Below, piece after piece: positions 1 to 50,880 of a stretch of 50,880 nucleotides of DNA. The translations under genes were made by a program, and so were the position numbers. The stretch lies in NCBI GenBank assembly GCA_019509785.1, contig JAEKLQ010000072.1, positions 1 through 50,880 on the forward strand, read 5' to 3'. The first letter of the stretch is position 1. The number at the start of each line of letters is the position of its first letter. The DNA comes from Fibrobacterota bacterium (GTDB lineage: Bacteria > Fibrobacterota > Fibrobacteria > UBA11236). A model generated the notes under the pieces. It was not told the origin of the DNA. It searched no databases and saw only the letters and a list, made by a program, of their open reading frames with translations.

Positions 1-227
1 AGCTGAAGGAAGGGCCCACCGATATGGTCATCCTGGGTAGCGGCAGCCTGGTGGCGCAATTGGCTCCGCATCGCCTGATCGACGAATACCAATTCGTAGT
101 GACCCCCGTGGCCATCGGCGGAGGACGCACCTTGTTCCAGGGCCTGAAGGAGCCTTTGCCGCTCAAGCTCGCGAAATCACGCGCCTTCGGAAACGGGAAT
201 GTTGTGCTAACCTACGTCCCCGCGTAA
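1..227 (+). CDS. C-terminal end of a dihydrofolate reductase-family protein (RibD-C-like), partial
   Basis: The reading frame is open from the window edge (codons in phase with position 3) and stops at 227, so only the last 74 or so residues are present. The segment around VILGSGSLVAQL and the later VTPVAIGGGRTLF match the C-terminal half of small DHFR-fold proteins of the RibD-C/YyaP-YwjB type: the glycine-rich loop that binds the NADPH phosphate, then the strand leading to the closing beta strand. These proteins reduce pterin- or flavin-precursor-like substrates, but most family members are uncharacterised, so no substrate can be given. The gene ends 21 bases before the convergent zinc-ribbon gene. 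The N-terminus lies outside the window. Confidence 0.75.
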   Translation, partial: LKEGPTDMVILGSGSLVAQLAPHRLIDEYQFVVTPVAIGGGRTLFQGLKEPLPLKLAKSRAFGNGNVVLTYVPA

Positions 228-248
228 ATCGCTTCGCGTTGAGTGGGG

Positions 249-608
249 TCAGAAAAGCTTCTTGAAATAATCGCCGAGGGTGCGTTCCTTGTAATCCTTG
301 TACTCGCCGGCATCGAAGAAGACGCCATGGCCCGCGGAGCAGGCTTCGAATACGATATGCGATTGCGAAGGGTCGGCGGCGCGCCGCATGGTTTCGCCGC
401 ATACCGGGCAGGGGATGTCGAGGGCATCGTCGAAGGATCTGCCGATCTCCGCTTCGCCGATGTCGATGGCTTGCGAGCCGTTGATCTTGCGCAGGCGCTG
501 GTGCCCGTCTTCCTTGAACCAGATGCCGCGGCATTGCAGGCAACGGGACACGTGTATCCCGCCGATGTCGGCGAATTCCATTTCCGATTTGCATTTCGGG
601 CAATCCAT
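249..608 (-). CDS. zf-TFIIB-type zinc-ribbon protein
   Basis: A 119-residue cytoplasmic protein with paired zinc-knuckle cysteines: CPKC at residues 3-6, CLQC near 23-26, and a second ribbon starting with CPVC near 70. The first ribbon ends in CRGIWF, the usual signature of the zf-TFIIB domain (a CxxC followed by GxWxD/E-like residues). Proteins of this kind are common and small; their function is unknown, and nucleic-acid or protein binding is assumed from the fold. The start is supported by a purine-rich GGGGGGA just upstream of the ATG. There is no signal peptide or membrane segment. It is convergent with the partial gene at the window start and divergent from the lipoprotein gene at 858, with a 250-base shared upstream region. 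Confidence 0.75.
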   Translation of the reverse strand: MDCPKCKSEMEFADIGGIHVSRCLQCRGIWFKEDGHQRLRKINGSQAIDIGEAEIGRSFDDALDIPCPVCGETMRRAADPSQSHIVFEACSAGHGVFFDAGEYKDYKERTLGDYFKKLF

Positions 609-684
609 AGCATCCCCCCGCTTCGAAAGCGCCGGACCTCCGAAATGTAGGATAGCCCCGGCCGGAATTCATGACCGGATCAAT

Positions 685-738
685 TCGGATATAGACGTAC
701 TAGAGGCCGGATATGTTGCAAGCCGTTTTCCCGGATAT
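685..738. repeat. three direct copies of YCGGATAT in a divergent promoter region
   Basis: TCGGATAT at 685-692, CCGGATAT at 707-714 and CCGGATAT at 731-738 recur at 22- and 24-base steps, about two helical turns apart, in the space between the zinc-ribbon gene and the lipoprotein gene. Spacing and position suggest protein-binding sites. No regulator can be named. Confidence 0.3.
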
Positions 739-857
739 CGGAAGCGATGGAACCGATTCCTGCGGCCAAGCCGCGGATGGATCGGAAACTGCCCGGGGAT
801 GTGCGCGGGATCACGGCGGAACTTCCGAAGCCGGGGCTAATGCTTATTTTGGAATCC

Positions 858-2015
858 ATGAATACCAAGATCACTTTCGCCGGTCTCGCCCTGCCTTTCA
901 TTTTCATCGCCTGTGATTCCGCCTCTACGGCCACGGGCACGGTGCCCCCAGGGCCGAAGGGAACCCAGCTTTGCGCCGACGTGAACCCGTTGTTCCCGTC
1001 CCGCTTCCTGCCCGACGATACCGATAAGGAGGATGTCATCCGGGACATCGTCGCGGACGGCGCGGATGTTTTCTTCCGAACCTATAAGGCCGCGTATCGC
1101 GTGCCGGCCGCCGGCGGCGAACCCGTGCGCCTGGACGCGGAAAAGCCGGGCCAATACGTGAAGTCCCTGCATAAGGTGGGAAGCCGCATATACCTGTATT
1201 CCAAACGCGATAATAATGGGGTGCTCCAGGAATTGCCGCGCACCGGCACCGCCACCACTACGTTGGCTGCGCCCATCGCCCCCGCCGCGGGCCAGACGGA
1301 AGTGGACGAAGCGTTATTCATGGATGAAACCCATCTCTATTTCCTCGCCACCAAATTGATTGACCGGGACGACGGATCGGGACGCTACTCCGCCTATTTC
1401 CTGGATCGCATGCCCTGGGCGGGCGGAGCCACCGAGCAGTTAGTCAGCCTGGATTCGGCCCGCATCGGCAAGCTGTTCAAGCAAGGCGACCGGCTCTACT
1501 ACGGGCGCTTGACCGGCGCCTCCTTCTGGAACCAAGCCGACGCCATCTTTTCCCTCCCGGCTTCGGGGGGCACGCCCATTATGGTCAACGCGCTGTCGGG
1601 CCCGCAAACCCTGGTCGACATTTTCGCCGCCGACGACGCATCCCTATATCTGAATATCATCGCCGACCCCACCCTCATCAAATCCGGCGTCTCCAAGGTC
1701 CCGCTCGCGGGAGGGACCCCGACGCTTCTGATCGATGGGAAGGTCGATGCCATCTGGCTCGATGCCGGCCGCGCTATCTATACTGAGTACCACCAAGTCA
1801 AAACCGATTCCGATCCGCTGGCCAACTGGGCTACCGGCATCTACACCGTTCCCGTCGCCGGCGGCGCGGCCGCCTATACCGGCTGCATTCCCGAGGGCCT
1901 CGGTTCGGGCACGTTCGGCGTCCAATCCGCAACGTTTTCCGGCGGCGTCCTGTACCTGGGCACGACCAGTAACGACGACGGGAAGAATACCATCATCAAA
2001 TACGCCGTGCCTTAA
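858..2015 (+). CDS. putative lipoprotein with beta-propeller-like repeats
   Basis: The product is 385 residues. I chose the ATG at 858 because it gives a compact lipoprotein signal: a lysine at residue 4, a hydrophobic core and Cys19 in the context IFIAC. The longer reading frame from 747, and an ATG at 840, would bury this signal. About six repeats each carry a short strand ending in PxxGG or a variant (VPAAGGEP, MPWAGGATE, LPASGGTP, VPLAGGTP, VPVAGGAA) spaced 50-60 residues apart. This matches the blade pattern of DUF5050/TolB-like propellers. It is therefore predicted to be membrane-anchored in the envelope. The ligand or partner is unknown. Its stop codon abuts the stop codon of the convergent glycosidase gene. 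Confidence 0.7.
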   Translation: MNTKITFAGLALPFIFIACDSASTATGTVPPGPKGTQLCADVNPLFPSRFLPDDTDKEDVIRDIVADGADVFFRTYKAAYRVPAAGGEPVRLDAEKPGQYVKSLHKVGSRIYLYSKRDNNGVLQELPRTGTATTTLAAPIAPAAGQTEVDEALFMDETHLYFLATKLIDRDDGSGRYSAYFLDRMPWAGGATEQLVSLDSARIGKLFKQGDRLYYGRLTGASFWNQADAIFSLPASGGTPIMVNALSGPQTLVDIFAADDASLYLNIIADPTLIKSGVSKVPLAGGTPTLLIDGKVDAIWLDAGRAIYTEYHQVKTDSDPLANWATGIYTVPVAGGAAAYTGCIPEGLGSGTFGVQSATFSGGVLYLGTTSNDDGKNTIIKYAVP

Positions 2016-3505
2016 TCAATCGGGATCGGGGAAGCGTATCGCCTCCGGTCGCGTGAAATACGCTCCCGCCGCGGATCCGTGCGATACCCGCAGCGAACGC
2101 CCGCACGCGTCCGCTGCAGGGAATCCGGAAGCGGGACGGGATAGCGGAGTAAGGCGGACGTCCCGCACCTCCGTCGCAGCGTCCGATTCCAGCAACAATA
2201 CCCAATCATCCGCGGCGGCGGGATCGGCATTCTTTCCGTTCTCGCCCGCCGGATCGAATGCATGGGCCGATTTCGCGAAGGGCGATCCCGCGGCCCCGTG
2301 GGCGGCGCCCGAGTAGGGATCGATCCAGGACGCTTTCACCGATTTTCCCGCCAGCTTGGAAAGGTCCGCGCTGAAGGCCGCGCCGCCCGGCGCGTAGACC
2401 ACCGCGAAAGATCCATCATCCGCCCGCGCCGCGGCCAACATGTCCTTGCCGCTCCCCTTGGACGTGGTCACGAGGGCATTGTCCGCATCGGGAACCAGCT
2501 TCCACCAGTCCGCGCCCGCGAAGAAGGCGTTCTGTTTCGAGAGCGATAAGGCTCCCGGGCTGCCCAACGCGGTCCGCCAATCCGATGGGAAGGGCCAGAC
2601 GGAATGATGACCATAAAAATTGCCGCAAGCTCCGGAGAGATAGGCCTGCCAGGCCTCCCCGCGCACCTCGCGGGCGGTGAGTTGCAGTTGGCCCGCCAGC
2701 GATCCTTCGTAATAGGATTCCAGCAGTAGGGTCGGTAGCGCCGCCGCCGCATAATCGGCCAGCACCCGGCTCGCGAGGTTATCGATGCCGGTATAGCTGC
2801 TGTTGAGCGTGAGCCAGGAGGGATTCGCGTCCGTGCCCGTGCTGTTGCGGGCCCAGTGGGTGGTGAAGAGATGGTTCTTGTCCGCGCTTAATATGCCCGC
2901 CGCCAAGGCATCGGGAATGGCCAAGGTGGGCGGGCGGAAGTCTCCCCCATTCACCCAGATGATGTTTTTCCGGCCCGCATAACGGACGCCCAGGAAAGCC
3001 CCGTAATCGCGGATGGCATCGGCCCCGGCGCTCACGGCCGCGGCGTACCAACCTTCGCTCCCCCCGTTGTATCCCAGGTATAAGGCGCTCATGAGCACCA
3101 CCATGCCCCGCTTCCCGGCCTCGTCGAGGATGAAATCGACGTGGGCCCAATACGCTTCGTTCCGGCGGGTGAAATCATCCGCCACGAACGGCAATTCGCC
3201 GTACGCGTTCTTCGGCGCGTTGGCGGCATAGCCGTCATCCACGTTGACGGCTTCGATCAGCAAGGCATTGAAGCCCTTGGCCTGGCGATCGTCCAGGTAA
3301 GCGAGGACATCTTCCCGCGTGAGCTGTACGGCCAAGGCCCAAGCCGCCTCCCCGCGCAATTGGAAGGGCTTCCCGTTCTCATCGACCAGGTAATGCTTGC
3401 TGGGGCCCACTGTAAGAAGGGGCGCGGAAAGCTGGGCCGCCACCGCGAAGGAGAGGCAGAGGGAAAGGGCGCAGGCCCTGGCAGGGCAAACCATCAGAAG
3501 TCCCC

Positions 3506-3509
<4 letters not shown>
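2016..3509 (-). CDS. secreted DUF4038 glycoside hydrolase (GH140/apiosidase-like)
   Basis: A 497-residue protein with an N-terminal signal peptide (hydrophobic stretch to about residue 25). The body matches the DUF4038 TIM-barrel fold: the N-terminal phrase YLVDENGKPFQLRGEAAWAL, then WVNGGDFRP, which carries the candidate acidic catalytic residue, and LLLESYYEGS, with a glutamate expected to be the second catalytic residue in GH140-type enzymes. The last 120 residues (FAVVYAPGG onward) resemble the small beta domain, Collagen_bind_2, that commonly follows DUF4038. Characterised relatives remove apiose from the pectin side chain rhamnogalacturonan II. The substrate here is inferred only at the level of plant-type polysaccharide. 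Its start codon overlaps the stop of the upstream hybrid kinase by 4 bases (ATGA), so the two are probably co-transcribed. Confidence 0.8.
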
Positions 3510-5515
<2,006 letters not shown>

Positions 5516-5714
5516 CGTAACGGCGCTCCGCGGCGCAGGATTAATCTAAGTCAACCACGGGGGAGGCGCCGGACCCTATAGTGATCCGGAACCCCGTTTT
5601 TCGCGTGCAAAGCGTGCGCGCCGGCGTCGAAATTGCCCGAGTATCGCGGGTCGGCGCCCCGAAAAGGCGGCGGCGCCGCTCCCGCATCGGTTCGGGGAGC
5701 GATCGGAACCCCGA

Positions 5715-6971
5715 TCAGTAAATGACTATGGGCCTTACGAGGCCCGCCAATTTCGTCCGCGCCGTATCCGGACAGGCGTAAGGAGCGCCTTTCCAATCCG
5801 CGAACTTATCGGCTCCGGTAAAATCCGCCATGCCGACATGGGCGTATGCCGCTCCCAGATCCAGCCCGGCCGCGCTCAACTTCGCCTTGTAATGGCCTTG
5901 TTCGAGGGCGCTCACCGCGGGATGGCCAAAGCCTCCCGGCAAGGTCCCGTACAGGTATAGGGTCGCGCCGGAGGCCGGCGCCGTGTTGCTGTACACCGCG
6001 AAAGCCGCGTTATTCCAATCCCATTGGAACCACCCGGTCAGCGAGGCCATGCGCCAACCCACCCACAAGGTCCCCTGCATGGAGCGCCCATCCACCGTGG
6101 TCTGCGACACCTTCCAGCATTCCAGACTATCGAACTTCACCGTTTGGTTGGGAAGTATGACGCTGTCGCAGGACCCCGGGAACGCGTTGGCGGCCCCGTA
6201 GATGCCGGACGGTCCCGAGTAGCTTCCGTTATACAAACCTTCGCTGCTATCGTAATTGGCCTTGAGGCTGAATTGCCCCGTCACCGAGAGGACCGGCTGG
6301 CTCGCGTCCAGGATGACGAGGCCGCTGGCGGTATCTTTCGAGTTCGCGCTCCATGTGAGTACGGCGGAGACGGCGCTGTCCTTTTGGGTGAGGCGCAGTT
6401 TGCCTTTGAAAAGGCTATCCTCCGCGGGCCCGTGCTTGGCCACGACTAGATCATAACACCCCGAGACGTTGGGGACGGTCTTAGGCTTGGGCTTTTCGCA
6501 GGCCTGGTTGGCGGGCCAGCCTTCCACGTCGAGGCAGACGCGGACCGCGCCCCCGCCTACCGCCTTCAGGTACAGATGCACGTCCGTTGTCGCGCCGGCC
6601 GCGATGGCAACGGTATCGCTTCCCTCATGGGTGACCATGGTATCCCGTTGGGCCGAATCGAGACGTACCAGCCGCCCATGGAAGATGCGCCCGGGGCCGG
6701 CAGGGATGCCCGAGAGGGCCAAGGTTATCGGCTTGCCTTCGGTCATGGTCGCGGAGAAATGCATAGGCGCCATCCCCGGGCCGGCCACGTCCAGGAACAA
6801 GATCGCTTGGGAAGCGCCAGCCAGGTACCCCGCGGGCAGGGCCGGCACCGCAACGCGGGCGGAGCCGGAACCGTTTTTGGCCGGTCCCGCGGAATCATTC
6901 GGTTCGCATGCGAACAAACCCAAAGCCGCGAGGGCGGGTATGAAGACGCGTTTCAATCGCAAGGAAAGCAT
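5715..6971 (-). CDS. lipoprotein of unknown function, paralog A of a tandem pair
   Basis: The product is 418 residues. The ATG at 6971 is preceded by a near-perfect Shine-Dalgarno GGAGGTGA five bases away, which decides the start over the longer TTG reading. A lipoprotein signal ends with LGLFAC (Cys22). The N-terminal half contains PALPAGYLAG, SGIPAGPGRIFHGRLVRLDS and VCLDVEGWP; the second half starts with SGCYDLVV and DSLFKGKLRLTQ. All of these have clear counterparts in the next gene upstream, so the two are paralogs. The SGCYxLVV-x-LFKGxLRL part looks like a beta-sandwich or lipocalin-like module, but I do not recognise a named family. The protein is probably anchored in the outer membrane. 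Function unknown. Confidence 0.7.
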   Translation of the reverse strand: MLSLRLKRVFIPALAALGLFACEPNDSAGPAKNGSGSARVAVPALPAGYLAGASQAILFLDVAGPGMAPMHFSATMTEGKPITLALSGIPAGPGRIFHGRLVRLDSAQRDTMVTHEGSDTVAIAAGATTDVHLYLKAVGGGAVRVCLDVEGWPANQACEKPKPKTVPNVSGCYDLVVAKHGPAEDSLFKGKLRLTQKDSAVSAVLTWSANSKDTASGLVILDASQPVLSVTGQFSLKANYDSSEGLYNGSYSGPSGIYGAANAFPGSCDSVILPNQTVKFDSLECWKVSQTTVDGRSMQGTLWVGWRMASLTGWFQWDWNNAAFAVYSNTAPASGATLYLYGTLPGGFGHPAVSALEQGHYKAKLSAAGLDLGAAYAHVGMADFTGADKFADWKGAPYACPDTARTKLAGLVRPIVIY

Positions 6972-7067
6972 AATCACCTCCAAAAGGATATCCGCCTCCC
7001 GCAGGGGGGGAGGCTGGATGGGATCTACCCTTTCCTTTGATGCTTGGGATAGGCCGAAATGTAAACC

Positions 7068-7088
7068 CCGCTCTCAGAATGGGAGCGG
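7068..7088 (-). terminator. possible hairpin terminator after paralog B
   Basis: CCGCTCTC and GGGAGCGG face each other across five bases, giving a stem with one mismatch 48 bases beyond the stop of the lipoprotein gene that ends at 7136. On the minus strand only a weak T-rich stretch follows, so termination is uncertain. Confidence 0.35.
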
Positions 7089-7135
7089 CAAACGATCCGT
7101 CGGGGAGGCGCGCGGCCTTTCGACCGCGCCCGAAC

Positions 7136-8368
7136 CTATAACCGGAAGTCGGAATCCAGGCAACCGGAGAGGGTGCCTGTCCAGGAGCCCAAGGCCCGGG
7201 TCGGCGCATTGAGCTTCATGATCTTCCCTTGGCCCTTCCCGTTGGCGAAGTTGACCTCGTACTCGGAGGAATCCACCTTGAGGCTCTTAGGGAACATGCC
7301 GGAGGGCGGAGGGAAAGACCAGGTCGCGAAGCCGGTGGAATCCAGGGATCCCATGAGAATGCTGGTAACTCCCGCGGCCGCGCCGTAGCCGTCCCAATGG
7401 GTATAGGTGTTGGCGTAATCCCCGTGGACATCGAAGCCGACCCGGCCATTGACGGTTTTGCCGTCGGACTGCGATTGGGTGAAAGCGAAGCAGAGGCGTT
7501 GCGCGGGAGGCGGAGGCGGGACCACGGTGGTTTCCGGCAAGCAGGACCCGGGCGTCGCCACGGCTTGGCCCATGATGAATCGGAGGCTGTCGTAGAAATA
7601 GCCGGTCAAACGGCCGGTGGAATCGAGCTGCGCCTGGAAGCTGAAATCAGAACGGCCGATGCCGAGGTACACTTGGCCGGTGCGCGAGTAGACGCCGGTG
7701 GCCGTATCGGAAACTCCCGAACTCCAGCTGACCGTACCTTGCACCAGGCTATCGCTCTGGATAAGCCGCAGCGCCCCCTTGAATAGGGTATCCCGCCCGG
7801 GCACGGGGCTGGGCTTGCTGACCACCAGGGCGTAGCAGCCGGAGAGGGATCCGGGGAAGGGAGGAGGTGGCGGAGGCGGCGGAGTGATGCAGGAAGAGTC
7901 GGATGCCCAGCCCTCGACCTCGACGCAGACGTGGGCCGACCCGAGGCTTCCGAGCTGGCGCAGGAAGAGATGCACCTCGGCAACGCTGTCGCGTTGGATC
8001 CAGGCGCTGTCGACGCCTTCGTGCGTTACGCTGGTATCCTTTCCCGAAGAATCGATGCGTATCAGGCGGCCGCGGAAGGACCGTAATCCTACGGGAATGC
8101 TATCGATGAACAGCGGGGGCGGGGCGTCCGGCCCGACGATCCACGACCTTGTCATGGGCGCCATCCCCGATCCCGAAATGGTAAGCGCGAACCAGGCTTG
8201 CTGGCTCGGGGCGGCCAGATAGCCTGCGGGGAGTTTCGGCAGGACGATGCGGGCCGAGCCCTTGGCCGCATGCGGATCGGCTTGTACGGGCGATTTGTCC
8301 GCCTGATTGCAAGCGAACAATCCGAAAGCGGCCAAAGCGAGGCCGAACAAATGGGTTTTTCCGATCAT
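7136..8368 (-). CDS. lipoprotein of unknown function, paralog B of a tandem pair
   Basis: The product is 410 residues. The ATG at 8368 follows GGAGG by five bases and opens a lipoprotein signal ending LFAC (Cys20). The longer upstream reading has no signal and is rejected. Shared blocks with the neighbouring lipoprotein are PKLPAGYLA, SGSGMAPM, SIPVGLRSFRGRLIRIDSSG, SVTHEGVDS, VCVEVEGW, LSGCYALVVSKP and DTLFKGALRLIQSDS. A run of eight prolines separates the N-terminal module from the SGCY module, which suggests two independently folding parts. The pair probably arose by tandem duplication and diverged. The function is unknown and an outer-membrane location is inferred from the signal. Confidence 0.7.
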   Translation of the reverse strand: MIGKTHLFGLALAAFGLFACNQADKSPVQADPHAAKGSARIVLPKLPAGYLAAPSQQAWFALTISGSGMAPMTRSWIVGPDAPPPLFIDSIPVGLRSFRGRLIRIDSSGKDTSVTHEGVDSAWIQRDSVAEVHLFLRQLGSLGSAHVCVEVEGWASDSSCITPPPPPPPPFPGSLSGCYALVVSKPSPVPGRDTLFKGALRLIQSDSLVQGTVSWSSGVSDTATGVYSRTGQVYLGIGRSDFSFQAQLDSTGRLTGYFYDSLRFIMGQAVATPGSCLPETTVVPPPPPAQRLCFAFTQSQSDGKTVNGRVGFDVHGDYANTYTHWDGYGAAAGVTSILMGSLDSTGFATWSFPPPSGMFPKSLKVDSSEYEVNFANGKGQGKIMKLNAPTRALGSWTGTLSGCLDSDFRL

Positions 8369-8442
8369 AGGTTCCTCCGAGGGATTGAGGTTAAGGGCAG
8401 GTCCCGGCAAGGGTATGGGCCCGGCCTGAACGTCGAGACGCG

Positions 8443-8460
8443 GTCTATCCTTGAATAGAC
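8443..8460. promoter_or_regulatory. inverted repeat just upstream of the gtrA-like gene
   Basis: GTCTAT at 8443-8448 and ATAGAC at 8455-8460 form a perfect six-base inverted repeat with a six-base spacer, seven bases before the start codon at 8467. There is no Shine-Dalgarno in this space. It may be an operator overlapping a promoter. Confidence 0.35.
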
Positions 8461-8466
8461 GTACTC

Positions 8467-8931
8467 ATGGCCGCAATTGTTCCACGTAAAAGGATATACT
8501 CGCTTGGGGTGAAAATTTTCGCGAGAATATTCAAGTTCGGTATCGTGGGCGGCACCGGCGTCCTCGTGAATGCGGGTCTGTTGTACCTGTTCACGGAATG
8601 CCTCGGGCTGCGATACCGCATTTCGAGCATCATCGCGATCGAATGCGCGATCGTGAACAACTTCACCTGGAACTTCCGTTGGACCTGGGCGGATCGCCGT
8701 GCGGATGGAGCCACCCCGGTAACGCTCCTGTTCCTCAAGTTCAATCTCGGCAGCGGCCTGGTGGCGCTGGCGGTGAATTGGGGATTGCTGGTATTCCTCA
8801 CCGAGAAGGCCGGGCTGTATTACCAGGCCGCGAACCTGATCGGGATACTCTGCGGGGTCGCGGCCAATTTCCTGCTGACGCATCTCTGGACCTTCGCCGC
8901 GCCTGCGGCGCGGGCGGAAACCCGGGCCTGA
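8467..8931 (+). CDS. GtrA-like polytopic membrane protein
   Basis: A 154-residue protein with four predicted membrane helices. It starts with a basic N-terminus, then FKFGIVGGTGVLVNAGLLYL and a second helix ending before NNFTWNFRWTW. These are the signature phrases of the GtrA/DPMS1-C family: FxxVGxxxxxxxxxxxxxL and NFxxxRxWxF-like. Family members are thought to help polyprenyl-phosphate-linked sugars cross or act at the inner membrane during surface glycosylation. The gene shares one base with the start of the following membrane glycosyltransferase (TGATG), so the two are very likely co-translated and act together. That fits GtrA proteins, which usually accompany a glycosyltransferase. No clear Shine-Dalgarno precedes the ATG. 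Confidence 0.85.
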   Translation: MAAIVPRKRIYSLGVKIFARIFKFGIVGGTGVLVNAGLLYLFTECLGLRYRISSIIAIECAIVNNFTWNFRWTWADRRADGATPVTLLFLKFNLGSGLVALAVNWGLLVFLTEKAGLYYQAANLIGILCGVAANFLLTHLWTFAAPAARAETRA

Positions 8932-10382
8932 TGTTCAACGGACCCGACGGGGCGCGCTGGGTCCTTCCGTGGGCGACGTGGATGGGCGCGCTGGCCGGGG
9001 CCGGGATGGTTTCGGTTCCGGCGCTGCGGGCCAGGCGGTTTTCCCGCGAAGCGTGCGCGTTAACCCTCGTTTCCCTTGCGATGGCGGGCTGCATCGCCTT
9101 CATCGCCGTGCAACGCCTGAGTTCGGGGGTCCGCGAGTTCGAAAGCTTCAACGCCATCATGGGGATGCGCGTCGCGCATGGCGTTCCGCTCTATCCGGAT
9201 CCCGGGCAGCAGCCCCTCGGAACCATCTATACGCCCTTCTATTTCCTGCTGGGCGGCGCGTTGCATGCGGCGCTTCCCGACCCGTGGGGATGGGAACGGC
9301 TGGTCTCGTTGGCGGCGGCATTGCTCTCCGCCTGGTACGCCTATTCCATCGCCCGCCGGCTGGGCGCGGGCAGGGAAGGCGGCCTCTGGTCGGTGGCCCT
9401 CTTCCTCGCCACCTACTCGGTGATGGAATGCAGGTATGATGAGATTACCCCCAATCCCTTGCTCATGTGCGTCAGCGTCGCCGCGGTCGATTACCTGCTG
9501 CGGCGGACGCCGGCCGGCGACGGGATGGCGCTTTTCCTGGCGGGTTTGGCCTGCTTCACCAAGCAATCCGGGATCCTTGAATTCATCGTGATCCTCGTTA
9601 CGATTATTACGCAAGGACGGCCCGCGATCGCCCGGCTGTGGCCGCTCGCGTTCTGGGCGGCTGCCGGCATCGTGCTCCTGTACGCGACCGGGGGGAGGGC
9701 CTGGGATTATCTCGTGACCTACGTCGGAGGCCATCCCATGCGTCCCTGGCCCGATGCGTACTGCCTGAAAAGTTTCTTCATCCTACAGGCGCCACTGTGG
9801 GTCTGCCTAATCTATGCCTTCGTCAAGCGGCGCGATCTCCGCTTCCTAGCGGCCTTCGCGGCCGTGACGCTGTCGGGCATCCTGGGCCTGTGGAAAGACG
9901 GAGGCTGGATCAGCGCCCTCTTCCCGGCGGAGCCCCTGCTCTGCGCCGCCGCGGGAATCATCCCGGGAAGAATCCCCCGCGCGCTGGCTCTGGCGCAATT
10001 GGCCATCGGCATCTACAATCCTTTCGCGCCCTTGTTCCCGTGGGCCACTTTCCGGGACGTGGATCGCCTGGAGATCTCCGTCGCCCGGGCCACGCCGGGC
10101 GAGGTCTGGTTGCCCGTGGAATCGTATCTCGCGGCGTCCGCGGGGAAACCGGAGTGGGATCATTTCGGCGCGATCGAAAGCTATTGCTGGGGAGGGCGCG
10201 GCGCGCCGGAGCGCCTGGTCTCCGCGGTGCGCGAAAAGCGGTTCGGCGCCATCCTAATGCGACGGGACGGCCATTTGGCATTCCGGGACCTGCCGGGGCC
10301 ACTCCTCGAGGAAGTCGATGCCAACTATGTCCCGCAGGAGCAGTCGGGCCTGATCGTCTACCGGCCGCGGGGGCCCCGTTAG
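8931..10382 (+). CDS. polytopic glycosyltransferase-like membrane protein (GT39/ArnT-like)
   Basis: I place the start at 8931, where ATG overlaps the TGA of the preceding gene, giving 483 residues; the frame is open further upstream but only as a shadow of gtrA. About ten hydrophobic segments are visible. The first large periplasmic loop carries FESFNAIMGMRVAHGVPLY followed by PLGTIYTPFYFLLGG, the pattern of family 39/83-type transferases that use a lipid-linked sugar donor (an early acidic residue, then a proline- and tyrosine-rich loop). A soluble C-terminal part of about 120 residues follows (FRDVDRLEISV onward). The partner GtrA-like protein supports a role in surface polysaccharide or lipid glycosylation. 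Donor and acceptor are unknown. Confidence 0.7.
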   Translation: MFNGPDGARWVLPWATWMGALAGAGMVSVPALRARRFSREACALTLVSLAMAGCIAFIAVQRLSSGVREFESFNAIMGMRVAHGVPLYPDPGQQPLGTIYTPFYFLLGGALHAALPDPWGWERLVSLAAALLSAWYAYSIARRLGAGREGGLWSVALFLATYSVMECRYDEITPNPLLMCVSVAAVDYLLRRTPAGDGMALFLAGLACFTKQSGILEFIVILVTIITQGRPAIARLWPLAFWAAAGIVLLYATGGRAWDYLVTYVGGHPMRPWPDAYCLKSFFILQAPLWVCLIYAFVKRRDLRFLAAFAAVTLSGILGLWKDGGWISALFPAEPLLCAAAGIIPGRIPRALALAQLAIGIYNPFAPLFPWATFRDVDRLEISVARATPGEVWLPVESYLAASAGKPEWDHFGAIESYCWGGRGAPERLVSAVREKRFGAILMRRDGHLAFRDLPGPLLEEVDANYVPQEQSGLIVYRPRGPR

Positions 10383-10448
10383 GTTGGCGGCGCGGCGCAC
10401 GGCAGCGGCGAACCTAGGCGCATCCCGCCACCTAGCGACGCCCGCAGG

Positions 10449-11468
10449 TCAATGGTGGAAGACCGAAACCTTCGTGTTCCGGGATTTCCCTCGGATGCTG
10501 CGACCTAAAAGGTTTCGGTAGGCCGGGAAACGGGATCCCCATTCCGTTTGACCGCATTCTCTTTTTCCGCCGCAGGTTCCGGATGCCGGACCAGGATGGG
10601 CATTGATCGGAAGAGGAGATTCGGTAATGGCTTTGATGATGCTATCCAGCATGACCTGGATTGCGGCCGGTTTGCTTGCGTCGACGCGGAAAAACAATCC
10701 TCCGGTCATATTCGAAAGCTGTTTCAGACTCACGGTATCCGGCGTAGGTTTTTTCCCAAGAAAAATACTGTAAATCGGAATCGCCGGATCGGCGGCATTC
10801 AAACCGGCGTTTCCATCGGCCGCGATTCCATCCGAAATGAACACAATCGCGTGTTTCGGGTTTTTAGCCAGACTGGTATCGTTCAGCCAAGACTTGGCCA
10901 AGGTCAACGGCGGACCATAACTGGTACTGGGAAGACTGTCCAGGCGAATCATGTTGAGGAGTTGGGTGACATTGGCCGAGCTGTTCAATGGCAAGGGAGG
11001 TTGAGGGAATTCGATGACCCCGGCGAATCCCACTGAACCCACGGTGGAAGCAGGGGCGATTTGCGCCAAGTAGCGGATGGCATTGCGGATGACAACGCCT
11101 CGCGAATTATACGGGTCGCCCGCGTATTCCCTGCAAACTTGATTGCCGGGAAGCAGCAGAATGGTTCTAGCCAGCGTTTGAGGGGCGGTGTAATTATACG
11201 CGGTGTCTTGGACGGCATAGGAGATGAAATCGCTTGCCGTATTTGCGCAAGCGTACGACGAGCTCCAAAAGAGGGTGTCCTGGTCGGCAGAATCAATGCT
11301 CGCGCTATGGGTCCACATGCTGCCGCTATTGTCGTAAATGAAAACAATGTCGGATGGAGCAGTCTGCGCCTGCAATGACTCCTGGCACCCGGGCAGAAAA
11401 ACGGAGACCAGGAGGAATTTCAGCGCCCCGAACATGCAGAGATTTTTGAACGTGATTGCAGCCTTCAA
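10449..11468 (-). CDS. von Willebrand factor A-domain lipoprotein
   Basis: I chose a TTG start at 11468 because GAGGAG lies five bases upstream and the resulting N-terminus (MKAAITFKNL, then a hydrophobic core ending FLPGC, Cys28) is a good lipoprotein signal. The ATG at 11435 is an alternative. The 339-residue product has a VWA fold: the MIDAS motif DNSGS after DIVFIY, a threonine-containing middle segment, and AIVFISDGIA. These residues bind a divalent metal and mediate protein contacts. The last 25 residues (YRNLLGRSIRGKS region) resemble the end of a type IX sorting domain, but the match is short. It is convergent with the glycosyltransferase gene. The partner is unknown. Confidence 0.72.
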   Translation of the reverse strand: MKAAITFKNLCMFGALKFLLVSVFLPGCQESLQAQTAPSDIVFIYDNSGSMWTHSASIDSADQDTLFWSSSYACANTASDFISYAVQDTAYNYTAPQTLARTILLLPGNQVCREYAGDPYNSRGVVIRNAIRYLAQIAPASTVGSVGFAGVIEFPQPPLPLNSSANVTQLLNMIRLDSLPSTSYGPPLTLAKSWLNDTSLAKNPKHAIVFISDGIAADGNAGLNAADPAIPIYSIFLGKKPTPDTVSLKQLSNMTGGLFFRVDASKPAAIQVMLDSIIKAITESPLPINAHPGPASGTCGGKRECGQTEWGSRFPAYRNLLGRSIRGKSRNTKVSVFHH

Positions 11469-11703
11469 AAAGACTCCTCGTATAAATCCCGATGGTACCA
11501 AAATAACTAGTAACTATTTGCGGCCTATCCAGGGTCGGGGATGAATGGGGTGCCGAGCGAAGACCGGGTAGAGCGCGGTCAGAGGGATATCAGCTGCGAA
11601 GTGCGGTTTGGGGGCGTTGCGGGGGCGAAGCCCATGCTAGATGGGGTAGCGGAGGTCCCCGCAGGGGCGGGCGCGTAACGCACGCCCCGAGGAGGCCGGA
11701 GCG

Positions 11704-11721
11704 AGGGGAAGGCTTTCCCCT
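11704..11721. terminator. hairpin after the sugar operon
   Basis: AGGGGAA and TTCCCCT form a seven-base stem with a four-base loop, 39 bases beyond the stop of the oxidoreductase gene. No T-run follows on either strand, so it may be a Rho-assisted or stabilising hairpin. The rest of 11502-11759 is GC-rich with smaller hairpins and no convincing gene. Confidence 0.3.
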
Positions 11722-11759
11722 ACGCATCTCCAACTCCGGAAACGGATCGAATGGGCGGG

Positions 11760-12911
<1,152 letters not shown>

Positions 12912-12946
12912 GCCGTAGGTTCCTTAAGTGATGCCGTGGTAGTCGT

Positions 12947-13981
12947 TCAGTTCCAACCGTGCTTTTCCCGCACCGCGCTCATCGCGGCCAGGATCTTGTT
13001 CCAGGTTTCCTGCTGTTCCATCACCGCGTTGGGGAACATGCAGCCGTCCCAGCAGATATGCTTGATGCCGATGTGCTGACCGTTGCGATCCCGCAGCCAA
13101 AAGCCCGCGTGGTAAGGGATATCCAGCTTCCCGTTCTTGTCGTCGACGGGGCAATGGCGCCCGGTCTTGTCATGGGTTCCCGAGCCGAACGCGGTCGCGT
13201 CGTTCTGGGCCACGTGGAAATCCTTCACCCAGGGCCGCAGTTTATCGGTGAGCTCCCGGTAGGCCTTGTCGAAGGCGGGCTTCTCCCAGTTGAAGCCCTC
13301 GGGAACCAGGCGGGCCTCGGGGGCGTTGTAGCCGAGCATGAAGAGAAGGGTATGCGCCATGTCCGCCTGGATGCCGACGGTCTTGGGATTGTTGACGCCC
13401 TCCATGATCTCCAGCAGGGATTTCCAGCTGTGCATGCCGCCCCAGCAGATCTCCCCTTCCAGGGCCAGCTGTTCGCCGAAGCTCTCGGCGATCTTGGCCG
13501 CTTCCTTGATGGTCTCGATGTTCTTCTTCTGGTTATTGATCGGATCCTTGGCGAAGTTGGCCGGGCTGTTGGCGGTATCCAAACGGATGGAGCCGTACTT
13601 GCGGATGCCGATGTCCTTCAGCTTCTTGGCGATGGCGCAGGACTTCTTGAGGGTGGCCAGGTAGTTCTTCCGATCCTCGTCGGTGCCGAAGGCTCCGCCG
13701 CCGCCCCAGATGGGCGCGACCAACGATCCGATTGCCAGGCCCTTGGAACCGACCTTGTCGGCCAGCTTCTTGAGATCGTCATCGGTGGATTCGAGATCTT
13801 GATGCGGGAGGGAGAGGAACAAATCGATGCCGTCGAACTTGACGCCGTTCACCGAAGCGTTGGCCGTCAGTTCCAGCATCCGGTCCTGGGAGATGACCGG
13901 TTCGGCCCCGGGCTCCTTGCCGCCTTTGCCCACGAGTCCCGGCCAGGCCGCGTTATGCAGTTTCGGGTATGCGTTCGCCAT
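12947..13981 (-). CDS. xylose-isomerase-like TIM barrel protein (sugar phosphate isomerase/epimerase family)
   Basis: A 344-residue protein. The ATG at 13981 is five bases downstream of GGAGG and is preferred to the in-frame ATG at 13996. Features of the AP-endonuclease-2/xylose-isomerase superfamily are visible: a barrel strand ending in a metal-ligand glutamate (LALEGEICWGG), a second acidic ligand in IQADMAHTL, and a histidine ligand in KDFHVAQND. Related enzymes isomerise or epimerise sugars or keto-inositols with a divalent metal. The protein sits between a cupin/isomerase-like gene and a Gfo/Idh/MocA dehydrogenase in one operon, a common trio in oxidative sugar pathways. It has no signal peptide, so it is cytoplasmic. 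The substrate is unknown. Confidence 0.8.
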   Translation of the reverse strand: MANAYPKLHNAAWPGLVGKGGKEPGAEPVISQDRMLELTANASVNGVKFDGIDLFLSLPHQDLESTDDDLKKLADKVGSKGLAIGSLVAPIWGGGGAFGTDEDRKNYLATLKKSCAIAKKLKDIGIRKYGSIRLDTANSPANFAKDPINNQKKNIETIKEAAKIAESFGEQLALEGEICWGGMHSWKSLLEIMEGVNNPKTVGIQADMAHTLLFMLGYNAPEARLVPEGFNWEKPAFDKAYRELTDKLRPWVKDFHVAQNDATAFGSGTHDKTGRHCPVDDKNGKLDIPYHAGFWLRDRNGQHIGIKHICWDGCMFPNAVMEQQETWNKILAAMSAVREKHGWN

Positions 13982-14067
13982 GATTGCCTCCGCCATTTAA
14001 TGGATAAAATCTACTTCCCTGCTTTTGACGCGGAGCGGCGGCGGAAAGAATCAGCCGCCGGATCCAT

Positions 14068-15351
14068 TCACCGCTTGAGGGTCTTGAAAGCCCCGGTTTC
14101 CGGCGCTTTGGGGGCCGCGTCAGGCCCGAAGTAGCGCAAGGTGACCAAGGGTTCGGTGCCCGTGTTCTCGAAAACGACTCCCCTCGTGGCGGCCTCGTGG
14201 GACACGAACACCTCATCCTCGGTCATTGCGCCGAATCGGATCATGTTGGGCGATTGCAGGATATGCTTGCCGACGCGCCCATAGCCCTGCACCGTGATGA
14301 GGCCGTAGGCTCCGCCATCCTTGATGGTCGCCTTGGCGCCCGGCTCCAGGGTCAATTCCTTGGCCGAGAACAGATCCCGATCGCCTTTGTGGGCGCCGCG
14401 GTTGGGCCCGCCGAACTTACCGTACACCACCCAGCGATCCTGGTAGCCTTCCGTCCAGGTTTCCCCGTCGTTGATGGGCGCGAGGAAATGGTGATCGCGG
14501 AAGTTGGGATCCACGTTGGCGTCCCAATCGAGCTGATCGACCAGATAATCCAGATCGTTCTTGAATTGCTCCGGAGTATCCTTCACGAACAAATCCCAAT
14601 CCACGCGGCGGCCTTCCACCATGCTCTGGTACATGGCGAATACGTCGCTGCCCCATTGCGGTTCGTAGGTGAGCAGGGAACCGGGCGCGTGCAGCAGGCA
14701 GGCGGGCACGTGCCAGCCGGTGCCGGGATTGAGGCGGTAGGCCTTGGACAAGTCCAGGATGCCGTTATCGCCCTTGTTCCAGTTCTCCAGGCAGCGGCGC
14801 ACGTCGGACTTGGTGACGCCGGGTTCCAGGCCGAAATAGGTGTGGGGGAAATTGTTCCCGATGGAATTGAGCTGCGGGGGGAAGTAGTAACATTCCGGTT
14901 TCCCCTCCTGACCCACCTTGGCGGCCTGCTCCTCGTTATGGTGCATATGATGCGGGATGGGCCCCATATTGTCGAAGAACTTGGAGTAGACGGGCCAGCG
15001 CTTGTATTTGTCCCACATCTTCTGCCCGATCAGGCGCGGGCCTTCGGCCATCACGGCTTCGAGCAGGGTGAAACGCTCGCCCTCGCTGACGACGTAGGAC
15101 AAGCCTTCGTCTTCGGCGCGGTTGTCGTTGCCGGCCTCGGTGGTGGAAGCGAACCAGCGTTCGTCGATGCCGCCGCGATGGGCGCCCAGGGCGTAATAAT
15201 CGTCCGGGTGCAGCTTGAGCCGGCGGCCCGGCATCAGGAAGGAACGGGGGACCCAGCAGGGGGCCAGGCGCAGGATGCCTTCGCCCCTCTCGATCGCCGC
15301 CCTAACGTTGGCCTTCTTCGCCGTCTTCGGAATCGCCACTGCCTCAGCCAT
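14068..15351 (-). CDS. cupin/phosphomannose-isomerase-like protein, copy 1
   Basis: The product is 427 residues, with GGGGAG upstream of the ATG. The protein has a conserved N-terminal block (RLAPCWVPRSFLMPGRRLKL), a histidine cluster MGPIPHHMHHNEEQA that resembles cupin metal ligands, and a C-terminal second cupin-like half (EPGAKATIKDGGAYGLITVQG). The overall plan of two beta-barrel halves with a helical insert is like type I mannose-6-phosphate isomerase, but I do not see the full signature, so the function is tentative. A close relative is encoded at 35116-36375. It is the first gene of the sugar operon that continues with the TIM-barrel and oxidoreductase genes. Isomerisation of a sugar in the same pathway is the simplest reading. 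Confidence 0.6.
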   Translation of the reverse strand: MAEAVAIPKTAKKANVRAAIERGEGILRLAPCWVPRSFLMPGRRLKLHPDDYYALGAHRGGIDERWFASTTEAGNDNRAEDEGLSYVVSEGERFTLLEAVMAEGPRLIGQKMWDKYKRWPVYSKFFDNMGPIPHHMHHNEEQAAKVGQEGKPECYYFPPQLNSIGNNFPHTYFGLEPGVTKSDVRRCLENWNKGDNGILDLSKAYRLNPGTGWHVPACLLHAPGSLLTYEPQWGSDVFAMYQSMVEGRRVDWDLFVKDTPEQFKNDLDYLVDQLDWDANVDPNFRDHHFLAPINDGETWTEGYQDRWVVYGKFGGPNRGAHKGDRDLFSAKELTLEPGAKATIKDGGAYGLITVQGYGRVGKHILQSPNMIRFGAMTEDEVFVSHEAATRGVVFENTGTEPLVTLRYFGPDAAPKAPETGAFKTLKR

Positions 15352-15572
15352 CGCTTGCTCCCCGCTCTGAAATACCGAGATTCCGCCCGTTTCCCGGGGC
15401 GGGTGAGTAAAGCTAACCCAAGCTTTTTGGGGATGGGCACACTGGTTCTGACGATTCTTTTACTTGCCCGCCCCCGGTGATTCCCGCATTCCTAAGCTCC
15501 GGCCTCCGAACTTGCCGGCTTCCGCCAATTACATTTGAGGCCGGGCTTCCCGCGCCCGTTTCCGGAGGCAAG

Positions 15573-15995
15573 TTGAAGCTTTTTCCTGCGATGGCGATCG
15601 TTCTTTTATCCTGCCTTACCCCGGCCGTCTCGACCTGCCTGGACACGCTCCGGCTCATAGACGTGGCCGAAAAGGAAAACGAATACGTGCTGGCCACCGA
15701 TAAAGGCCTGCTTAGGCTGGACAAGGGTTCCAGTCTCATAGACAAAGGCTATGTCAAGGTGGGAAGCAACCAAATCGATCAGATACGGGATAATGGGAGG
15801 GAGTACTTGCTGTCGGTATGGGATAGCTGCGGATACGACGCCACCACGCCCGGACATGCTGGAATATGGCCAGACCTTATATCTGGCGAATCGGAGCGGA
15901 TTGTTCGCCTACCACCCGTTCGCCGATACCGCCGGCAACCTTTTCTGCAATGCCCCGGGGCATTACACGGGCGAAATCATGCGGTACGGCGATAG
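15573..15995 (+). CDS. secreted protein, N-terminal part of a frameshifted gene
   Basis: I chose a TTG start at 15573, four bases after GGAGG, which opens a signal peptide (KLFPAMAIVLLSCLTP). The mature part reads as short beta-propeller-like phrases (EYVLATDKGLLRLDKGS) up to VWDSCGYDATTP near 15850. Beyond that the frame loses protein character and stops at 15995, while the adjacent frame picks up at once with DMLEYGQTLYLANRSGLFAY. The simplest explanation is a one-base shift between about 15820 and 15855, from mutation or sequencing error, splitting one gene that spans 15573-16356. Function unknown; envelope or extracellular location is inferred from the signal. Confidence 0.55.
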   Translation: MKLFPAMAIVLLSCLTPAVSTCLDTLRLIDVAEKENEYVLATDKGLLRLDKGSSLIDKGYVKVGSNQIDQIRDNGREYLLSVWDSCGYDATTPGHAGIWPDLISGESERIVRLPPVRRYRRQPFLQCPGALHGRNHAVRR

Positions 15996-16356
15996 CATGG
16001 TGGTTTCCGATTCCGGCTATATGTACCGCATATCCAAACTGGGCGAAAACATCTGGCGCCCGTTCCCCCTTCCCGGCACCGTCGGCCTCACCACTTGCGC
16101 GCAAAACATCTTCTCCGGGTATTTCGTCACCAAGAACCAGAAAAAGGGGTGCTCCGTCCCCGATTCGATCAAAATCGAAATCGTCGATTTGAAAACGCGG
16201 AAATCCGTCTCCGCGCTCGACAAGGCGGATTACCAGTACCCCATCGATTACCGGACCTACCAGAACAAGCTCTTCGTGTCGCTGGGGCGGGAGGGGGGGA
16301 TCATGGATATCGTTTCGGCAGAAATAAACGCGGTTGCGGGAATCCGGATAATATAA
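15751..16356 (+). CDS. C-terminal part of the same frameshifted secreted protein
   Basis: This frame carries protein-like sequence only from about 15850 (DMLEYGQTLYLANRSGLFAY) to the stop at 16356. The earlier part of the open frame, from 15751, is out of phase with the N-terminal piece. Phrases such as YGDSMVVSDSGYMYRISKL and TYQNKLFVSLGREGG continue the propeller-like pattern of the N-terminal piece, which supports one original gene of about 260 codons. No signal peptide or ribosome site precedes this half, so it is unlikely to be made alone. The stop codon touches the start of the FAD oxidase at 16357, so the two were probably translationally coupled. Confidence 0.5.
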   Translation: MSRWEATKSIRYGIMGGSTCCRYGIAADTTPPRPDMLEYGQTLYLANRSGLFAYHPFADTAGNLFCNAPGHYTGEIMRYGDSMVVSDSGYMYRISKLGENIWRPFPLPGTVGLTTCAQNIFSGYFVTKNQKKGCSVPDSIKIEIVDLKTRKSVSALDKADYQYPIDYRTYQNKLFVSLGREGGIMDIVSAEINAVAGIRII

Positions 16357-17895
16357 ATGGCCCGAAGAAACCGTCGCCTATTGATTTGGCTCTCATGCTT
16401 GTTGGGTATCCCTCTGGCTTCGTTCATCCTCTTGTTCGCGGCGATATTGGCCTCGGGGATTTCCAAGGACATCCGCACCTGGAAGGCCCCCGAAGGCCTG
16501 CGGGCCGATGCCGGGCATTTGGATCCGGTCAGGGTGGGCGAAGTCATCCAAGTCCCCGCCGACTCGGCCGCCGCCGTCGCGCTTATCCGCCGCGCTATCG
16601 ATACGGCGCGCGCGCGTAAGCTGAAGATTTCCATATCCGGGGCGCGCCATAGCATGGGAGGCCAGACGGTTTATCCGGATGGCATCGTCCTCGACATGCT
16701 TTCCCATGACCGCATGTCCCTGGATTCGGCGCCCGAAGGAGCCGCCCCGGGAAGCGCCGGCGGCATGCGGGTGACCTTGCGCGTGCAAACCGGAGCGCGC
16801 TGGTCGGCGGTGATCCGATTCCTGGACGCGCACGGCTACGCGGTGCGCATCATGCAATCGAACAATCCCTTTACGGTCGGGGGGACCTTGTCCGTCAACG
16901 CCCATGGTTGGCAGCACAACGAACCGCCCTTCGTCTCCAGCGTGGAGGGCTTCCGGCTCCTGGGCGCGGACGGTATGGTCAGGAATTGCAGCCGCAGCGA
17001 GAACGCGGAATTGTTCCGGGCCGCGGCCGGAGGGTACGGCCTTTTCGGGGCGATCCTGGACGCGGACGTGCGGGTGATGCCGAACCGCCTGTACCGGGCC
17101 GAGCGGTTCTCCCTCAGGTCCAAGGGATATCCCGCGCTTTACCATGCCCTGGTGGACGGGGACACTTCCTTGGGCCTGGTGTACGGCCGCCTTTCCATCG
17201 CCCCGTCCTCCTTCCTTTCCCAGGCGCTTCTGACGCGATACGTGAACGTCCCCGGGGTTCCGCCCCCGTTGCCGAAGCGCGAAGGCGGGGCCTCGTTCGG
17301 CGATAAGGTCAGGCACTGGGTGTTCCTGGCCAGCGTGGGCGGCGGCTTCGGGAAAGAAGTCCGCTGGCGACTAGAGAAAATGGTCGGAGGCGAAAGCGCC
17401 GCCCTGGCCACGCGCAACCGCATCCTGGACGATCCCATCGATCTCTTCGAGAACCACGACTCCGCCCGCACCCAGCTCCTGCACGAATACTTCGTGCCGC
17501 GCGATTCCCTGGAACCTTTCCTGGCCCGCGCCCGCCGCATCATCCCGGCCCACGGAGGCGATTTGCTCAACCTGACCATACGCAGCTTGCGGGCCGATAC
17601 CGACGCGGTCCTGAACTATGCCCGCCAGGACGTGTTTTCCCTGGTGATGCTGTATTCCCAGCGCGTGACCCCCGAAGGGGAAAAGTCCATGGCGGCCATG
17701 ACCCGCGAATTGATCGACGCGGCCCTATCGGTGGGCGGAACCTATTATCTGCCCTATCGCCTGCACGCCACCCCGGAGCAATTCGCGCGCGCCTATCCCA
17801 TGGCCGATTCATTCTTCGCCCTGAAGCGGCGTTACGATCCGGAGGAATTGTTCCAGAACCGCTTCTACCAGGAATACGGGCATCCGGCCCATTAG
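16357..17895 (+). CDS. membrane-anchored FAD-binding (PCMH-type) oxidase
   Basis: A 512-residue protein with one N-terminal membrane segment (about residues 8-32), followed by a PCMH-type FAD domain. Visible motifs are KISISGARHSMGGQTVYPDG, where the family attaches or contacts FAD around the histidine, QSNNPFTVGGTLSVNAHG, and the substrate-domain phrase VDGDTSLGLVYGRLSI. Relatives include aldonolactone and sugar oxidases and similar dehydrogenases; the closest subfamily is uncharacterised. The start has no strong Shine-Dalgarno and follows directly on the stop of the previous frame, so translational coupling is likely. Loss of the upstream gene by frameshift could therefore lower its expression. 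The catalytic domain should face the periplasm if the N-terminus is a signal anchor. Confidence 0.82.
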   Translation: MARRNRRLLIWLSCLLGIPLASFILLFAAILASGISKDIRTWKAPEGLRADAGHLDPVRVGEVIQVPADSAAAVALIRRAIDTARARKLKISISGARHSMGGQTVYPDGIVLDMLSHDRMSLDSAPEGAAPGSAGGMRVTLRVQTGARWSAVIRFLDAHGYAVRIMQSNNPFTVGGTLSVNAHGWQHNEPPFVSSVEGFRLLGADGMVRNCSRSENAELFRAAAGGYGLFGAILDADVRVMPNRLYRAERFSLRSKGYPALYHALVDGDTSLGLVYGRLSIAPSSFLSQALLTRYVNVPGVPPPLPKREGGASFGDKVRHWVFLASVGGGFGKEVRWRLEKMVGGESAALATRNRILDDPIDLFENHDSARTQLLHEYFVPRDSLEPFLARARRIIPAHGGDLLNLTIRSLRADTDAVLNYARQDVFSLVMLYSQRVTPEGEKSMAAMTRELIDAALSVGGTYYLPYRLHATPEQFARAYPMADSFFALKRRYDPEELFQNRFYQEYGHPAH

Positions 17896-18029
17896 CGCTC
17901 CCACCGGGCGCGCCCGCAACGGCTTTTCCGGTAAGGCTTTTCTTCTGGGCCGCGCCCGTTCCGATTGGTACTTTCCCGGTGGAATCCGGACGGGCCCCTG
18001 GTGTCCTATCCATGAACAAGGAGGAAGAA

Positions 18030-18548
18030 ATGCAAGTATCCAGAATCCTGTCGCCGCTCGCCCTGGCGTTGGCTTTGGCCGCAGGCCCGACGCTGGCGGA
18101 TGAACACTGCCACTGGGATGCCAAGCCAACCGAAACCGGAGCCAAGGGCGGATCCCCGGTGGAAAAGGCTACCATCAACGCCGATGCCGGCAAGCCGGCC
18201 GAAACGCGGGAGCGCTTCCCGGAAATCCAGCAGGCGGATCTGGTCAAGGCCCTTCATGACAAAACGGTTTTCGTCGTGGATGCCAACGGCAACGAGAGCT
18301 ACGCCAGCGCCCATATTCCGGGCGCCGCCAGTTTCGACAAGGCAACCGGCCGTTTCTCCCGGGACCTGCCCGCCGACAAGGGCGCCTTGATCGTGGCGTA
18401 TTGCGGCGGACCCGGTTGCGAAGCCTGGTGCGGCGCCGCGGACAAGCTGGAGTCCATGGGCTACAAGAACATCCGCCACTACAAGGGCGGGATCAAGGGG
18501 TGGAAAGAAGCCGGTCTGGAAACGGCATCGGCGAAGAGCAAGGGCTGA
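18030..18548 (+). CDS. periplasmic rhodanese-domain protein
   Basis: A 172-residue protein. AAGGAGG five bases before the ATG at 18030 decides the start over upstream ATGs. A signal peptide (SRILSPLALALALAAGPTLA) precedes the mature chain. The rhodanese fold is shown by VFVVDANG, YASAHIPGAASFDK and the catalytic loop VAYCGGPGCEAWC, whose first cysteine is the expected persulfide carrier, then YKNIRHYKGGIKGWKEAG. Single-domain rhodaneses move sulfane sulfur or sense redox state. A periplasmic one may act in sulfide or cyanide handling. It is a single-gene unit: 130 bases separate it from the oxidase gene, and it is followed by a strong terminator. Confidence 0.9.
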   Translation: MQVSRILSPLALALALAAGPTLADEHCHWDAKPTETGAKGGSPVEKATINADAGKPAETRERFPEIQQADLVKALHDKTVFVVDANGNESYASAHIPGAASFDKATGRFSRDLPADKGALIVAYCGGPGCEAWCGAADKLESMGYKNIRHYKGGIKGWKEAGLETASAKSKG

Positions 18549-18574
18549 ACCGGAAGCTCAGGGATTCATGGGCG

Positions 18575-18602
18575 AGGCGGCCTTGGGCCGCCTTTTCTTT
18601 TT
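18575..18602 (+). terminator. intrinsic terminator of the rhodanese gene
   Basis: AGGCGGCC and GGCCGCCT form an eight-base stem with a three-base loop, followed directly by a T-rich tract (TTTCTTTTT). It lies 27 bases past the rhodanese stop codon. Confidence 0.85.
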
Positions 18603-18632
18603 GGGCCGACCTTACCGGGAACCTCGCCCGGT

Positions 18633-19256
18633 TCAAAACCGGACTTCAGCGAAGCGGAGGAAATACCGGTTGTCCCCCGCCGTGGCTCCCAGGGCCACTG
18701 CCGGTTGCAGAGCTATGCGGACGCGGTAATCCCAAATCGATTGGGTGGCGACCGGGATAGCGATCATTCCGGCGATGGTAATGGGGATCAGGAAAGGATC
18801 CAATTTCCCGTTGGAAAGGATCTTGCCGTCCAGCGCCGAGTGCAATCCCGTCGCCAACAATACCATGGCTGCATCCCCGACCAAAGCGGAAACGGCCGCC
18901 ACCGGGGCGCCGTGCTTGTTCTCAAGCAATCCCACCGTCAGGGCTCCCAGGGAGTGGCCGATGGGCGCGCCGATCAGGAATCCGATCGCCGCGCCCCCGA
19001 ATGCCGACCATCCGCATTCGTCGCTGAAGTCGGGATCGATGTTTTCCAGGCAAGATCGGTACGCCTGATGTGATCCGATGCCCGCCCCGATCCAACCCAG
19101 GACCAAAGCGCCCCCCAGGCCGCCACCGGCTTGGCCGGTCATCTGCCACGGCGTTTCCAGGGACAGGAAGGAAGGGCGTGAAGCCATCGGGACGGAGGCG
19201 GCGCCGGCCAGGACGGCGTTCAAGAGGAGTAGGAAATAAATCCGCTTCATCTCCAT
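18633..19256 (-). CDS. glycine-rich membrane protein of unknown function
   Basis: The product is 208 residues from the ATG at 19256; ATG 19250 is also possible. A signal peptide or first membrane helix (IYFLLLLNAVLAGAASV) is followed by several glycine-rich hydrophobic stretches: GGGLGGALVLGWIGAGIG, FGGAAIGFLIGAPIGHSLGA and VSALVGDAAMVLLATGL. A pair of cysteines (RSCLE and ECGW) separates two of them and may form a disulfide. A protein with the same layout is encoded at 24770-25402. I do not recognise a named family. The gene is divergent from an exported-protein gene, with only about 70 bases between the two starts. Confidence 0.6.
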   Translation of the reverse strand: MEMKRIYFLLLLNAVLAGAASVPMASRPSFLSLETPWQMTGQAGGGLGGALVLGWIGAGIGSHQAYRSCLENIDPDFSDECGWSAFGGAAIGFLIGAPIGHSLGALTVGLLENKHGAPVAAVSALVGDAAMVLLATGLHSALDGKILSNGKLDPFLIPITIAGMIAIPVATQSIWDYRVRIALQPAVALGATAGDNRYFLRFAEVRF

Positions 19257-19290
19257 GAGACGCTCGAGCGCTTTCGTTTGTCCCATAACC

Positions 19291-19327
19291 TTGGGGCCGG
19301 CGTCCCGGAATGGTTATAATACCGTAT
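19291..19327 (+). promoter_or_regulatory. promoter giving a probably leaderless mRNA
   Basis: TATAAT at 19315-19320 is a perfect -10 box. TTGGGG at 19291-19296 is a weak -35 with 18-base spacing. The start codon at 19328 lies only seven bases after the -10 box, so transcription should begin at or next to the ATG. No Shine-Dalgarno fits in this space. Confidence 0.55.
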
Positions 19328-20071
19328 ATGAGAATCCCAGCTCTCCTCGCTTGCGCGGCGGCATCCCTCGCCGCCGCCGCCGATACCACCTACACCCCGG
19401 CCTACCGGGGCAGCGCCTTCGATACGGAACGGAATTCCGCGGCCTACCAGGAGGAGCACCGCGAAGGCTTCCTCGCCGGCAAGCACGTATGCACGCGCAC
19501 CGACTTCCTGTCCCCCGGCGGCAAGCCCATGGCCATGCGCATCCTGGACTTCGGCCGCTTCGATTGCAAGCCCGATTATATCTTCCGTGATCTTCGTAAC
19601 GGTTATGAAGAGGGCGCCGCGGTGGATCCCGCCAAAGGCGCGGCGGAGGTCCGCGTGCATTTCCGCGACTCGGCAAAGGCTCCCATCAAGGAGAAGCGCA
19701 TCGAGGTGCCCGAGCCTTGCGTGATCAACGGCGGGGTCGGGGAATTCGTGCGCCAGCGCTGGGAAGACATCGCCGCGGGCAAGAAGGCCTCCTTCAACAT
19801 GGTAATCCCGGCGCGGCTGGACTATTTCCGCTTCGAGGCCTACGTCGATCGCAAATACTCCCTTTCCCCGGCCGAATCGAAGGGCCGCCCTTACCTGCCC
19901 GTGGTCGTGGAGCCCAAGAACGCGGTCCTGAGCATGCTCCTGCCCACCATCGTGATGTACGAGGACGTGGCGACCAAGCGCCTTCTTTGCTACCAGGGCA
20001 TCGTGAACGTGGCCGACGCCAAGGGCCGCAGCCTCCGGGTGCGGACCGATTACCCGAACCTGGGCCCTTAA
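19328..20071 (+). CDS. exported protein of unknown function
   Basis: A 247-residue protein. I use the ATG at 19328, which opens a short signal peptide (RIPALLACAAASLAAAA, cleavage before DTTY), rather than the open frame start at 19310. The mature protein has an N-terminal region with TERNSAAYQEEHREGF and a single CKPDY cysteine paired perhaps with EPCVINGG. It has no membrane segment after the signal, so it is predicted to be periplasmic or secreted. It is not a family I recognise. A consensus -10 box seven bases before the ATG suggests a leaderless transcript. The next gene, DUF805, is 120 bases downstream with its own ribosome site. Confidence 0.65.
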   Translation: MRIPALLACAAASLAAAADTTYTPAYRGSAFDTERNSAAYQEEHREGFLAGKHVCTRTDFLSPGGKPMAMRILDFGRFDCKPDYIFRDLRNGYEEGAAVDPAKGAAEVRVHFRDSAKAPIKEKRIEVPEPCVINGGVGEFVRQRWEDIAAGKKASFNMVIPARLDYFRFEAYVDRKYSLSPAESKGRPYLPVVVEPKNAVLSMLLPTIVMYEDVATKRLLCYQGIVNVADAKGRSLRVRTDYPNLGP

Positions 20072-20191
20072 GCCGGCCCGCGGCGATAAGACCCGCTCCA
20101 GGGGACATCCGTCCGATCCAAAACCACGATTCCCCAAATAAATGAAGGGAATAACTAGTTTTCGTGCCTCACCTCACAAAGGAAAGCGCAC

Positions 20192-20560
20192 ATGAGTTGG
20201 TATATAGCCGTGCTCAAGAAATACGCCGTGTTTTCGGGACGCGCCCGCCGCAAGGAATATTGGATGTTCTGCCTTTTCAGCATCCTGTTCATAATCGTGG
20301 CGATGCTGTTGGATAGGGTATTGGGAACGTCCTTCAAGGGCATGGGGTACGGATGGATCTATTCCATCTACGCGCTCGGGGTGTTGATCCCAAGCCTCGC
20401 CGTCAGCGTTCGGCGGCTCCATGACACCGGGAAAAGCGGATGGTTCATCTTCATCAACCTGATTCCCCTGATCGGGGCCATCTGGGTCTTGATCGTACTC
20501 TGTTCCGAGGGGAACGCCGCGGGAAACAAGTACGGGATGAATCCGAAACTTGCCGCATAG
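20192..20560 (+). CDS. DUF805 membrane protein
   Basis: A 122-residue inner-membrane protein with the complete DUF805 pattern: the N-terminal FSGRARRKEYWMF, three to four hydrophobic helices, and the hallmark RRLHDTGKSGWF between helices two and three. Length is normal for the family. The ATG is preceded by AAAGGAAA. DUF805 proteins are widespread and of unknown biochemical role, often regarded as envelope-stress or phage-related membrane proteins. The gene stands alone between an exported-protein gene and the convergent aldehyde dehydrogenase gene. Confidence 0.9.
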   Translation: MSWYIAVLKKYAVFSGRARRKEYWMFCLFSILFIIVAMLLDRVLGTSFKGMGYGWIYSIYALGVLIPSLAVSVRRLHDTGKSGWFIFINLIPLIGAIWVLIVLCSEGNAAGNKYGMNPKLAA

Positions 20561-20565
20561 GCGGG

Positions 20566-20642
20566 CGGCTCGCATGGCCGCGAGCCGGCTGCCCGGGCCG
20601 ACCTTGGGGCGCCACGCGCGACCCCTCCCGTCCGGGGACGGG
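20566..20642. terminator. two hairpins between convergent genes
   Basis: CGGCTCGC/GCGAGCCG (20566-20587, eight-base stem, six-base loop) and CCCGTCC/GGACGGG (20627-20642) lie in the 102-base space between DUF805 and the convergent aldehyde dehydrogenase. Neither has a T-run. They may act as a bidirectional termination region. Confidence 0.4.
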
Positions 20643-20662
20643 CAGGAAGGGTAACCGATAAG

Positions 20663-22117
20663 CTACCGGTACTTCACGTAGCACACCTTGTGCTCGGTGA
20701 AGAACAGGATCCCGCTCGTCCCCGCCTCGGGCAGACCCGCGCCCGATTCCTTCACGCCGCCGAATTCCAATTGCGGCTCCTTGTAGGAAGACATGATGTT
20801 CACGTGGGCCAGGCCCACGTCGGTCTTCTCCATGAAGGTGAGCGCATGGCCCAGGTTCCGGGTGAAGATGGATGAGGCCAGGCCGAAGGGCACGTCGTTG
20901 GCCAGCGCCACCGCCTCCTCAAAGGTGTCCACCGTCATGACCGAAAGCACGGGTCCGAAGATTTCCTCCTGGGCGATGGTCATCTTGGGGGTGACGCCCG
21001 TGAACATCACCGGCTTGATGAAACAGGTTTTCTCGGAATCGTCCGCGGGCGCTTGCATGCTGGGATGCAGCTTCGCGCCCTCTTCCAGGCCCTTGCGGAT
21101 GTATCCGAGGATGGTCCGCTTTTGCTCGGTGCCGCATACCGGGCCCATGCCGGTCTTCGGATCCATGCCGTCCCCGATTTGGAGCTTGGCGATTTCGGCC
21201 GCGAGCCTTTCGGTGAAAACGGGGGCGATGCCGCGCGTGACGATGACTCGGCTGGTGGAGGTGCACCATTGGCCCGCGCAGGCGTAGGCGGCTTTCGCGA
21301 TGGAGGCCACGGCCAAGTCCAGATCCGCATCGTCCAGGACGATGGCCGGATTCTTGCCGCCCAGCTCGAGCTGGCAAGGCGTCAGGTTTTCGGCGGCCTG
21401 CTTTTGGATGCCCTTGCCTACCGGCGTCGATCCCGTGAAGGAGATGGCCTTGATGCGCGGATCGCCCACGATCACCCCGCCGACGTTGCGGCCGGAGCCG
21501 GTCACGCAGTTGAACACGCCCGCGGGGAGCCCGGCGTCGTGGAAGGCCTGGGTGAAGGCCAAGCCGACCCCGGGGGTGAGGCTGGCGGGCTTGAAGACCA
21601 CGGTGTTCCCCGCCATCAGGGCCGGGGTGCATTTGCGGCCGGGGACGTTGAAGGGGAAGTTCCAGGGGGCGATGACGCCTACCGCGCCCCGCGGCTCGCG
21701 GGTCGAATAGGCCAGGGTCCCGCCGATTTCGACCGGCAAGGTCTTGCCCATCATGCGCATGCCTTCGGCGATCTGGAAATCCATTTCCTTGATGGCGGAA
21801 TCGATTTCGCCCCGGGATTCGGCCAGGGTCTTACCGTTCTCTTTCGTGATCACCGTAGCGATTTGCTCGCGTCGTTCGACGATGAGTTGCAGCGCCTTCC
21901 TGAGAATGGCCTGCCTTTCCTGCGGCGACTTGGCGCGCCAGGGACCGAAGGCGGCATGCGCCGCGGCGATGGCCTCTTGGGTATCTTCCGGGGACGAGTC
22001 GGCGTAAAGCCCGGTCACTTCGGCGAGGTTGGCCGGATTCCGCTGCTCGAAAGTCTTCTGCCCGGACGCCTTTTTCCATTGCCCCTGTATGTAATTGCAG
22101 CCTTGCATTCTATTCAT
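20663..22117 (-). CDS. NAD(P)-dependent aldehyde dehydrogenase
   Basis: A 484-residue member of the ALDH superfamily and of normal length. The cofactor region includes VIAPWNFPFN and FTGSTPVGKGI. The general base Glu251 lies in LELGGKNP and the nucleophile Cys285 in GQWCTSTSR. The late motif EEIFGPVLSV is present. ALDHs with GQWC rather than GQVC often oxidise semialdehydes such as 2-oxoglutarate semialdehyde, but substrate cannot be fixed from the sequence. It is the last gene of an operon behind a LarA-like protein and an iron-containing alcohol dehydrogenase, which suggests conversion of a hydroxy compound via an aldehyde to an acid. A second ATG at 22108 is an alternative start. Confidence 0.9.
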   Translation of the reverse strand: MNRMQGCNYIQGQWKKASGQKTFEQRNPANLAEVTGLYADSSPEDTQEAIAAAHAAFGPWRAKSPQERQAILRKALQLIVERREQIATVITKENGKTLAESRGEIDSAIKEMDFQIAEGMRMMGKTLPVEIGGTLAYSTREPRGAVGVIAPWNFPFNVPGRKCTPALMAGNTVVFKPASLTPGVGLAFTQAFHDAGLPAGVFNCVTGSGRNVGGVIVGDPRIKAISFTGSTPVGKGIQKQAAENLTPCQLELGGKNPAIVLDDADLDLAVASIAKAAYACAGQWCTSTSRVIVTRGIAPVFTERLAAEIAKLQIGDGMDPKTGMGPVCGTEQKRTILGYIRKGLEEGAKLHPSMQAPADDSEKTCFIKPVMFTGVTPKMTIAQEEIFGPVLSVMTVDTFEEAVALANDVPFGLASSIFTRNLGHALTFMEKTDVGLAHVNIMSSYKEPQLEFGGVKESGAGLPEAGTSGILFFTEHKVCYVKYR

Positions 22118-22165
22118 TCTCCCGTTTCATGCTGATAATGCGCTCCGGATCCGACGTCCGGGATT

Positions 22166-23464
22166 TTATCCGTGGTTCAGTATGTCCTCGATCCCGGAAA
22201 TCAACTCCACCCGCCCGGCCATATCCCGGTACAGCGCCGGCGATACGGACATCTCTTCGAGATGCAGGGTGTTCGCGATGCGGATGACACGCAGCTCCTC
22301 GAAAGCCCGGCCGCCCGTAGTGCGCGTGGCGATATCAAAGGCATGCGCCATGTCGTCCGCGACGATGGGGGTCTTCCCCCGCTCCAGGAAGGTGGTGGTG
22401 ATGACGTTCGCGTACATGGCCTTGAAATCGATCTTGTCGAACAGGTTCCGGGTGATGATGTCCGCCAGGCCTACGCCTAAAGCGTTCCCGTGCGACTCGG
22501 GGGAAAGGTCATCCGCGATGATGCTTCCGATTTCCGGCAAGTCCGGCTCGGGGGAGCCCTTCACGCGTATCCGTCCGATGATGTTGGTGTCCATCCCGGT
22601 CCCGCTCAGGTTCTTCCCGATGGTATCGACGATGAGGATGTCGATGCGCTCCGCGGGCAACTTCGGCATGCTGGCCACGGCCAGGCGGAGCAGCTCCGGC
22701 TCCTCCGCGAGGATGGCCTCCGGCTTCTGCGCCCGCACCCGCATGGTATCGTCATGGGCGTCTTCGACCACCGCCAGGCTGAAGAGGATTTTCCCGGTAG
22801 CGAAGATTTCCTTGGCGGCCAGGGGAATCAGATCCCTTAAGCCCCGCACCCCCAGCCCATGCATGATCTTGGCCTGCTCATGGTTGCCCAGGCCCACCAC
22901 GCTCATCTTGACCAGGCCGCTTTCATAGGTGGAATGGAAATCGGTATGCGGCTTGATCCGGTTCAACAGCACCACGCCATCCGCTTCGAAAGCGGTTTTT
23001 CCCATGAACAGTTTATGGGATAAACCAGGCGCGGGGATCTCCGCCACGTCCATGGATGAGACGATGGGCACGCCCAGGGCCGCTTCCGTGATACCCAAGC
23101 CGGCCAGGATTTCCGCTTGGCCGGCCGCGTTCGCGCCGCCGTGGCTGCCCATGGCGGGAACCACGAATGGCTGCGCGCCCTTCGCCTTGAGGAAGGCGAT
23201 CAGTTCCCGCGTGAGCAGCGCCAGATTGGCGATGCCGCGGCTGCCGATGCCGACCGCGATGCGCGCGCCCGGCTTCAGCCGCAAATCCAGCGCGGCCAAT
23301 TCCAGGCGCAGGGCTGCGGGAAGATCGGCGATCTTCTGGGAAGGGAAGCTCTGCCGGATTTTCATGCCCGGCAGCCGGATGGATGCGGGCACCTGGGACG
23401 ACGGCCTTCCTTGAGCGGGGCCGGCCTTGGGAAAAGCGGTTTTAGTCACGCTCGACCCGGCCAT
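22166..23464 (-). CDS. LarA (lactate racemase)-like protein, DUF2088 family
   Basis: A 432-residue protein related to the nickel-pincer racemase/epimerase LarA. Visible motifs are the N-terminal domain phrase MKIRQSFP...LPAALR, IAVGIGSRGIAN, then AMGSHGGANAAGQ (residues 104-116), where LarA-type enzymes have the histidine-containing loop, and NRIKPHTDFHSTYESGL with further histidines. Homologs of LarA act on a range of 2-hydroxy acids. No larB, larC or larE cofactor-synthesis genes are in this window, so nickel-pincer use is unproven here. The start overlaps the end of the upstream alcohol dehydrogenase by 23 bases, which shows tight coupling. It probably supplies or interconverts a hydroxy-acid substrate for the two dehydrogenases. 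Confidence 0.75.
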   Translation of the reverse strand: MAGSSVTKTAFPKAGPAQGRPSSQVPASIRLPGMKIRQSFPSQKIADLPAALRLELAALDLRLKPGARIAVGIGSRGIANLALLTRELIAFLKAKGAQPFVVPAMGSHGGANAAGQAEILAGLGITEAALGVPIVSSMDVAEIPAPGLSHKLFMGKTAFEADGVVLLNRIKPHTDFHSTYESGLVKMSVVGLGNHEQAKIMHGLGVRGLRDLIPLAAKEIFATGKILFSLAVVEDAHDDTMRVRAQKPEAILAEEPELLRLAVASMPKLPAERIDILIVDTIGKNLSGTGMDTNIIGRIRVKGSPEPDLPEIGSIIADDLSPESHGNALGVGLADIITRNLFDKIDFKAMYANVITTTFLERGKTPIVADDMAHAFDIATRTTGGRAFEELRVIRIANTLHLEEMSVSPALYRDMAGRVELISGIEDILNHG

Positions 23465-24605
23465 GATAGGCCTTGCGGTAAATGGCTTCCGCGTCCTGCA
23501 ATTCCACTTTGCGCGGATTGTTGTCCATGAGTCGCGTCACCAAGAGCGCCGCTTTCGCCATTTCGGGAATGGCCGACTCGGGGATGCCCAACTCCTGCAG
23601 GCTTTGCGGGATGCCGCAGGCCTTGGAGATTTCCCGGATCTGCATCACCCCGTTGAAAGCGGTCTCTTCGTCGTCGCGGCCCTTGGGGGCGCCCACGGCG
23701 ATGGCGATTTCCGCGTACTTGCGCAGATTGCCCTGGAGATTGAAGACCATGACGAAGGGAAGCAGGACGGAATTCGAAACGCCATGGGAAACCTTGAAGG
23801 TACCCCCCAGCGGATAGGCCATGGCATGCACGGCGGCGGTGTTCACGGGTCCGAGGCAGAGGCCCCCGTACAAGCTGCCGAGGGACATGGCCGTGCGGGC
23901 CTCGAGATCGGCGCCGTTGCGGATGCAGCGCTCCAGGCTGGCGGCGATGAGGCGCGCGCCTTCGATGGCCAGGTTGTCGACGATGGGATGGGCGTGGCGG
24001 TTGGTGTAGGCCTCGATGCAATGGGTCATGGCGTCCATGCCGGTGGCGGCCGTGACCGCGGCGGGCAGGGACAATGTCAAGTCCGGATCGACGATGGCGA
24101 CGTCGGGGATGAGGTACGGGCTGACCACGCCCTTTTTCAGCTTGGCCTGGGTGTCGGTCAGGATGGCGATGGGGGTGACCTCGCTTCCCGTGCCCGCGGT
24201 GGTGGAGACGGAGATGAGGCGGATGTTCCGCCCGGAAACCTTCCCGACGCCGATGATGTCTTGGGTCTTCTGCTTTCCGTCGAACAGCACGGCCACCAAT
24301 TTCGCGAGGTCCATGGCGGATCCGCCGCCGATGCCGACGATGGCGTCCGGGGAGAAGGCCCGCACCGGGGCCAACAGGATTTCCAAGGCTTCCAAGGGCG
24401 GCTCGGGGACGACCTCGGTGGAGACGAGCACGGATTTGCCGGCTTTTTCCAATTCGGCAACCAGCGGGTTGATGCGGGCGCGGATCGGGGCGTCCACGAG
24501 GATGAAGATGCGGTTCTGGTTTTTGAGATGGTGCGGAAGGGTGGCAAGCTTGCCGCTTCCGAATTCGATGCTATTGGGCACATTCAGGGTCAAAGGGGCG
24601 ATCAT
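23442..24605 (-). CDS. iron-containing alcohol dehydrogenase
   Basis: A 387-residue group III (Fe-ADH) dehydrogenase. The nucleotide-binding motif is GIGGGSAMDLAK, with STTAGTGSEVTP following. The metal-binding region includes MDAMTHCIEAY and AVHAMAYPLGG, then KVSHGVSNS with the conserved HG. Length is normal. It is the first gene of an operon with the LarA-like and aldehyde dehydrogenase genes. Such enzymes interconvert alcohols and aldehydes or ketones with NAD(P)H, for example 1,3-propanediol, 4-hydroxybutyrate or lactaldehyde. Which of these applies is not visible. The upstream 165 bases contain an A/T-rich segment near 24660-24675 and an orphan plus-strand terminator. Confidence 0.9.
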   Translation of the reverse strand: MIAPLTLNVPNSIEFGSGKLATLPHHLKNQNRIFILVDAPIRARINPLVAELEKAGKSVLVSTEVVPEPPLEALEILLAPVRAFSPDAIVGIGGGSAMDLAKLVAVLFDGKQKTQDIIGVGKVSGRNIRLISVSTTAGTGSEVTPIAILTDTQAKLKKGVVSPYLIPDVAIVDPDLTLSLPAAVTAATGMDAMTHCIEAYTNRHAHPIVDNLAIEGARLIAASLERCIRNGADLEARTAMSLGSLYGGLCLGPVNTAAVHAMAYPLGGTFKVSHGVSNSVLLPFVMVFNLQGNLRKYAEIAIAVGAPKGRDDEETAFNGVMQIREISKACGIPQSLQELGIPESAIPEMAKAALLVTRLMDNNPRKVELQDAEAIYRKAYHGRVERD

Positions 24606-24664
24606 CCGGGTTTCCTTTTATCCGTTCAACGCGGGTCCACGCGCCGAAAATCAGGGAATGAATC

Positions 24665-24771
24665 TAATATAGCGAGAAGCCCCCGGCTCCGGTCGTGATC
24701 GCCGCGGCGGTCGCCCTCCCCTTGGTTTCGCGCCGCCAAAGAGTCCTTAAGGGCGGCTATTTTTTGCTTTT
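24665..24771 (+). ncRNA. candidate small RNA with intrinsic terminator
   Basis: GCCGCC (24732-24737) and GGCGGC (24752-24757) form a stem followed by TATTTTTTGCTTTT, a convincing plus-strand terminator. Yet no plus-strand gene lies upstream, since the neighbours on both sides are on the minus strand. TAATAT at 24665-24670 could serve as a -10 box, giving a transcript of about 90 bases. No good -35 is visible. The terminator overlaps the stop codon of the minus-strand gene at 24770. Confidence 0.3.
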
Positions 24772-25402
24772 ATCGCAGGTTCCAAACCAGACGGCCCGCC
24801 CAGCCCCCGTCCGGCATAGGCGCAAGGGAAACTTGAGGCACGCCCTTGCGCGGCGCGCGCGCGAGGTTGAAGCCGATTAAGGCCCCGATCGGCGCGCCCG
24901 CCATCGCTATCATGCTGGATTGAAACCAGGCGTCCTCGTTCCGGAGCCGGGTGACCAGGGCCGTGCCGCCGAAACCAATCGCGCTGCCCAGTAATGCGGA
25001 AGCATAGGTCACCTTGAGCGATCCGGAGTAATTCTCGTCCGTTCCGAATCGATAGACCCCGTAGGGAAAGGCCCCGGCAAACCCGAGGATGCCTCCGATG
25101 AAAGCGCCCCCGATTCCCGCGAAGCCGCAATCCTCCCCCCATACGGCGCATCCGGCCGCAAGCATCCCCGCACCGGCGGCTCCGCCCAGCAGTAATCCCC
25201 CCGATCCATAAGCCATACCGCCCAGGATCTGTTTCCCCAGTCCCGGAGGTTCGGGGCGATCAGGAGCTTGCGGCTCCGCGGCGGCAATGGGCGGTGAACC
25301 GCTCTCCAGGTTGGGCGCGGCGGGGCTTTGCGCCCTCGCGGCGCTCATGGAAAGAAGGGAAATGAGGAGCATCGGCATTTGAGCGCATGGCACATTCTTC
25401 AT
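24770..25402 (-). CDS. glycine-rich membrane protein, relative of the product at 18633-19256
   Basis: A 210-residue protein with an N-terminal signal (PMLLISLLSMSAARA), a proline-rich linker (residues 27-53) and then repeated glycine-rich hydrophobic segments: GGMAYGSGGLLLGGAAGAGM, GIGGAFIGGILGFAGAF and LLGSAIGFGGTALV. Two cysteines, in AAGCAVW and EDCGFAG, sit at the same place as the cysteine pair in the product of 18633-19256, and both proteins end with a soluble tail. I take them as distant paralogs. The glycine zipper-like stretches suggest helix packing in the outer or inner membrane. The family is not one I can name. No partner genes are adjacent. Confidence 0.6.
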   Translation of the reverse strand: MKNVPCAQMPMLLISLLSMSAARAQSPAAPNLESGSPPIAAAEPQAPDRPEPPGLGKQILGGMAYGSGGLLLGGAAGAGMLAAGCAVWGEDCGFAGIGGAFIGGILGFAGAFPYGVYRFGTDENYSGSLKVTYASALLGSAIGFGGTALVTRLRNEDAWFQSSMIAMAGAPIGALIGFNLARAPRKGVPQVSLAPMPDGGWAGRLVWNLR

Positions 25403-25544
25403 CGAGCTTGACCTACTTCAACGCGGTATCGAAGGGAATCCTATACCATCAGGTCCATTGGACGAGAACCGGAGAAGGAATTGTTCCGAACGGAAAGGAC
25501 GCGCTAGGCCGCAGGGGTTGTGTTAGCCTGGGTTCGATGGTCTA

Positions 25545-26543
25545 TCATCCCTGGCGCGGCTCGAAAGGGACGGCCCAGGAAGGGCTGGCCTTATCCCTAT
25601 TCGTATCCCCCCACTCGAGCTGATACTTATCCTGCAGGGTCTGGCGCCAGGCGGTTGCATCCGGTTTCTCCAGGCCGTAGACCTGCATTCCGAGTTGAAG
25701 CAGGAATCCCCAAACGGCTTCGGCCCGCAGAAGCGGTGGCGGCCCATCCGGATCCGGCCCGAATTCCTTGTAGAGCAGATGCAGGCGAAGGTCATTCCCT
25801 TCCTTGCTGCCGGGCAGGGGCGGCTGCCGATACTCGAAGGGCACGCGATAGAACCCCCGCTTTTCGAAGGCGGGCGCGGTACCGTCTTTGGGATCACATT
25901 CAATGAACCATCCCTTCGCCCCCATCCGGTCCCGGAGCATGGAATCCTCCACGGCGGAGATCAGGCCGGCAAGATGGCCTTTGCGGCGCTGATCGGGGCT
26001 TAGCGCCAAATAACCTCCGAATCCGAACCCGGGAAACGTAAAGAAGGAAACCATTCCGATGCTTCCGATATCGGGTTCGGCCGGATCCGAAACCGCGCAA
26101 AGGTGGTAGGCGCAGGTTTCGGTCTTATCATTCCGCTTTTTATTTCGTTCCCCCTGCTTGTCCAATGCCTTCGTGAATTCCTGCTTCGCAATCGAGGTCT
26201 GCGTCTTGCCCGCGAAGGCCTCCTCATAAATCCGCATGGAGGCGTTGAACGCCCCGTCCCCCGACGCCTGGCATTCGCGTAGCTTCATGCGGCTATGCGC
26301 CTGATCCAGGTACTCTCCGAACGAAACCAAAGGGACATTCGGGGACCGGGAAAGGCTTTTAGACATGAACTTATAGGCGTCTTCCATTTCAGGTTTCTCG
26401 ATCCGCATGGCCCAGAGCATATAGGCCTTGATAACCTCCCTTAGTCCGTCGACCTTGATGGACCCGTCCGTCTCCCAGAGGGCTCCCGCATTGGCAGCGC
26501 CCTCCCCCTGCATGCGTTTCGCCATGAGCAATAAATGCGTCAC
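25545..26543 (-). CDS. C-terminal piece of a split double-GNAT protein
   Basis: A 332-residue frame beginning with GTG. It starts in the middle of an acetyltransferase fold: THLLLMAKRMQGEGAANAGA is the helix that normally follows the acetyl-CoA loop, and that loop (KQGVGTKI) is in the overlapping gene. It then contains a second complete GNAT domain with FGGYLALSPDQRRKGHLAGL as its own acetyl-CoA motif (RRKGHLAG in place of R/QxxGxG/A) and FIECDPKDGTAPAFEKRGFYRV as motif B. No good ribosome site precedes the GTG. The natural reading is that this is the C-terminal third of one protein broken by a single-base shift near 26540. Confidence 0.6.
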   Translation of the reverse strand: MTHLLLMAKRMQGEGAANAGALWETDGSIKVDGLREVIKAYMLWAMRIEKPEMEDAYKFMSKSLSRSPNVPLVSFGEYLDQAHSRMKLRECQASGDGAFNASMRIYEEAFAGKTQTSIAKQEFTKALDKQGERNKKRNDKTETCAYHLCAVSDPAEPDIGSIGMVSFFTFPGFGFGGYLALSPDQRRKGHLAGLISAVEDSMLRDRMGAKGWFIECDPKDGTAPAFEKRGFYRVPFEYRQPPLPGSKEGNDLRLHLLYKEFGPDPDGPPPLLRAEAVWGFLLQLGMQVYGLEKPDATAWRQTLQDKYQLEWGDTNRDKASPSWAVPFEPRQG

Positions 26544-28455
26544 CTATTTTCGTCCCCACGCCTTGCTTACGCCATGCCGGATGTATGGCGAGGAATTCGA
26601 TAACTCCGGCATTGGGTTCCGCGAAGTAATCGCAGATTGAGACAGCGACGGGATTGCCTTGGTCCAACAAGGCCAACACATGATAATTGTTCCGTCCGTA
26701 CCAGCCGGATCTTTTTTTCACGAGGTAAGCGACGATGTTTTTCAACGACTCGCGCTCGTCGGGATCCGGAAACTCCTTCTCGTACAAATGCTTGTAAAGC
26801 TTGGACAGGAGACTGAGGTCGGCACGGCTCGCCTGGAATTCATGAGCTTCGAATTCCAGTCCGGCAGGGCGGGACACCTCTTTTCGCCCTATCTCTCTCT
26901 TGAACCGGCTGACCCACCCGGGAACATGGCACGCCGACAAGTCGCTCCCTCCCAACGGGGCATCCGGATTGACGCGTTTCCTGAGATCCTCATGCTCCTT
27001 ACGTTCCAAGATCATCCGCAAGTAGTGGCTGATCGTGAAGCCCGGGAAGCTATGGATTGGTTTGGACGCGCAACCCGTTTCGTCGATGGCGCAGACAAGG
27101 CGGCACCGGAAACGGGAATCGTTTTCTTGCGCTTGCTCCAGGAACCGGATGGTTTTCTCGGCCAACCTTTCCTTGAAAAAGGTAAATGCGCCTTCATCGA
27201 AGAGATTGGCATGCTCGTAGATGGGGATCAATCTCTGCCAAGGATCCGATGGCGGTATTCCTTCGGGCCATCGGGAAGATTCCGTGACTTCGAGCATCAG
27301 CCAGATGTAGGCCGAATAGTATCCGGATGAATCATTGGAACCAAGTGACCCCTTCTCCGCGTGGGTCACGTATTCCAGGAGCAGGCCGGATTCATCCGAA
27401 TCGAGTAAGGAGGATTGGGCGCGGGCCAGTTCCCCTTCGTCCATGCTTTCGCACCAGATGGGAACGCCGGTGAAGACGACGCGGGAGCCTAATGCCGGAC
27501 GGTGCGGTTTCGGGATCAGATCGGCCGTGGCACGTTCCATTTCCAGTTTCCCGAGCACGGAATTCCGCTTGGAGTAGGGAATGAACACCGGAAGGGAGTT
27601 GTTCTCGTCGCCATAACCGAATTGCATCGCGATGCCCCCCTGCCAGAGGTTACAAGTGCAAAGCGGGATGCTGGGCCCCCATAACAGCCACGTGTCCATG
27701 ATGAAACGGTTCACCATGGGACGGAAGTCCCCTTCACTAGAATCATACTGATCCAGGATGTGCTTCCAATCATCTTCGAAATGGGCCAATAATCCAGTGA
27801 CCAAGTGCAGCGGCATCAGATATCCGTCCGGAATCTTGACTTGGCAGAAAAAACGGCCGCGCTCCGGTTTCGTGAGGGGGGCGGCGGCAAAATGGAACAG
27901 GAAGCGGAGATAATTGCGGATCTCATCCTCGGCTTTGTAAAAGGCGAAGGTATTGGGCAAGGTGATGGTCGGCCGTTCATGGTCGGGGGTGTACGCCAAA
28001 CTGCGTAGTTCATCCCGGATCTCGCGTTTCCACTTCTTCAATTCAGCGGCATACTCCGAATTGATTTTCTCCTTGGTGGATGGATCGCGGCTGTTATCCT
28101 TGACGGGACGAGGCTTGAGGATTTCCAACTCCACGCGCAGCCGAACGACCCGGAACAGGCTATGATTGGCCAACAGCTGCATCGCGCATCCGAACATTTC
28201 CCATAGGACTTGCCACCACGGCGTGATCTTCTTGCTGTTTAGGCAATGGCGTAGGATCTGGAACGAGGGCCGGATTTGGTTGCGGAAAACAAAGGTCCCT
28301 CCTCCCAAGGCCAGAGATACTGGGAATATTGACCAGTAGTGTGCCCCGAAGTGCCATGTACCCTTCGCTAGATTCCAAAGGCTTTTCAAGATGTGCGCGA
28401 GGCCGTTCGGGATTTGCCGGACGATTTCCAGAAGTTTCAGGATTCGGTGCAGCAT
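26389..28455 (-). CDS. N-terminal piece of a split double-GNAT protein with a large unknown domain
   Basis: The start at 28455 follows GGGGAG by four bases. Residues 1-70 are hydrophobic or amphipathic (LHRILKLLEIV, WSIFPVSLALGGGTF), suggesting membrane association. Residues 100-520 are a large region I do not recognise. It includes YNP-free phrases such as GPSIPLCTCNLWQGGIAMQF and CRLVCAIDETG. From about residue 560 a GNAT domain begins (LSLLSKLYKHLYEKEF, then GVIEFLAIHPAWRKQGVGTKI). Directly after the acetyl-CoA loop KQGVGTKI the frame becomes arginine- and glycine-rich and ends after about 50 non-protein-like residues. Shifting by one base restores the fold in the frame of the next feature. 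Acceptor substrate unknown. Confidence 0.6.
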   Translation of the reverse strand: MLHRILKLLEIVRQIPNGLAHILKSLWNLAKGTWHFGAHYWSIFPVSLALGGGTFVFRNQIRPSFQILRHCLNSKKITPWWQVLWEMFGCAMQLLANHSLFRVVRLRVELEILKPRPVKDNSRDPSTKEKINSEYAAELKKWKREIRDELRSLAYTPDHERPTITLPNTFAFYKAEDEIRNYLRFLFHFAAAPLTKPERGRFFCQVKIPDGYLMPLHLVTGLLAHFEDDWKHILDQYDSSEGDFRPMVNRFIMDTWLLWGPSIPLCTCNLWQGGIAMQFGYGDENNSLPVFIPYSKRNSVLGKLEMERATADLIPKPHRPALGSRVVFTGVPIWCESMDEGELARAQSSLLDSDESGLLLEYVTHAEKGSLGSNDSSGYYSAYIWLMLEVTESSRWPEGIPPSDPWQRLIPIYEHANLFDEGAFTFFKERLAEKTIRFLEQAQENDSRFRCRLVCAIDETGCASKPIHSFPGFTISHYLRMILERKEHEDLRKRVNPDAPLGGSDLSACHVPGWVSRFKREIGRKEVSRPAGLEFEAHEFQASRADLSLLSKLYKHLYEKEFPDPDERESLKNIVAYLVKKRSGWYGRNNYHVLALLDQGNPVAVSICDYFAEPNAGVIEFLAIHPAWRKQGVGTKIGDAFIAHGETHAGGGRCQCGSPLGDGRVHQGRRTKGGYQGLYALGHADRET

Positions 28456-28521
28456 CGCGCTCCCCAGGTTTACAACGTGAGTTCCGTCTCGGGCCAGGCC
28501 CACAAAACTAATCGATTCCAA

Positions 28522-29074
28522 TTAATGCGAATGGGCAATCTACCTTCCGGTCGCCCCCCGTAGAGGATGGCGGCTCGATTTTTACTTGGTCCCATGGGTA
28601 GGTTCGTAGTGCTCCTCGCCCCGCGCGATGTAAATCGCCCCATCCGGCCCGGTAATCGATCGGAAGATAAAGGACAGCTCGCTACCGGGAACATCGCTTT
28701 GGAAAGGCCGGATCGAAATGCGCACAGGCTAATAGGTTGCCCAAGCATGCCCCGGCCCTGCGAGCGCTTTTTCCTTAGCCAGGGGGCTTGGCGGATGCAC
28801 CGGACGATCGCCCCGAAAGGGCTTCCTTCCCCCGAATATCATCGTCGAATATAGAGCCTGGTCGCCGGGAATAAAGGGTGCCACCGTGTCCTGGCCGTCG
28901 GAGCCGGAATCCGGGCGCCAGGGTTCGCTCTACGAGCGGAAATTCCGCGCAGGAGGAATCGGCCGCCATGCCACTGACATAATAAATGGCCACCACATAA
29001 AATGGTACTGTTTTTGTCCGTTTGACCCTTATAGGTTATCGCCGGTACCGAACGGTACGAACAAAGGAGTCCGC
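28522..29074. other. long intergenic region with few signals
   Basis: About 550 bases between the divergent GNAT and secreted-protein genes. It holds a perfect 13-base palindrome GCGGAAATTCCGC at 28936-28948, an A/T-richer stretch at 28978-29040 that is the likely promoter of the gene at 29075, and a direct repeat of CGGTACCGAA/CGGTACGAA just before its ribosome site. A 47-codon minus-strand frame is listed separately. No RNA gene is evident. Confidence 0.4.
28582..28725 (-). CDS. possible small protein or gene remnant, 47 residues
   Basis: A GTG-initiated frame whose translation looks protein-like, for example IRPFQSDVPGSELSFIFRS and GPDGAIYIARGEEHY, ending in TAA. There is no Shine-Dalgarno, and a stop codon lies two codons before the GTG. 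GPDGAIYI resembles the strand-turn phrase of beta-propeller sugar dehydrogenases, so it may be the surviving end of a lost gene. It is not a call I would rely on. Confidence 0.2.
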   Translation of the reverse strand: MRISIRPFQSDVPGSELSFIFRSITGPDGAIYIARGEEHYEPTHGTK

Positions 29075-29701
29075 ATGAACTGGTCCAGGTTGACGATATG
29101 TTCCGCGCTCGCGACCGTCTCACTCGGCGCATTGTCCGCCGAAGCGAAGGTCCTCTCCCATTTCAACGGGAATGGGGCCTTCGCCGACGCGTACTTCCAA
29201 GGCGACGGGGGAGGCAAGGATTATTCCAGCATCAATGTCACGCAAGGAGGCACCCATCAGGCTCCCGCGACCGATCTCAATTACTATGCGGCATTCTGCG
29301 ATACCGCGTCCACGATCTGTTCGGGCATATCGGGCAACGGCCAGATTCCCAACAAGGATTTCTCGGCCTCCGGCAAGAGCGCATCCCTTTCCACCAATAC
29401 GGCTTCGAATCAGAATTTCTACGCCGTAAAGTGGACGTACAACTACGCCACCCAGGAGTATTCGGAATCGCAAATCAATCTGGGGGTTATCGCCGTGAAT
29501 TGGAAATCCAGCGGGCTTTCCTCGTTCCGGTCCACCGGAACATCGACCAGCACCTACCTGAACACCACGTGGAAATCCACCGGCCAATCCAGCTACACGG
29601 ATGCCGCGGCTTCGGGAACGGTGGGCGGGACGCCCTTGAACGCCGCCGGCGGCAGCATCGGTACCAACTCCAACAACGACATCGTCATCGAACGCAATTG
29701 A
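29075..29701 (+). CDS. small secreted protein of unknown function
   Basis: A 208-residue protein. AAAGGAG five bases before the ATG at 29075 fixes the start. A signal peptide (SRLTICSALATVSLGALSAEA) precedes a mature chain that is rich in Ser, Thr, Asn and Gly and has two cysteines close together (FCDTASTICSG), probably a disulfide. There is no membrane segment. The composition (NTASNQNF, STGTSTSTYLNTTWKSTG) is typical of an extracellular beta-rich protein. It is not a family I recognise. The gene is isolated: a 550-base upstream region and a hairpin between it and the convergent kinase gene suggest a single-gene transcript. Confidence 0.65.
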   Translation: MNWSRLTICSALATVSLGALSAEAKVLSHFNGNGAFADAYFQGDGGGKDYSSINVTQGGTHQAPATDLNYYAAFCDTASTICSGISGNGQIPNKDFSASGKSASLSTNTASNQNFYAVKWTYNYATQEYSESQINLGVIAVNWKSSGLSSFRSTGTSTSTYLNTTWKSTGQSSYTDAAASGTVGGTPLNAAGGSIGTNSNNDIVIERN

Positions 29702-29708
29702 AATGATT

Positions 29709-29742
29709 GCCCCGGGAAGGCGCCGAACCGCTTTCCCGGGGC
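29709..29742. terminator. strong hairpin between convergent genes
   Basis: GCCCCGGGAA (29709-29718) and TTCCCGGGGC (29733-29742) form a perfect ten-base stem with a 14-base loop between the secreted-protein gene and the convergent hybrid kinase gene. No clear T-run follows on either strand, but the position fits a shared terminator. Confidence 0.55.
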
Positions 29743-29752
29743 CTTCGAAACC

Positions 29753-32128
29753 TCACGCAGGAACGCCCGTTCGACAAGCGCATGCCAACAGCGCCTCGCG
29801 CATCTGCGCCGATCGCGGGGGTTTGCTGAGCACGCGGAATACGTAGGGCGGGATTTCGCCTTCGGAAAGCATGCGTTGGCCCCAGCCGGTCAGGAGGATC
29901 ACGGGCGCGGAGGCCCGGGCCGCGTGGATGGCGGCGGCCACCTTGCGGCCGTCCACGTAGGGCATGCCCAAATCGGTTACGACCACCTCGAAGGGATTTC
30001 CGTTCGCCTCGTCGGCCTTGAAGGCGTCGATGCCCGCTTGCCCCCCATTGGCGGTGATTACCGTATGCCCATCACTGGACAGGATGTCGTACAGGGACTT
30101 GAGGAGCAACGGATCGTCGTCGATGACTAACATCCGCATGGGCGGCGGGAGGGTCGGGATCTTTCGCGCCGTTTCGGCGACCGGGGCGGCGGGAAGCGGG
30201 AAGAGAAGCCTGAAGGTGGTTCCGGCGCCCGGGGCGCTTTCGATTTCCACCTCCGCGTTATGGCGCTGCATGACGCCGTATACCATGGCCAACCCGAGAC
30301 CGGTGCCTCGTTCGCCTTTGGTGGTATAGAACGGCTCCAGGCAGCGCCTCCGCGTTTCCTCGTCCATCCCGGTGCCGGTGTCGGCCACTTCCAGCAGCAC
30401 CTGGCGATTGGGCCCCAGACAGGTCCGCAGGGTCAGGGCCCCTCCGTCCGGCATGGCGTCGAAGGCGTTGAAGAAAAGGTTGGTGAGGGCTTCGCGGACC
30501 TCGCCTTCGATGCCCATCACCACAGGCAGGTTTTCGCCTAGGAGGGTCTCGATGCGGATCACCGCCCCGCGTTGTTGCGGTATGTCATGCCAGCGCGCCC
30601 GGGTCAAATCGATGACCTGCTGCACGGCGAAGTTGAGCTGCACCGGGGAGAGTTCGGTTTCCGACGCCCGCACGCGGTGGAAGTCCCGCAGGCGCGCGAC
30701 GGTGGCCGCCACGTCGTCGATGGCATTGGAGATGATCTTGAGGAAGTCGCGCACACGGACGCTCAGGTTCGGCTCCTTTTCCAGGAGGAACTCGGTATAC
30801 AAGGTGACCGGAGAAATGGCGTTGTTGATGTCATGGGCGATGCCGCTGGCCATCTGTCCCAAGGCCCGCAAGCGTTCCTGCTGCATCACCGCCTGCTGGG
30901 ACTGCTTGATGTCCTCGTAGGCCTGGTGGAGGGCGCCGTAGAGGTTGGCTTGGTGGGCGGCCAGGCCGGCATGCTCGCTCACTTGCCTCAGGAATTCGCA
31001 CTCCATGCTGCTGAACTTCTCCGTCCCTTTGCGGGCGGCCACCAGCACGCCGAAAACCTGGCTTTCCACGATCAAGGGGGATAGCACCAGGGAATGGAGT
31101 CCTTGTCCGGCCAGGGCCTTGGGGAAAGGGAAGTCGACCCGGGAAATGTCCGGTTCGTAAACCAAGTGGCCTTGCACGCAGCGCGAGAGCCCGTTCTGAT
31201 CGAGGGGGATGGCGGTCCGGCCGGAGATCTTAAGGGCCAAGGCCGCGGGCGCGCTCTTGGCGCCGATCGCGGACACGTTCAGCGCTTGCGCCGCGGCATC
31301 GTATTGGCACACGCAAACGAAATCCACGGGCAGATCGTTTTCCACCGACCCGGCGATCACCTGGAAGATGCTGGCGAGGTCCAGCCTTTCGCCGATGGCG
31401 CGCGTGACGCGGTTCAGCAATTCCGTGCGGCCGATCTGCTCCTGGATCTGGTCCAGCATGCCGTTGAAGGAATCCGTCAGCAGACCCAGCTCGCCGGCCC
31501 CTTGCTTGGGAGCGCGCACCGAGTAATCCCTGCGCGTCGAGATTTCGCGGGCCGACTCCATCAGCCCCAGGATAGGCGCCGAGATGAGGCCCTGCAGGCC
31601 CTTAGAAAGGAGGTAGGCCAGCAGGAAGGCCACCGCGGCCGTCAATCCGGCCACCGTCGCGTACAGCCTGAGCCGCGCGTAAAACGCCTGCGTGTCCGAC
31701 TCGATATAGAGGGTACCCAGGCGACGTTTGCCTTGGACGATAGGCTGCAAGCCGACCAGATTGGCGGTACCGAAACGGAAACCGTCTTCGGAAGGCGCGT
31801 GGGGCAAGGCAGCGATGGGCAGATTTTCCGGATACGAGGAAAACAACTTCCCTTCCGCGTCGTATAGGGCCGCGGCCACGATGTGCGGCTCCGCTTTCAA
31901 GGCGGAGAGGATTTCCGCCGCGCCGCTCTTGTCATCGAAAGCGAGCACCGCCGTGCTGTTGTTGGCGACCAGCTTGGCGAGGGTCGTCAATTGCTGCACC
32001 ATTCCGCTCCGGAAGGTCACGAACTCATAGGTCGAGAACCCCAGGCAGGCGAGCGCCAGCACCGCCCCGCTCGTCAGGAGCATCATGAACATCAGTCTCC
32101 GCCGCAAGGGCATGTTCTTGAGGGGCAT
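29753..32128 (-). CDS. membrane hybrid histidine kinase with CHASE8 sensor: CHASE8-HAMP-GAF-HisKA-HATPase-REC
   Basis: The product is 791 residues. Helix 1 at about 12-35 and helix 2 at about 155-176 enclose a periplasmic CHASE8-type sensor (LAKLVANNSTAVLAFDD, AEILSALKAEPHIVAAALYDAEG). HAMP follows (APILGLMESAREIS), then GAF at about 235-395, HisKA with phosphoacceptor His432 in GIAHDINNAISP, HATPase with NLFFNAFDAMPDGG and GERGTGLGLAM, and a receiver from about 665 with the acceptor Asp in VVVTDLGMP. CHASE8 is the sensor domain of the diguanylate cyclase YfiN, whose activity is held down by periplasmic YfiR. Here the gene just upstream in the operon encodes a YfiR-like protein, so the kinase is the probable YfiR target. 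No output regulator is adjacent. Confidence 0.88.
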   Translation of the reverse strand: MPLKNMPLRRRLMFMMLLTSGAVLALACLGFSTYEFVTFRSGMVQQLTTLAKLVANNSTAVLAFDDKSGAAEILSALKAEPHIVAAALYDAEGKLFSSYPENLPIAALPHAPSEDGFRFGTANLVGLQPIVQGKRRLGTLYIESDTQAFYARLRLYATVAGLTAAVAFLLAYLLSKGLQGLISAPILGLMESAREISTRRDYSVRAPKQGAGELGLLTDSFNGMLDQIQEQIGRTELLNRVTRAIGERLDLASIFQVIAGSVENDLPVDFVCVCQYDAAAQALNVSAIGAKSAPAALALKISGRTAIPLDQNGLSRCVQGHLVYEPDISRVDFPFPKALAGQGLHSLVLSPLIVESQVFGVLVAARKGTEKFSSMECEFLRQVSEHAGLAAHQANLYGALHQAYEDIKQSQQAVMQQERLRALGQMASGIAHDINNAISPVTLYTEFLLEKEPNLSVRVRDFLKIISNAIDDVAATVARLRDFHRVRASETELSPVQLNFAVQQVIDLTRARWHDIPQQRGAVIRIETLLGENLPVVMGIEGEVREALTNLFFNAFDAMPDGGALTLRTCLGPNRQVLLEVADTGTGMDEETRRRCLEPFYTTKGERGTGLGLAMVYGVMQRHNAEVEIESAPGAGTTFRLLFPLPAAPVAETARKIPTLPPPMRMLVIDDDPLLLKSLYDILSSDGHTVITANGGQAGIDAFKADEANGNPFEVVVTDLGMPYVDGRKVAAAIHAARASAPVILLTGWGQRMLSEGEIPPYVFRVLSKPPRSAQMREALLACACRTGVPA

Positions 32129-32131
32129 GCT

Positions 32132-32701
32132 TCAGCCCTTTCCCGGTTCGACGATATCCGCCAGTCGCAGCAACTTGGAACTCACGGTGAGCTTGGCGGC
32201 GCGGACCGTCCCCACGTTGATCTGGAGGCGGATTTTGCCTTGCCGGGTGATGAGATCGATCATGCCCCCGCGCTTGGAGAATTCCCCCGAGTCCCCGACC
32301 GTCAGGATCATGCGGTCCTTCAAGGCGGCCGCCACCGTATCGAGCCGCCGGGAATCCGCTCCGCCTACGAAAAGCAGCTGGCAGTCCCGCGCCGAATCGA
32401 TGTCCCGGAAACGCTTGACGATGATGGGATGGCCGCCGGCCTTCTCCCCGCGCACCACGTCGTCGAGGTACTTGTCGAACGGATCCTGGCCGAGGATCCC
32501 GATGACCAAAGGCGCATCGGGCTTCGCGAAGGCATCCGCCGGCCAGTCGATGAATTGGGTGAAGTTGTAGAGGAATACGGCCTTGACCTGGTATTCCAAG
32601 ACGGGCGCCGGCGCGGCCACCGCTCCCCGGGCCAACGCCAGGAACAGGAGGAGCGGGCCCAAGGGTCCCGTTTGCCGCCATCCCCTGCTCAAAGGCGCCA
32701 C
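32132..32701 (-). CDS. YfiR-family (DUF4154) periplasmic protein
   Basis: A 189-residue protein with a signal peptide (hydrophobic stretch to about residue 29, ending VAA). The core has the family's start EYQVKAVFLYNFTQFIDWP, then LVIGILGQDPF, CQLLFVGG and ILTVGDSGEFSKRGGMIDL, ending with a conserved N/K-rich strand. YfiR proteins sit in the periplasm and repress a CHASE8-containing partner; in Pseudomonas that partner is the cyclase YfiN, with outer-membrane YfiB as the relief signal. In this operon the gene lies between a TonB receptor (13-base overlap) and a CHASE8 kinase (3-base gap). I infer it links receptor state to kinase activity. The redox-active cysteine pairs of Pseudomonas YfiR are not obvious here (one cysteine, in RDCQLL). 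Confidence 0.88.
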   Translation of the reverse strand: MAPLSRGWRQTGPLGPLLLFLALARGAVAAPAPVLEYQVKAVFLYNFTQFIDWPADAFAKPDAPLVIGILGQDPFDKYLDDVVRGEKAGGHPIIVKRFRDIDSARDCQLLFVGGADSRRLDTVAAALKDRMILTVGDSGEFSKRGGMIDLITRQGKIRLQINVGTVRAAKLTVSSKLLRLADIVEPGKG

Positions 32702-34656
32702 GCCACCTTACCGGAAACCGAGCGGGGGATTTCCTCGCGTTGCGGGCCGGATCCGAACTCGGGATCATGGTCGTCGGCGAGATCGCGCCCGTACACGGAC
32801 GCTTCCAAGCCGCGGTGGCGCCAAACGAGCCCGGCGCTGTAATTCATCCTCGGCTGCACGTGCGGGTCGGGCAGGCTGCTCACGTAATACCCGGATACGT
32901 TCACCTCGAACCCCGCGGGCAGATCCAGCATGGATTGGAGGGAGAACTGATGCGCCGGATCATTCCATTTCCCGAACGGTATCTCCAGATCGGTATGCCC
33001 CGATTTTTGCCACACGTCGCTTTCCATGTAGGTGTATCCGCCCCGCAACTTCCACCAACTGGCGGCTTGGAAATCCCCCGAGACCTCCGCGCCCCGGGAA
33101 TCCGCGTCCAACCCGTTGCGGAACTCCAGGCCCAGATTGGGGACGTCGGCGAATTCGAGCGACCTTAATCCGTCGTATTGGTTGTAGAAGGCGGCCAAGG
33201 AAAGGGAAAGCCTTGGCATGGGTTGCACCCGGTATCCGAGCTCATACGCCAGGAGCCCCTCGGAATCGAAGTCCGGGCCGCCGGCATAATGGAGCGTAGG
33301 GGCGGCGTAAGGGGGCGTCGGAGCGAAGAACTCCACGTCGATCCGGCTGGGCGTGCGGACGGCCCGGGACACCGCGCCCCACAAGGTCTGCCGGGCATCG
33401 GGCGACAAGGCGATCCGTGCCGAAGGCTGGAGATTGAATCCGGAATATTCCTCATGCTCCAGCTTGGTGCCCAAGGTGAGCTTCACGCGCCGGGACAGGA
33501 GCGCGATCTCGTCCTGGACGAAAGCGTTGAAGCGGCTCAGATCCTTTTCGGCGGGGAGGAAGGAAAAATACGGAACGTTCCCCACCTCGTCCTGCATCCA
33601 TCGGTACCCCGCTCCCCACATGACATTCTGCCGGCTCCCGAGCGGAAAGCGGTGATGGAAATCGAAATCGTACGTCTTAAGCTCATCCGTAAACGCGACC
33701 GCTGGCGTGAAAACGGCCTTCCGCCAGGTGCGATCGAAGTAAACCTGGGCTTGCAGATCCGACTCAGGCGAGAAAGCGTGCGTCCAGTTGGCGAGAACGT
33801 CCTGCCCATTGAGGTCGGTTTCGCCCGGGCCCGGCGACTGGAAATCCGAGCCGTACATGTCCCCCTGCACCATGAAGCCGTCCGCTTCCGAACGTCGCCA
33901 ATCCATGCGGAAGCCGCCCTGGCTCAAGGCCGAGGGCTCGTGGGTATCCTTCCCCCCGGCATTCACCAATCCGTCGCGATCGGCATGACTCCCGTAAATG
34001 CGATAGAAAAGGTTGCCCGTCTTGCCACCCGAGCGGGCCTCCCCGAAATCCCTGAGCAGGCTGCCTCCGCCGCCCGCGAGATACAACCCTTGGGTTTCCT
34101 CCGCCGACTTGGTTACGATGTTGATCACCCCATTGACGGCATTGCTTCCCCATAGGGTGCCGCCCGGGCCGCTGATGACTTCGATCCTGTCCACATCCTC
34201 CAGGAGCACATGTTGGGCATCCCAGAAGACGCCTGAGTACAGCGGCGTGTACACCGTGCGGCCGTCGATCATGACCAGCAGTTTGTTGGCGAAAGTGGCA
34301 TTGAAACCGCGCGCGCTGATGGCCCATTCCCGGGTACTCAACTGGGCCACTTGCAGATTGGAGGCCAGGCGCAGGGCTTCCGGTAGTGAGGTCGCCCCGG
34401 AACGGCGGATATCTTCCCGGGTGATGACCTGCACGGCGGATGCGGCTTCATTCAGGTTTTCGGGCCGCTTGGATACCGAGGTGATCTCGAGATCCATCAG
34501 TTCTTCCAGGCTCATCTTTTTCAAATCGCCTGTGGAGAGGGATGAGCCGTCTCCGCCTCGGACGGCGCTTATCGCCAGGGCGATGGCCGTTAGCGCGATC
34601 CTTCCCGGGAATAGGTATCGATAGGCTCTATCCACGCTCTTCCCCTTGGGCGCCAT
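32689..34656 (-). CDS. TonB-dependent outer-membrane receptor
   Basis: A 655-residue protein with GGGGAAT before the ATG and a signal segment (PGRIALTAIALAISAVRG). The N-terminal plug begins with MSLEELMDLEITSVSKRPE, typical of a receptor subgroup that lacks a classical TonB box, then AASAVQVITREDIRRSG, WAISARGFNATFANKLLVMI, and RIEVISGPGGTLWGSNAVNG. The barrel half ends in the aromatic beta-signal-like terminus (VSGKVAWRL). Ligand class cannot be read; receptors in this layout are often colicin-I-receptor/CirA-like. It is first in the operon with YfiR-like and CHASE8 kinase genes, so the receptor may report ligand binding to the kinase via the periplasm. Confidence 0.9.
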   Translation of the reverse strand: MAPKGKSVDRAYRYLFPGRIALTAIALAISAVRGGDGSSLSTGDLKKMSLEELMDLEITSVSKRPENLNEAASAVQVITREDIRRSGATSLPEALRLASNLQVAQLSTREWAISARGFNATFANKLLVMIDGRTVYTPLYSGVFWDAQHVLLEDVDRIEVISGPGGTLWGSNAVNGVINIVTKSAEETQGLYLAGGGGSLLRDFGEARSGGKTGNLFYRIYGSHADRDGLVNAGGKDTHEPSALSQGGFRMDWRRSEADGFMVQGDMYGSDFQSPGPGETDLNGQDVLANWTHAFSPESDLQAQVYFDRTWRKAVFTPAVAFTDELKTYDFDFHHRFPLGSRQNVMWGAGYRWMQDEVGNVPYFSFLPAEKDLSRFNAFVQDEIALLSRRVKLTLGTKLEHEEYSGFNLQPSARIALSPDARQTLWGAVSRAVRTPSRIDVEFFAPTPPYAAPTLHYAGGPDFDSEGLLAYELGYRVQPMPRLSLSLAAFYNQYDGLRSLEFADVPNLGLEFRNGLDADSRGAEVSGDFQAASWWKLRGGYTYMESDVWQKSGHTDLEIPFGKWNDPAHQFSLQSMLDLPAGFEVNVSGYYVSSLPDPHVQPRMNYSAGLVWRHRGLEASVYGRDLADDHDPEFGSGPQREEIPRSVSGKVAWRL

Positions 34657-34748
34657 CCGGGATTCCCCGATGTTACGCTAACACCTTGAAAGTATGCGAT
34701 GAAAACCCGGTCAGATGGGATCTGGTGGGAAAAGGAATTCAGCAAAAC

Positions 34749-34765
34749 ACGCACAAGCTGTGCGT
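34749..34765. promoter_or_regulatory. perfect inverted repeat upstream of the TonB receptor operon
   Basis: ACGCACA and TGTGCGT form a seven-base inverted repeat with a three-base spacer, about 93 bases upstream of the receptor start. It may be an operator of this operon. No binding protein is known. Confidence 0.35.
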
Positions 34766-34911
34766 ACTGAGGGCATGAACAATTTGGTGGCGCACCATTA
34801 ATAGTGTTGCGGGCGATGAGGTACGGAGCAGGTTGTCCGGCTGGGATATGCCGGGCATCGGAGGCAAGCGGTCCCGGCCTTGGAATGAAAGCGGGACCAC
34901 GCCGGGAGCCA

Positions 34912-35010
34912 CTACGGAAGCTCTTTGAGCAGGATATCCTTGAACTCGCAGGGCTGGCTTTCCGATTGGATCGAAAGATATCCGCTCGTGCCCGTCCGGT
35001 TCGGCGTACA
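34912..35010 (-). pseudogene. C-terminal relic of a DUF1080 (3-keto-disaccharide hydrolase-like) gene
   Basis: On the minus strand, codons in phase with 34914 read TSGYLSIQSESQPCEFKD then ILLKELP and TAG. This closely matches the end of DUF1080 proteins, whose last strands read G-Y-I-x-L-Q-S/D-x-G-x-P-V-E-F-R-N-I-x-L-K-E-L. No start codon, signal peptide or upstream domain remains; the frame decays before about 35010, and a transcription terminator for the next gene lies just beyond. It is therefore a gene fragment. DUF1080 proteins often accompany Gfo/Idh/MocA and TIM-barrel sugar genes, both present at 11760-13981. Confidence 0.5.
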
Positions 35011-35032
35011 TCGGCGTAGACTTCTTGGCGAC

Positions 35033-35062
35033 GAAAAAGCCCCGCCGGAAATCCGGCGGGGC
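35033..35062 (-). terminator. intrinsic terminator of the cupin copy-2 gene
   Basis: GCCCCGCCGGA and TCCGGCGGGGC form a perfect 11-base stem with a two-base loop. On the minus strand it is followed by a run of Ts (CTTTTTCG). It lies about 55 bases past the stop at 35116. Confidence 0.9.
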
Positions 35063-35102
35063 CTACGCGGGCGAGGGACCCTGGCGTTTCGAATCAGCCG
35101 CT

Positions 35103-35138
35103 CTTCAGCTTCTCTTTAGCTTCTCTTCAGCTTCTTGA
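35103..35138. repeat. short tandem repeat at the 3' end of the cupin copy-2 gene
   Basis: AGCTTCTCTT-like units of about ten bases occur three times in a row, spanning the stop codon at 35116-35118. The repeat looks like a slippage expansion that placed the stop one codon later than in the paralog at 14068. Confidence 0.55.
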
Positions 35139-36375
35139 ACGCGCCGGTATCGGGAGCGTTCGGGCAGGAATCGGGGCCGAAGTAACGCAGAATTACCAAC
35201 GGCTCGCTGCCGGTGTTCTCGTAGGTGACGCCCTGGGTCGCGGCATCGTAGGACACGAAGGCTTCGTCCTCCGTCATCGCGCCGAAGCGGATCATGGACG
35301 GGCTCTGCATGCGTACCTTGCCCACCCGGCCCACGCCCTGCACGCAGGTCGCGCCGTAAGCGCCGCCATCTTTAATGGTCGCCTTCACGCCGGGCATCAC
35401 GGTCGTTTCCTTGGCGGTGAACAGCTCCTGGCCGTCGAACTTCCCGTAGGTCACCCACTTGTCCATCCAGCCTTCCGATTCCGAATCGGCGACGGGGATG
35501 GGTTCCAGGTAATGGTGATCGCGGAAATGCGTATCCAGGTTGCCTTCCCAATCGAGCTGATCGACCAGGAAGTCCAGGTCGAAGCGGCGCTCGGGGGGGA
35601 AATCCTTGGCCAGCAATTCCCACTCGATGGCCCGGCCTTCCACCATGCTCTGGTAGTAGGCGAACACGTCCGAGCCCCACTGGGGTTCGTAGGTCACCAT
35701 GGAACCGGGCGCATGCAGGATGCGCGCGGGCACGTGCCAGCCGGTGCCGGGCTTGAGGCGGTAGGCCTTGGCCAAATCGATGAGGCCGTTATCGCCCTTG
35801 TTCCAATCCTCCAGGCAACGGCGCACGTCGGACTTGGTAACCCCGGGTTCGAGCCCGAAATAGGTATGCGGGAAGTTGTTCCCGATGGCGTTCAATTGTG
35901 GCGGGAAATAATAGCCCTCGGGCTTGCCTTCGCGGCCCACGGCCTTGGCCTGGTCCGCGCTCTGGTGCATGTGATGGGCGATGGGGCCCATGTTATCGAA
36001 GAACTTGGAGTACACGGGCCAACGCTTGTACTTGTCCCACATCTTCTTGCCGATGAGGGAGACGCCTTCGCCGGCGACGGCTTCGAGCAGGGTGAAGCGG
36101 GTGCCTTCATGTACGACGTAGGAAAGGCCTTCGTCGGCGGCGCGGTTCTCGTTGCCCGCCTCGGTGGTGGAAGCGAACCAGCGCTCGCAGATGCCGCCGC
36201 GATGGGCGCCGAGCGCATAGATGTCGTCGGGATGGAGCTTGATGCGGCGGCCCGGGACCATGAAGGAACGGGGCACCCAGCAAGGCGCCAGGCGCAGGAC
36301 GCCCTCACCCGCTTCGAGCGCACCTTTGACATTGATTTTTTTACCCGTAGCCGGGATGGCGACTGCCTCTGACAT
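35116..36375 (-). CDS. cupin/phosphomannose-isomerase-like protein, copy 2
   Basis: A 419-residue close paralog of the product of 14068-15351. The shared blocks run almost end to end: RLAPCWVPRSF, PGRRIKLHPDD, GAHRGGICERWFASTTEAGN, KMWDKYKRWPVYSKFFDNMG, then HHMHQSADQA in place of HHMHHNEEQA, and TYFGLEPGVTKSDVRRC. The loss of one histidine in that cluster, and the shorter linker before the C-terminal half, may reflect a change of metal or substrate. It has AGGGGAA upstream of the ATG, a palindrome farther upstream and a strong terminator after it, so it is a single-gene transcript. Its substrate is unknown; the operon context of copy 1 suggests sugar isomerisation. Confidence 0.6.
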   Translation of the reverse strand: MSEAVAIPATGKKINVKGALEAGEGVLRLAPCWVPRSFMVPGRRIKLHPDDIYALGAHRGGICERWFASTTEAGNENRAADEGLSYVVHEGTRFTLLEAVAGEGVSLIGKKMWDKYKRWPVYSKFFDNMGPIAHHMHQSADQAKAVGREGKPEGYYFPPQLNAIGNNFPHTYFGLEPGVTKSDVRRCLEDWNKGDNGLIDLAKAYRLKPGTGWHVPARILHAPGSMVTYEPQWGSDVFAYYQSMVEGRAIEWELLAKDFPPERRFDLDFLVDQLDWEGNLDTHFRDHHYLEPIPVADSESEGWMDKWVTYGKFDGQELFTAKETTVMPGVKATIKDGGAYGATCVQGVGRVGKVRMQSPSMIRFGAMTEDEAFVSYDAATQGVTYENTGSEPLVILRYFGPDSCPNAPDTGAFKKLKRS

Positions 36376-36440
36376 GATGATGATTCCCCTTAATTAGAAT
36401 GGCCGACCGGACCTGCGAAGTACCGGACGCGAACATCCAA

Positions 36441-36459
36441 CATGCTTTATTGGAGCATG
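36441..36459. promoter_or_regulatory. inverted repeat upstream of the cupin copy-2 gene
   Basis: CATGCT (36441-36446) and AGCATG (36454-36459) form a perfect six-base inverted repeat with a seven-base spacer, 66 bases before the start codon at 36375. It could be an operator or a leader hairpin. Confidence 0.35.
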
Positions 36460-36555
36460 GGACGCTGGGGATAAATTGCAAACTTCCTTGACCGAACCGT
36501 AATCCGGTATTTCTATAGGCCTTTATGCCGGCGGCCGGCGGCCTAAAATCCACCC

Positions 36556-37749
36556 TCAGTCGTGCAGGAAACCCCAATCCACGGGGATCCGTACGGTTTT
36601 CCCGCCGCTGCCCTCGGCCCAAACATGGCCCCCGTCGGGATCCTTTTCGATCCGTTCCACCCGCCCGAAGGATTTGGGAACCGGGTGGACCAGGTGGATG
36701 ACGCGGATGGATTTGGGCTCCTTGGGCCGGAACGATTGTGTGGTGGGAACGCCCTGGGCCTTGAGACGATCCTGACGCGAGGTTTCCAGGCCGTCGCAGA
36801 AATGCGAACAGACCTCTTCCAGCCCGAGACGGTCCACATGGCGGCCGTTCCAAGGCGCGGCGTGGCGGCCGCCATTGGAGATCCAGAACAGGGTGCTGGG
36901 CAAAGTGCGCGGATCTTTAAGGGACAACCAGACGTAGCCGTCCAGGGTCGCCGCGGTCCAGGCCAAGTCGCCGGCTTTGGAGGAGACCATGATCAAATCC
37001 TCGAAGCCGCGGCGGGCGGGATAGAGTCGCAGGTCCGTGGTCCCTCCGGTGGCCAGCGGCACCTTGCCCAGGGATTTGAAACGGGCCCCGGTCTTAAGGA
37101 TGCCGTACTCGCGGGCCAAGGGATTGGAGAAGGCCTCCGGCTTCACGCTGCCGAACTTGAAGGGGCTGACGTTGACATGATAGGGCCCGCCCGTTTCCGG
37201 AAAACGGAGGACGGCATGGTGCCCGAAATTGTAACGCCCCTGCAAGCCCTCGATGCGATGCTCCAGGTAGACCGCCCGATGCCCATCGCGGATGCTGAGC
37301 GTCTTACGGATCGTGCAGGCGGGATTTTTCAACCTCATCTCTGTGACTAGGCGCGCCGTTCCCGCTTCCACCGCCTCCCAGGTTTCATTGGCCGTCTCGC
37401 CATGCCCATAGCGGATGCCTTTGCTTTCCCCGAATGGGAAGCAGAAATAATCGCCGCGCAGGACTTGTAGCACCGGGGGGAATTCCGGCAGCTCGTCCGG
37501 CCGCCAAGGGGCCAAGGCGTAAGGCTCCACCCAACGTTTGCCCAGGCGGAAACGCACCGGCCCCATATGGCCGCCGCGGCGGGTCAGCCACAGCTCCACG
37601 TCGCGGCCCTGTAGCGCGAAGGAGGGTTCCCCGTACACGACCGGCAGATCATCGTGGGTCATTTCGGCGATGGAGGTGTCCAGGGAAAGGGGATCGGAAT
37701 GCTCCCCGATCCGGGGTCCGGTTTTCAAGGCGGCTTGCGGGTCGTCCAT
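36556..37749 (-). CDS. aldose-epimerase-like (galactose-mutarotase-fold) protein
   Basis: A 397-residue cytoplasmic protein with no signal peptide. The N-terminal strand pattern (GEPSFALQGRDVELWLTRRGGHMGPVRF) and later YFCFPFGESKG, VYLEHRIEGLQGRYNFGHHAVLRFPE and a long second half rich in beta strands match the beta-sandwich of galactose-mutarotase-like proteins. The histidines in NFGHHAVLR are at the place where the family has its catalytic pair. I do not see a clear assignment to a single subfamily, and DUF4432-type proteins are another possibility. It is divergent from the vapBC operon. A TATTAT box nine bases before the ATG suggests a short or absent leader, and there is no Shine-Dalgarno. 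A later ATG at 37662 is a less likely start. Confidence 0.6.
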   Translation of the reverse strand: MDDPQAALKTGPRIGEHSDPLSLDTSIAEMTHDDLPVVYGEPSFALQGRDVELWLTRRGGHMGPVRFRLGKRWVEPYALAPWRPDELPEFPPVLQVLRGDYFCFPFGESKGIRYGHGETANETWEAVEAGTARLVTEMRLKNPACTIRKTLSIRDGHRAVYLEHRIEGLQGRYNFGHHAVLRFPETGGPYHVNVSPFKFGSVKPEAFSNPLAREYGILKTGARFKSLGKVPLATGGTTDLRLYPARRGFEDLIMVSSKAGDLAWTAATLDGYVWLSLKDPRTLPSTLFWISNGGRHAAPWNGRHVDRLGLEEVCSHFCDGLETSRQDRLKAQGVPTTQSFRPKEPKSIRVIHLVHPVPKSFGRVERIEKDPDGGHVWAEGSGGKTVRIPVDWGFLHD

Positions 37750-37758
37750 ATGCCCGGG

Positions 37759-37787
37759 ATAATAAGCCGAAGCCGGTTCGGGCAGAA
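37759..37787 (-). promoter_or_regulatory. possible promoter of the mutarotase-like gene
   Basis: On the minus strand, TATTAT (37764-37759) lies nine bases before the ATG at 37749, with a weak TTCTGC 17 bases farther upstream. The spacing predicts a leader of only two or three bases. Confidence 0.35.
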
Positions 37788-37887
37788 GGGCCCCTGTCCT
37801 GCGGATTTTGACTTTCGTTTCCAGGGGTATTTCCGGCAGCTGATACGATTGGAATAGAAAGCGGGCTCAGGGCTTTAAATTCCCCTA

Positions 37888-37924
37888 TTGTACGGCTTTT
37901 AAATTGTGTGTATACTCCTACACA
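37888..37924 (+). promoter_or_regulatory. vapBC promoter with overlapping operator palindrome
   Basis: TTGTAC (37888-37893), a 17-base spacer and TATACT (37911-37916) make a good sigma-70 promoter. TGTGTA (37907-37912) and TACACA (37919-37924) form a perfect inverted repeat across the -10 box, ending on the A of the ATG. This is a plausible VapB operator, and the mRNA should be leaderless. Confidence 0.6.
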
Positions 37925-38181
37925 TGAGTAGGATAAAGAGGGCGCAAATACCCATGGAGCCATCAGAGTATAAACGGCTCCAGGAACTCTCGGCTCGGGA
38001 GGGGGTTTCCATCGCCGAGCTTGTTCGCAGGGCGGTTGCCGATCGATACTTCGTTCCGGACGGGAAGGAACGTAAACGAAAAGCCCTCGACAGCTTTTTA
38101 AAGTCGAGTCCGATCCCGCTCGGGGATTGGAGCGAGCTTAAAAAGGAGCTAACGGATCGTTATGGCGCCCATCTTCCTTGA
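37924..38181 (+). CDS. ribbon-helix-helix antitoxin of a VapBC pair
   Basis: An 85-residue protein. The N-terminal strand RAQIPMEPSEYKRLQELSAR followed by EGVSIAELVRRAVADRY is the usual ribbon-helix-helix DNA-binding fold (CopG/MetJ type). The C-terminal third (FLKSSPIPLGDWSELKKEL) is expected to wrap around the toxin. I use the ATG at 37924 and not the GTG at 37906, since the palindrome and -10 box place the transcript start at about this ATG. Its end overlaps the toxin gene by 20 bases. Such antitoxins repress their own promoter, which fits the palindrome at 37907-37924. Confidence 0.8.
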   Translation: MSRIKRAQIPMEPSEYKRLQELSAREGVSIAELVRRAVADRYFVPDGKERKRKALDSFLKSSPIPLGDWSELKKELTDRYGAHLP

Positions 38182-38581
38182 TTCGAATATTTTCCTGTAT
38201 GCGGCCGGCTCGGAGCATCCGGAAAAAGCCCCTTGCCGGAAGCTGCTTGAGTTGGCGGCTGCTGGGAAATTGGAGGCTGTCACCAGTTCCGAAGTGCTGC
38301 AGGAAGTCCTCTATGTCCGCCTCCGCCGAGGATCACGCGCCGAAGCCCTCGAAGTCACCCGAAATATCCGCGATATGATGGACGAAATCCTTACCGTCAC
38401 GGGCGATGATGTCCTGGCGGCTTGCGATCTACTGGGAAAGCATTCGGGACTGGATGCCCGGGATGCCGTGCATGCCGCCGTCGCGCTGAGAAACCGGATT
38501 TCCACCATTGCCACCGTAGACCGGGACTTCGATGTCATCCCGGGACTCCGGCGGCTTACCCCCGCTCAGGCAGCCGCATGA
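38162..38581 (+). CDS. vapC: PIN-domain toxin (VapC-like ribonuclease)
   Basis: A 139-residue PIN-domain protein. The acidic metal-binding residues are visible: Asp7 in IFLDSNI, Glu44 in TSSEVLQEVL, Asp98/Asp101 in GLDARDAVH, and Asp120 in ATVDRDF. This is the complete set for an Mg-dependent VapC endoribonuclease, which usually cleaves tRNA or rRNA. The start overlaps the antitoxin gene by 20 bases and its stop overlaps the following lipoprotein gene by four bases (ATGA). So three genes are translated as one unit. The RNA target is unknown. Confidence 0.87.
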   Translation: MAPIFLDSNIFLYAAGSEHPEKAPCRKLLELAAAGKLEAVTSSEVLQEVLYVRLRRGSRAEALEVTRNIRDMMDEILTVTGDDVLAACDLLGKHSGLDARDAVHAAVALRNRISTIATVDRDFDVIPGLRRLTPAQAAA

Positions 38582-39855
38582 AACCTTCCCGGAACGTTTT
38601 CGCACCCGCCGCCCTGGCCAGCCTGCTCCTCCTCGCGGGTTGCGGCAAGGACAAGGTGACCGAGTACTATCCCAACGGCAAACCCAAGACCCTCCGCACC
38701 TATGGCATTTTCGGAGGGATGAATCCGGGCAACCTCCAACGCGAGCAGACCTTCTTCTTCAACGACAATAAGGAAAGCGATTCGCATTGGAAGGACGGGA
38801 AGCTCGACGGGATTTACGAGGACTTTTGGCATAACGGCCAGAAGAAATCCCAGGGCCGGTACAAGGCCGGCAAGAAAACGGGGGAATGGGACTTCTATTT
38901 CAATCAGTTCACGCTCTCCTCGAAGGGGAAATTCAAGGACGATCAGAAGGACGGGCAGTGGGCTTCCTATTGGGAGAACGGCGCATTGCGATCCCAGGGG
39001 ACCTTTTCCGGGGGCCAGGAGATCGGCACTTGGAAGGAGTGGACGGCCAAGGGCGAGACGGCCGCGGTGAATTCCTGCTTCGCTTCCAACGACACCGGGC
39101 GCTACGTGTCGTACCATGCCAACAATACGGTGAAGGAAGAATACGCCTGCAAGCGGGGCGTGCCCTCCGGGGAATATCTCAAGAAGGATCCCGACGGGAC
39201 CGTGGTGGAGCGGGGGCGTTTCGACTCCCAAGGCCGCAAAGACGGTACCTGGGAAGCCTTCTGGGCCGAAGGAAAGACGGCTTCCAAACGCGGCTATGCC
39301 GCCGGCATGGAACAGGACAGCGGGTGGGCCTGGGACGAGGCGGGCCGGCTCAAGGAACGGGCGCATTTCGATTCGGGCAGCGGCGAGCGCGTCCTCTACG
39401 ATAGCCTGGGGCATCTGGTGCAAAGGACCCATTACCTGAAAGGCCAACCCGACGGGGAGGATTGGAGCTTTTGGCCCGAAGGGCCGGTGCCGAAAGGCCG
39501 CGTCGCCGACAAGCCCGGGCCCAAGCGCCAATTGATCGTGTACGCGGTCGGGAAGCCGGTGACCATGCGTAAGTGGCACGTGAACGGCAAGCCCATGGCG
39601 GAAGGCCAATTCGAAGACGGGCATCGCGCGGGGGAATGGAAGGACTGGTGGGAAGACGGGACCTTGAAGGAGATCTCCCACTTCCAGGCCGGGGCCCTGC
39701 ACGGCGATCGGCTATTCTACGATGCGAAGGGAAAGCTGATCCGGACCTCGCGCTATGAGCACGGCTATCCGGCCGAAGGGCGCATCCCGAAGGCGGTGAT
39801 GCGGGGCGCGATCACCGGGGACAGCGGGATCATCCTGCGGCCGCAGGGGAAGTAG
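38578..39855 (+). CDS. lipoprotein with MORN/YwqK-type repeats
   Basis: The product is 425 residues from the ATG at 38578, which overlaps the vapC stop by four bases. A lipoprotein signal ends at LLLLAGC (Cys22). The mature chain has about ten repeats of the YwqK/MORN kind: xxYxNGxxKxxGxYxxGKxxGxWxxW. Clear copies are EYYPNGKPK, DFWHNGQKKSQGRYKAGKKTGEW, SYWENGALRSQGTF, AFWAEGKTASKRGY and DWWEDGTLKEISHF. YwqK-type repeats occur in immunity proteins and in surface lipoproteins. Coupling to VapBC is unusual: either the lipoprotein is only under the same promoter, or the module couples toxin control to the envelope. Confidence 0.8.
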   Translation: MKPSRNVFAPAALASLLLLAGCGKDKVTEYYPNGKPKTLRTYGIFGGMNPGNLQREQTFFFNDNKESDSHWKDGKLDGIYEDFWHNGQKKSQGRYKAGKKTGEWDFYFNQFTLSSKGKFKDDQKDGQWASYWENGALRSQGTFSGGQEIGTWKEWTAKGETAAVNSCFASNDTGRYVSYHANNTVKEEYACKRGVPSGEYLKKDPDGTVVERGRFDSQGRKDGTWEAFWAEGKTASKRGYAAGMEQDSGWAWDEAGRLKERAHFDSGSGERVLYDSLGHLVQRTHYLKGQPDGEDWSFWPEGPVPKGRVADKPGPKRQLIVYAVGKPVTMRKWHVNGKPMAEGQFEDGHRAGEWKDWWEDGTLKEISHFQAGALHGDRLFYDAKGKLIRTSRYEHGYPAEGRIPKAVMRGAITGDSGIILRPQGK

Positions 39856-39857
39856 CT

Positions 39858-40679
39858 TCAGGGCTGCCAAGACAACCGGAGGATGCCATGGGGAAGCCCG
39901 TTCGGCAAAGCCACCGGAGCGCCCGCCGTCAGGTTCCGGTTTTCCCATTGCAAGCGGCCCCGGACGTCGAGGATCCGCAGGGTCTTGGCACCCGCCGGCG
40001 CCCGGAGTTGCGTTCCGGGCAGCAGATTGAATACCCAACCTTCTTGCGGCCTGGTCTGGACCGAGCGGGCCAGGGCCTGGGTCGGTTCCGTATAATTCGT
40101 CCAACCATCCTCGCGGACGAGGAGCTTGGTCCATTGGCCTTGGGTCAGGTTCACGGTTCCGCCCATAGCATAAGTGAGGACCTCCCCGAATTCCGGGAAT
40201 CCGGTTTTCATGCCGCGATGATTGGGGAATGCTTCCGGCTTGTCCTGCATATGGGCCGGCGACCAGCGATAGTCCGTGGCGGTGTCGCTCCCGAAGACGA
40301 AATCCACGAAGCCGTCATACTCCGGTAAGGAACAAAGCGTGTCCATCTCGGTAAGGCTGATGTAATCGATACCTATGCCCTTCCCGGAGCGCGTCTCGGC
40401 CAGGAAGTTATGCGAGTAGCGGAGGTTCCGGCTGTGGTCATCGACCCAGGAGGAATCCTTTTCGAGGGCGGACCAAGCTACCCCGGCCGTAGTCGCTATT
40501 TCGGGGGCCTTCGCGTAATCAATCCAGATCAGCACGGTATCCAGGATCTCGATGTCGTTGCCGTTCGAGCTTTTGTTCTTGCCGATCTGGACGTGCAAGG
40601 TTTCCTTGGCGGAAAAAGAGAAGGCGGGCAGGAGGGCCGCGCATAAACCAGCCAGAATAAGGCGATTGGACTAAAGCAT
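39858..40679 (-). pseudogene. secreted protein gene interrupted by an amber codon at codon 3
   Basis: The promoter (40710-40738), an AAGGGA ribosome site and the ATG at 40679 lead into ATG-CTT-TAG. The frame then continues with a perfect signal peptide (RLILAGLCAALLPAFSFSA) and a 240-residue mature domain, ending with a domain that looks like a type IX sorting segment (ILDVRGRLQWENR, then LPHGILRLSW). Annotation programs would start at the TTG at 40598 and lose the signal peptide. The mature part (DTVLIWIDYAKAPEIA, DYISLTEMDTL) is not a family I recognise; it resembles carbohydrate-active extracellular proteins. Either a mutation or sequencing error made the amber codon, or translation starts at a non-standard codon in the signal. 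Confidence 0.6.
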
Positions 40680-40709
40680 GGGGGATCCCTTCGGGTGTGG
40701 ATGCCCCTG

Positions 40710-40738
40710 AAATAACCTTCGGCAATTTTTATGGTCAA
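40710..40738 (-). promoter_or_regulatory. sigma-70-type promoter of the amber-interrupted gene
   Basis: On the minus strand, TTGACC (40738-40733), a spacer of exactly 17 bases and TTATTT (40715-40710) form a good promoter. It places the transcript start near 40703, about 24 bases before the ATG at 40679. Confidence 0.55.
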
Positions 40739-40780
40739 GAAGATTTTAATCGCGAAATAGGGTACCCGTTCGGAACGGAC

Positions 40781-41500
40781 TCAGCCCGCCGGCATTTCCC
40801 GCGGAATCGCAGGCTCTTTCCATTCCAGCTTGAAGCGCGCCGCTTCTTTATCCGCCAGGCGCGTCGGCTCGGGCAGGCGATAGCCCGCCAGGCACGCTTC
40901 CACAGCGCGCATCGCCGAGTCCAGGTCGCACAGATTCCCCACGCTCACGTATACCGGTTTCACGCGTACCTTGGTGCGCAATACCATGCCGAGGATCTCG
41001 CCCTTGTCCTTCAGCGGTTCCCGATCGCCGGGATCGGGCCCCACCTCGCGATGGAATCCGTATAACCGGCTTTTCCCCACCCCGACCGCAGGTATCCCCA
41101 ATGTTACCCCCATGTGGGCGGCGATGCCGCAACGCCGGGGATGGGCCTTGCCCATGCCGTCGAAGAGGACCAATCCGAAAGGGCTCTTCACCTCCTTGAA
41201 GGCCGCCTCCAGGGCCGGGGCCTCGCGGAAGCTGAGGTAACCGGGGATGTACGGGTAACGCGCGGGCGCCGCGCCATGGGCGATCTCGACCACGCGCTTC
41301 TCTTCCCGATCCCAGACCACCACGGCCGAGAGGATCCAGCCCTTATCGGGGGACAAGGCGGAATCGGCGCCGGCGATCAGGCGCGGTACGCCGGTCAGGG
41401 GCCGCTCCGCGATGCGGGACGCCAATTCCAGTTGATGCGCCCGCCACTCCTCCATCAATGGCGCGAAGGCGGGATCCAAGGGGGGGCGGTAAAAGCCCAT
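40781..41500 (-). CDS. nfi: endonuclease V (deoxyinosine 3' endonuclease)
   Basis: A 239-residue DNA or RNA repair nuclease that cuts one base 3' of inosine. The catalytic acidic residues are at the family positions: Asp46 in AGADSALS, Glu93 in the signature YIPGYLSFRE (84-93), and Asp114 in LFDGMGKAHPRRCGIAAHMG. The tyrosine wedge of YIPGYL is present. Length is normal for bacterial enzymes. It is cytoplasmic. The gene stands between an interrupted secreted-protein gene and a microprotein gene with no functional link to either. Confidence 0.92.
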   Translation of the reverse strand: MGFYRPPLDPAFAPLMEEWRAHQLELASRIAERPLTGVPRLIAGADSALSPDKGWILSAVVVWDREEKRVVEIAHGAAPARYPYIPGYLSFREAPALEAAFKEVKSPFGLVLFDGMGKAHPRRCGIAAHMGVTLGIPAVGVGKSRLYGFHREVGPDPGDREPLKDKGEILGMVLRTKVRVKPVYVSVGNLCDLDSAMRAVEACLAGYRLPEPTRLADKEAARFKLEWKEPAIPREMPAG

Positions 41501-41562
41501 GATCCCAAGATACGGATTGGCGGGAGAGGTGGGTAGCGGGGAGGTTACCTCGGCGGAAACGT

Positions 41563-41715
41563 TCAGATGCCGTCGTGGGCGTCGTCGGGCTCGCCGGATT
41601 TTTCCTTGAATACGCGAAGCACGATGCGGCCTACGGCGACGATGACCCCGATCAGGGTGACGATCCCGAGCACCTTGATGATGCGGGAGCCATTGCTGGC
41701 GGCGGATTGGGACAT
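41563..41715 (-). CDS. 50-residue single-pass membrane microprotein
   Basis: ATG at 41715, AAGGAAGG at a suitable distance upstream, and TGA at 41563-41565. The product has a polar N-terminus (SQSAASNGSR), one hydrophobic helix (VLGIVTLIGVIVAVG), then a basic patch and an acidic tail (FKEKSGEPDDAHDG). The layout is that of a small inner-membrane protein with its N-terminus likely outside, though the charge balance (RIVLRVFK after the helix) favours an inside C-terminus. I recognise no family. It may be missed by gene finders with a 60-residue cutoff. Confidence 0.55.
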   Translation of the reverse strand: MSQSAASNGSRIIKVLGIVTLIGVIVAVGRIVLRVFKEKSGEPDDAHDGI

Positions 41716-41925
41716 GATGAAACCTTCCTTCAAGCGATCTGCGGGCGAGGCGGGAAAAAGGCCAGGCCCTCCCGCATCGGCCTAGGGCGGGGTCCCGCCC
41801 GGGTCTGATATGTATTTACTTCCGAAAGATATCAAAACCAGGAAGCCATCGGCAAAAAGCGCCTGCATGAATGGGGCGCGGGGCTTGGGCTCCGGCCCTA
41901 AGAGCTGCAAAAAGTCCGGGTGGAT

Positions 41926-42489
41926 TTAGCCCTTGCGGGCCCAGCGGTTTTCCAGGGGATCGGACGCGGGCGCGCGGGGGGAGGGAGGCGATGGCTCCGA
42001 GGGAGCGGGCGCCCCAAAGGGGGCGGGCGCCATTTCCTTCTCTTCCGCTTCCATCATGGCGTCCAGGATTTGGGCCTGGCTGCGCAGCAGGTTCCGGAAG
42101 CGGACGAAGAACTGCATCTTCTGGCTCTCCAGGACCTGGATTTCGGAACGGAGCTGGGCCAATTGCCCGCGCGAGCCCTGCAGCTCGTCGGTGGCCTTCT
42201 GGCGGGCGTCGGTGATGATTGCCTCCGCCTCCTGTTGGGCCACCTTGCGCTTCTCCTCCAAGGTGTTCTGGATGGTGATCACGGCGTCCTGCAGGGTCTT
42301 CTCGATCAGGCGGTAATGGTTGAGGCGCTCTTCGGCGATTTTAAGGCGCTCGGAGAGTTGGATGTTCTGGCGGGCCAGATCTTCGAAATCCTTGGCGATG
42401 GTCTCCAGCAGCGCCCGTACTTCATCGGGATCGAATCCCTTGAACCGGGTGGAGAACTCGTGCTTCTTGATGTCCAAGGGGGTAATCAT
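41926..42489 (-). CDS. DivIVA-domain coiled-coil protein
   Basis: A 187-residue protein with the DivIVA/Wag31 N-terminus: MITPLDIKKHEFSTRFKGFDPDEVRALL, in which the F-x-G-x-D-x-x-E-V pattern and the preceding aromatic loop are the membrane-binding and curvature-sensing part. Residues 35-150 are coiled coil (many L/I/A heptads, IEKTLQDAVITIQNTLEEKRK). The C-terminus is a proline/serine-rich tail. In Gram-positives DivIVA marks poles and septa; in Gram-negative and FCB-type bacteria the role is less studied. It is the last gene of the minus-strand run following yggS with a 50-base gap. Confidence 0.88.
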   Translation of the reverse strand: MITPLDIKKHEFSTRFKGFDPDEVRALLETIAKDFEDLARQNIQLSERLKIAEERLNHYRLIEKTLQDAVITIQNTLEEKRKVAQQEAEAIITDARQKATDELQGSRGQLAQLRSEIQVLESQKMQFFVRFRNLLRSQAQILDAMMEAEEKEMAPAPFGAPAPSEPSPPSPRAPASDPLENRWARKG

Positions 42490-42539
42490 GGGGATGCCTT
42501 CCCGGAAGTTCCATTCGAGCCCCTAACCTGGTGGGGCCC

Positions 42540-43274
42540 TTATAAACTAGTCACTTCCCGGGCCCCGAAGAGGCCGGTTCCGATGCGGATGAAATGCGCG
42601 CCTTCCTCGATAGCGGTCTCGAAATCGCCGGTCATCCCCATGGAAAGCCAGGCGAAGTCGCGGAGCGGACCCCCTGGCGCGGCCGCTGAGCGGGCGGATG
42701 CCAGCAGGCCGCGCAATTCTCGGAAGCAGCGGCGGGCCTCCTCCGGGCCGGCGGGCGCGCCCTCGGGCGTTTCCAACGGTCCCATGGTCATCAGGCCCAC
42801 CAAGCGCACGTGGGCCAAAGCGGGCAGGCGCGCCAGGAACGGCAGGAGCGAATCGGGTTCGAAGCCGCCTTTGGCCGGCTCGCGCGAGGTGTTCACCTGC
42901 AGGAAGACATCTCGCTTAAGGCCCAAATCGCCGGCGATGCGATCGACGGCGGACAACAGGTCCCCGGAGTCGACCGAATGCAGGGCCGAAGCCAGGGGGA
43001 GGATCTTACGCACCTTGTTCTTCTGCAACCGCCCGATCAGGTGCAGCTCGTAGTCTCCCGGGGCGGCGCCGGGCAAGGGGAACTTTTCCAAGGCTTCTTG
43101 CACCCGGTTTTCGCCGAAGATGCGTGCGCCCAGGGCAAGCGCTTCCATCGCCTTGGATTGGGGGTGGTTCTTGCTGACCCAGATGAGGCGGACTTCCGAG
43201 GGATCGCGGCTGGCGCGGGCGCAGGCGGCCCGGATGCGGGCGTCGACGGCGCGGAAATTCTCGGCGGTCCCCAT
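42540..43274 (-). CDS. yggS: YggS-family PLP-binding protein (pyridoxal phosphate homeostasis protein)
   Basis: A 244-residue protein of the alanine-racemase-like N-terminal barrel fold. Lys35 in IWVSKNHP is the expected Schiff-base lysine; other landmarks are FGENRVQEALEK, ELHLIGRLQKNK, HSVDS, FLQVNTSREPAKGGF and LSMGMTGDFETAI. YggS/YggS-like proteins bind PLP and control its level; they have no demonstrated catalytic turnover. The gene follows lon with an eight-base gap, so the two are probably co-transcribed. Confidence 0.92.
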   Translation of the reverse strand: MGTAENFRAVDARIRAACARASRDPSEVRLIWVSKNHPQSKAMEALALGARIFGENRVQEALEKFPLPGAAPGDYELHLIGRLQKNKVRKILPLASALHSVDSGDLLSAVDRIAGDLGLKRDVFLQVNTSREPAKGGFEPDSLLPFLARLPALAHVRLVGLMTMGPLETPEGAPAGPEEARRCFRELRGLLASARSAAAPGGPLRDFAWLSMGMTGDFETAIEEGAHFIRIGTGLFGAREVTSL

Positions 43275-43282
43275 GAGGTAAC

Positions 43283-45931
43283 TTAGGTGTTACGCTTGCG
43301 CCGTCGTTTCGCGGGCGCCCCGGATGCCGAAGCCGCCTTTTCCGCGGCGCGGGAGCGACGGCCCGCAGTCGCCTTTCGCGGCGCTCTACCTACGGTGTTG
43401 CCGGTCGTTTTGCCGGTAGTCGGTTCATCGCCCTCCGGGCTGACGGCCTTCCCAAGGGCTCCGCCCTTGGGCCCCAACACCAACTGGGCCGGAAGCAATT
43501 CCCGTAGGATGGGATCGATATGCTCGAATTGGCTGATGGTCAGGCTGGCCTTGGCTTCGGGAGGGAGCTCCCCTACGTCGGCGGCGTTCTCGGCAGGCAA
43601 CACCACCCTCACGACCCCGGCCTGCAGGGCGGCCAAGGACTTTTCCGGCAGACCCCCGATGGCATGGATGCGCCCGACCAGGGAGATCTCGCCGGTGAAT
43701 GCGATTTTGGGATCGACCGCGCGGCGCGTCATGGCCGAGATGAGGGCCAGGGTCATGGCTATTCCCGCCGAAGGGCCGTCCTTGGGGATCGACCCTTCGG
43801 GCACATGCAGATGGATATCCGTCTTCTGGAAGATTTCCGGATCGATGCCGTAACGGCGGGCGCGCTCTCGCGCCAGGGTCACAGCGATGCGGGCCGATTC
43901 CTTCATCACCTCGCCCAGATGCCCGGTGAGATGCAGGTGCCCCTTGCCGGAAAGCAGGGTGCACTCGACCCGCAGCAACTCGCCGCCCGCCGGGGTCCAG
44001 GCCAACCCGGTGATGACGCCGGGACGCACCTTGTCGGGCACCATGCGCTCTTGCCGCAGGGGCACGCCCAGATAGCCGGCCAGGCTATCGCGGGTGAGGG
44101 CCGGAAGGCCTTTTCGCTTGGCGGCCCCGCCCTTCGCGGCCGCCCGGCCTTCCGAGGCCGCCCGGCCGCCTGCGGACGCCGCTTCCTTCCAATCCACCAC
44201 TTCGCGCGCGCGCTTGCGGGCGATCTTGGCGATTTGCCGCGACAACTGCCGCACGCCCGCCTCCCGGGTGTAGCGGCGGATAAGGGCGGAAAGCACGTCG
44301 TCCCGGAGTTCCATCTGCCGCACGGTAAGGCCCGAGGCGGCCTGGATCTTCGGGAGCAGGTGGCCCTTGGCGATGGCCAGCTTTTCGGTATCGAAATAGC
44401 CGGCGATGCGGATGACTTCAAGGCGATCGTGGAGGGCGGGCGGGATCTGCTCTTCCACGTTGGCGGTGGTCACGAAGAAAACCTGCGACAAGTCGATGCC
44501 CGCTTCCATGAAATGATCGATGAACTCGGCGTTCTGTTCCGGGTCCAGCACCTCCAGCAAGGCCGAAGCGGGGTCGCCGCGGAAATCGCTCCCCATCTTG
44601 TCGAGCTCGTCCAGCAGGATGACCGGGTTCATCGATTGCGCCTTCTTGAGGGCCTGCACGATGCGGCCGGGCATGGACCCGATGTAGGTGCGGCGATGCC
44701 CCCGGATCTCGGCTTCGTCACGGACCCCGCCGAGCGAGATACGCACGAACTCCCGGCCCAAGGCCAGGGCGATGGACTTGCCGAGCGAGGTCTTGCCCAC
44801 GCCCGGCGGGCCCACCAGGCACAGGATCGGCGTCGCGCGATGGCGCGAAAGCTTGAAGACCGCCACGTGTTCGAGGATGCGCTCCTTCACCGGCTTGAGG
44901 CCGAAATGATCCTGATCGAGGCGCGCCTTCACGCCCGCCAAATCCAGGTTGTCCGGCGTGCAATGGCCCCAGGGCAGCGCCAGGAACCAATCCACGTAGG
45001 TGCGCACCACGGAATATTCCGGCGAGGACGGATTCAAGTACTCGAGGCGCTTCATCTCCGCGGTAACCCGCTCCAGCGCCTTGGCGGGAAGGCTCTTGGC
45101 CTTGATGCGTTCTTCCAGTTGCCGGTTCTCGTGGTTGAGCGGCGGGGAAAACGAACCCAGCTCGGACTGGATCTTGCGCAATTGCTCGCCCAGGAAGTAT
45201 TCGCGTTGGCTCTGCGCGATGCCGGCCCGCACCTCATGCTCCAGGCGGCGGCCCAAGGCGGCCGTATCCATCTCGTTGCGAAGGAACTCGTGGAGCAGAT
45301 CCAGCTTGCGATCCAGGGAGGGCTCCTCCACCAGGAGCTGTTTCATCTCCACCGGGATTTTGAGATGGCCCGCCATCGCGTAGACCCGTTCGTCAGGACC
45401 TGACAACCCGTCGATCAGGTCGGCTACGCCCCGCGGCAGATCGGGATTCTGGCCCAGGTATTCGGAGAAGAGCGAACGCGTGATCTGGAGGCGACGCGAT
45501 ATGGCTTGCGCATCGAAGGGCATCGCCGGCATGGGTTCGAGCGCCGCCTCGATGAGATTGGGCGACACCTTCCATTCCGCGGCCCGCGCCGGGCCGACCG
45601 CCTCGACCAGCACCTTGGACAGGTTGTTGGGCAGGGACTGCGAAGACGCGATGCGCCCGACCACGCCCACGGGCTTGAGGCTTTCGGGATTCACCTCGTC
45701 CTCGGAGGCCGACTTTTGCAGGGCGAAAAAGGCGAATTGCTGCTGGCTTTCCAAGGCCCGCATCAGGGCGGACAAGGATTGGGGACGGCCCAGCAGGATG
45801 GGGGTCACGGTTCCCGGGAACAGGATGATGTCCCGCAACGGTATGACCGGCAGGCCGGCGGCCAGGTGGCGCGCCCATTCTTCGGGAGACATTTGGCCGG
45901 GGGCTGCGGGTTCGGTCTTGGCTTCGTCCAC
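43283..45931 (-). CDS. lon: ATP-dependent protease Lon
   Basis: An 882-residue LonA. The N-terminal substrate domain starts LPVIPLRDIILFPG. The AAA+ module has Walker A GPPGVGKT at 374-381 and Walker B ILLDELDK near 438-445. The protease domain carries Ser721 in KDGPSAG and Lys764 in LPEKSLAAL, the catalytic dyad. The start is a GTG at 45931; an ATG at 45892 is the alternative. Unusual parts are an Ala/Gly/Arg-rich insert (about 583-608) between the AAA lid and the protease domain, and a basic low-complexity tail of 50 residues after residue 830 that normal LonA lacks. Lon degrades misfolded and regulatory proteins in the cytoplasm. It follows clpX by 72 bases. Confidence 0.97.
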   Translation of the reverse strand: MDEAKTEPAAPGQMSPEEWARHLAAGLPVIPLRDIILFPGTVTPILLGRPQSLSALMRALESQQQFAFFALQKSASEDEVNPESLKPVGVVGRIASSQSLPNNLSKVLVEAVGPARAAEWKVSPNLIEAALEPMPAMPFDAQAISRRLQITRSLFSEYLGQNPDLPRGVADLIDGLSGPDERVYAMAGHLKIPVEMKQLLVEEPSLDRKLDLLHEFLRNEMDTAALGRRLEHEVRAGIAQSQREYFLGEQLRKIQSELGSFSPPLNHENRQLEERIKAKSLPAKALERVTAEMKRLEYLNPSSPEYSVVRTYVDWFLALPWGHCTPDNLDLAGVKARLDQDHFGLKPVKERILEHVAVFKLSRHRATPILCLVGPPGVGKTSLGKSIALALGREFVRISLGGVRDEAEIRGHRRTYIGSMPGRIVQALKKAQSMNPVILLDELDKMGSDFRGDPASALLEVLDPEQNAEFIDHFMEAGIDLSQVFFVTTANVEEQIPPALHDRLEVIRIAGYFDTEKLAIAKGHLLPKIQAASGLTVRQMELRDDVLSALIRRYTREAGVRQLSRQIAKIARKRAREVVDWKEAASAGGRAASEGRAAAKGGAAKRKGLPALTRDSLAGYLGVPLRQERMVPDKVRPGVITGLAWTPAGGELLRVECTLLSGKGHLHLTGHLGEVMKESARIAVTLARERARRYGIDPEIFQKTDIHLHVPEGSIPKDGPSAGIAMTLALISAMTRRAVDPKIAFTGEISLVGRIHAIGGLPEKSLAALQAGVVRVVLPAENAADVGELPPEAKASLTISQFEHIDPILRELLPAQLVLGPKGGALGKAVSPEGDEPTTGKTTGNTVGRAPRKATAGRRSRAAEKAASASGAPAKRRRKRNT

Positions 45932-45973
45932 GCCCCAGAATGTAGGAAAGTGGTCAGGCGAGTTTGGAAGCTA

Positions 45974-46016
45974 GCGGAAACCGGCTACGCCAACGGAAAC
46001 TGGCTAGGCCAGTTTC
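45974..46016. repeat. 19-base tandem repeat and palindrome at the clpX stop
   Basis: GCGGAAACCGGCTACGCCA (45974-45992) and ACGGAAACTGGCTAGGCCA (45993-46011) are tandem copies with four differences. GAAACTGGC (45996-46004) and GCCAGTTTC (46008-46016) also form a perfect nine-base stem that covers the clpX stop codon. It may slow or end transcription between clpX and lon. Confidence 0.45.
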
Positions 46017-47260
46017 TTCTTGTTCTTCTTGAGGATGAGCATCGGTTCCTTCTTTTGCTCGACCATCTCGCGGGTGACCACGCATTCGGCCACGTCGCTC
46101 CGCGAAGGCAATTCGAACATGATGGGAAGCAGGACGCTTTCCATCACCGAGCGCAGGCCGCGGGCGCCGGTCTTGCGCTTGATGGCCCGGTCGACGATGG
46201 CCTCCAGGGCCTCGGGCTGGAACTTCAGGCGGATCTCGTCCATCTCGAAGAGACGGGTGTATTGCTTCACCAGGGCGTTCTTGGGCTTGGTGAGGATCTC
46301 GAGCAAGGCCTCGCGGGGAAGCTCTTCCAAGGCGGTGATGACCGGCAAGCGGCCGACCAGCTCGGGAATGAGCCCGAATTGGATCAAGTCATCCGGCTCC
46401 ACTTGCTTGAGGGTCTCGCCGATCCGGCGTTCTTTTTTGCTTTGGATGATCGCGCCGAAACCGAGGCCGGTCTCGCGGGTGCGCCGCTCGATGATCTTCT
46501 CCAGCGATTCGAAGGCGCCGCCGCAGATGAACAGGATGTTCTTGGTGTTGATCTGGATCAGGTTCTGCTCGGGATGCTTGCGGCCGCCCTTGGGCGGTAC
46601 CGCCGCTACCGTGCCTTCCAGCAACTTCAAAAGCCCCTGCTGCACGCCCTCGCCCGACACGTCGCGGGTGATGGAGGGATTGGCGCTCTTGCGCGAGATC
46701 TTGTCGATCTCGTCGATGTAGACGATGCCGCGCTCGGTGAGCTCCACGTCGTAGTCGGCCGCCTGCAAGAGGCGCACGATGATGTTCTCCACGTCCTCGC
46801 CCACGTACCCGGCCTCGGTGAGGATGGTCGCGTCCACGATGGTGAAAGGGACCTTGAGGAACTTGGCGATGGTCTGCGCCAACAGCGTCTTGCCCGAGCC
46901 GGTGGGGCCGAGGAAGAGGATGTTGGATTTTTCCACTTCCACGCCGTCCGGGCCCTGCCGGGCCGAGATGCGCTTGTAGTGATTGTAGACGGCCACCGCC
47001 AGGGAGATCTTGGCGTCATCCTGGCCGATGATGTGATCGTCCAGGTGGCGCTTGATGTCGGCGGGGTTGGAAGCCGGAGAGGCCCCCGGGGCCGTCTGCA
47101 CGTCCTTCTGGGATTCCTCGGTCAGGATGTCGTTGCACATCGCCACGCATTCGTTGCAGATGTGCACCGAGGGACCCGTAATGATCTTCTCCACCTGCTC
47201 CGCGTTCTTTCCGCAGAAAGAGCAGCGGATCAACCCATAGCCATTGCCGGTCCTTGCCAT
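46004..47260 (-). CDS. clpX: ATP-dependent Clp protease ATP-binding subunit ClpX
   Basis: A 418-residue AAA+ unfoldase of normal length. The N-terminal zinc-binding domain has cysteines at 13, 16, 35 and 38 ([14 protein letters not shown]). Walker A GPTGSGKT is at 118-125. Walker B (VYIDEIDKI), the pore loop region and sensor residues follow, and [16 protein letters not shown] near the C-terminus is usual for the family. ClpX feeds ssrA-tagged and other substrates into ClpP. It lies 27 bases downstream of clpP, and lon follows; this is the conserved tig-clpP-clpX-lon order. Confidence 0.97.
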
Positions 47261-47287
47261 TCGAATCCTTTACGTCGCGCCCGGCCC

Positions 47288-47893
47288 TTAGGCCGCCAGG
47301 GCCTTCTTCTTGCGATTGCCGGGGATGAAGATTTCGTCCACGACGCCGTAGGCCATAGCCTCCTGCGCGCTCATGTACAAGTCGCGTTCGGTGTCCTTCT
47401 GGACCACGTCGATGGGCTTGCCGGTGGCTTCCGCGAGGATGCCGTTCAGCTCCCGCTTGGTCTTCACGATTTCCTTGGCGTGGATCTGGATATCCGAGCT
47501 CTGCCCGGTGGCGCCTCCCGAGGGCTGGTGCAGCATGACCTTGCCGTGGGGCAGGATGAAGCGTTTCCCCTTGGTGCCCGCCGCCAAAAGCAGCGCGCCC
47601 ATGGAGAAGGCCGAGCCCACGCAGATGGTCTGCACGTCCGGCTTGACCCACTTGATCACGTCGTAGATGGCAAGTCCCGAGGTGACGATGCCGCCGGGGC
47701 TGTTGATGTAGAGGAGGATGTCCTTATCCGGATCTTCATACTCGAGGAAGAGCATCTGGGCCACGACGGTGTTCGCGACCACATCGTTGATCTCCTGGCC
47801 CAGGAATATGATGCGCTCCTTGAGCAGGCGGGAGTAGATGTCATAAACCCGCTCCGAGCGTCCGGTGGTTTCGATGACTGTGGGTACTAGCAT
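47288..47893 (-). CDS. clpP: ATP-dependent Clp protease proteolytic subunit ClpP
   Basis: A 201-residue serine protease subunit. I use the ATG at 47893 ([10 protein letters not shown]), the standard ClpP beginning; the frame extends upstream only as non-conserved sequence. The triad is Ser97 in VGSAFSMGA, His122 in VMLHQPSGG and Asp171 in DTERDLYM, with the exact spacing of characterised ClpP proteins. Phe replaces the more common Ala before the serine (GSAFSMG for GxAASMG). It forms the proteolytic barrel for ClpX. A 240-base space containing a long inverted repeat separates it from tig. Confidence 0.97.
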
Positions 47894-48020
47894 GCGCGTC
47901 CTGTCTTCCTCGAGGTGGAAATGGGATTTACGGTAATATACATAGCTCCATTCTACCTTCGGCACAAGCCGGAAGCCAGGGTGAATGAGACCGGTATCCT
48001 ATCGGCAAGGAGACCCGAGG

Positions 48021-48130
48021 GAAGGGTAAAGGGTACAGGGTAAAGTGTATGGCGGCGCTGCGCGCCGGTGGGTCGATCGGTCTCCGATCTAAACCCTTTA
48101 CCCTGTACCCTTAACCCTTTACCCTTCTTC
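48021..48130. repeat. long inverted repeat of GGGTAAA/TTTACCC units between tig and clpP
   Basis: The left arm (48021-48045) is built of GGGTAAA/GGGTACA heptads. The right arm (about 48089-48130) is its reverse complement except for one extra seven-base unit (CCCTTAA type). A GC-rich segment of about 45 bases with its own small hairpin separates the arms. In the tig-clpP transcript it would fold into a stem of about 25 base pairs, and its G-rich strand carries several GGG runs. Confidence 0.75.
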
Positions 48131-48133
48131 CTA

Positions 48134-49381
48134 TCAGGCCGTAACGGTTTCCCTCTTGTAACCGATCACGAAGTCGAGCGTCTTTTCGGACTTCAGTTCT
48201 TCGCGGATGTCGATGATCTTCCCGCTTTTGCGGAGCTGGGCCTTGAAGGATTCGAAATCCATCCCGTATTGCCCGGCCAACTCGCGGACGCGGGCGTCCA
48301 CTTCCTCGCTGCTGGGCTTGATCTTTTCCAGCTTGGCGATCTCCTCCAGGATACGGTAGCGGCGGATGTTGAAAACCGCTTCCTGCTCGAGGTCGGAATG
48401 GTCGTGGCCGTGATCTTCGTTCTCGTGCTTGTGGCCCTGCTCTTCCAGCTTATAGCGCACGTAGTTCTGGATGCGGGCCTTGGGGATCTCGAAAGCGTTG
48501 ACTTCCATCAGGCGCTTCATGGCCTGCTCGTAGGCCTCTTCCTTGGCGCGCTGCAGGGCGGACTTGGCCATGTCGTCCTTGATGCGTTGACGGAAGGCGG
48601 CGAGCGATTCGAACTGGTATTTCTTGGCCAGTTCGTCGTCCAAGGGAGGGAGCTTGACTTCTAGTACTTCGATGATCTTTAGCTGGTATTCGGAATCCTT
48701 GCCTGCGAAGTCGGGCTGGGAGTAGTCGGCGGGGAAGGTGAATGCGACGTGCTTTTCCTCGCCGGCCTGGGCGCCGATCAGGGCCCGGTCCATGGCGGGT
48801 ACGCTGCTGGTGCCGAGCTCCATGCGGAACTCGGGCCTCTCGGGGAGGGGCTTGGCCTCGCCCCCGATGTTGATGGAAAGGTACTGGGCCACCACGACAT
48901 CGCCGAGGGCGGCGGGGCGATCTACATGGGTTTCGTCGGCCTGGCGCTTACGGAGCATTTCGAGCTGACCGTTGATCTCCTCGTCCGAAGGCTCGGCGGG
49001 ATGGACGGGGATGTCGAGCTTGTAGTCCTTGATTACGACGGGCGGGTCGATCTCGAGGATGGCCGTGACCTGCACGGGCTTGCCGGCTTCGTTCTCCAGC
49101 TTCTCGATGCGGGCCGGGGCGATGGGCTCCAGGTTGTGCTCTTTGCAGGCTTCCTTGAGGACTTCCTCGACGAGGGCTTCGATGGATTCGGCGTTGATGG
49201 GATCCTTGAAGCGTTTGGCGACGACGTCCTTGGGGACGTTGCCGGGCCGGAAGCCGTTGATGCGGACTTCCTTGCTGTACTTGCGGACCTTCTGATCGAA
49301 GATCTTGTCGAGGCGATCGCGCGGGACCTCGATCTCGAGGATGCGTTCGGTGGCGGAGGGGTTGGACAAGGTGGCTTTCAC
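48134..49381 (-). CDS. tig: trigger factor (ribosome-associated chaperone)
   Basis: The product is 415 residues. I use a GTG start at 49381 (KATLSNPSATERILEIEVP follows), with AAAGGATGAT upstream; the open frame extends farther but only into non-conserved sequence. The N-terminal ribosome-binding domain carries INGFRPGNVPKDVV, close to the GFRxGxxP signature. The peptidyl-prolyl isomerase domain follows (GDVVVAQYLSI, LIGAQAGEEKHVAFTFP). The C-terminal chaperone arms hold a histidine-rich insert at 317-328 (GHKHENEDHGHDH) not usual for E. coli-type proteins. Function: folding of nascent chains and prolyl isomerisation. Confidence 0.95.
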   Translation of the reverse strand: MKATLSNPSATERILEIEVPRDRLDKIFDQKVRKYSKEVRINGFRPGNVPKDVVAKRFKDPINAESIEALVEEVLKEACKEHNLEPIAPARIEKLENEAGKPVQVTAILEIDPPVVIKDYKLDIPVHPAEPSDEEINGQLEMLRKRQADETHVDRPAALGDVVVAQYLSINIGGEAKPLPERPEFRMELGTSSVPAMDRALIGAQAGEEKHVAFTFPADYSQPDFAGKDSEYQLKIIEVLEVKLPPLDDELAKKYQFESLAAFRQRIKDDMAKSALQRAKEEAYEQAMKRLMEVNAFEIPKARIQNYVRYKLEEQGHKHENEDHGHDHSDLEQEAVFNIRRYRILEEIAKLEKIKPSSEEVDARVRELAGQYGMDFESFKAQLRKSGKIIDIREELKSEKTLDFVIGYKRETVTA

Positions 49382-49564
49382 GGGATCATCCTTTCGATTC
49401 GATTTCCTGAGGCCTTCGCTGACGGCCCGTCCGGTTGTGGCGGGCGGCCGCGCTAGGCGGTTTCTGCTCGTTATCTCTGTCTGCCCGTTCCTGCGGGCGG
49501 CCCGCGTTCTGCGGGTTGCCTGGCTTCGCGAGCCATCGGCATGGGCCGGGGTCCGCGGAAAAGG

Positions 49565-49647
49565 TGGTGCGAAAGGGGGGAGTCGAACCCCCACACCGAA
49601 GTGCCAGATCCTAAGTCTGGTGCGTCTGCCAATTCCGCCACTTTCGC
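49565..49647 (-). tRNA. tRNA-Leu (anticodon UAG)
   Basis: On the minus strand the acceptor stem GCGAAAG pairs with CTTTCGC (49569-49575), followed by A and an encoded CCA. The anticodon stem CCAGA/TCTGG closes the loop CTTAGGA, whose middle triplet TAG reads UAG (leucine). A variable arm and T arm (GGGGGTTCGACTCCCC) complete the 83-base class II tRNA, which decodes CUA and other CUN codons. Confidence 0.95.
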
Positions 49648-49772
49648 TTGGCGCCTTGGAAAACCCGCCATCGGGGCCCGCTTGCTTCATTGTCCTCGTC
49701 GCGGCACACCAGTGCCGCTCCTCGGACTGCTTCGCAATCGGACCCCGCTGGCGGGTTTTCCAGCGGCGCCAG
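49648..49772. repeat. 125-base imperfect palindrome directly upstream of tRNA-Leu
   Basis: TTGGCGCCTTGGAAAACCCG and the following CCA (49648-49670) are the reverse complement, with two differences and one extra base, of 49749-49772, and GGGG/CCCC blocks extend the stem inward. The interior holds a smaller hairpin GCGGCAC/GTGCCGC and a CTTCG-type hairpin. This looks like a MITE-like or structured-RNA element rather than chance. Confidence 0.6.
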
Positions 49773-49824
49773 TTTGTTCTTTTTGTTTATCGTCTCCGTT
49801 TATCGCCGTCGTGCTTTTCTTGGA

Positions 49825-49902
49825 GTTGCCAAGCGGCGCTTTGCGCCTGTGGCCCCGGTCTAGCGGGGTTGCCAGGCGGCGCGCTTGGCGCGCCTGTGGC
49901 AA
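49825..49902. repeat. two related hairpin repeats between RNase G/E and tRNA-Leu
   Basis: Copies at about 49825-49852 and 49868-49902 both read GTTGCCA(A/G)GCGGCGC, then a short loop, then GCGCCTGTGG. Each forms a hairpin, and the second has a stem of 13 pairs with one internal loop. They resemble dispersed palindromic (REP-like) units. Apart from these elements and the palindrome at 49648-49772, I see nothing else in the 323 bases between tRNA-Leu and the RNase gene. Confidence 0.5.
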
Positions 49903-49970
49903 AGAGCTCTTTGACTAGCAGTGGCGGGGTTTTACGGTGCTCCTCTATTTATTGCCGTGGTGCGCGCGGG

Positions 49971-50880
49971 TTAGGCGCGGGCCTCGGCGTGTTGGGTGAT
50001 TTCTTCGCCGCTGCCGGTGGAGAAGATTTTGAATTCGGCGTAGTTGGAATTGTCGTCTTCCACGAGCTGGATGCGGGTCTTGTGGGAGCGCTCCCAGTAT
50101 TTGACGATGACGCCGCGGTTCTCGATGACGTGGCTGATCATTTCGGGGTGGAGGGCCAGGGTCAGGTCCTTCTCGCCGCGCTTGGCGCGGTAGCGGCGGA
50201 GCCAGCGGTCGATGGAGCCCACGATGGATTCCTTGCTGGGGATGTAGCCGTCGCCTTTGCAGGTGGGGCACACGTTGGACTGCTCCTTCACGGCATTGGG
50301 GCGCACGCGCTTGCGCGTGATCTCCATCAGGCCGAACTGGGAGAGGTTGGAGAAGGAGACCGGGCTCTTGTCGATGCGGATGGCCTTCTTGAACTCCTTG
50401 ACGACGTTCTCGTTGTCCTCTTCCGTGTCCATGTCGATGAAGTCGACCACGATGAGGCCGCCCAGATCGCGCAGGCGCATTTGCTTGGCCACTTCCCAGG
50501 CCGCGTCGATGTTGGTCTCCAGGATGTTCTTGCCCTGGTCGCGGCCGCGCACCTTGCCGCCGGTGTTGACGTCGATGGAGACCAGGGCCTCGGTCTGATC
50601 GATGATGAGGTAGCCGCCCCGCTTCAATTGCACGCGGCGGGCGAAGGTCTTTTCCAATTCTTCTTCGATGCCGAAATGATCGAAGAGGGACAGGTCGCCT
50701 TCGTAGAGCTTGACCTTGCCGACCATGTCGGGCGAAAGCACGCCCAGGTAGCCGACCACGGTCTTATGTTCGGTGCGGTCGTCGATCCAGACCGCGTCCA
50801 CGTCTTCGGAGAAATAATCGCGCAGGGTGGTTTCGGAGGAATCGCTTTCCTGATGCACCAGACCCGGGGCCTGGACCTTC
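49971..50880 (-). CDS. rng: ribonuclease G/E family protein, C-terminal part (partial)
   Basis: The frame is open to the window edge and ends at 49971, so the N-terminal S1 domain is missing. The visible 300 or so residues contain the catalytic core: the metal-binding motif IDVNTGGKVRGRDQGKNILE, GGLIVVDFIDM with its second metal aspartate, and LGLMEITRKRVR-like (FGLMEITRKRVRP) before the zinc-link CPTCKGDG, which joins subunits. This set is diagnostic of RNase E/G. The protein stops soon after the zinc link, as in RNase G and minimal RNase E, so the long RNase E scaffold is absent. It would process rRNA and mRNA. The gene runs toward tRNA-Leu, 323 bases downstream. Confidence 0.93.
   Translation of the reverse strand, partial: KVQAPGLVHQESDSSETTLRDYFSEDVDAVWIDDRTEHKTVVGYLGVLSPDMVGKVKLYEGDLSLFDHFGIEEELEKTFARRVQLKRGGYLIIDQTEALVSIDVNTGGKVRGRDQGKNILETNIDAAWEVAKQMRLRDLGGLIVVDFIDMDTEEDNENVVKEFKKAIRIDKSPVSFSNLSQFGLMEITRKRVRPNAVKEQSNVCPTCKGDGYIPSKESIVGSIDRWLRRYRAKRGEKDLTLALHPEMISHVIENRGVIVKYWERSHKTRIQLVEDDNSNYAEFKIFSTGSGEEITQHAEARA

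Follow-up and report, generated by a model that had tools for sequence, protein, structure and literature searches.

The window analysed here, a stretch of DNA 50,880 nucleotides long, contains a minus-strand operon of three genes, for a TonB-dependent receptor, a YfiR/DUF4154 protein and a hybrid kinase (Table 1). The best explanation for this operon, and in our judgement a probable one, is that it belongs to a widespread TonB-YfiR-CHASE8 input cassette wired to a hybrid kinase, with YfiR setting the activity of the kinase and the receptor changing the state of YfiR. The arrangement of the three genes is not new, being a recurring and already catalogued signalling cassette; the interesting part of the locus is the putative receptor-to-kinase wiring within this known arrangement.

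Table 1. Positions in the window of the three genes, their junctions and the domains they encode
Feature	Positions	Strand	Remarks
TonB-dependent receptor gene	32689-34656	-	655 aa; NF053590 (TOL_0244 family)
Plug domain of receptor, aa 69-177	34126-34452	-	Pfam, 7.8e-20
Overlap of TonB gene end and YfiR gene start	32689-32701	-	13 bases, read from sequence
YfiR/DUF4154 periplasmic protein gene	32132-32701	-	189 aa, GTG start; NF053591 (TOL_0243 family)
Gap between YfiR and kinase genes	32129-32131	-	3 bases, read from sequence
Hybrid sensor histidine kinase gene	29753-32128	-	791 aa; NF053592 N-terminal domain (HK near YfiR-like)
CHASE8 periplasmic sensor domain, aa 42-142	31703-32005	-	56.4 bits, cut-off 27
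TAVLAF, aa 59-64	31937-31954	-	Corresponds to AAVVF, YfiR-contact motif of YfiN; alignment, PMC3375315
HAMP linker, aa 181-230	31439-31588	-	Pfam
GAF domain, aa 250-390	30959-31381	-	Pfam
HisKA, phosphoacceptor H432	30668-30862	-	Pfam
HATPase_c	30191-30502	-	Pfam
Receiver domain, C-terminal, phospho-acceptor D719	29789-30130	-	Pfam

A recurring three-gene cassette

The open reading frames and the sequence at the two junctions agree to the base with the preliminary description of three tightly coupled genes. The next large gene on the same strand upstream of the receptor is about 460 bases away and the gene beyond the kinase is convergent and unrelated, and therefore the unit consists of these three genes. 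The convergent gene (28886-29701, plus strand) encodes a secreted-looking product with no Pfam match, and neither of the two roughly 400-aa ORFs that precede the operon (35116-37749, minus strand) has one. Elsewhere in the window, a 710-aa ORF (26389-28521, minus strand) combines a C-terminal GNAT acetyltransferase domain with a long N-terminal part without assignment, and the genes for Lon, ClpX and trigger factor, all on one strand (43283-49690, minus), make up an ordinary protein-quality cluster.

Each of the three proteins falls into one of three families of NCBIfam release 20 that together cover a TonB/YfiR/kinase trio. The receptor scored 739.7 bits against NF053590 (curated cut-off 645), the YfiR protein 166.7 bits against NF053591 (curated cut-off 125) and the N-terminus of the kinase 234.8 bits against NF053592 (curated cut-off 194). 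The window YfiR also matches Pfam DUF4154 with 150 bits (cut-off 24.9); against NF053586, the sequestration-type YfiR family, it reached 28.1 bits and stayed below the cut-off of 85. The Pfam domain order of the kinase is CHASE8-HAMP-GAF-HisKA-HATPase_c-Response_reg, all above cut-off, with the catalytic residues intact in the kinase part (H432 in GIAHD, the N box at 550, DTGTG at 583 and GTGLGL at 608) and in the receiver (D670-D672, D719, T747 and K769). The GAF domain is rare among relatives beyond the genus. An AlphaFold model of the kinase N-terminus (pLDDT 92.4) has the form of a Cache/PAS sensor on a two-helix membrane anchor and resembles WalK, CitA and DctB in structure comparison; the Pfam score bears out the earlier assignment of the sensor to CHASE8.

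The trio was seen in at least five phylum-level groups. The YfiR family is present in 15 of 168 genomes of the group to which the window belongs, whose make-up tentatively suggests Fibrobacterota, and in 32 of 80 genomes of the group around G339, 8 of 45 around G372, 23 of 298 around G228 and 5 of 7 around G265, each time with trios present, and alphaproteobacterial plasmids of Sphingobium indicum and Indioceanicola profundi carry one trio each. The window's own genome has four DUF4154 genes; a second complete trio lies on contig 36, and contig 34 carries a TonB-REC-YfiR-CHASE8 kinase variant. Among 110 distinct YfiR loci with enough flanking sequence, 65 have TonB directly upstream together with CHASE8 directly downstream; TonB occurs anywhere in the neighbourhood of 96 and CHASE8 in that of 93, the CHASE8 share being slightly inflated since the loci were recruited mostly by the YfiR family and partly by CHASE8. 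By a rough estimate, chance alone would place TonB directly upstream in far fewer than 1% of cases, and therefore the arrangement does not reflect chance.

Some TonB-YfiR pairs have no CHASE8 protein nearby, and some YfiR-CHASE8 pairs have no visible TonB. In two Nitrospinaceae loci with TonB-YfiR pairs (L005 and L006) no CHASE8 protein was found, and the gene downstream in L005 is convergent and encodes a class III cyclase-HD protein. A lone receiver or REC-PAS-kinase gene lies between TonB and YfiR in L028 (4394-4774), L041, L044, L045 and L046. On a plasmid of Pseudoalteromonas sp. HL-AS1 (L080, 9077-10045), an IS30-family transposase gene separates the TonB receptor region from YfiR and the receptor is split over two reading frames, so that the receptor part of this copy is probably defective.

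YfiR and the CHASE8 sensor

Control of the kinase by the window YfiR is a well-supported prediction from sequence comparison. The N-terminus of the protein is signal-peptide-like, and its AlphaFold model (pLDDT 92.5) finds as its best PDB matches the solved YfiR structures (TM 0.65-0.76), followed by substrate-binding proteins, one of them L-Trp-bound. In the periplasmic domain of YfiN, contact with YfiR has been placed on a conserved AAVVF motif (PMC3375315), and a similar motif, TAVLAF, is found in the kinase, where F64 aligns with the Phe of EAAVVF in E. coli DgcN. In the proposed YfiN-contact patch of YfiR, F151, E163 and I169 are replaced by I148, Q160 and V166 in the window protein, which counts against the proposed binding, as does the loss of the fold disulphide C145-C152.

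F64 was kept in 92 of the 95 CHASE8 proteins with an adjacent YfiR, compared with 8 of 12 that pass the Pfam CHASE8 cut-off but have no linked YfiR, so that this residue is partly a family hallmark. Where no YfiR is linked and a DUF4154 gene is present elsewhere in the genome, F64 is found in 6 of 7 proteins; in genomes without any DUF4154 gene it is found in 2 of 5 (p 0.001 against the adjacent set), a comparison that, with small numbers, related sequences and incomplete genomes, amounts to support short of proof. Two close relatives of the YfiR-associated kinases from genomes without DUF4154, L161 (G345, above the NF053592 cut-off) and L174 (G301), have Ser in place of F64. A first control for F64 (8/31, p 2e-15) was dropped as the main argument in favour of the stricter set of 12, because several of its members belong to other Cache-type families or fall below the Pfam CHASE8 cut-off.

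One locus (L030, 4361-6730, contig 133 of G156) encodes a natural fusion of DUF4154 with a hybrid kinase (HisKA-HATPase-REC), the two parts being linked by a coiled-coil-like stretch and a membrane helix, with no CHASE8 domain, and a TonB receptor gene adjoins. This fusion bears on the alternative that YfiR never touches the kinase, in which CHASE8 itself would bind a small ligand and YfiR would act as a chaperone or scavenger. The likeness of the sensor model to the ligand-binding Cache/PAS sensors CitA and DctB is consistent with such a reading, as is the retention of F64 in two thirds of the CHASE8 proteins without linked YfiR, but it is at odds with the fusion, with the loss of F64 from the proteins of G345 and G301, two genomes that lack DUF4154, and with the genetic suppression data that link YfiR to YfiN (PMC3375315), and we consider it very improbable. 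In the mechanism that we prefer, YfiR would bind the CHASE8 domain around F64, on the surface that in YfiN carries AAVVF, and would so set the activity of the kinase, as its homology to the YfiR-YfiN pair and the comparative evidence suggest. The kinship with YfiR-YfiN that had been proposed from family knowledge is upheld by the match of the YfiR model to solved YfiR and by a contact motif that is largely kept when YfiR is present.

Inheritance of the input unit and the place of the receptor

Judged from sequence distances, TonB, YfiR and CHASE8 are an inherited input unit with a swapped output. We measured co-inheritance as the correlation of pairwise distances across 46 complete trios and obtained r values of 0.89 for YfiR-CHASE8, 0.86 for TonB-CHASE8 and 0.78 for TonB-YfiR; the corresponding values for the HATPase domain were 0.42 with YfiR, 0.53 with TonB and 0.55 with CHASE8, which lies on the same chain. 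Bootstrap intervals for the correlation differences (0.31-0.63 and 0.19-0.47) exclude zero. TonB and YfiR thus track CHASE8 far better than they track the HATPase domain, so that the inherited unit ends midway along the kinase and the output is exchanged. Co-inheritance within an operon is no proof of contact; it does show the receptor, YfiR and CHASE8 to be inherited together, in line with their earlier depiction as linked parts.

Plain kinases, hybrid kinases and kinase-REC-Hpt chains (L159 and L170) are all found as outputs on the same input, and in Caballeronia and Pseudoalteromonas the TonB-YfiR-CHASE8 part is kept with a GGDEF-EAL output. Receivers or REC-kinases adjoin in L155, L156, L171 and the f7 family, which points to phosphorelays. 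In the window, phosphate from the kinase would pass to its own receiver and from there to an Hpt protein or response regulator encoded elsewhere, a route that fits the fused Hpt or adjacent receivers of its relatives. The preliminary description had proposed a relay to a phosphorelay and not to cyclic-di-GMP; the exclusion of cyclic-di-GMP is overstated and only partly right, for although the sensor in the window feeds directly into a hybrid kinase, the same input also occurs on GGDEF-EAL enzymes elsewhere.

That the receptor acts on YfiR is plausible. Pfam finds only Plug and barrel matches in the receptor and no N-terminal STN signalling domain. A conserved N-terminal motif, SLEELMDLEITSVSKR, was considered as YfiR-specific and rejected, being present also in receptors without YfiR; given this and the missing STN domain, nothing in the receptor sequence points to a part devoted to binding YfiR. 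Among solved structures, the nearest to it in sequence are the colicin I receptor, ferric enterobactin receptors and BtuB, the receptor for vitamin B12, which do not single out one ligand. No fusion of a receptor with YfiR was found among the loci examined, and the apparent outer-membrane-YfiR fusions suggested by long frames at L106 and L107 turned out to be spurious N-terminal extensions. TonB receptors of the same genus also adjoin two-component genes without YfiR. At L256, L258 and L260, apparent CHASE8 kinases beside TonB genes were rejected because their match is confined to the C-terminal part of the model, towards HAMP.

The receptor would alter the state of YfiR. Import of a ligand that is then sensed by YfiR would be the likeliest way, ahead of retention of YfiR at the outer membrane in the manner of YfiB. 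We tentatively rank ligand import first because the YfiR fold resembles substrate-binding lobes and because L-Trp and vitamin B6 are bound in crystals of P. aeruginosa YfiR (PMC4887326). Direct replacement of YfiB by the receptor, which would sequester YfiR at the outer membrane and free or capture it through ligand occupancy or TonB action, with no need for a ligand to reach YfiR, appears rather unlikely: the position of TonB as the outer-membrane gene of the trios, its tracking of CHASE8 history and the overlapping YfiR surfaces contacted by P. aeruginosa YfiB and YfiN (PMC4887326) would all suit it, but the receptor carries neither STN nor any further added domain, its N-terminal motif is not peculiar to YfiR-linked receptors, and receptor-YfiR fusions did not turn up.

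Another possibility is that the receptor is no more than a target or a co-regulated neighbour, and that YfiR and the kinase on their own sense the state of the envelope or its redox state and control the expression of the uptake gene. In favour of this, P. aeruginosa YfiR has been described as a YfiB-independent redox sensor (PMC3375315), and receptors of the same genus lie beside two-component genes without YfiR. Simple co-regulation, however, does not require the history of TonB to follow CHASE8 so much more closely than the catalytic domain (0.86 against 0.53). The fold disulphide C145-C152 is also absent from the window YfiR, which has S142 and D149 in those alignment columns. Of the four cysteines in the P. 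aeruginosa protein it retains a single one, C107, which corresponds to C110 in the second pair, so that control through a redox-sensitive disulphide is unlikely for this protein. We regard the neighbour reading as unlikely as a whole, and return to ligand import sensed by YfiR as the preferred role of the receptor.

More generally, and with some doubt on our part, a TonB receptor lacking STN may signal through soluble YfiR as an adaptor to a histidine kinase, which would constitute a further general route for TonB receptors beside FecA-FecR and SusCD-linked hybrid systems, present in several phyla and with exchangeable outputs (kinases or c-di-GMP enzymes). If the receptor does inform the kinase through YfiR, many bacteria would share an unstudied route from the uptake of scarce nutrients to a phosphorelay or a c-di-GMP response, and the receptor could be the stand-in for YfiB in many YfiR systems that lack it. 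With one residue, F64, and YfiR as a small soluble protein to work on, this signalling model is testable.

Comparison with known systems

The proteins of the window are members of the NCBIfam trio NF053590/NF053591/NF053592 and differ from it in nothing of kind; the family name of the kinase already records the association with YfiR, and the extra GAF domain is what sets the window kinase apart. Replacement of GGDEF by kinases and loss of YfiB were likewise published in 2012, when Malone et al. reported divergent YfiNR operons that lack YfiB and have kinase, Hpt, GGDEF-EAL or MCP outputs, and suggested an older module in the YfiR-YfiN PAS/HAMP core (PMC3375315). The window operon shares with these systems YfiR, a YfiN-like sensor, a histidine kinase output and the lack of YfiB, and differs in that the receptor is shown here as a third co-inherited part; TonB is absent from the main text of that paper (PMC3375315), and in the open literature, subscription papers aside, we found no paper linking TonB receptors with YfiR and kinases.

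With YfiBNR of P. aeruginosa and YfiR-DgcN-YfiB of E. coli, the window has in common the YfiR fold, a CHASE8-HAMP membrane sensor, an AAVVF-like motif and the order of YfiR followed by CHASE8. It differs from YfiBNR in its output, a hybrid kinase (HisKA, HATPase_c and receiver) standing where GGDEF would be and no cyclase being present, in the lack of the YfiR disulphides, and in having a TonB receptor upstream where YfiBNR has the OmpA/Pal-like lipoprotein YfiB, which the window operon does not encode. With FecA-FecR it shares a TonB receptor in the outer membrane that is presumed to signal to the inner one; in place of the STN domain, FecR and sigma factor of that system, the window has a periplasmic protein and a kinase.
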